From Pelecanus crispus (taxonomy: Eukaryota > Chordata > Aves > Pelecaniformes > Pelecanidae), in assembly GCF_030463565.1 (NCBI RefSeq), contig NC_134675.1, positions 16,575,862 to 16,639,861 on the forward strand: a stretch of 64,000 bases of DNA. The letters are read 5' to 3'. Every line of letters starts with the position of its first letter. Position 1 is the stretch's first letter. The position numbers and the translations under genes were made by a program. Positions 1-64,000 of this stretch are shown here, piece after piece. The notes beneath the pieces are model-generated. The model was not told the DNA's origin, did not search any database, and saw only the letters and a list, made by a program, of their open reading frames with translations.

Positions 1-149
1 ACCCCATTCCTTCCCTCCCTAAGAGGAGCCTGTGCTTGCTTGAGGTTTTCCCTCCCTCTTGGGAGGGTGTCTGCTACAGGGCATCGACCTGTTGTCTCAT
101 GGCTGGTTTTTTTGTTTTGTTTTGTTTCTTTATTTGTTTATTTTTTTAG

Positions 150-344
150 TTCTGAAGGCTTGTGGGGCCTGCAGGCAGGATCTTAACACTGAGGAGTTGT
201 GGAAGAAGGTGCTGCAGGAGGTAACTGTGGAGGAGCTGCAGGCACCTTTGCACTGACTGGGGGGGCCTGCAAGGAGCATGGTGGCTGGCAGCCAGCCGCC
301 TGGGAAGCATCGCTGGCCTCTTCAGGCTCCTGAGCAATGCTGAG
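150..344 (+). pseudogene. FANCG: FANCG exon block 1, with nonsense codon and frameshift
   Basis: The block begins after a T-rich acceptor (AG at 148-149) and ends before GTAACT. It matches human FANCG around residues 115-170 (EELWKKVLQE, then WWLAASRLGS). A TGA at 254-256 stands where the family has Arg, consistent with CGA to TGA deamination. The two matching parts are in different frames; removing one G from the seven-G run at 259-265 would align them. It ends in phase 0. Confidence 0.85.
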
Positions 345-1998
345 GTAACTGGGCACAGGTGGATGCTGCACAGCTCCTGATTACCTGTACTGGAGTATCT
401 GCCTGCTGGTACCACCCCTACAACTCTGGAGTGTGCATTAGCCGTCTTCTCTTAGTCTTGTGGGATCCTTAAGCCAGCTATCCCTCTTCTCCTGCTGGTC
501 TTGTAGCCTGATTCGCTCCATAGCTGGCACTTGAAGGCTTTTCTGGGCAAGTCAGGTGTTTTGCACCCAAGCCACATGTGGGGTGAGTTGTTTGGGTGGG
601 TGTGAGCCAGCTTGTGTGCTCTGCCTTGAAGGAAGAGTGTCCGAATTACTTGCTGGTACCAGGAGCCCTGTTTAGTCTGTTGGCTGAGAGGGGCTTGTAT
701 TTTGCTTTCTTGCTGTCACTGGGAGTTTCCAAGTAGTCACAGTGTGTGCCTGTCGTGGTTTAGCCCCAGCCAGCAACTAAGAAACACGCAGCCGCTCGCT
801 CACTCCCCCCTACCCCGATGGGATGGGGGAGAGAATCGGAGGAGTAAGAGTGAGAAACACTCCTGGGTTGAGATAAGAACAGTTTAATAATTGAAATAAG
901 GTAAAATGATAATAATATAATAATGATAATAATAATAACAATATACAAAGCAAGTGATGCACAATGTAATTGCTCACCACCCGCCAACCGATACCCAGAC
1001 AGTTCCTGAGCAGCGATCGCTGCTCCCCAGCCAACCCCCCCCCCCCCCAGTTTATATACTGAGCATGACATCATATGGTATGGAATAGCCCTTTGGTCAG
1101 TTTGGATCAAGTATTCTGGCTGTGCCCCCTCCCAGTTTCTTGTGCACCTGGCAGAGCATGGGAAGCTGAAAAGTCCTTGACTAGCATAAGCAGTACTCAG
1201 CAACAACTAAAAACATCAGTGTGTTATCAACATTCTTCTCCTACTAAATCCAAAACACAGCACTATGCCAGCTACTAGGAAGAAAATTAACTCTATCCCA
1301 GCCGAAACCAGGACAGTGCCCTAGCTATGTCTGTGCAAATATAAATACCCACGGGTTTGCTAAAGGAGGCAGAGCTGGCATAAATACCGTGCTTGTCATA
1401 AAACCCACTCTGCAAAATGTTGCTGTGGCATTTGGAGACCTGAACCCATCAGTGCTTCCCAGTTAGCATGAGTAATCCTCTCCCTGGTGTCCCAGCATAG
1501 TCTAATGGCCCCGAATGCATTAATGGGTCCCAGAATATCTCCTGCCTGCCAGGGCCCTGGACCTCAAAGGTGCCAGACAGGTGACTTGGGCAGGCTGGAA
1601 GGGGGCTGCAAGTGGACTTTTGCAGCCTCTGTAGGGAGTAAGCTGTGAGCAGTGTGACATAGAAGAACCTTCACTGCTGATCAGGAGGGCCAGGTTGCAT
1701 CAAGGCTGCTGAGGGGTCTCACCTTTTTGAATGCCCTCTGACAGCACTTGGATCTGCCTTGCCAGGAACCTCTTGAGGTGCACCTCACTCTGAGGTGGGG
1801 AGGTGCTGCCCTGGGCCAGGCAGGAATCACTGCAGCGAGTGGGTTGTAGTTGAAGTGAGAGGGTGGTAGGACATGGCTCCCCAGTGCAGAGAGCACTGTC
1901 AAAGGGTTTGGTGGGACCTCTGTTTCCCCATGCCCTGGGATCAGTGTTTCCTGCTTCCCTTCAGAGTTCCCTGCTCTCTTTCCTCTGTGTATTCACAG
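345..1998 (+). other. FANCG intron carrying a solo LTR
   Basis: This interval separates two FANCG exon blocks. It holds one complete antisense solo LTR (751-1315) described separately. I see no other gene or structured feature in the rest. Confidence 0.6.
751..1315 (-). mobile_element. Solo LTR, family 1 (ERVL-like), copy 1
   Basis: The element begins TGTCGTGGTTTAG and ends GGACA, with a perfect 5-bp target duplication GTGCC at 746-750 and 1316-1320. The sense strand is the minus strand. It carries an (ATT)n-like tract near 905-950, a C-run at about 1036-1049, the TATA box (TTTATATA) near 1051 and a decayed CRE (TGACATCA, 1066-1073). The 5-bp duplication fits class III (ERVL-like) integration better than the 4 bp typical of gammaretroviruses. 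There is no internal retroviral sequence, so it arose by LTR-LTR recombination. Confidence 0.93.
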
Positions 1999-2152
1999 AA
2001 CCTGGGGAGAGCTGACTGCAGCAGCGGGGAGAATGAACTCCTCTTCCTGCTCAATGCATGGTGAGTGCCTGCCAAGAGGGCCTCCGTGCCCCTTATACAG
2101 AGCGCTGAGGACTTGAAGGAGATCCTGTGCATTGCAGTAGCCTTTCTGCAAG
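1999..2152 (+). pseudogene. FANCG: FANCG exon block 2, with nonsense codon
   Basis: The acceptor is AG at 1997-1998 and the donor GTTTGC at 2153. The translation runs LLFLLNAW, stop, then IQSAEDLKEIL and AVAFLQG, parallel to human LLLLLKTW and LQDAQGLKDVL. The in-frame TGA is at 2062-2064, directly after the Trp codon. It could derive from a TCA serine codon by one substitution. Confidence 0.88.
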
Positions 2153-3290
2153 GTTTGCGTGGAGGAGGAAGTCATCTTGGCATGGCCTCCTACTGTTCTC
2201 CCATCCCAGGGCCCTCTCTCCCTGCCCTTATCCTGATTGCTCTTCCCAAGCAAACCGTCCCTTGGGGTTCTCTGGGCTCTTCCTTTGGAAGAGGGCCTGG
2301 ACTGAGCCTCTGGGTCTCGACTTTGCTGTTCAGTATTCAAAGAGCTTCTCTGCTTTTTCCCCAGCTAAGCCTTTCTCTGCACTGTCACAGGGTTCCTCTG
2401 CCTGTCTGTGGCTTTAGGTAGGTGTCTGGGCCCCACAATGATCTTGTATAAAGTGGAAGGCTGGCGGGGGGCTTATGAGGATTTTCCTTTCTTCTGTCTG
2501 TCTTCTGGCACCTGCCTTGTTGCAAGTACATTGTTCCCACTGGATTATGGTGCTGCTGGAGCCATGCAAAGCTGTTGTGCAGCCTTGTAGCCTGGTATTG
2601 CAGCAGATGATTGATCTCATCTGACTGCTGCATTCTGTCCCACTCGTGGTTTTCCCTCGCTCGCTGTCTTGACAACCCCTGCAGCTCCAGGGGCAGCCAG
2701 CGCTGCCTTGCTGTGCTTAGGTTGACATGGGGCCTTCCCTCGAGAAGCCTCTAGGGTGGCGATAGTGCTTCCAGTGGGGCGGTGGCAAATGTGAATGTGA
2801 TGTGGGCATGTGAGAGTGTCCTCAGAGGGAAGCTTGAAATGGGGATTGAAAGAAAGGCAAATACCATTCATGATAAACATACATTAATTAATATCCCAAA
2901 GCATCCTGCTGGGTAATGGCCCAGATGTGCTAGAAAAAGTCTTTCTGAGATTCTGTGTGTGCTTCCCCATCTGCACTGCCTTTGCTGCGCATGAATGCAC
3001 AGGTGGGCCTGCCCAGCACCTACCTCTGCCCTTGTTCTGGGTGAAGGCAGGCATCTTGGTATCTGGGCTTGGAAGCTGCTATTATTTTTGCTAGATGTTG
3101 TGGCTTGTTCTCTTGCAACATCATCAAACCAAAGATGGCAGCTTGGCACCATCCTGCTGTGCATTGCTGGGTATGGAGGGGATCAAGCAGGTCCCTATGG
3201 CACTGGGAAGAAAAGGGCACGTATGCTTGTTTGGGGACCAGGTGGGGTGGGAAGGGGAGCTGCAGAGCTGAGATGTTGGGTCTGTCCTAG
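2153..3290 (+). other. FANCG intron, nothing recognised
   Basis: The interval lies between two FANCG exon blocks in matching phase. I see no repeat with clear ends, no exon-like block and no RNA gene. Confidence 0.5.
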
Positions 3291-3420
3291 GGCTGCAGGA
3301 GCTGGAGGCTAAGCATCTCCCCACTGCCCTCTCTCTCTTCCAGGAGGCTGTGGAAGATTATGTTCCAAGAGGGTCCTGGTCCAGATCTACACCTGCCTCG
3401 GCTGCTGCGCTCAGCGAATG
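3291..3420 (+). pseudogene. FANCG: FANCG exon block 3, with 1-nt deletion
   Basis: The exon follows TCCTAG (AG at 3289-3290) and ends before GTAATGG. It encodes LQELEAKHLP ... FQEAVEDYVPR and then, in another frame, VLVQIYTCLG, matching human LQELITGNPD ... VLVQVYTALG. The exon length of 130 nt leaves the phase one short of what the next exon needs. This supports a single-base deletion near 3368-3372. Confidence 0.87.
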
Positions 3421-3808
3421 GTAATGGCCGGGCCTCTCCCCTGTCAGTAGGGAGAGGGGAAATGCAGCCTAGAGTGGAATGGGGAGGCTCAGGCTGATGT
3501 CCACGCTGCCTCTGTGTGGTCCTAGGCTGCTGCAGGAAGGCTAGGTCTTGAGCAGAAGTTGTCCTTGTGGCCCCAGCCTCCTTGGGTAAGGAGGCTGCAA
3601 AATCCAGACAGGGATTTTGTCTGAGCACAAAGGGTTGCTGCAGAGAGAGAAGCTCAAAAACCAGCCTGAGGAGGGCTGCCTTTGGCTAAAGTGCTGCCCT
3701 TGCTTAGTGGAGATCATTGGGGAAGCAAAGCAGGGATCTGGATCCCACTGAACAATGAAGATGTCGGCAAGATGTCCTTGCAACATGCACCTCTTCCCAT
3801 CTATCCAG

Positions 3809-3954
3809 GGCAAGCCTCAGACAGCCCTTCAGCACCTGAAACAGGCCCTCCAGGTAGACTTCCAGTGCCTTCCTGCCCTGTCCCACGTGGCAGCAGTGTA
3901 TCATGAGCTGGGGGAGACTGATGCGGAGCTGCAGGCCTTGGCTCTGCTCTACGA
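3809..3954 (+). pseudogene. FANCG: FANCG exon block 4 (TPR), open frame, weak donor
   Basis: The acceptor CCAG precedes GGCAAGCC. The translation GKPQTALQHLKQAL ... YHELGETDAEL matches the human TPR segment GNPQRALLYL ... YQQLGDTTAEL. The required phase puts the donor at 3955 as GTTTTG, a poor match to GTRAGT, so splicing of this exon may also be impaired. Confidence 0.87.
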
Positions 3955-4793
3955 GTTTTGTCTGCTTCCTGTAGTTCTGGGTTGATTTTTGCCCAGCAGA
4001 GCCTGCACAGAGCTTCAAGCAGGCTCCTGCCTTCTGGGGGCCTGTTTTACCCTGGAGGTGTCCCCAAAGTAGACTACAGCAATCCAGCTGTGATGCTGCC
4101 TTCAGCAGCGGGCAGGAAGGAGCCCAGCTAGATCCAAAATTCCTGCTCAGCACCTGGCTGTTGGATGTGGCAAGACCTTTGGGTCCCAGTTCACGTTCTT
4201 GGTGGCTTGGGAGAAGACGTTACACTCCTGTGTCAGAGAGTATCAGTCTCTTAATAAAGTATCTAGTAAAGAGACCTTTAAAAGGCAGATTATGGCTGTG
4301 AGGTGTGCATTACCCATAGCAACCTTGGTCTGCCTGGGAGGAGCAGGTCGCAGCAGTAGACACTGAGTTAGCTCTTCAGCTTTTCAAAATCTGTAAGATA
4401 CAAACACAGCTGTGGAGAGGGATCTCTCTCATAGTGAATGGCCCAAGATCTGGTCTAACTAGGTCTGCGGCTGTGATGGGAGATGCTGTTCCAGGCAGCT
4501 CAGAGCACCTTGAACTGAAAACCTGAGGCACCATGTGCTCTGGGTGATCTTGCATATCTCCTGATGCTGTGTGGCGAGCAGAAGTCCGCCTGTCCCTGTG
4601 TGATCCTGATTATTCTTCCTCTTCCTGGAAGCAGCTGTGCTGTAGTGAGTGAGAACAGCGTAGTTGTGCTTCTGAAGTGCATTGCTTCTGCTCATCTGGG
4701 TGCATCTCCAGATGCCAGAAATGGCAAGTGATTGCAGCTGCTTGAGACTTGACCAGAGTTGTGTTGACCATATTGTCTGTTCCTGTTTCACAG
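3955..4793 (+). other. FANCG intron, nothing recognised
   Basis: No repeat boundary, exon-like block or RNA gene is apparent between the flanking FANCG blocks. Confidence 0.5.
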
Positions 4794-4955
4794 GTTCTGG
4801 GGAAAAAACCCTCCAGCAGCTGCTTCCTCTAGTCCATATTTCCTAATCCAAACAGAGCTCTTTGTCCACACACCAATACTAGCTTCTCTCCTTTGCCATT
4901 GCCACCCCTCTGAAGTGAAGTACCTGCTGGCACAGCAGTGTCTCCAGGACGGGAG
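4794..4955 (+). pseudogene. FANCG: FANCG exon block 5, open frame
   Basis: After CACAG (AG at 4792-4793), the phase-consistent frame reads FWGKNPP ... FLIQTELFVHTP ... KYLLAQQCLQDGR, matching human FLIEVELLLPPP ... HILASRCLQTGR. It ends before GTAACA in phase 2. This block itself carries no lesion. Confidence 0.86.
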
Positions 4956-5185
4956 GTAACAGCACCTCTGGTCTGCTTGTAACATGCTGCTTGTTTAGGA
5001 TCTGTGGTTTTCTCTGTGCTCCTGGAAATCGCATGGTTCAGTACCACTGTTGTAGGTCTGCTCGAGTCATGGGTATCACGACCAGAGCGAGTGTGGTGCA
5101 GGCTGGCGATTCAGGTTCCACCTGGCTGCTGGTACTTCTTAGGGTCCCCCTGCTCCTTCCACCACGTGTCCTGTCCCTGTTGCAG

Positions 5186-5252
5186 GGTGGCTGATGCAGT
5201 GGAACATTACCTGGATTTTCTGGCTCTGCTTCAGGAGGGGCTGCAGCAGCAG
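5186..5252 (+). pseudogene. FANCG: FANCG exon block 6, open frame
   Basis: The acceptor is TGCAG (AG at 5184-5185) and the donor GTAGGT. It encodes VADAVEHYLDFLALLQEG, matching human GDAAEHYLDLLALLLD in the same phase. Confidence 0.9.
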
Positions 5253-5732
5253 GTAGGTATCTTGGTGAAGAGCTCCCTTGGTGACTTGGTAGATGAGGTT
5301 TGGATCTCCATCCCAAGGCCTGGGCCCAGACTTCACCCCTGGACTCCAGGTTTCAGTGTCTAGTTTGAGATGTGAAGGAAATGAGGTGGGGGCTGGCACC
5401 TCTGACCTGTGGCATGTCTGCCTTCAGATTCACACCAGAGACTGCTTGCCACTAATGTCTGGAGAAACAGCTTCCCCTTCCCTGTGGGGAGCAGCTGTTG
5501 GCCTGGTTTTGGATGTCCTTCACTTCAAGAGTAGGGATTTGCCTTCTTGACTCTGCTGAGCTGTTAGTGCTTCACAGCTGCTGCCTCCTCTGACAGGCTC
5601 CCATGTCTTTGGGAGTGGGTCTGAGCTTTGCTGGGCAGCATCTCTGGGTTCCCAGTAAGCACAGGGTCATTCTGCTTGGCTGGGTGCTCTGCAATTCTGT
5701 GTCTGAGCACTGCCATTGCTCTTGCTCCTCAG
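5253..5732 (+). other. FANCG intron, nothing recognised
   Basis: The interval lies between two phase-compatible FANCG exons. I see nothing further in it. Confidence 0.5.
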
Positions 5733-6068
5733 GTATCCCTAGATGGTGGCTCAGCTCTGCCCAGGATCCCCGAGGTGTTCCTGGAAGCAGCGTCCGCCTT
5801 GGAGCAGGCCAGGAGGCACCAGGACGCCATAACTGTGTGCGAGGAGGTCATCAGCCAGATGACTGACCTGATCCCACGGATGTTACAAGTGGAGAAAAGG
5901 CTGGAGCAGCTGGAGTACCCATCGCCAGGGGCAGGGCTGGTGGGTGGACTCCTGTCCCAGAAGAAGGAGAGTGTGCTGCCTCATGTGGAGAGCAGCTGGA
6001 TACCTGCACCAGGGCTGGGTGTGGGCCAAGCTGGGCAAGAGCAAGGAGGCCATAGCACAATTCAGCAG
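5733..6068 (+). pseudogene. FANCG: FANCG exon block 7 (TPRs), frameshifted
   Basis: The frame opens after CTCAG with [20 protein letters not shown] and VCEEVISQMTDL, matching human [20 protein letters not shown] and LCEELLSRTSSL. The conserved second half (HQGWVWAKLGKSKEAIAQFS versus human [20 protein letters not shown]) is in the +1 frame. The shift lies near 5978-5980. The exon ends AG before GTGATG. Confidence 0.9.
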
Positions 6069-6224
6069 GTGATGAAGCCTTGCTGGGAGAAGGGGCCTCC
6101 CCAGCAGGCAGCAATGGCTGACATGGGCCAGAGCAGGGTGCAGCGCGGCAGCTGGTCTGACAACTTGCAGCTGACTTCCCAGCCCGAGGGTGGTACCAAA
6201 GCTCCTCTGTCCTCCCACCCACAG

Positions 6225-6280
6225 GTTTCTTGGCGATCTCTTGCAAGACCAGCTTTATGGGTCTGGTGTTGAATCGACAG
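6225..6280 (+). pseudogene. FANCG: FANCG exon block 8, last before the ERV
   Basis: The acceptor is ACAG at 6221-6224 and the donor GTAGGA. It encodes FLGDLLQDQLYGSGVEST in the position of human CLELLFRATPEEKEQG. The next human exon (around RGLEWVASGQDTKALQDFL) has no counterpart before block 9. The retroviral insertion and its surrounding deletion lie exactly there. Confidence 0.78.
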
Positions 6281-6442
6281 GTAGGATGCTGAGCAGCTGG
6301 GACCTGTGCAGGGCCTGGCTGTGTCGGGAGGCACCGAACCTGGTGAGTCTTAAATTTGCACTTCAAAATTTTAAATTCTGGTAAAATAGTGCACTAAAGG
6401 AGGATTGTGTGGCCTGATCAGCATAAGATGTAAAATTTTAGA

Positions 6443-6700
6443 ATGAGAAATAAACCCGGCATAGAGAAGGGGATGCCCTTAGCCGAGGTTTTAGAAAACT
6501 GGAAGAAAATAGATGGTATTAAAGGTCTATCTAAAAAAAGCCCCAAAAGGATGGTAACGCTATGTAAGGAAGACTGGCCAGCACTTACAGGAGAGGGGGT
6601 ATGGCCCTGCGAAGGATCCTTCGAATTAAAGAAATTGTCTGCACTCTGGAAAATTTTGAAAAATGAAAGACCTCAGCAAATGGATTATTGGTATGTATAG
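6443..6700 (+). pseudogene. ERV-A gag, matrix-like fragment
   Basis: The 85-residue open frame starts with a Met and has the features of a gammaretroviral matrix domain: an early PLAEVLENWKKI helix segment, TLCKEDWPAL and a WPCEGSF motif, comparable in position to the ANW, WP and GTF motifs of that family. The frame stops at 6698-6700 after DYWYV. Further gag (a proline-rich segment) continues in pieces to about 7450 with several stops. Confidence 0.72.
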
Positions 6701-7379
6701 GATTATTTGGCATATGACTGCCATAAAGAGGACGGTCGAAAAGGAGTATGAAAACCTCGAGGAGGAACTTGAGCTGCAGCAGTTGTGAGTAATTTAACCG
6801 AGGTGCCTGCAGAGCCGGTCTCTGCACCACCCTATACTCCTCCATCTGTATCACTTGTTGATTCCCCCCCCAATTGCCTCTGCTGTCCCCACTGCTTCTG
6901 CTGGGCTTTACCCTATGGTTTCTAATGTTATCCCTAATCCTCTTGCAATGCAGGTGGGGGGTGGGGGTGTATGTGTGTGTGAAATGTTCCTCCTCCACCT
7001 CCAGTGTTACATGTATACATCCATCACCCCTGGAACCCCAGGGATTTAGTCATGTAGGGAAATCAAATGCCCAGGTTAAGGGAAGATGTGGGTTGATGTG
7101 CATCATTATTTTCTAATATTTGTTCGGGATATAATCCATCCTGGGCCGATGTTAACCTGTTATTGAGAGAGTTGTTCTGTCCAGATGAGAAAGATAAGAT
7201 AATTTAAAAGAATGCAGAATTAACCCTACAGGCAGGAGGAAATCGGACTGCCTGGCCTCAGGTTGATCCTAATTGGGATTATAATAATCAAACAGATAGA
7301 GATAATTGCTGAACTGGGGGGGGTGGGTGTGTGTGTGTTAGAAATCTGATAAACGTGATTAGAGCTTGTGAGGAGATAA

Positions 7380-7600
7380 GAGTAAATTGAACTAAAGCAC
7401 AGGAACGTAGACAGAGGCCAGGGGAACACCCCAGCGACTACTGGGGAAGATTGTGACAGGCTTTGTTGACGTATGGGGGAATGACTCTCCAGAATTTTAA
7501 TAATGAATTGGCAACAAGTGTGTTTGTGGACCAAACCACCTCTGACATCCACAGCTATTTTAAGGATCACATGCTGGGGTGGCAAGGAGAAAATTTGAAA
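7380..7600 (+). pseudogene. ERV-A gag, capsid C-terminal fragment
   Basis: Around 7415-7590 the translation shows RRQRPGEHPSDYWGRL, then a stop, then a segment with Phe-Val-Asp-Gln-Thr-Thr and SDIHSYFKDHMLGW. This resembles the C-terminal capsid region of gammaretroviral Gag. It runs directly into reverse transcriptase sequence in one frame, so nucleocapsid, protease and the first part of RT have been deleted. Confidence 0.55.
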
Positions 7601-8410
7601 GATATTATATTACCTGGAGATTCTATACTTGTACAATATGTAGATGATTTCTTACTTTCCAGTAAGACATGTGAAGATTGCTTGAAAGATACTATTTGTC
7701 TATGTACTGCTTTAGTGGAAAAAGGTCACTGTACATCTCTTTCTAAGCTTTAGCTGTGTCAGCAGGAAGTAAAATATTTAGGATTCATATTAAAAGAAGA
7801 ACAAAGATTAGTAGACACAGAACAGGTCCAGGCTATTGTAGAAATACCTCGACTGGTAACAAAGAAGCAACTGTGAGGATTTTTAGGTGCAGTAGGATAC
7901 TGCAGACCCTGGGTACCGGGGCTAGGGGAGTTAAGCAAGCCATTGACAGAAGCTACCAAGGCAAAGGAAGTGAAACCTATATGTTGGGGTCCAGAGAAAG
8001 AAAAGGCTTTCCAAGCTATAAAAGGAGCTTTAGCTTCTTCTCTGGCACTGGGATTGCCAGATTACTCCAAGCGCTTTGAACTATTTGTGCATGAGAACAA
8101 AGGAGTAGCCAGCAGAGTCGGAGTAGCCAGCAGCAGTCAGCTAGGTCCACACACCACCCTGTGGCTTATTACTCAACTCAACTGGATCCTGTAGCAGCAG
8201 GGAATAATTCCTGTGTTAAAGCGATAGCAGCAACAGTGACTATCGTAGAAAGCAGCAGACCATTAGTCCTGGGTCACCCAACAACCGTGTACGTCCTGCA
8301 TGAAGTAGAACTGATTCTTAAGCAAGATGCTACACAAGCATTGTCCCCACAAAGAGTGCATCACTATGAATTAATGATTTTAAATGTGGATAATATTACT
8401 TTAAAATGAT
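7595..8410 (+). pseudogene. ERV-A pol, reverse transcriptase (palm to connection)
   Basis: The catalytic motif YVDD is at 7637-7648, followed by a thumb-like region (KYLGFILKEEQR) and connection (AFQAIKGAL, FELFVHENKG). A stop at 7751-7753, another at about 7875 and frame changes break it. RT fingers are missing. It belongs to the same inactive provirus. Confidence 0.85.
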
Positions 8411-8539
8411 GTAATGTTTTGAATCCATCGACTTTACTGCCTGCTCCCTCCAATGGTGTGCCGCATCATGATTGTGCTAAGGTAGTGTTTCACTCCAGTC
8501 GCCTATGGGAAGATCTGCGGGATCAACCTCTAGAGAACT

Positions 8540-9156
8540 CGGATCTAACCCTTTTTACCGATGGATCTTCATACTATGTGAATGGAAAATGACACACAGG
8601 CTATGCAGTGGTGAGAAACTTAGAGGTACTTGAAGCAGAACCTCTACAGCCCTTGGTGAGTGCCCAAGGGGCTGAATTAACTGCATTAGCAAGAGCAGCC
8701 TGGTGGGGATGTAATCAGCAGGTAACTATTTATACTGATTCTAAATATGCTTTTGGAGTGTGTCATGCAACAGGTATGCTATGGAAAGAAAGAGGGTTCC
8801 TTACCTCGGTGGGAAAAAATATTTCTAATGGAACTGAAATCCAAATGCTGTTGGAAGCTATTAAGCTTCCAAGGGAAATCGCTGTAGTACACTGTCTAGC
8901 TCATACCAAAGGATCCAGCGAAACTGAAAGAAATAATGAATTGGCAGATAAAGCTGCTGCCCGCCAACCTATACATGAGTGTACCGCCATAGCAACTCCC
9001 TCTGCTGATGATTGGCCAGATATCAATAATCCAGCCCAAATATATGCAGAGGTTACTCAGGAAGAACGGGCTCGATGGGAAAGTTGGGAGGCTGTGAAAG
9101 ATGAAACTGGAATTTGGACTATTGGGGAAAACCCATTTTACCAAGAAAATATTTAA
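8540..9156 (+). pseudogene. ERV-A pol, RNase H
   Basis: The four acidic signature positions of retroviral RNase H are visible: the Asp of FTDGSSY (about 8557), Glu in GAELTAL, Asp in YTDSKYAF and Asp in NELADKAA. A TGA at 8590-8592 interrupts the first strand; the remaining 182 codons from 8608 are open. Confidence 0.88.
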
Positions 9157-10202
9157 TGACTTTGGCTAGGTGGTTTCATGATAAAACACATGGAGGGATG
9201 ACAGCAGTTGTTAACCAGATTGAGAAAATGTGGGCAGCCCCCAGAATACATATGACAGTAAAAAGGATTGCGAGTTCTTGTCCCACATGTTGGAAGCTTT
9301 CTGATGCAAAACCCAAACAGAAGGTTGGAGGATGACCATGGGCATACTTCCCATTCCAAAGACTGCAAATTGATTATGCTGACATGCCTCCTGTGAGCGG
9401 ACTTAAGAACCTGCTGGTAATCATGGATCAACTCTCAGGATGGGTAGAAGCTTTTCCCACCAGGAAAGCTGATACTGTGGGAGTGGTCAAAGTACTCTTG
9501 AGGGAAATCATTCCTAGATACGGAATACTTGAAACCATAGAATCCAATAGGGGTTCTCATTTTTCAGCGGGAATACTAAACAATATCTATAAAAGTTTAT
9601 GAATACAGCGACAGCTACATGTTCCATATCATCCACAGTCCTCAGGACAGGTGGAAAGAATGAATAGGACTCTTAAAAAATAAAATTGTAGTCAGGTAGG
9701 TTTGAAATGACCTGAAGTTTTAGGAATAGTGCTATGGGATATTAGAAATACCCCTCACCAACCTCTAGGGTTGTCACCAGCAGAAATAGTGTTTGGCAGG
9801 CACTTAGCTGTACCTGGGACCTTTGTCCCCGCTAGGACCAGCCTCTTAGATGGAGATGAATGAGTTACCAAATTTGTATTGGGAATACAAAAACATCTAC
9901 AAGAAAATAGGGCACAAACCAGATGGTTTCAACCAGTACCAGCTGGAATACAAGTACATGATATCCAGTCTGGAGATGCAATAATGATAAAAGTCCACTC
10001 TCACAAAACAAAGTTGGACCCTAAATGGGAGGAACAGTATAATGTGTTATTATCTTCTTACTTTGCTGTAAAGGTTGCAGAAAAGGATAACTGGATTCAC
10101 CACTCTCATGTTAAACATCAAGAACATCAGTTAGATGTACCACCGTCAACCCTGCAGGACTCTGTCAGTCCTACCTTGGAGACTGAAATCAGGACCATTT
10201 GA
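9114..10202 (+). pseudogene. ERV-A pol, integrase
   Basis: The HH-CC zinc-binding domain is recognisable (FHDKTHGG, then CPTCWKL). The catalytic core has the first Asp (LQIDYAD) and the Glu of SGQVERMNRTLK. The second catalytic Asp is replaced by Asn (ESNRGSHF, codon 9546-9548). Stops occur at about 9331, 9600 and 9680. The C-terminal LSPAEIVFGRHLAVPGTF segment precedes an open stretch to 10202. Confidence 0.88.
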
Positions 10203-10644
10203 GCTTACAAAGGCTGAAGGAATCCCAGAACCATGTCATTTTTGGTTTTTTTCTAGAGCGACCTGGACCAGGGAGTCACCTGCTGCTTGGCCAAGTGGAC
10301 CATCAGAGACTGTAAATCAAGGACAGTGTCCTATTTGGTGTATTCACCATCCTTATAGAGTGGCAGTCACTCCAGGCTCAGTTCCAAGAGGGGAAGGTTT
10401 GAGATGGCATCAGCACAGTTGGCTTTGGTTATCCTGCAATAATTGTGGCCCATGTCATCCTGGGTGGTGTATTAATAACTGTTATAAAGGTCGTTGGGAA
10501 AACCATCATCGAGGTTGGGGCTGGGGAAATATAACCAGAAAAGGCACAGCTGGATACATAAACTGGTGCTGTGTGTGCAGGTGGCACCAACCGCCCAGTG
10601 AAGAAGACTTAGCCGCAAGACTCAATGTTTTATTATTGGATTAA
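10135..10644 (+). CDS. Cys/Trp-rich open frame between pol and env of ERV-A
   Basis: This 169-codon frame overlaps the end of integrase by 68 nt in another frame and stays open although the rest of ERV-A is broken. It contains clustered Cys and Trp (CPIWCIHHPY, SCNNCGPCHPGWCINNC, WCCVCRWHQ) and no evident signal peptide or membrane segment. The position is where gammaretroviral env usually begins, but I do not recognise an envelope domain. It may be a rearranged env leader, an accessory frame of this ERV family, or chance. Function unknown. Confidence 0.35.
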   Translation: MYHRQPCRTLSVLPWRLKSGPFELTKAEGIPEPCHFWFFSRATWTRESPAAWPSGPSETVNQGQCPIWCIHHPYRVAVTPGSVPRGEGLRWHQHSWLWLSCNNCGPCHPGWCINNCYKGRWENHHRGWGWGNITRKGTAGYINWCCVCRWHQPPSEEDLAARLNVLLLD

Positions 10645-10800
10645 GATTATCTTCTTAAGATAGGAGTGGATTACCCTAGTTCTGGTATTAACCCTTCTTT
10701 GTATAGGTGTTTTGGTTCTTTTTCTTTTATACATTTGGTTGAAAACAGCGGGCAAACCATCGCCAAAATGGGCTCAACCATGTGTTGACAACCCCATTCT

Positions 10801-11171
10801 GTGAGAGTTATTCTCAAAACTGTGTTAGTACAATACCTTTCTTTACTGCTTTTACTAATACCCCCTGCTCTTAGTTATAAGGAACACAATTCCTTTGTGT
10901 CATTGGCCCATCACGTGGCCAACCTAACTACTGACAAAGGAGCCCAAAATGCATACAGCTCCCCTGAAAGTGGTTACAAAACTTGTTCTCTGGATGGGGA
11001 TTATCATCATGGTTTAGTAGTTTTAGTTCATTGCTAAAAAGTCTTTTACCTGTGGTTATTATGCTTCTGATAGCCTGCTGTGTTTTTACTTGTATTCAGG
11101 ATTGTTTACAGAATATGCTTATGAAATCTATACAAAGGTATCAAAGAGTCCTCATACAAGACCAACTATAG
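10801..11171 (+). pseudogene. ERV-A env, collapsed: leader plus membrane anchor and tail
   Basis: A frame at 10801-11037 begins with a typical hydrophobic signal peptide (SLLLLLIPPALS). The overlapping frame at 10983-11171 contains a transmembrane anchor (LLPVVIMLLIACCVF) and a cytoplasmic tail resembling the end of gammaretroviral TM. Nearly all of the surface subunit and the TM ectodomain are absent, so the glycoprotein is deleted. Confidence 0.7.
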
Positions 11172-11207
11172 ATGGGCAGGGATGCCTGAAAAAAACAAAG
11201 GGAGAAT

Positions 11208-11657
11208 TGTTATAGGAGTTTGATTAACTGTATTCTTCTCTCTGAATAGTCTCGCTTAGCACTAGTAGCTAAAGCTAGGCCACAAGAGCTGACAGAGAGT
11301 AAACTTTTTGATAAAACTAATGCTGCTAACACAGAACTAGCTGAATCCAGCAGATGCAAGCAGAATGAAGACAAGGACTAAGGAAACAAGTCCAAGAGAA
11401 TGAAGTAACTTCAGAAGGCGGCCAGCCCAGTGACAAAGAAAACCAATAAGAAATCAAGAGACCACTGACCAGAATTAAGTGATTGGACTTGGGGCTTGGG
11501 TGCCGGGTGGTATGGGTGTAATTGGAGGGTGCGATCTGGGGTAGGGGTCCCTCTCTGGAGGCACCCAGCTCCAGCTGTACCTAGAACTAGTAAAAGAGGA
11601 ATTGGAAACCTTTATTTGGACCTTGTTATGGTGGCTGGTGGGTGTAAATCCATAACA
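11208..11657 (+). repeat. ERV-A 3' LTR (proposed ends)
   Basis: A purine-rich tract (AAAAAACAAAGGGAGAAT, about 11189-11207) is directly followed by TGTTATAGG, the usual polypurine tract to LTR transition. The end is set at CATAACA, which gives a length of 450 bp. No canonical AATAAA was seen, and there is no second copy to compare with. The 3' boundary is therefore uncertain. Confidence 0.5.
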
Positions 11658-11787
11658 GGAACAGAGAGGCTTTCCACAAATTTTTCCTGGGTTGCTTTGC
11701 CGTCTTCAGCAGAAAGGTCTCATGTTTTAGACCACACTTATTTGAATGCCAAGGACTATAGCAGGGCTACTAGTAATGTTACATAGA

Positions 11788-11932
11788 GATGCTCCTGTGG
11801 GGCCTGGTCAACTCGCTGCCCTGGAGAAGCAGATCAAAACTGCTGTCAGAGGAGTATATCGGAACCCTGCCCACAACCTGTGCCCTGAGACAGCTTGGAG
11901 GTTTCTCTTCTTCCTGCCCAAACCCAAGCCTG
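11788..11932 (+). pseudogene. Unassigned TPR-like exon-sized block
   Basis: A block bounded by ACATAG and by GTATAG has an open frame with LEKQIKTAVRG, NPAHNLCPETAW and FLFFL, which has the look of a tetratricopeptide helix pair followed by a Pro/Lys stretch. It does not match the FANCG exon expected here. It could be a fragment of another TPR gene (a SKI3/TTC37-like protein is a weak guess) carried in by rearrangement, or coincidence. Confidence 0.25.
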
Positions 11933-12562
11933 GTATAGCCAGCTTTCTCCCAAAGAGGGTCTGCTTTCCCAGAACAGAGGCGCTGGAGAAATGGAGTCTT
12001 GCTTCATCCCAGAAAGTGGTGTGTCCGTACCTAGCGGTCCAGAGGCCAAGTATGGAGGCCTGTCAGGGGAGAGGGGAGTGAAGCAGAGCAGGGAGCTGTA
12101 TGTATCCTGAGCACAGCCCAGGCATGGATAGTGCTGCTCCCAGGGGTGACCCCTGGGCACTTGGGCCAGCCTCCCCTGTTCAGTGCTCCACCCGTGCTGA
12201 TACACTATGGGAGTGTGAGCTTTGCCAGGATCTGCCAAACCTGCTGGTCCCAGTCCTGACCGAGGCTCCCTCCCTTTGGGGGTGCAGACCTGCCTGCAAG
12301 GAAAACCCCAACCCGTGTCCAAACAGAGGTGTGGCTGGCTGTGCCACAGGGCTGATGCCATCTGCCTTGGCTGCCAGCCCCAGGGTTAATTAGAGCCTGT
12401 GACACAGCTGGGATGGTCTCCTCCCCATTATGCCACCTCTCCTCATGCTCAGCTCCCTCATCTGGCTTCTAAGCTTCTTTTTGCAACACCCTGCAATCCA
12501 CAGCAGTGCTGGGGACCTGCTCCTCCCCTGCTAAGGGCTGAATCCCCCTTCATGTCTTGCAG
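11933..12562 (+). other. FANCG intron remainder, nothing recognised
   Basis: The stretch between the ERV-A side and FANCG block 9 shows no repeat ends and no exon-like block that I can support. Open frames here lack any recognisable protein pattern. Confidence 0.4.
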
Positions 12563-12695
12563 GTGACTCAGCTGCTGCCTCCTACCTGGTACAGGCCCTG
12601 TGGAAACTGAACCGAAAGCAGGAGGTGACTGCTCACCGGCAGAAGTTCTCCCAGAGCCCCACTGGGGAGGATGGGCAGCAGGAAGAGCAGGGAAG
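12563..12695 (+). pseudogene. FANCG: FANCG exon block 9
   Basis: The acceptor TTGCAG is at 12557-12562 and the donor GTGTGT at 12696. The open frame reads SYLVQALWKLNRKQEVTA, matching human [20 protein letters not shown]. It then has a Gln/Glu-rich segment in place of human WWRLEAQTKGSQED. It ends in phase 2. Confidence 0.87.
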
Positions 12696-13001
12696 GTGTG
12701 TAGAGGGATGGGTGGGATCTCAGCTGGCCACACAAGACAGCTCCAGCAGCGTAGCCTGTGTTTCAAACTGCGGACAGTTTAGCTCTACTAGCCTACACCC
12801 ACAGCTCAAATGCGTCTGAGGAGCTTCCCCCCATGTCTGCTCTGAGAGACCATGGGCTGTGGCTCTGCAGGACTCCCTGGGGCACAAAAGAGCTGACATG
12901 GAGCCAAAGCCTGGTTCTGTGATGGCAAATGGGAGGGCGGAAGCTGGGGGCAGAGCTGGGGGCTCTGTGCAGCGCATGGAGAGTGAACTTCCTAGTCAGA
13001 C

Positions 13002-13590
13002 TGTTGCCTTTAAGTAGTAGATTTTGTTATACTAATGAAATATGGTCCTATGCCTTTAAGTAGTAGATCTTGTTATACTAATGAAATATAGTCCTTGAGT
13101 AGCAGTGAAGTAATGCATATTTTGCTACATTGATAAAATGTAAGAAGGAAGGGAGGATGGCTAAGCGGCTGGTTGCTGACCTTCAAAGATAAGGGGATGG
13201 CAGAACAAAAGGGGCATGCACAAAAATAGGAGAAACTGGGTAAGAGGTAATTCGGGCAGGGGGAGATTGCGACCACCGACCCAATTAAGGACTGAAGCAA
13301 GTACCCCCCACGCTCCTCCTGCACAAGCGCAGTGAATTAAAAAGACACTATAGCTTTAAAGACTATGCGAGTAAACTGTTAACCAATGAAGATGAGTGCA
13401 CAAAGACAGGTTAATGATTATGTATTAGAAAGGTGTAGAGATTGTATATTCAATGTATAAATAAGGGAATAGAATCTGAACTTGGTGTGCTTGATTTGTG
13501 GAATTCTTCCACCTTGCACCCTGCGCAGAATAAAGCAATATCTCCTTTCAAAACCATTTTTGGTTTCAGGAGCTTTATTTCCAGGTAACA
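13002..13590 (+). mobile_element. Solo LTR, gammaretrovirus type, with 46-bp tandem repeat
   Basis: The element runs from TGTTGCCTTT to GGTAACA and is flanked by a perfect 4-bp duplication AGAC (12998-13001 and 13591-13594), the length typical of gammaretrovirus-like integration. The 5' part has two 46-bp direct repeats (13005-13050 and 13051-13096), as in enhancer repeats of U3. ATAAATAAGG near 13456 may be the TATA region, and AATAAAG near 13529 the poly(A) signal. It lies in the last intron of the FANCG remnant in sense orientation. Confidence 0.85.
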
Positions 13591-13630
13591 AGACCATGAC
13601 AAGGGAATGCTGCACTCTCTTCTCTTTCAG

Positions 13631-13748
13631 GCCCTTCCCTTTGTACCTGGTTTTATGTCTGAAGCAGGTGACCTTCCCACACAGTGAATCTCTTGCCAGA
13701 AGCATACAGGATTACCTCAGGACTACAAGCCGGGACCCCTCGAGCTAA
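13631..13748 (+). pseudogene. FANCG: FANCG terminal exon
   Basis: After CTTTCAG the phase-2 frame gives FPLYLVLCLKQVTFPHSE and ends at TAA 13746-13748. This parallels the human C-terminus LPLYLESYLSWIRPSDRD and what follows it. The block is open; its loss of function follows from the upstream lesions. The VCP CpG island starts about 600 bp downstream. Confidence 0.88.
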
Positions 13749-14329
13749 CCCAGTCTCCCCATCCCCACCTGCTGAAGTCTCCCTGCACCAGGCTGGCATG
13801 AGGCCTTTAAGGACTCCTCCAAGACTCAAAATTACTCTTGGATAAAGCTGGATTCCCAAAGGACTGAAACTGCACCAGGTAATTAAATTATTCATAAGCA
13901 CCTAGGAGAAAACAAGGGAGTGCCTGCCAGTGCCAGATGGTTGAGAACAGGCATTGGACACATTTGATTCCCCCTGATGTGAGCAGGGCCAGAGCTGCAG
14001 GTGCAATGCCACTTGGCTCCAGCAATGCTTCTGGCCCTAAGGAAATGCCACCCAGGTGTGGATGTGGGGATGTGAGTGCCCAAATGGACCAGGAAGCGGT
14101 GCCTGGAGAGCAGTGGGTCATGGAGGTGTGGCCGGTGGTGGTGGAAGAGCTGCGGGAGGGCTGTTTCAGGTGGTTCAAGGGGAGCTAGAGCTTCAAATCC
14201 CTGATGGGGCAGAGTCTGTGCTGGGACGAGTTGTTGGGAGCACGAGTGGGGCCTGGCAGGGCAGTCCAGCCCTGCAAAAAAAATCAGGGGAAAAAAAAAA
14301 CCCTGCAAAAAAAAAAAATCGGGGAAAGG
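13749..14329. other. FANCG-VCP intergenic spacer
   Basis: This short spacer separates the FANCG stop from the VCP CpG island. I find no convincing AATAAA for FANCG. Two A-runs (14275-14284 and 14290-14318) precede the island. No gene is seen. Confidence 0.5.
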
Positions 14330-14559
14330 AGCCCCGCGGGTACCTTTGGGTGGAGAGAAAGGGCCGGGCCTCCGCACACACCCTTTCATCCGGGGGGGGA
14401 AATGAAGCCTCTGGAGCGCGTCCCCCCAAAGCCTCGCCGGGACCGCCCCCGACGGGGCCAAACCCGCCCCGCTGCCCGCGCTCACACGTGCAGCCCCGCC
14501 GGTTAAGCCCGGGCGCGCTCAGCGCGCTCCGGATGCTCCCCGAGCACCCGCCTCCCGCC

Positions 14560-15102
14560 CCCCCTGATTGGCTGCAACCCTCCCCGCGAGTTTCCCTTTC
14601 CTCGGGCGCTAGCCAATCGCGAGGTGAGGCTAGCCCGGATGGCCGCCGTGGTGGGACTTTCCGCCTGGATTTTCCCATTGGTAGATTTTTGCCATTGGCT
14701 GCCCGACCCGTGTTGCCCTGTAGAACGGCCACGGCAGGGACGGTGCTGCGATTGGCTGACGGGTGTTGCGCTTGGCTCGTGACGATTGGGAAGGGAAAGG
14801 AGAGGGGCGGGGCGGAGGAGGGAGAGCGCGCGTTCTTTTTTTCCTTCGTCCCCTCGCTTCCCCCTCCCCGATTGGCTGAAGCGCTGGCCGGGCGGAATTT
14901 CCGATTGGTCAGCGCACGCTGTTGCTAGGCGGGCGAGGCAGCGCGGGGCGGGGCTTCCCCTTCTGATGAGTCGGCTCTGAGGTTCAGTCAGTGCGAAGCG
15001 TTCTGGTCTGCTACTGCTGCGAGCCTGCTTGAGATCTGCCGTCGCCTGCCTTGAGGAGTCGCCGTCGGTCGCCTCCCCTCGTCCCTTTCCCCCCCCAACA
15101 CC
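14560..15102 (+). promoter_or_regulatory. VCP promoter and 5' UTR: TATA-less, eight CCAAT boxes, GC boxes
   Basis: CCAAT pentamers (NF-Y sites) occur at 14567-14571, 14613-14617, 14677-14681, 14694-14698, 14751-14755, 14785-14789, 14871-14875 and 14904-14908; all but the second read ATTGG on the + strand. GC boxes (GGGGCGGGGC) lie near 14806 and 14945. There is no TATA box at a suitable distance. Transcription probably starts near 14.98-15.01 kb, leaving a 5' UTR of about 100 nt before ATG 15103. The site calls are by eye; binding is inferred. Confidence 0.8.
14653..14662 (+). promoter_or_regulatory. NF-kappa-B consensus site in VCP promoter
   Basis: GGGACTTTCC is a perfect kappa-B consensus. 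A second, weaker match CGGAATTTCC is at 14893-14902. VCP is a known participant in I-kappa-B turnover, so feedback is conceivable, but this is inference. Confidence 0.45.
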
Positions 15103-40235
<25,133 letters not shown>

Positions 40236-40575
40236 CTCGCTGTCCTCTGTGGACCAAACTCCAAATCAGGCCACGTTGTACAGGGAAAAAATCCAATGTT
40301 CAATGGACTCTTGGCTTCTTCATTCCTCAGTCAGAACAGTGTAGCTGCACGTCAGACTTTGTACAGGGAATGTTTTCTGCAAACACAAATCCAGACCAGT
40401 GTTCAGTTGGGAGGCAGACAGTGAATTAACAAGGAGGGGAACCGACTTAATTTCTGAGAAATTTCTGTTCTAGTTTATGTGGCAGAATCAGCAGCTTTAG
40501 CAAAGAGTACAATGCTAGCCTGTATAAAAAATATCCCACAAAAATAATAATAAAAAAAAAATCCCACAAAACTCT
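40236..40575 (+). terminator. VCP 3' UTR with a possible poly(A) signal
   Basis: AATAAA occurs at 40549-40554 within an A-rich stretch, about 315 nt after the stop. The human 3' UTR is longer, so a more distal site toward 41.3 kb is possible; none is clear. Confidence 0.4.
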
Positions 40576-43500
40576 AGCCAGGCCCTGGCAATTCCTTTGT
40601 GTGGGACTGGTGCAGTGTAGCTTGTGCTGTCTCTGTAAACCCCGTGTCTCACATGCTATCTTGAGCACTCCTCAGTTTGGTGGAGCCCACCTGTATGTGC
40701 GCTTCCCTGGTGTGTTTGAGGTTGCTCTTCATTCTTATGCCTCTTAGCTCAAGTTAACAGCAGAAATTGGTTTGGCAGGCTCTCTCCCCTGCCCTAGTTT
40801 GGCAGGAAGCACCAAGTAAGAGATCCTGGTAGCAGGTATCTCTTGCTTCTCTGATGCTGGCCCAGAGCTGTCGGGTCTCCTGCTGCTTTGGCTCCTTTGC
40901 AACAAAGGACTTCTCTAGCAATCCCTGTTTCATCTGCCCTGCCTGAGGGCAGGCACAAGGGGGCTCTTGGGCTGTCTCTGGAGTTTGTGGTACAGTGTGA
41001 CCCCACTATGATTAGGGAAGAGAGGAGCTTCCTCTTCTGATGCTGCAGCAGCACTGTTCATCAGGCTCTGTGGAGAGATTTTTCCCCCTTCCCCTGCAAT
41101 GTTTCATGCATCCCTTTTGGGTTTCTGATGACAGGCTTGGTGCTCTGCTGCCAGCCTGCCCCTTGTTGTAATTGAGTTCTGATCATGGTTCTTATCCTTC
41201 CTTTCCGCTTACAGGTTGCTGCCTTGCTCCTTGGTTTATTTTCCTTTCGCTGAAGTGAAAAATGTGCTACTACTGTACTTCAATGTTTTATATGAGAGAA
41301 GCCCACAGGAGCAGTGTGGCAGGCTGGATACAGCCTAGTCCTGAGCTGAAGGCGAGAGCCTGTTTGAGGCAATGGCCATAGGATGCACAGAGTGGCCACG
41401 TGCTATTGGCTTTTGGGGGGGGGGGGGGGGGGGGGTGCAGGAACTGAGGATTTCTGCAAGGAGGCTTAAATGTAGATTGTGTGGCAGAAGGGTGCCCCAG
41501 GCCTTTGGGGCTGAGCCAGGCTGGAGAGGGCAACCTCCCCTGCGGCAGGAGTTGTGCAGGGCCTGGACGGTGGGAGTTTCAGCCCCAAAGCCTGGCAGAT
41601 CTAGGAGGGCTCTATCAACCTGGCTATACTGAAGGGGAGAGGGGAGACAGGTGAAGTGAGTCTCATTTCAAAATGGCAGAAGGATGGAACTATCTATGAG
41701 GGGGGGCTTGTGCATAGCAATGGGGAGAAAAACCACTGAAATTGGGAACACTGTTTAAATAGCACAACCTCCTGCTGTAGTAGGAGGCCATGTAAGCCCC
41801 TGGGGAGGGTAGGTAGTCCCTGCTCAGGTGCTCTGTCCAACTTCAGAGCTGTCTGCCTGCCAGCACCACTCTTGCCCTGTCCTTATGCCACCTCTGTTCT
41901 GTGCTGCAGAGAAAATGCTGGCCCTTGTCTCCTATGGCAGCAGGGTTGAGGATAGCCTGTCCCTCTTGTAAGCAGACTCGCAGGGGCCAGGAGAGCCAAG
42001 CAGGGAGGACTGGCACTTTCCCTGCCCAACACCAGCCCTTTTTGGGGATAACTGGCACCTAGAAACCTTTATTCCAGGGCTGCTTCCCTGCCTGCACTTC
42101 TCCCTGCTGCTCTGTGCTCCTCCAACCAGGGTGGATGCAGGTGCTGGCTTTGCTTTCATTGTATCCTACCCATTCACCAGTGCAAGCCTGAGAGAAGCAG
42201 CTCCAGCCAGCGAGGGAACTGGGAACCAACTGCTTTCAGCCACCCAGGAAGGTTCTGCATCCATGCCAAAAGCCTTCCCCAGCTCTGGTAGTGGGTGGAT
42301 TTCTTCCTCCCTGCCAGTTTGGGGCTGTGACCGCTCAGCAAGCCCCCAGCAGATCCACCCTGGTGTCTCTGTGTGCTGTGGAGGCTGGGGCAAGCAGGAC
42401 ATGGGATGGTAGGGTGTGTGTGTCCCAGCAGCCCAAAGCCTTCCCTGCCACCTCTCCTAATTGCAAATGCTAATTAAATTCATCACAAGGGGTGGAAACC
42501 CTCATCATTTTTTCCTGCTCCTGGTGGGGACAGCACCCACAGGAGTGCTGAGAGCATCTGCCCTGTGCTGGAGCTGGGGGGGCTGAGGGTATCCCCTAAA
42601 TCAGCTGGGCACCTCTCCCCCCCCCCCCCCCCCCCCCCCCCCAAGCAGTTCCAGGAGAGCAGGCAGCACCAGGGACTGGGTTTGGCCCTAGCCCATGCCC
42701 TTTTCCAGGGGCCACCCCCCAGCAGTGACCCCTGGTAGCTGCATGGGCAAGAACCTTCCCACTGCACGCTCCTCCCCTGCCTAGCATCTTGCTGGGGGGA
42801 CTGGGCAGCAACAAAGGTGCTGGTGGGAGGAAGGTGCTGTCAGCTAGGGCTTGCCCTGGATGGAGCAGGATTAGCGAGGTGGGCAGCTGAGGGCAGCCCT
42901 TTCATTGCTGCCATGGTCAGGATCTCCTTGTGCCCCCCCCCCGGGCTTCCCCATGTGGCCTCAGAGACACATCCACCCTGCCCCAGCCCTACAGCCACGC
43001 CCCACATGTGCAGCCCAGCTATGGCGTGTGCAGGATGGGGGACCCCTGCCCCAGCCAAGGTGTTGGCATTAGAGGCTGGTCACTGACTAAGAGATTGGGG
43101 CCCTGCAGCATCCCAAAACTCTCTGGGCTCAGCAGGGCGCTCTTGCCAGCAGAAGGCAGGCAGTGGCTGTGTTCAGCATGTCCCCCTATCCCAGTCTAGG
43201 CCATCTCTATGGGTATCCCTGTCCCCAGCAACATCCCCTCCCCTTGGGCATCCCTGTCCCATGAGCATCCCCTCCCCATGGCTAACCACACCACGGGCAT
43301 CCCTCCACTATGGGTATCCCCTGCCCCATAGGCATCCCTTCCCTGTGGGTGTTCCTGCTCCAAGGGCATCCCCTCCCCATGGCCATCCCTGCCCTATGGG
43401 CATCCCTGGCAGCATTGTCAGCCCCTGGGGGTGGGGGGGTGGTGTGTGCTGGCTCTGCCCCCGAGTCTGCCCAGCCCATTAGCTGCTCCCAGCCCTGTCT

Positions 43501-44080
43501 GCTGTGTGGTCTTCAGGGTTAGCTTGTTGTGGGGTAATTTCATGGCCCTGAGCTCTCACCTGGGAGGGGGGCAGTGAGCCATGTCCCCCCAGTTGGGGTT
43601 TGGCAGCCTCTGCCCAGGCCCCTGCCAAGGCACATTGCCCGTGGGTTTTTGCTCACATTGCCTGCCCTTGTGGCTGCTCCTGCTTGGTGCCTTATGGGCA
43701 AACATTTTGCTGGTATCAGTGGTAATGTCCCTGGGTGCAACGTGTGCCGCTGCCTCTTGCCCAGCCCCAGGGCCCCTCTGAGAAGAGCTGGGCACTAGCA
43801 TCTCTCCAGCCCCTTCAGGCAGCCTCCGCCAGCAAGGAGCCCCCCCCTTCACTGGTCCCATCCCCAGCTGCACCACTTCACTGCTCACAGACTCTCCTCA
43901 GCTGGTTCCTGCTCCTGCTGCCTGTGTCAGCCATGTCCCAGGAGCCCCAAGGGGACGCAGAGCCCTGATGGGGTTCCCCAGTGCCAGTGGGGGCTGAGCC
44001 CCTTCCCTGGCCCTGCTGCCTGTGCCCAGGCCAGGGCAAGCACAGCCCCAGCATCTTCCATCACAACACACCCCAAGGAG
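40576..44080. other. VCP-DNAJB5 intergenic region
   Basis: The region lies between convergent genes. It contains a G21 run (41415-41435), a C26 run (42617-42642) and a degenerate minisatellite (43203-43410). No coding block is recognised; open frames here lack any family signature. Confidence 0.6.
43203..43410. repeat. Degenerate minisatellite, unit about 17-22 bp
   Basis: About ten copies of a unit like GGCATCCCTGCCCCATG follow one another, with variants (GGTATCCC, GCATCCCCTCCCCATG). Confidence 0.85.
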
Positions 44081-46169
44081 GTATATTTTTTAAAATACTT
44101 TATTTTTTTTTCCTCTCAATACTGACATTACAAAATTAAAAAAAAAAAAAAATTACAAAACAACCCACTATAAAACATTCAGGTCTCATTGAAACTGAGA
44201 AAAACAAAGCAGCTTGCATCTGCGCACTGACCTGTCTTCTCGCTCCAGCAATGTCCACCAGGTTTCTCTATGTCGAACTCCACAGGGACTAGTGGAGGGA
44301 ACCAGCGGTGTCCCCTCACTGGTCAAACGGGGCAATAAATTAAGCAGTGCCCATGTGTTCCCCCCCCCCCCCCCCCCCCATATGCCAGAGCCGTGGCACT
44401 GGCCGGCCTCCTGGCTGCGTACGATACAATGGACAGCTGTACACCTAGCCCCGATGGATGCCCCATGTGCAGCCCCCCCCCCAAAGGACCCCCTGTTTCA
44501 AGTCAGTGATTCCTCTTTTTAAAAAAAAAAAAAAAATAGGATTCCCGGGGGGGGGGGGGGGGGGGGGGGGGGGATATTGTGGCAGAGGTTTTCTCAGTGG
44601 TCCTGTAGTGGAAGAAGAGCCGTACAAAGCCAGGTCAAATGCACCTCCCACTCCGTAGACGCCCTTCCTGGGAAAAAAAAATGGCATGAGGCAGAGTGGG
44701 CCAAGAAAGGTAAGAACTATAAAAATTCTCCTGATGGAAATCCAAAGAGTTTTAAAAAATTTAAGCATTTAAAACCAAAGCCAGATTGCCTCATGCGCCT
44801 CCCAGCTGCACCCAGAAATACCTCCTGAATGAATTGTCTCTGTAGAAAAATATATACACATGCATTTCTCTTCCTAGTAAAATCCCAAAGGTTGAATGCA
44901 AATGCTAGTGAAAAACCACAGCTCTGCTCACGCTTGACTCTGCTTTTGCAGCCAGGCTTGTGATATGCATGCGTACATGCACATACACAGTGCACCACTC
45001 CAGGAACCCCAAAACAGGCAGAGAAACACCCTTATGGAATTTATCTAACAAGCTCTCTCTCTCTATATGTATATATTAAAAAAAAACAAAAAACAAAACA
45101 GCAATGCAAACTCAACACATTTGAACAAGAAAGCTCCATCTTGGGCTTTCTCCCCATTCTGCTGGCTGGGGCTCTGCAGGCAGCAGGTGCTGCCCACAGG
45201 TACCAGGGACAGCCCCAGCCCTGGGCAGGGGCAGGAGGCTGGATGGGACTGTCCCCAAGTGCTCTGCACTCTGTTGTTTGGCACAGCTGAGGCTCAGTTG
45301 TAGGCTTGGCACAGGAGAGCGGACCATGGTTGGGCTAGGTACTGTGGTCCCAAGTTAGAAACAGTCCGGCTCCAGGGGGGCCACGGTGGGCAGGAGCGAT
45401 CCCACTGCCCTACGTGTGTGGGACAGTCTCCTTGGCACCACGGTTACAGCTGGGACCCTGAACAGCAGCAAGTATCAAAGAGGGGAAGAGAAAACTAATA
45501 GCGGGGATGTGAGATCCTGTGGAGTCCTATTTACACTGTGCTGAACCCTGACAAGTCCAGCCTCTCGTGGGAAAAGTGGCCTTAAAAGCAGGTGACATAA
45601 AAACCCAGAATGTGATGTATCTCCCTGGGCAAAGGGCTCATGCTGCTTGCTTGTGCAAGGCAGAAAAGCTGGACCTCTGGGGAAAAAAATAAAAACTTTG
45701 GCAGCCAGGAGAGCCATGATGGGTAGGGCAGGACCCTCCCTGCTGCCGGAGTAGAAAAACAGGCCAAGAGGGATTGGGGGGGGGGGGCGGGGTTGGATGG
45801 GAATTTTGGGAAAGTGGTGGTGGTTGGGAGGGGAGGTTTGCATTTGAAAGTGCTCTAGCACCTCTGCTCCGTGCAGGCCAGATGCTGCGGCTTGTGTTTT
45901 TGGAGTATTGCTGCTTGGAGGAGAGTCCCCAGGCTCTAGGAGCATGGGAGGTGCTGCTTGAGGATCTGTCTCGTCTGGGGAGCTATTCTGTCCGGGAAGC
46001 GGATTTTGAACTCCACAATCAGGTCTCCTCGCTTGCTGGGGGCCTTGGGGAAGGGCAGCCCCTCTCCGCGCAGTCTCTTCACTGTCCCCGGCTTGATGAT
46101 GTCATTGCAGGGCAGCGGGATCACCCGCCCATCGATGGTGGGAATGTTCACGGTGCAGCCGCATAAGGC
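44081..46169 (-). CDS. DNAJB5: DNAJB5 last exon: coding end (45936-46169) and 3' UTR
   Basis: DNAJB5 (HSC40/ERJ-type class B J-protein) is an HSP70 co-chaperone. Codons on the minus strand from 46169 to the stop at 45936-45938 give 77 residues beginning ALCGCTVNIPTIDGR and ending RQILKQHLPCS, nearly identical to the C-terminus of human DNAJB5 (end of C-terminal domain II and the dimerisation segment). The acceptor is CCCCACAG, directly 5' of 46169 on the minus strand. The 3' UTR probably runs to the reversed AATAAA at 44099-44104 (about 1.85 kb). The position convergent to VCP matches human synteny. The J domain, Gly/Phe region and domain I exons are not found; they may lie in the N gap or be lost. 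Confidence 0.95.
44099..44104 (-). terminator. Poly(A) signal of DNAJB5
   Basis: TTTATT on the + strand is AATAAA on the minus strand, about 1.83 kb after the DNAJB5 stop and followed by a T/A-rich stretch. Confidence 0.55.
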
Positions 46170-48932
46170 CTGTGGGGAGAATGGGGGGGGGCACACTGTC
46201 AGACTGGGCTCCCACCCAAAAGCATCCCCGCCAGCCATGCCACTGCACCTCGTCCCCCCACTGGCTGCTCCCTGGGTTAAACTGCCCATCTCTGTTTGGA
46301 TGATGCCTATGAGCAGAGTGGTTGATGCTCACCAGGGCAAGTCCAGGTCTGTACTGGTGCCAGCCAAACTGGGCTGCAGGAGCCATGCAGGAGAGGGGTG
46401 CCCCAGGAGAGGGGTGCCCCAGCTTCATGGGGGGAAGGACCCCCTTCCCCATCTCCTGGGTTCCCTGGGAGGCACCACCAGCAAGCACCCCGGCCACTCG
46501 CAGCAACAGGACAAGCTAAATTTAGCCTGGACCCTTCCCCAGCCTCATTGCCCAACCTTGGGCAGCCAAAAATCCAGCTGAGATCATCGGATGCCACAAC
46601 GGTTCATCAGCTGTTGCCCTCTGGAGCCTGGCAGCTCTGCCCAGCGCTAGGGGTTATCTATAGCACAGCCCACATCATTCGTGTCGTGTGGTCCCGTCCC
46701 CCCCCCCAACAGCCCCCAAAAGGTTATGCCGGCGTGGGATAGCGGTGCAGCCACAGCACAGCACTGAGCTTTCCTGTAAGGCGAGGTCCCAGAGGGGCTG
46801 GCCCCCATCACTGGTCCCCGTTGCAAAGCCAAGAGCCAGTTTCATGGGTGCAGCAGCTGGGGCAGTGGGTGTTGTGGCAGCCGCAAGCTGGCCTGCATTG
46901 GAAAGCCACGTGACATGGGAATGCAGCAAGAAAATCCTTGTGTCCTTAAATAACTCAGACAGCTCTGGCATACACGTGGGCAGGATCATCTCCAGGCTTT
47001 CGACAAAGGCTGAGGGAGAGGACTGCAGAGTGATGCTTTGGGGGGGGGGGGGGGGACGACAGGAGGGGGTTTGCCGGGGGTACAGCCTCGAGCTTCCCAG
47101 GCATGAGGCTGGCACAGGCTTGTCCCTGCCTGGCACACACTAAGCCCTCCGAGCTGGGTCCTGGGGGTCCCAGCCCTCCCATTCTCCCCCCCACCAAACA
47201 CCCTGCAAAGGAAGGGGAAGAGGATGCGATTTGCTGTTTCTGAGTTAGATGGGGGGATATTCTGCATCCCCCTTCCCCAGGAAAAGCCTCTGGTGGCAGA
47301 GCAGCAACAGGCACCAGGAGAAACATCTCTTCTCATGCTGGCCACTGGCTCAGGGCCGAGTTGCAGCTTCTGTGGCTGAGCCAGGGCTTTGCACCAGAGC
47401 GATCACAGTGGGACCCGTGCTGAGCCAGCTCTTGGGCTCCAGTGAGCGGAGAACAGGAGAGCTGGGGCCATCTTCTTGCACAGCTCCTCTGCACGAGGTC
47501 TCCTCCCAGGAAGAGCTTTTCTGGCTGCAGGAGGATGCCCATTGCCAGCTCCATGTGAGCAGCAAGTGCTTGGCTGGATCTCCAGCAGGTTGGGGGGGAA
47601 GTGAAGGATGATCTTCCCACATCAACGCATTTCTGCCCCACACTTGCCCAAGGATGCTGGAGCCCTCCTGCTTGTTGGTGCCCACTGTCATGCACCATGG
47701 AAGGCTGCACAGGTCCACATGTGCCAGGGAAAGGACATCTCCAGCCATAAAATAAGAAGGAGAGTGGGAACTCCCTATGGGAGCATATGGACAGGGCAAG
47801 CAGAGGGATGCGAGCAGGAGGTAACAACGAAGGCAGATGGGATCTTAATGTTTCCTTCCTAAAGCCAAGACACAAGAACCAGAAGCGATCACTCCTCCAC
47901 TGTATGTTCCTGGTTTTCATTCTTCTTGCCCAACTTCATTGGCATTTGGGAAACTGGTTGCTGAAGTAACACCAGTAACCGCGGGAGTTGCCCTGCATCC
48001 TAGAAAGAGGCTCAGTTTATCCCTAGGTATTAAATCACCATGGGTTTGATAGCTGAGCTCTGCACTGCACTGAGAGCTGAGCTTTATCCAGGTCAGCAGT
48101 GGGTCCTCCTCTGCTTGCAGTGAAGCCGGGGGAGGGGGAAATGTCACCACTGGTTGCATCTCAGCCGGTCCTGATGTGTGGCTGCTTTGAGGAAGGTGAT
48201 GGCAGGTAATGGATGCAAAGCAGGCAGCTGCCGAGGGCAGGCATTAGGCAGGCAGCTGGGCGGGCACAAGCCCCTGCTGGCAGTGCTGCCTGAAGATCTG
48301 CCTCCCAGGAGAGGCAGCTGCTGGCGGAGCAGTGTCATTCCTCCCTCTCTCGACCTCCCACTGCTTGCGCACCTGTAATTTTAGGAAGGGACACTTCCCA
48401 GTAGCCCATGAGCCTCTGGGGACGCCCTCTTACACCTCTGGCTTCTGCAGCAGCCGGGCAGCAGCACCCACCGAGCAGCAAGCACCCCATGCCATCCCGG
48501 CTGGGGGGATGTGGCACCCAGAAGGGTCAGGATGTGAGCACTGGGAAGGGCACTGCCTCCCCAGGTTGCTCTGCAGAAGGGTCTGTGGGACAGAGGAGGA
48601 GGATGCTCTCCTGACTGCCCCCAGCCTCCACTTGCTGCTCAAAGGGCAACTCTGGGCAAGAGTCCCTCCAGCCTGAGCAGTGTGTGAACCTGGACTAACA
48701 TGGTCTGGACATCAGGACAGCCAGCTTGGGGTTAATTTTACAGATGGGGGAATGCACAGAAGGAAATATCTGAGATATGGCATGCATGACTCCATAAATA
48801 AGGCAGCCTCTCCTGAGTATTTCTGGAGTGGCCAGGGGATCCAGCCACCACAGGAATAAATCTCTGCACTTTGCACTGTGAAGGAAGTTCATCTCCTGAG
48901 TCTGCAGGTTAACTTGAGATGTGTTTGCTCCA
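46170..48932 (-). other. DNAJB5 last intron side, up to the assembly gap
   Basis: This is 2.76 kb 5' of the last DNAJB5 exon on the minus strand. I looked for the J domain HPD motif and for C-terminal domain peptides and saw none. No repeats with clear ends are present. Confidence 0.6.
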
Positions 48933-49132
48933 NNNNNNNNNNNNNNNNNNNNNNNNNNNNNNNNNNNNNNNNNNNNNNNNNNNNNNNNNNNNNNNNNNNN
49001 NNNNNNNNNNNNNNNNNNNNNNNNNNNNNNNNNNNNNNNNNNNNNNNNNNNNNNNNNNNNNNNNNNNNNNNNNNNNNNNNNNNNNNNNNNNNNNNNNNNN
49101 NNNNNNNNNNNNNNNNNNNNNNNNNNNNNNNN
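48933..49132. other. Assembly gap of exactly 200 N
   Basis: A round 200-N block is a scaffolding placeholder, not a measured gap. Sequence to the right may be far away or wrongly joined. Open frames drawn across it are meaningless. Confidence 0.97.
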
Positions 49133-49477
49133 AGTAACTCTTATAACTATCATATTATTCCGCCAGTCATATTTTACTCGGCACGTGATACATAGGATAT
49201 CATGCACATAGACTCATACATATTCATTAGTCTACTAAGAATTTCAAAAGTACTTATCTAACAAAAACATAAGAAACAAATTGTCTACTGATACAATAAT
49301 CACAGCCTTATATGGATCAGACCTTGAAGTTAGTTCCAGATAACATATCTTGCAGGCTCAACAGATTCATCCTGTTTACCATACTTGGATGGGTTTAAAG
49401 TTATGGTCAGTTAGTTAGGCTAAGAAGGTAGGCTGCACAGGCCTCAAGGCCTCAGGGCCTAATACTCTTTCACAACA
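49133..49477 (-). repeat. ERV-B 3' LTR, truncated by the gap
   Basis: On the minus strand a polypurine tract (AAAAGGGGGGAG, about 49478-49490) is followed directly by TGTTGTGAAAG. The LTR continues at least to the gap edge. Confidence 0.7.
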
Positions 49478-49623
49478 CTCCCCCCTTTTGATATTACCAT
49501 CAGGGAACATATGAAGGAGGGGAACGCTACTTATACCCTCAGGTATTTATCATCATCTGTTTGGTACATAAGCAACAACACTGTATTAATACAAAACAAT
49601 CACAAAGATGATAATCACTAATA

Positions 49624-49881
49624 CTATGATATATAAAAGTTTTTTATCCAAAGGCTGAGATCCAGAAGCCAAGAGGTCAACCAATTCCACATGTTACTGA
49701 AACCCCAAGAGGCACCATCTTGGGACAGCCGGTGAAAAAGATGAACTTGTTGCTGTATAATATTTATGTCAGTTTTGATATGACCTTGCTGGTTTACAAA
49801 TACACAAGAACTTGAGTTAATTACTGCACATACACCTTCCTGGGATGCTAGTAGGAGATCTAGTCCCATACAATTTTGCAT
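49624..49881 (-). pseudogene. ERV-B env, TM ectodomain fragment
   Basis: The 85-codon frame contains the immunosuppressive-domain-like segment of gamma-type TM (QNCMGLDLLLASQEGVC). It is followed by the disulphide motif in which the second of the usual CX6CC cysteine positions reads Ser-Cys. No membrane anchor follows in frame. Remnant only. Confidence 0.75.
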
Positions 49882-50322
49882 AGTTATTTTAGATACTTGG
49901 GCAAGTTCCTATTGTAGGGCAGATATGACATCAGCAGTTGCATTCCCCATGGCTTACCAATAAATCTAGCAACAGAAGGATTTGGAAAAAAGGTTTTAAC
50001 ACAGGCAAATAACTACAGCAAGTACTCCCAGTCCACTTAGTCCAACACTTACTGACAGCAGGTCAAATGTCCAGAATACTATTGTTCATGAGTCAGCGAA
50101 GTTAACATGGCTATGATGAATACAGATGTCTTCACCTGCAACTTTAAAGGCAGAATAAGTACACAGTAAGACCTGATAAGGGCCTACCTACTTAGTCTCT
50201 AGTACAGTTTTCCTTGCAAATGTCTTAATTACTACCCAATCTTCTGGCTGATAAGCGTGAATTTGCAACCCTAATGGCACTGATTGGAACAAGTGAGCAC
50301 TAGCTTGAATACACCTAACTTC

Positions 50323-50590
50323 TCACTGTAACCTTAATACATTTTGAGTTAGGGTCTCATCTCTGTCTAAGAGGCTGGCATGAGCATGAATATATGTTCC
50401 TGGAACTAAACTAGGCCATCCAAACAAAATTTCAAAAGGAGCAAGTCCTAAGGATTCACGTAGTGTTCGTCTGGCCACAAGGCTAAAGGCAAAGCTTCTG
50501 GCCATTTCAACCCTATTTCCTTACATAATTTTGCAGTCATGGTTTTAATGTTCAATTCATTCTTTCCACCTGTCCCACTGACTGTGGGTC
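50323..50590 (-). pseudogene. ERV-B pol, integrase C-terminal fragment
   Basis: Codons show LGLAPFEILFGWPSLVPGT, the segment following the integrase core in gammaretrovirus-like elements and close to ERV-A. An upstream piece in another frame (ERMNELN-like, LKWPEALPLAL) precedes it. A CR1 insertion cuts the core. Confidence 0.8.
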
Positions 50591-51272
50591 CAACCTGATA
50601 AACTTCTACAATGAAATGACTGGATTGGTAGACAAGGGGAGAGAAGTGGATATTGTCCACCTGGACTTCAGTAAGGCCTTTGACACTGTCTCCCATAAGA
50701 TCCTCACAGACAAGCTGTTGATGTATGGGCTGGATAGGCAGACAGTGGACTGAAAGCTGGCTGAATGGCTGGGCCCAGAGAGTGGTGATCAGAGGCACGA
50801 AGTCTAGTTGGAGGCCAGTAACTAGCGGTGTACCCCAGGGGTCATTACTCGGTACAGTCCCGTTTAATTTAATATCTTCATGCAGAGTGTACCCTCAGCA
50901 AATTTGCTGATGACACAAAGCTGTGAGGACTGGTTGATACACCAGAGGGTTATGCTGCCATCCAGAGGAGCCTTGAAAGGCTGGAGAAATGGGTTGACAG
51001 GAACCTCACACAGTTCAACAAAGGAGAAGTGCAAAGTCCTGCCCCTGGGGAGGAACAATCCCATGCACCAGTATATGCTGGGGGCTGACCATGTGGAAAG
51101 CAGTTTGACAGAAAAGGCCCTGGGCATCCTGGTGGACATCAACATGAGCCAGCAATGTGCCCTTGCGGCAAAGAAGGCTAATGGTATCCTGGGCTGCATC
51201 AGGAGGAGTGTTGCCAGCAGCTCGAGGGAGGTGATCCTTCCCCTCTACTAAGCACTGGTGAGCCCACACTGT
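50590..51272 (+). mobile_element. CR1 LINE ORF2 fragment, sense strand +
   Basis: The translation contains [38 protein letters not shown] and LADDTKLC-like RT sequence with breaks, then KKANGILGCIRRSVASSSRE. It is truncated at both ends, since the CR1 3' tail is missing. Confidence 0.9.
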
Positions 51273-51610
51273 CATGACCTAAATGGTTACCCAGTCTGCA
51301 GGTGTATAAAGATTGTGACCATGGGCTCATAGGATTTTGTAATACACAAAGACTTTATCCTCTAAATTCTTCTACTTTGTTACGGATTACCACAAATAGC
51401 AGAAAAATCACCACTAGCAAGTATACTTCCACAAAATCATCACTAGCAAGTAAAACTATGATAAATAAAGTGAATACATATATATCTCTCAAGCTATTAC
51501 AAATTACTTTCAACAATCAGTAATATTGTATCAACGAATAGTATGGCTTAGCTTATGATAGATTATTTATACGATGTATAATACCAGTATCAAGCAAATT
51601 AGATTTCAGA
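51273..51610. other. AT-rich unassigned stretch
   Basis: This A/T-rich stretch lies between two CR1 copies. It has some resemblance in composition to the ERV-B LTR side but no clear match. No gene is seen. Confidence 0.4.
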
Positions 51611-53847
51611 ATAGAATCATAGAATCATAGAATGCGTTGGGTTGGAAGGGACCTTTAGAGGCCATCTAGCCCAACCCCCCTGCAGTGAGCAGGGACAGCT
51701 TTAACTACATCAGGTTGCTCAGAGCCCCATCCAACCTGACCTTGAATGTTGCCAGGGATGGGGCCTCCACTACCTCTCTGGGCAACCTGTTCCAGTGCTT
51801 GACCACCTTCATTGTAAAAAATTTCTTTCTTATATCCAGTCTAAATCTATTCTTCTTTAGTTTAAATCCATTACTCCTTGTCTTGTCACGACAGGCCTTG
51901 CTAAAAAGATCACCCCCATCCTTCCTATAGGCCCCTGTTTAAGTACTGAAAGGCAGCAATAAGGTCTCCTTGCAGCCTTCTCTTCTTTAGGCTGAACAAC
52001 CCCAACTATCTCAGCCTGGCCTCGTAGGAGAGGTGCTCCAGCCCTCGGATCATTTTTGTGGCCCTCCTCTGGACCCGCTCCAGCAGGTCCATGTCCTTCT
52101 TATGCTGAGGGCCCCAGAGCTGGACACAGTACTCCAGGAGAGGTCTCACCAGAGCAGAGTAGAGAGGCAGAATCACCTCCCTCAACCTGCTGGCCACGCT
52201 TCTTTTGATGCAGCCCAGGATACAGTTGGCTTTCTGGGCTGCAAGCGCACATTGTTGGCTCATGTCCAGCTTTTCATCTACCAGTACCCCCAAGTCCTTC
52301 TCCGCAGGGCTGCTCTCAATCCCTTCATCCCCAGCCTGTACTGATATCGGGGGTTGCCCCGTCCCAGGTGCAGGACCTCGCACTTGGCCTTGCTGAACCT
52401 CATGAGGTTCACACAGGCCCACCTCTCCAGCTTGTCCAGGTCCCTTTGGATGACATCTCATCCTCCTGGGGTGTCAACTGCACCACTCAGCTTGGTGTCG
52501 TCTGCAAACTTGCTGAGGGTGCACCTCGATCCCACTGTCTATGTCATTGATGATGATGTTAAACAGCACCGGTCCCAGTACGGACCCCTGAGGGACTCCA
52601 CTTGTCACTGGTCTCCATGTGGACATCGAGCCATTGACCACAACCCTCTGGATGAGACCATCCAGCCAATTCCTTATCCACCAAACAGTCCACCCATCAA
52701 ACCCATATCTCTCCAATTTAGAGAGAGGGATGTTGTGGGGGACTGTGTCGAAGGCTTTACAGAAATCCAAGTAGATGACATCCATTGCTTTTCCCTTGTC
52801 CACTGATGCAGTCACTCCTTCACAGAAAGCCACTAGGATGGTCAGGCAGGACTTGCCCTTGGTGAATCTGTGCTGGCTGTCTCAAATCACCTCCCTGTCC
52901 TCCATGTGCTTGAGCATATCTTCTAGGAGGATCTGCTCCATGATCTTCCCAGGCACAGAGGTGAGGCTGACAGGTCGGTAGTTCCCAGGGTCCTCCTTTC
53001 TTCCCTTTTTAAAAATGGGCACAACATTCCCCTTCTTCCAGTCAGCAGGGACTTCACCTGCCTGCCATGACTTTTCAAATATCATGGAGAGTGGCTTGGC
53101 AATTACATCAGCCAATTCCCTCAGGACTCTGGGGTGCATCTCATCAGGTCCCATAGACTTGTGTACATTGAGGTTCTTCAGGTGGTCTCGAACCTGATCT
53201 TCACTTACAGTGGGAGGGGCTTTACCCCCCTGCTCCCCATCTTTTGGTCCATCAACTCGGGAGGGGTGAGGAGCGAGGTTGCCGGTGAAGACCGAGGCAA
53301 AGAAGTTGTTGAGTACCTCAGCCTTCTCCTTGTCTGTTGATACAAGGTCATCATTCTTGTTCATCAGTGGGGGTACACTTTCTTTAACCTTCCTTTTCTG
53401 GTTGATATACCTGTAGAAGCCCTTCTTGTTATTCTTTACGTTCCTTGCCAAATTCAGCTCCATCCTCGCCTTGGCCTTCCTGACCTGCTCCCTACACAAC
53501 CGGGCAGTTTCCCTGTACTCTTCCCAGGACACCTGTCCCTGCTTCCACTGCCTGTGCAGTTCCCTCTTACTCTTTAGTTTGACCAGCAGGTCTCGACTCA
53601 GCCATGCTGGTCTCTTCCCATCCTTGCCTGGTTTCTTACACTTGGGGACTGAGAGCTCTTGTGCTCTATGGAAGGTGTCCTTAAAGATCTGCCAGCTCTG
53701 TTCCCCTGTCCCTGAGGACCGTCTCCCAGGGGGTCCTTCTGACTAACTCCTTGAAGAGCTGGAATTTTGCTTTTCTAAAATTTAGGGTCCTGACTGTACT
53801 CCTCGCTTTTCCTATGTCCCTCAGGAGCATGAACTCCACCAACGCAA
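51611..53847 (-). mobile_element. Long CR1 LINE copy (2.2 kb), antisense
   Basis: The 3' tail (ATAGAATCATAGAATCATAG) is at the left end. On the minus strand the ORF2 reverse transcriptase appears in three long frames: 53532-52882 (216 codons, [17 protein letters not shown]), 52833-52474 (119 codons, [31 protein letters not shown]) and 52461-52006 ([19 protein letters not shown]). Only a few breaks separate them, so it is a relatively young copy. The 5' end abuts the ERV-C LTR. Confidence 0.95.
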
Positions 53848-54337
53848 TGGGCCAAACCATCCCCCAAAGGGGAGGACAAACCAATCCCAGAGCGGGGCCC
53901 AACCATCACAGAGCGGGGAGGACAAACCGAACCAACCCCAAAACTGGGCTCAAAGGGACATCAGTAAGATAACAGAGTCTCACTTAAAAGATGATCCGTG
54001 TCACAGAGTCTGGAGTCAGCCAGGCATCCCCAGTCAAAGTCCAAGATCTTGTAGAAAGTTTGTGCGGAGTATTCAACCCGTTTAAGCAAAGGAAAAATAA
54101 GTGCAGAACAGGAAGTTCTCAGAGAGAGAGAGGTTCCATTCTAGATAAAAATTAAGTCCTTTTTATAACATAGAGACATAAGTGGGTGTAGGACATTACT
54201 TTGAGCAGTCAATAGATGCTGTTAATTTCTTTTTTTCACCTGTAACAGTCAATAGATCATGATGTTTCTGTTCTTTTCAAGCAATTTTTATTTTTCTAGA
54301 CCATTTCCACTTTTTCAGACCATAATTTGCTGTTACA
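53848..54337 (-). repeat. ERV-C 3' LTR (proposed)
   Basis: On the minus strand a polypurine tract (AAAAGGAAGGGAC, 54338-54351) is followed by TGTAACAGCAAATT. A TATAAAA box occurs near 54165 on the minus strand. The left end is set at TGGGCCAAACC where CR1 sequence stops. Confidence 0.6.
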
Positions 54338-54554
54338 GTCCCTTCCTTTTGCACTTATCGGTGGTATCTCAGGATGTCTCCGGTTTCTAGGTGCACCGGC
54401 TGTACTTCAAAGAGGCCAGCTGCACTTTTCAAGGATGTTTCTGTTTCACAGGCCTAGTTCGCAGGCTCACGGTTCCAGGCTGGCAGGCCATTCTCTGTCA
54501 GTATTGTTCAGCAGACATTTTCTTTTGCTAAGTAATTTTCCCCTTCCAACCAGG

Positions 54555-55526
54555 TGTATTGGGCTTACGTGGCAAGGTGTTGGTAGCAGGGGGGCTGCAG
54601 GGGTGGCTTCTGTGAGAAGACACCAGAAGCTGTCTCCATGTTGGATGGAGCCACTTCCAGACGGCTCCAAGAAGGACCTGCCGCTGGCCAAAGCTGAACC
54701 AATCAGCAATGTTGGTAGCACCTCTGTGATAACATATTTAAGAAAGGGTAAAAACTGCTGCGCAACAGCAGCAGAGAGAGAGGAGGGAGAATATGTGAGA
54801 GAAACAACTATGCAGCCACCAAGGTCAGTGAAGAAGGAGGGGGAGGAGGTGCCCAGGCACCGGAGCAGAGATTCCCCTGCAGCCCATGGTGAAGACCATG
54901 GTGAGGCAGGCTGTCCCCCTGCAGCCCATGGAGGTCCACAGTGGAGGAGATAGCCACCCTGCAGCCCATGGAGGACCCCATGACAGGATGTGTCCTGAAG
55001 GAAGCTGTGACCCTGTGGAGAGCCTACACTGGAGCAGGTTTTCTGGTAGGTCCTGTGGCCCCATGGGGACCCATGCTGGAGTAGTCTTCTCCTGAAGGAC
55101 TGTCTCCCGTGGGTGGGACCCTATGCTGGAGCAGGGGAAGAGTGTGAGGAGGAAGGAGTGGCAGAGACAAAGCATTATGAACTGACCACAACCCCCATTC
55201 CCTGTTCCCTTGTGCCACTCAGAGGGAGGAGGTAGAGAAGACATGAGTGAAGTTAAGCCTGTGAATAAGGGAGGGGTGGGGGGAAGGTGTTTTTAAGTTT
55301 GTTCTTATTTCTCATTATCCTGCTCTGATTTGACTGGCAATAAATTAAATTAATTTCCCCAAGTTGAGTCTGTTTTGCCCATTACAGTAACTGGTGAGTG
55401 ATCTCCCTGTCTTTATCTTGACCCACAAGCCTTTCTTTGTATTCTCTCCCACTGTCCTGTTGAGGAGGGGGAGTGATAAAGCAGCTTGGCGGGCACCTGG
55501 CAGCCAGACAAGGTCAACCCACCACA
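54555..55526 (+). mobile_element. Solo LTR, family 2, copy 1 (inserted in ERV-C env 3' region)
   Basis: TGTATTGGGCTTACG to CAACCCACCACA is 972 bp long and flanked by the perfect 5-bp duplication CCAGG (54550-54554 and 55527-55531). It contains diverged short repeats built on GCAGCCCATGG(A/T) near 54880-54975. Orientation is opposite to ERV-C, so it is a later insertion. Confidence 0.93.
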
Positions 55527-55599
55527 CCAGGACATCTTTATGGCTGTTCACATAATTTCATCCCTTGTCCTACGACCACTTATGGATCACTAGGAGTGA

Positions 55600-56400
55600 G
55601 ACTACACTATATCTGATGCATCTCTCTTGCCTCCTAATGTGTGAGGCAGAGGAGACTCATGTCTTTTTAGGTCCAATGCTGTTCTGAGTTCTGGGAGGGT
55701 TTGTACATTGTACAGAACTAGTTTGGATGGGAGAGATACACCCAGTGATTTGATACAAGATAACATACAGAAAAGCACAGATCCTACAACTAAAATGAGA
55801 ACTAATATCATTAAAATACACTGTGCCCATGCTCCAAAGTCTGGTAGCCAAGACCATAGCTATAACCAGTCAGCTGACAGGCCTTCGAGCAGTTCGTGGG
55901 CTATTTGGTGAAAGGTACAGACATGTTGCTGAATAATATTCACATTGTATTCAATTTGTTTGGACTTGTTAGTGTAGAAGCAACAGGTAGTATTTATTAA
56001 CACACAAACACCTTCTTGTGAAGCTAAAAGATAATCCAAGGCTCAGCGATTTTGGATAGCCAATTGGGAGAGTTAATTAATCTCAGTCTGTAGGTTCTTT
56101 AAAGCATCCACAGTAGCATTTGGGTAGCAGAGACGTTATTAATAGCTTGTTCTAGTTCAACAACACCCAAGTTTGGAAGCAGTGCATGTACAAATTGACG
56201 AAATTTAGTTGGTCTTTTTACTAAGGATTAGGCACTCCATACTTCTGACGTATAGGGTAATGGTTGTGTTGAAAATTAAATGTTACATTTTTACATTGAA
56301 ATGCATAAGGATCGAGACATGCTACAGTACAGGTACCTGCCCACTGTGGGGGTAGACTCTTATAGGCATTAGTGCTGCAAAGCCAGAACCATCCTGGTGT
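55600..56400 (-). pseudogene. ERV-C env, TM subunit
   Basis: In the phase starting near 56085 on the minus strand one reads SQLAIQNR, a stop, then ALDYLLASQEGVC and the CX6CC disulphide motif near 55990. A hydrophobic segment (MILVLILVVGSVLFC) at 55811-55765 is the membrane anchor. Stops and frame changes make it non-functional. Confidence 0.82.
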
Positions 56401-57170
56401 TAAAATGGTAGGCCACCAGCCTTGTCCAGAGTCATTAAAATGTTTGCAGAATGAACGCTATGGATTTGAAAAACAATTAAATTCCATTGAGCATGTTTGG
56501 CTAATTGAATTGTCCAAAAGAGGTTGTGATTAATACATCCAGACATGTTGTTTGAGCCATTGTCACATATATCCCAACTATCATTAATACTTAGCCAACC
56601 ATTATTCCATAGACTATAGGATGTAGAATTAGGACCAGTGAAATTATAGCATCTGTCACAATTTGTATTATTGACATTCCACGTAAGATTCCCAAATTTC
56701 AAATCATTAAAAGCATCGTTGTTTGCAATTGCTGATGCATTGTCACAGATCCATGAAGTTTTCAGGTCAGCTTTAAGACAAGCTCAGATACTGTTACATT
56801 TAAATTGAAATCACACTTGGATGTGATTGTAATATAAGGTGTAATTACAATTGCTTGTCTCCTCTACCCAAGTTGAACTTATACCCTGGGGCATCATAAT
56901 ACACCATGGGGCTTTATCATATGAACATACCTCAAAAGGTTGTTGTTGATAATTTAGAGCATTGGAAAGTAAGTATACCAAATTAGGTTGATACCAAGAT
57001 GTTTCAGGGATAGGTTCTGTTAACCACCAAGGTTTGGAATCCAGTGTTCGAGGGTGGTGTAGACAATACCAACAATTTGATTTGTTGCCCACTTGAAAGT
57101 TTGTATTCATAAATTGAACAATATGATTGCTATTCCATCCCTGGGATAAGGGAACAAGCATAACTAATTA
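56400..57170 (-). pseudogene. ERV-C env, SU subunit
   Basis: Two minus-strand frames (57161-56811, 56702-56400) show a Cys/Trp/Asn-rich glycoprotein with a CWYC motif (the CXXC of gamma-type SU, near 57070) and many Asn-X-Ser/Thr sites (NLTW, NFTG, NSTS, NDSW, NNMS). A stop separates the frames. Confidence 0.8.
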
Positions 57171-57499
57171 AAAGATATGGCCCAATCATTGTGGATATCA
57201 AATAACAATTATAAGGAAGAAGGAAAATTGAGGGAAAATTGCTCACAATGTTTTTTTCATATCATGTCAAATTGCCAGTCGGTAGGATGAATGAGGTCGG
57301 CCAAAATCCAAGGAGTAATCTGAATTTCTGGTTGCTGATGTTCCAGTTAGGGTAACCTGAAAGAAAAACAAAACTGCATTTCTTTTGGATACTAGGTAAT
57401 TTGGATATCTATTGCTCAGAAATTAGATGCTCATTACCCTGAGCCAAGCACCATTACCAAGCACCTTCCTTTAAATTTCCATCTTTTAGTTTTGCAATA

Positions 57500-57953
57500 A
57501 GTATATCTTGCGTCACTGCCCAGTCCGGCAACTGACATTCCCATTTGGAGCTGGGCCAATTGAGTTGATCATCTGTCTCTTGTGTTTAGATGTTCTTTCC
57601 AAAGGTCACAAGAGCCCTGCCATGCCTTTAACCCCTTGTGCTCATTCATCTGTGAAACAAACATTAGATCAAGGCTCAGTATCTTTGTGTAAATCAGGTG
57701 GGGGTGATGCATCTTGAATACCAGTTGCGTGTGCTATGTACATTACCATTTTCTGAATTGTACTGGAGTGTGCAATTCCCTATGGAACAGGAGTAGATTC
57801 TCTAATTTCTTTAAGAATACGGAACAGAGTTTGAATTTCTAAGAGTGCATCTAATGTGATGGCTTCTCTATCTAACAGCGCTGTATAAGTAGCCAGTAAC
57901 GATTTTTCCCAAGGTGAATATTGTGCTTGGGAACCTTGCCACTCCTTTCATAG
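57500..57953 (-). pseudogene. RT-connection/RNase H-like fragment
   Basis: The minus-strand reading has YSPWEKSLLATYTALLDRE, followed by a region ending CFTDE, which resembles the connection and first RNase H strand of some class I/III elements. It does not resemble the RNase H region of ERV-A. It lies between env and a family 2 LTR, out of the normal order, so it may come from another element. Identification is weak. Confidence 0.35.
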
Positions 57954-58999
57954 TGTGGTGGGTTGACCCTGGCTGGACACCAAGTGCCCACCAAAGCTGC
58001 TCTATCACTCCCCTTCTCAGCTGGACAGGGGAGAGAAAATATAACGAAAAAGCTTGTGGGTCGAGATAAAGTCAGGGAGAGAGATCACTCAGCAATTACC
58101 GTCACAGGCAAAACAGACTCAACTTGGGGAACATCAGTTTAATTTATTACCAATCAAAACAGAGTAGGGTAATGAGAAATAAAAACTAAATCTTAAAACA
58201 CCTCTCCCTTCTTCCGGGGCTCAACTTCACTCCTGGTTTTCTCTACCTCCTCCCCCGGGCAGCGCAGGGGGAAGGGGAATGGGGGTTGCGGTCAGTGCAT
58301 CACGTCGTCTCTGCTGCTCCTTCCTCCTCAAGGGGAGGACTCCTCACACTCTTCCCCTGCTCCAACATGGGTCCCTCCCATGGGAGACAGTCCTTCAGGA
58401 GCAGACTGCTCCAGCGTGGGTCCCCCATGGGGTCACAAGTCCTACCAGCAAACCTGCTCCAGCATGGGCTCCTGTCTCTCCAAGGGTCAACAGGTCCTGC
58501 CAGGAGCCTGCTCCAGTGCAGGCTTCCCATGGGATCACAGCCTCCTTTGGGCACATCCACCTGCTCTTGTATGGGATCCTCCATGGGTTGCAGGTGGATA
58601 TCTGCTCCACTGTTAACCTCCATGGGCTGCAGGGGGACAACCTGCCTCACCATGGTCTTCACCACAGGCTGCAGGGGAAACTCTGCTCTGGTGCCTGGAG
58701 CACCTCCTCCCCCTCCTTCTTCACTGACCTTGGTGTCTGCAGAGTCGTTCCTCTCACATATTCTCACTCCTCTCTCCAGCTGTAGTTTTGCAGGGTTTTA
58801 TTTCTTCCCTTCTTAAATATGTTATCACAGAGGTGCTGCCACCATTGCTGATTGGTTCGGCCTTGGCCAGTGGCAGGTCCTTCTTGGAGCTGGCTGGCAT
58901 TGGCTCTGTCGGACATAGGGGAGGCTTCTAGCAGCTTCTCACAGAAGCCACCCCTGTAGCCCCCCCGCTCCCAAAACCTTGCCACGCAAACCCAATACA
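57954..58999 (-). mobile_element. Solo LTR, family 2, copy 2
   Basis: On the minus strand it begins TGTATTGGGTTTGCG and ends CAACCCACCACA, 1046 bp. The flanks share ATAG (57950-57953 and 59000-59003), 4 bp rather than 5. It is the inverted counterpart of 54555-55526, including the GCAGCCCATGGAG-type repeats. Confidence 0.88.
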
Positions 59000-59003
59000 A
59001 TAG

Positions 59004-59300
59004 AATAATAGAATCATAGAATACCAGGTTGGAAGGGACCTCAAGGGTCATCTGGTCCAACCTTTCTTGGCAAAAGCACTGTCTAGACAAGATGGCTCAG
59101 CACCCTGTCCAGCTGAATTTTAAAAGTGTCCAATGTTGGGGAATCCACCACTTCCCTAATCTTCCTGAAGATTATTCCAATGGCTGATTGTTCTGATTGT
59201 GAAAAATTTTCTTCTTGTGTCCCATCCAAATCTCCCCAGGAGTAACTTGCACCCATTACTCCTCATCTTTTCCATGTGACTCCTTATAAAAAGGAGACTA
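59004..59300 (-). mobile_element. CR1 LINE 3' fragment
   Basis: The reversed 3' tail TAGAATCATAGAATACC and the core AGGTTGGAAGGGACCTCAAG are diagnostic. It breaks off at AAAAAGGAGA, where partial LTR sequence begins. Confidence 0.9.
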
Positions 59301-59501
59301 TTCTGGCTGTGCCCCCTCCCAGTTTCTTGTGCACCTGGCAGAGCATGGGAAGCTGACAAGTCCTTGACTAGCATAAGCAGTACTTAGCAACAACTAAAAC
59401 ATCAGTGCGTTATCAACATTCTTCTCATACTAAATCCAAAACACAGCACTATGCCAGCTACTAGGAAGAAAATTAACTCTATCCCAGCCGAAACCAGGAC
59501 A
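59301..59501 (-). mobile_element. Partial family 1 LTR (5' third in minus orientation)
   Basis: TTCTGGCTGTGCCCCCTCCC to AAACCAGGACA matches the last 200 bp of 751-1315 almost base for base. The rest of the LTR is missing and replaced by CR1 at 59300, with no duplication visible on the left. Confidence 0.9.
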
Positions 59502-59790
59502 GCTATTTTCAGAATGATTTAGAACAGTCAATATGTATAATGGCACTTTTTTTTCAAATGTGCAACAGGGTAAATGTCAGCTTTTACTACTGATGACAAG
59601 TGTACTATATCCAATTCTATTAAGCCATATCAGGATAAATTTCTTAATTTCTAAAGCTAGTACCCTACTTAAGTAATTGATCTGGTTCAAAAAAAGTCAG
59701 TGAGTCAGGCTGGTTAAAGTAGCAATTCTTGCTTTGGTTTGTACAGCATTGTTTTCTGGGATTCTGTAGCAATGGCAGCCTTAATAACAT
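59502..59790. other. Unassigned stretch within ERV-C region
   Basis: This piece between the partial LTR and the next CR1 shows no recognisable retroviral domain in six frames. It may be ERV-C or flanking DNA. Confidence 0.4.
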
Positions 59791-60305
59791 TACAGAATCA
59801 CAGAATCACAGAATGGTTGAGGTAGGAAGGGACCTCTGGAGGTCATCTGGTTCAACCCCCCTGCTCAAGCATGGCCACCTAGAGCCAGTTGCCAAAGACC
59901 GTGTCCAGACAACTTTTGAATGTCTCCAAGGATGGAGATTCCACAAACTCTCTGGGCAACCTGTTCCAGTGCTCAGTCACCCTCACAGTGGAAAAGTGTA
60001 TCCTGATGTTCAGACAGAACCTCCTGTGTTACAGTTTGTGCCCATTGCCTCTTGTCCTGTGACTGGGCACCACTGAAAAGAGCCTGGCTCCATCTTCTTT
60101 GCATCTTCCCTTCAGGTATTTATTACATTGATGAGATCCCCCCTGAGGCTTTTCTACTCTAGGCTGAACTGTCCCAGCTCTCAGCCTTTCCTCATAGGAG
60201 AGATGCTCTAGTCCCTTAATCATCTTTGTGGCCCTGTGCTGGACTCTCTCAAGTATGTCCATGTCTCTCTTGTACAGGGGAGCGCAGAACTGGACACAGA
60301 AACTG
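59791..60305 (-). mobile_element. CR1 LINE 3' fragment inserted in ERV-C pol
   Basis: The 3' tail (ACAGAATCACAGAATCACAG) is on the left. Minus-strand codons include YKRDMDILERVQHRATKMIK and [12 protein letters not shown]. The right edge meets ERV-C pol sequence near 60305. Confidence 0.9.
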
Positions 60306-60884
60306 TTATCCATGTCAGGCAGGAGTTTATCCCATAGATCTGGTCTGCTGGAATACACTTGTTCAGTAGTGGTTAGACAGTCATGTTGCAGTTCATCAGA
60401 TTTGGAGACTGGGAGTAAGGTGGCAGGATTCAAGGTGGAGGTCAGAGAAAGTGTGACATCATCTTGTTTGAGTAACACAGCCTGATATCTTGCTAACCTA
60501 TTTGGGGAAATCCAATGATGTCCCTTATTTTCAAGGAGAGATGATACAGGATGAGGTACAAACACAGTAATTGGTTGATCCAATGTCAGTTTTTGAGATT
60601 ACAGTTGCCGCTACTGCCCTCAAGCAGGCGGGCCAACCTTTGTTGACCTCATCCAATTGTTTGGAAAAATATCCCACTGGTCTCTTCCAACTCCCCAACT
60701 TTTGTGTCAGCACTCCCAACACCACTTGTCTTTCATGTACATATAATTGAAAAGGTTTGCTCAAATTCAGGAGCCCTAAGGCAGGGGCTTCCATTAATTT
60801 TCTCTTAATTTCATCAAAACTTTTATGGCATTCTGTCATCCATTCTAAAATTCCCTCAGTTCCTTTTCTAGCCGCATATAATGG
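60306..60884 (-). pseudogene. ERV-C pol, RT connection to RNase H start
   Basis: Minus-strand codons give SFDEIKRKLMEAPALGLL and KPFQLYVHERQ (end of thumb/connection), a frame change, then LNPATLLPV in the later frame just before RNase H. It is the continuation of the RT at 61462-62528, separated by a solo LTR. Confidence 0.85.
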
Positions 60885-61456
60885 TGTCCTTGTTTCGGCT
60901 GGGTTAGAGTTAATTTTCTTCCTAGTAGCTGGCATAGTGCTGTGTTTTGGATTTAGGATGAGAAGAATGCTGATAACACACTGATGTTTTACTTGTGGCT
61001 AAGTACTGCTTATGCTAGTCAAGGACTTTTCAGCTTCCCAGGCTCTGCCAGGTGCACAAGAAACTGGGAGGGGGCACAGCCAGGACAGCTGACCCAAACT
61101 GACCAAAGGGCTATTCCATACCATATGACGTCATGCTCAGTATATAAACTGGGGGGGGGGTTGGCCACGGAGCAGCGATCGCTGCTCAGGAGCAGTCTGG
61201 GTATCGGTCAGCGGGTGGTGAGCAATTGCATTGTGCATCACTTGCTTTGTATATTATTATTACTGTTATTATTATATTGTTATTATTACTACTACTATTT
61301 TACTTTATTTTATTTCAATTCTTAAACTGTTCTTATCTCAACCCAGGAGTTTTCTCATTCTTACTCCTCCGATTCTCTCCCCCATCCCACCGGGGCAGGG
61401 AGAGTGAGCGAGCGGCTGCATGGTGCTTAGTTGCTGGCTGGGGCTAAACCACAAAA
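60885..61456 (+). mobile_element. Solo LTR, family 1, copy 5 (inserted in ERV-C pol)
   Basis: TGTCCTTGTTTCGGC to AAACCACAAAA is flanked by the 5-bp duplication AATGG (60880-60884 and 61457-61461). The terminal ACA has mutated to AAA. The CRE TGACGTCA (61126-61133), TATATAAA and the ATT tract (61250-61310) are present. Its insertion date is after ERV-C. Confidence 0.94.
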
Positions 61457-61461
61457 AATGG

Positions 61462-62528
61462 TTTGGCAATTAGTCCGAAATTAGGGATCCACAACTGACC
61501 CCACCCAGCCATTCCTAAGAATCCCCTCAACTGCTTCTTTGAAGTAGGTACAGCAATCCTGCAAATAGCCTCCTTTCAGCACTTAATTCTCTTTGTCCTT
61601 TTGTAACTTCAGATCCCATATATTGGACCCTCTCTTTTCCTATTTGGTCCTTCTTTTTAGAAACTGGGTAGCCTGCTAAACCCAGAAAATCAAGCAAGCT
61701 GATCGTGGATTTTAAACTTTCTTCACAGGTATCAGAACCAATCAATAAGTCATCTACATGCTGCAATAATGTTACAGTATTATACTCATTCAGCCATTGC
61801 TCTAGTTCCCTCGCCAATGCATTACCAAACAATGTGGGACTATTTTTGAACCCTTGGGGAAGGACAGTCCAACAGAGCTGCATCCTCCATCCTGTAGTTG
61901 GGTTTTCCCATTCAAAGGCAAAAATGGTCTGACTCTGCTCGTCCACAGGTATACAAAAGAAAGCATCTTTCAAATCCAGCACTGTAAAATAAGTGTTACT
62001 ATCAGGAATGGAGGCGAGGAGGGTATATGGATTCGGAACCACAGGGTACACATCTCTAGTTCTCTCATTAACCTCTAATAAATCTTGTACCAATCTATAT
62101 TCTTGAGAGTAAGGCTTCTTTAAAGGCCAAATTGGAGTATTAAATTCTGACTGACATTCCCTTAATTGTCCATGCTCTAAAAAAGAATTTATCACAGCTT
62201 CTAATCCCTTCCGGGCTTCCAATTTAATAGGGTGTTGTTTCTTTCTTACTGGTTGGGCTCCCGGTTTTAGCTCGATCTTTACTGGAGTCACATTCTTGGC
62301 CCGTCCCAGCGTTCCTGATGACCACACTAGGTGTATTACCACATCTATTACTTTGTCTGGAATATCTCCTTCTTCCACTGGATTCTTCTCAGTTAGCAAG
62401 CATATCTGGGCTCTCCATGCATTCTCTGGGGGAATACGTAACTGAACAGACTCTTCAAAAAAAGTTAATTTTGCATTTAATTTACAGAGTAAATCCCATC
62501 CAAGTAATCGTAAAGGGCATTCTGGCAT
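61462..62528 (-). pseudogene. ERV-C pol, reverse transcriptase
   Basis: The 333-codon minus-strand frame holds nearly the whole RT: an LPQGFKNSPTLF motif and catalytic LLQHVDDLL, in which the usual Tyr of YVDD is His. The frame is left near 61570, after which the pol sequence continues in another frame (VPTSKKQLRGFL) to the LTR at 61456. Residues are close to gammaretrovirus RT in order and spacing. Confidence 0.92.
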
Positions 62529-62537
62529 ATAAAGGAA

Positions 62538-62774
62538 TTAATGAGTTAATGTAGTATCTCCAGTCGAGAGCTCCATGGGTTGTAAGAACGGCCTTAAAGT
62601 TCTTTTCCCTGTAGCACCAACGCTTACCTTAGTCTTACTTAAGGGTCCCTTAGAACTAGTTACTACGGAATGAGTGGCCCCACTATCAATGAGAAAATCA
62701 ACTATTTCATTCCCCAGTTTAACTGGAACCAGAGGATCAGCTAGGGAAGCTTTAATAGATTCCTCCAGTCCTCT
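62538..62774 (-). pseudogene. ERV-C protease
   Basis: In the same frame as gag and pol, the minus strand gives the aspartic protease segment KLGNEIVDFLIDSGATHSVV with the catalytic DSGA. A TAA at 62538-62540 separates it from RT. Confidence 0.88.
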
Positions 62775-63803
62775 TCAGTCCAACCCAATCTCCGCCATTA
62801 CCCCAACAGCTTCCTCTACTTCTTTCTCTCTATTATTCGAAAGACGTAGACATTGTCTCTTCCAGTGGCCTTCCTGTTTGCAATAGGCACACTGATTCAT
62901 CCCTAAAAGAATTTCACAGTAGCCTCCGCTGTTACCCCCACGACCCCTACCTCTACCTCTAAATGCTCCTTGTACACTTCCTCTGCCTCTTCCCCTTCCT
63001 TGCCCTTCTGTCAGGGTGGCCAGCAAAGAGACCTGCAATTTTGCTGGTCCTCGCCTCTCCTTTTCCTCTACCTCTTCTCTGTTATTATATACTTTATATG
63101 CAATCGATACTAATTGTGAAATTATCATTCTGTCCACACCATCCACTTTCTGCAGTTTCTTCCTAATGTCTGACACTGACTGACCAATAAACAACATATT
63201 AAACAGTTTCATATTACTAGCATCCTCCGGATCCAAAATGGTCCATTTTCGAGCTACTTCACACAGTCTTTCATAAAAAGCAGACGGGGTTTCTTCGTCT
63301 CCTTGTCTTATATCATACAGCTTAGATAAATTTTTGGGCTTCTCTACCCCATTTTGGATTCCATATAGAATTAGTTTTTGATATTCCTTTTCTCTCTTTA
63401 ATCCTTCATCCGTATTAGGGTCCCACCCTGGATCTTCCCTTGGGAGATACGTGTCAGCATTAGGTACTCCTCCATACTGTTGGGCCAGTCCTTCCCTAGC
63501 CTTTTCTGGGATTGCCCTCTTTTCTTCATGGATAAACAAATATTCCAAAAGGGCTTGTATAGCTCCTCAATTAGGATTATGAGTCATCATCTCAGTCTTA
63601 ACAGTGCTATACATCCCCTCTGGATTATTCCAGTAAGACCTGACTGCCTGTTTCCAATTTAATAAGTCAGAAGTGGTAAATGGTAAATGTACATATACTG
63701 GTGCTCCTTCGGGTCCTACCACCTGCCTAAGAGGAGCCAGGTCTCCTTCTCTGTCCCCTAGTCCTTCCAGATACAGGGCTAGTGATTCCATTTTTCTCCT
63801 CAC
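62775..63803 (-). pseudogene. ERV-C gag: end of p12, capsid, nucleocapsid
   Basis: The minus-strand frame has PVYVHLPFTTSDLLNWKQ (capsid start), one TGA at 63567-63569, then capsid to EEKERRGP, an Arg/Gly-rich stretch (GRGRGRGSVQGAFRGRGRG) and one CCHC zinc knuckle (CAYCKQEGHWKRQC). It ends at TGA 62775-62777 in the same frame as protease, like the read-through stop between gag and pol of gammaretroviruses. With only the one internal stop, it is the best kept part of ERV-C. Confidence 0.9.
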
Positions 63804-64000
63804 TTGTAGAATCCGGTTCTACTCATTTTGGAGGGGCTACCAAAAGCCGAGTATCTTCCTCCATGTCTTCTGAGCTGGTTTTTTCCATTTTGTAGTTATT
63901 ACAGCACAAATTCCCTTTTTCTTTTTTTTCCCTTATTTTTGGTTAAAGAATATATTTCACTTTGATGCTTCGAACCTACCAGACCACATTTCTTTCTAAC
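63804..64000 (-). pseudogene. ERV-C gag, upstream part (window edge)
   Basis: The stretch presumably encodes p12/matrix, but no clear domain is readable before the window ends. Confidence 0.4.

What the first reader, a model, noticed from the sequence alone, without database searches (positions are those of the whole stretch)
150..13748. FANCG is dead beside a perfect VCP: W-linked copy or lineage loss?
Ten FANCG exons are recognisable, yet they contain TGA at 254-256 and 2062-2064, frameshifts near 260, 3370 and 5979, a missing exon and an ERV. VCP 1.4 kb away keeps all 806 codons. Known background: in birds this region is Z-linked, and to my knowledge VCP is among the few genes retained on the avian W, which is ERV-rich. 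Inference: this may be the W copy. Alternative: real loss of FANCG in the species.
Basis: partly seen in the sequence, partly recalled or inferred. Interest (0 to 1): 0.85.

Follow-up and report, generated by a model that had tools for sequence, protein, structure and literature searches.

The report
Dead W-chromosome copy of bird FANCG
This stretch of bird DNA most likely comes from the female-only W chromosome, where the DNA-repair gene FANCG has decayed beside an intact VCP gene; it is an ordinary outcome for a W chromosome, and it gives a new case for dating how such genes die.

Summary
Ten FANCG exons (4-11, 13, 14) are present with introns. They carry two in-frame TGA codons (254-256, 2062-2064), three frameshifts (259-265, about 3353-3364, about 5970-5976), no detectable exon 12, and a degraded retrovirus between exons 11 and 13. 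VCP, 1.35 kb away, keeps all 806 codons.

The W reading is the best supported; loss of FANCG in the species is not. The dead copy is at most 85% identical to the bird FANCG proteins listed (120 of 374 hits) and changes conserved sites (4 of 80 invariant columns; living copies 0.37%). It groups (98/94) with damaged FANCG copies from a godwit and a crane, whose order and genus also have normal FANCG. Trees that put those two copies in their own lineages are rejected jointly (p-AU 0.033; p-SH 0.062), not singly. Published work puts VCP on the W of chicken, turkey, duck and flycatcher, and says strata S0-S2 are shared by all Neoaves.

The own genome could not be searched (24 requests unanswered), so an intact Z copy and female-only coverage are untested. 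This is a new member of a known kind: a W gametolog pseudogene.

The parts
150..344 (+). FANCG pseudogene exon 4: in-frame TGA at 254-256 and one extra base in a G7 run at 259-265
   Evidence: compared with bird proteins
1999..2152 (+). FANCG pseudogene exon 5: in-frame TGA at 2062-2064
3291..3420 (+). FANCG pseudogene exon 6: frameshift at about 3353-3364
3809..3954 (+). FANCG exon 7, open; junction with exon 8 is in frame
4794..4955 (+). FANCG exon 8, open
5186..5252 (+). FANCG exon 9, open
5733..6068 (+). FANCG pseudogene exon 10: frameshift at about 5970-5976
6225..6280 (+). FANCG exon 11, open
6345..11640 (+). Degraded endogenous retrovirus (ends approximate, read by eye); exon 12 is not detectable between exons 11 and 13
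   Evidence: RNase H frame 8608-9153; no LTR pair found; exon 12 absent
12563..12695 (+). FANCG exon 13, open
13631..13748 (+). FANCG exon 14 with its stop codon
15103..40235 (+). VCP, 17 exons, 806 codons, intact; introns 22.7 kb in all
45939..46172 (-). DNAJB5 last coding exon only; upstream exons not found before the window end
   Evidence: tblastn with a recalled human DNAJB5
746..1318 (-). LTR copy in a FANCG intron (same family as 19659-20233, 28587-28877, 35084-35655, 59297-59502, 60884-61454)
60534..63548 (-). Retroviral RNase H, reverse transcriptase and gag p30 reading frames beyond DNAJB5

Best explanation
The window is a piece of a neoavian W chromosome. Z and W stopped recombining across the FANCG-VCP-DNAJB5 block early in Neoaves (inferred from the tree and from the published sharing of strata S0-S2; that this block lies in one of them is not shown). 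After that the W copy of VCP was kept by purifying selection, presumably because its dose matters in females (the published argument for W survivors). The W copy of FANCG was not needed, because one good Z copy is enough for a repair gene whose loss is recessive (inference; the recessive behaviour is recalled). It gathered substitutions, stops, frameshifts, an exon loss and retroviral insertions. The species is expected to keep a working FANCG on the Z.
For: Lesions of several kinds in one gene next to an undamaged neighbour. Introns are retained, so it is not a retrocopy. Loss of constraint: 4 of 80 invariant columns changed against 35 of 9392 (0.37%) in 117 living copies, Fisher p 3e-4. End branch 0.24 against a median of 0.09, unresolved among neoavian orders. 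The window copy, Limosa P0254 and Grus japonensis P0245 form a clade at 98/94 among 37 living FANCG proteins. P0254 is 88.3% identical to the window copy but 80-83% to three living Charadriiform copies and at most 85.6% to any of 117 living copies. Putting P0254 and P0245 both in their own lineages costs 39.5 log units, p-AU 0.033. VCP is W-linked in four published birds. Strata S0-S2 are shared by all Neoaves (PMC10891136 passage). LTRs and retroviral frames are frequent in the window, as on W chromosomes (PMC8310711 abstract). Chicken FANCG is Z-linked and male-biased in expression, as expected without a working W copy (passages).
Against: No direct proof of W-linkage: the own genome was not reached in 24 tries, so no Z copy and no coverage by sex. 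The contigs of P0245 and P0254 are not shown to be W either. P0245 is 84.7% identical to the window copy but 84.2% to Grus americana and up to 87.1% to other living copies, so its place rests on shared residues, not on overall likeness. Tested singly, neither alternative placement is rejected (p-AU 0.128 and 0.248; 0.223 and 0.49), p-SH of the joint test is 0.062, and the bootstrap had not settled. The three-row group was named after the sequences had been seen. P0102 (Cephalopterus), otherwise normal, also shares four rare residues with the dead copy. The contrast at conserved sites rests on few changes: four invariant columns; in the three most conserved classes 35 of 343 changed against a living maximum of 8.4% and median of 2.9%. 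FANCG is not among the five W pseudogenes named for flycatcher.
Confidence: 0.88

Rival explanations
1. True loss of FANCG in this species: the window is the Z (main) copy, and the Fanconi core complex lacks FANCG.
For: The gene is clearly dead here and no intact copy from the same genome could be shown.
Against: The 120 listed bird proteins, from many neoavian orders, look intact, and the dead copy shares at most 4 rare residues with any of 117 of them. It groups with damaged copies from a crane and a godwit although the crane genus and the godwit order also have normal FANCG. VCP is a published W survivor.
Confidence: 0.05
2. An old autosomal segmental duplicate of the FANCG-VCP-DNAJB5 block, shared by several neoavian orders.
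For: It would give the same tree and allow an intact VCP.
Against: It needs a duplication that none of the passages seen reports, whereas a W copy of VCP is published in four birds. Dense retroviral insertion is typical of W (PMC8310711, abstract).
Confidence: 0.06
3. Assembly or sequencing error in a living FANCG.
For: One frameshift lies in a run of seven G; a 200-base gap shows that the assembly is not finished.
Against: Two stops, two frameshifts outside long homopolymers, a missing exon, a retroviral insertion and at least 15% protein divergence from the 117 compared copies cannot all be base-calling errors; VCP has no frameshift or stop in 2.4 kb of coding sequence.
Confidence: 0.01

Closest known systems
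W-linked pseudogenes of collared flycatcher (IFNB, FCHO2, SMC2, NTRK2, HOMER1; PMC4468903, passage)
   Same: Genes with internal stops or frameshifts among intact W survivors
   Different: FANCG is not on that list; the present case sits directly beside VCP and groups with damaged copies from two other orders
VCPW (chicken, turkey, duck: PMC4278454 Table 1 passage; flycatcher: PMC4468903 Table 1 passage)
   Same: An intact VCP is expected on the W; branch omega of VCPW is 0.03 in PMC4278454
   Different: W-linkage of the VCP in this window is inferred, not mapped
Crested ibis and duck W pseudogenes (PMC10891136, passage)
   Same: 10.6% (36 of 339) of ancient-W genes in ibis and more than 40% in duck are said to be pseudogenes, so the kind is common
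   Different: The main text of that paper names neither FANCG nor VCP

Membership tests
Avian W gametolog pseudogene | Female-only sequence coverage | not testable with these tools
   No reads by sex available
[not shown]
   The genome search 'own' unanswered in all 24 tries
Avian W gametolog pseudogene | Groups by gametolog across species rather than by species | tested here: met
   Clade 98/94 with damaged Limosa and Grus copies; joint alternative p-AU 0.033 but p-SH 0.062, single alternatives not rejected. The W-linkage of those two copies is itself inferred
Avian W gametolog pseudogene | Disabling lesions in an unprocessed (intron-bearing) copy | tested here: met
   Two stops, three frameshifts, exon 12 not found, introns kept
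Avian W gametolog pseudogene | Selective constraint lost | tested here: met
   4 of 80 invariant columns changed against 0.37% in living copies, Fisher p 3e-4; small count
Avian W gametolog pseudogene | Neighbour known to survive on the W | tested here: met
   VCP intact; VCPW published
Avian W gametolog pseudogene | High density of ERV and LTR sequence | tested here: inconclusive
   Six copies of one LTR family and two regions with retroviral frames in 64 kb; total density not measured
Processed pseudogene | No introns | tested here: not met
   Ten separate exons with splice sites

The most novel reading that the evidence does not exclude
FANCG on the W stayed alive for a time after Z-W recombination stopped and then died separately in different neoavian orders. 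The window, crane and godwit copies share stem substitutions, but the window's exon-5 stop aligns with arginine in the crane model, and the window's exon-10 frameshift is absent from the godwit model. If so, the order in which W genes died can be read off lesion by lesion. The crane model skips or ends at the places of the other lesions, so those could not be compared.
Probability: 0.35. Interest if true: 0.5.

Novelty: new member of a known kind. Interest (0 to 1): 0.38.

Why it matters
It explains an apparent loss of a core Fanconi anaemia gene without loss of function, and it warns that W contigs can be misread as gene loss. A dead FANCG 1.35 kb from a living VCP is a clean contrast for the idea that dose-sensitive genes survive on the W. 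The three damaged copies give a way to time Z-W arrest and gene death across Neoaves.

Tried and rejected
Identifying the species: the best hits of one retroviral reverse-transcriptase reading frame were Grus japonensis (84% over 88% of the query, and 87% over 56%), with a Rhea (67%) and Mycteria (74%) between them (120 of 895 hits listed). That is not enough to name the species, and annotated ERV proteins are biased towards a few genomes.

A possible broken donor at exon 7 and a frameshift at the start of exon 8 were considered and dropped: exon 7 ends GA|gt and exon 8 continues in frame. A reading frame at 11808-12080 gave no useful PDB match (best E 0.59). P0251-P0253 were considered as further W copies and left open (no names given). 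A dating attempt from changed invariant codons was dropped: the count is 4 and any rate would be recalled.

My first count at invariant columns (8 of 84) was inflated: on checking, four of the eight were exon-6 residues that I had read out of frame beyond the frameshift. With five such residues masked it is 4 of 80. The same five residues were in the queries; with them masked the best identity rises from 83.8% to 84.6% and the end branch stays 0.24 (quick tree). They do not enter the columns (tests). The worst living protein at invariant columns, P0089 (6 of 87), has its changes in one short stretch of an odd gene model. I lowered the W confidence from 0.90 to 0.88 for this and for the likeness of P0245 to other living copies.

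Full report
Observation. tblastn with a recalled human FANCG placed exons 4-10 in the first 6.2 kb. Exons 11, 13 and 14 were found by splice sites and frame, and exons 11 and 13 were confirmed with bird peptides. The read-through matches human FANCG in the PDB at E 4.1e-64. Exon 4 holds TGA at 254-256 and an extra base in a G run (259-265). Exon 5 holds TGA at 2062-2064. Exon 6 loses frame at about 3353-3364 and exon 10 at about 5970-5976. A published chicken FANCG primer (PMC2821371, passage) reads ...CCTTTGCACC where the window reads ...CCTTTGCACTGA, so the codon after CAC starts with C in chicken and with T here. Exon 12 cannot be found with the human peptide or a bird peptide (31 against a shuffled mean of 34.8; exons 11 and 13 score 67 and 178). 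A degraded retrovirus with an RNase H frame (8608-9153) lies between exons 11 and 13; no LTR pair was found there.

Neighbours. VCP spans 15103-40235 in 17 exons with usable splice sites and 806 codons; 798 of 806 residues equal the best PDB chain, a human-like VCP (one search counted 799 against my recalled sequence, which was wrong at residue 649). Only the last exon of DNAJB5 was found (45939-46172, minus strand), and none of its upstream exons in the remaining 17.8 kb, which holds a 200-base gap. So the next gene is either cut off or has a very long intron.

Divergence. The read-through found 374 proteins, of which 120 are listed. Three duplicates were dropped before counts, leaving 117. 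With five exon-6 residues that had been read out of frame masked, the best identity is 84.6% (Mycteria) and the lowest 76%; among the 120 living proteins the median nearest-neighbour identity is 93% (duplicates included). At 80 columns invariant among the 117 the dead copy differs in 4 (5.0%); living copies differ in 35 of 9392 (0.37%) on a leave-one-out count; Fisher p 3e-4. Over the three most conserved classes it differs in 35 of 343 (10.2%); the living median is 2.9% and the maximum 8.4%, in Dromaius. With 50 of the 120 proteins its end branch is 0.24 against a median of 0.09, and it sits unresolved among neoavian orders (quick repeat).

Other damaged copies. A search with exons 7-10 only, which excludes full-length proteins by length, gave 19 hits. 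Two matter. P0254 (Limosa lapponica, 358 aa) joins a CR1-like reverse transcriptase to FANCG exons 9-10. P0245 (Grus japonensis, 348 aa) lacks parts of several exons. On 111 shared columns P0254 is 88.3% identical to the window copy and 80-83% to Pluvialis, Uria and Rissa; its best living match is 85.6%. On 202 columns P0245 is 84.7% identical to the window copy, 84.2% to Grus americana, 86.2% to Pluvialis, and at best 87.1% to a living copy; so it is not a normal Grus FANCG, but overall it is no closer to the window copy than to some living ones. P0254 and P0245 share 4 and 6 rare residues (at most 3 of 117) with the window copy. Under a laxer cut-off (at most 4 of 117) the highest counts among living proteins on the same columns are 2 and 4, both from P0102 (Cephalopterus), and otherwise 1; 109 and 97 of 117 share none. 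P0102 may be convergent or a mixed assembly; I do not count it as a W copy.

Trees. With 37 living proteins the three damaged copies form a clade at 98/94, though the bootstrap had not settled. The tests made there gave p-AU 0.49 (crane copy with Grus americana) and 0.223 (godwit copy with Charadriiformes). With 21 living proteins and model LG+G4, forcing both placements costs 39.5 log units (p-AU 0.033, p-SH 0.062); singly they are not rejected (godwit 0.128, crane 0.248). The grouping is therefore well supported but not proven.

Literature, seen as passages or abstracts only. VCP is listed on the W of chicken, turkey and duck (PMC4278454) and flycatcher (PMC4468903), where a figure legend gives VCP as a gene whose Z-W recombination ceased after the flycatcher lineage split off (from chicken, by the context). 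S0-S2 are shared by all Neoaves (PMC10891136); I did not find which stratum holds VCP. [quoted passage not shown] FANCG is Z-linked in chicken (PMC1876622), 1.73-fold male-biased in gastrulating embryos (PMC2821371) and higher in testis in a way that the authors say may reflect double Z dose (PMC3170287); this fits the absence of a working W copy there. Searches for FANCG with 'W chromosome' and 'avian' (3 papers) and with 'W-linked' (2 papers) gave four different papers; the passages on FANCG that I read in all four mention no W copy.

Mechanism and verdict. Shown: the gene is dead, its neighbour is intact, conserved sites have changed, and the copy groups with other damaged copies. Inferred: W-linkage, early arrest of recombination, survival of VCP by dose, and dispensability of FANCG-W. 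The decisive checks (read depth by sex, a second locus) could not be run, because the genome search was unanswered at all 24 tries.

Noticed in passing
746-1318, 19659-20233, 28587-28877, 35084-35655, 59297-59502, 60884-61454: Six copies of one LTR family in both orientations, three of them in VCP introns
   Followed up: partly
22253: VCP intron 3 uses a GC donor
   Followed up: no
48933-49132: A run of 200 N marks an assembly gap
   Followed up: no
26077-26465: A 165-base direct repeat, two copies 224 bases apart and 90% alike, in a VCP intron
   Followed up: no
45939-46172: DNAJB5 appears with its last exon only
   Followed up: partly
P0102 (Cephalopterus ornatus FANCG, not in the window): An otherwise normal FANCG shares four rare residues with the dead copy, two of them adjacent; convergence or a Z/W mixed assembly
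   Followed up: partly
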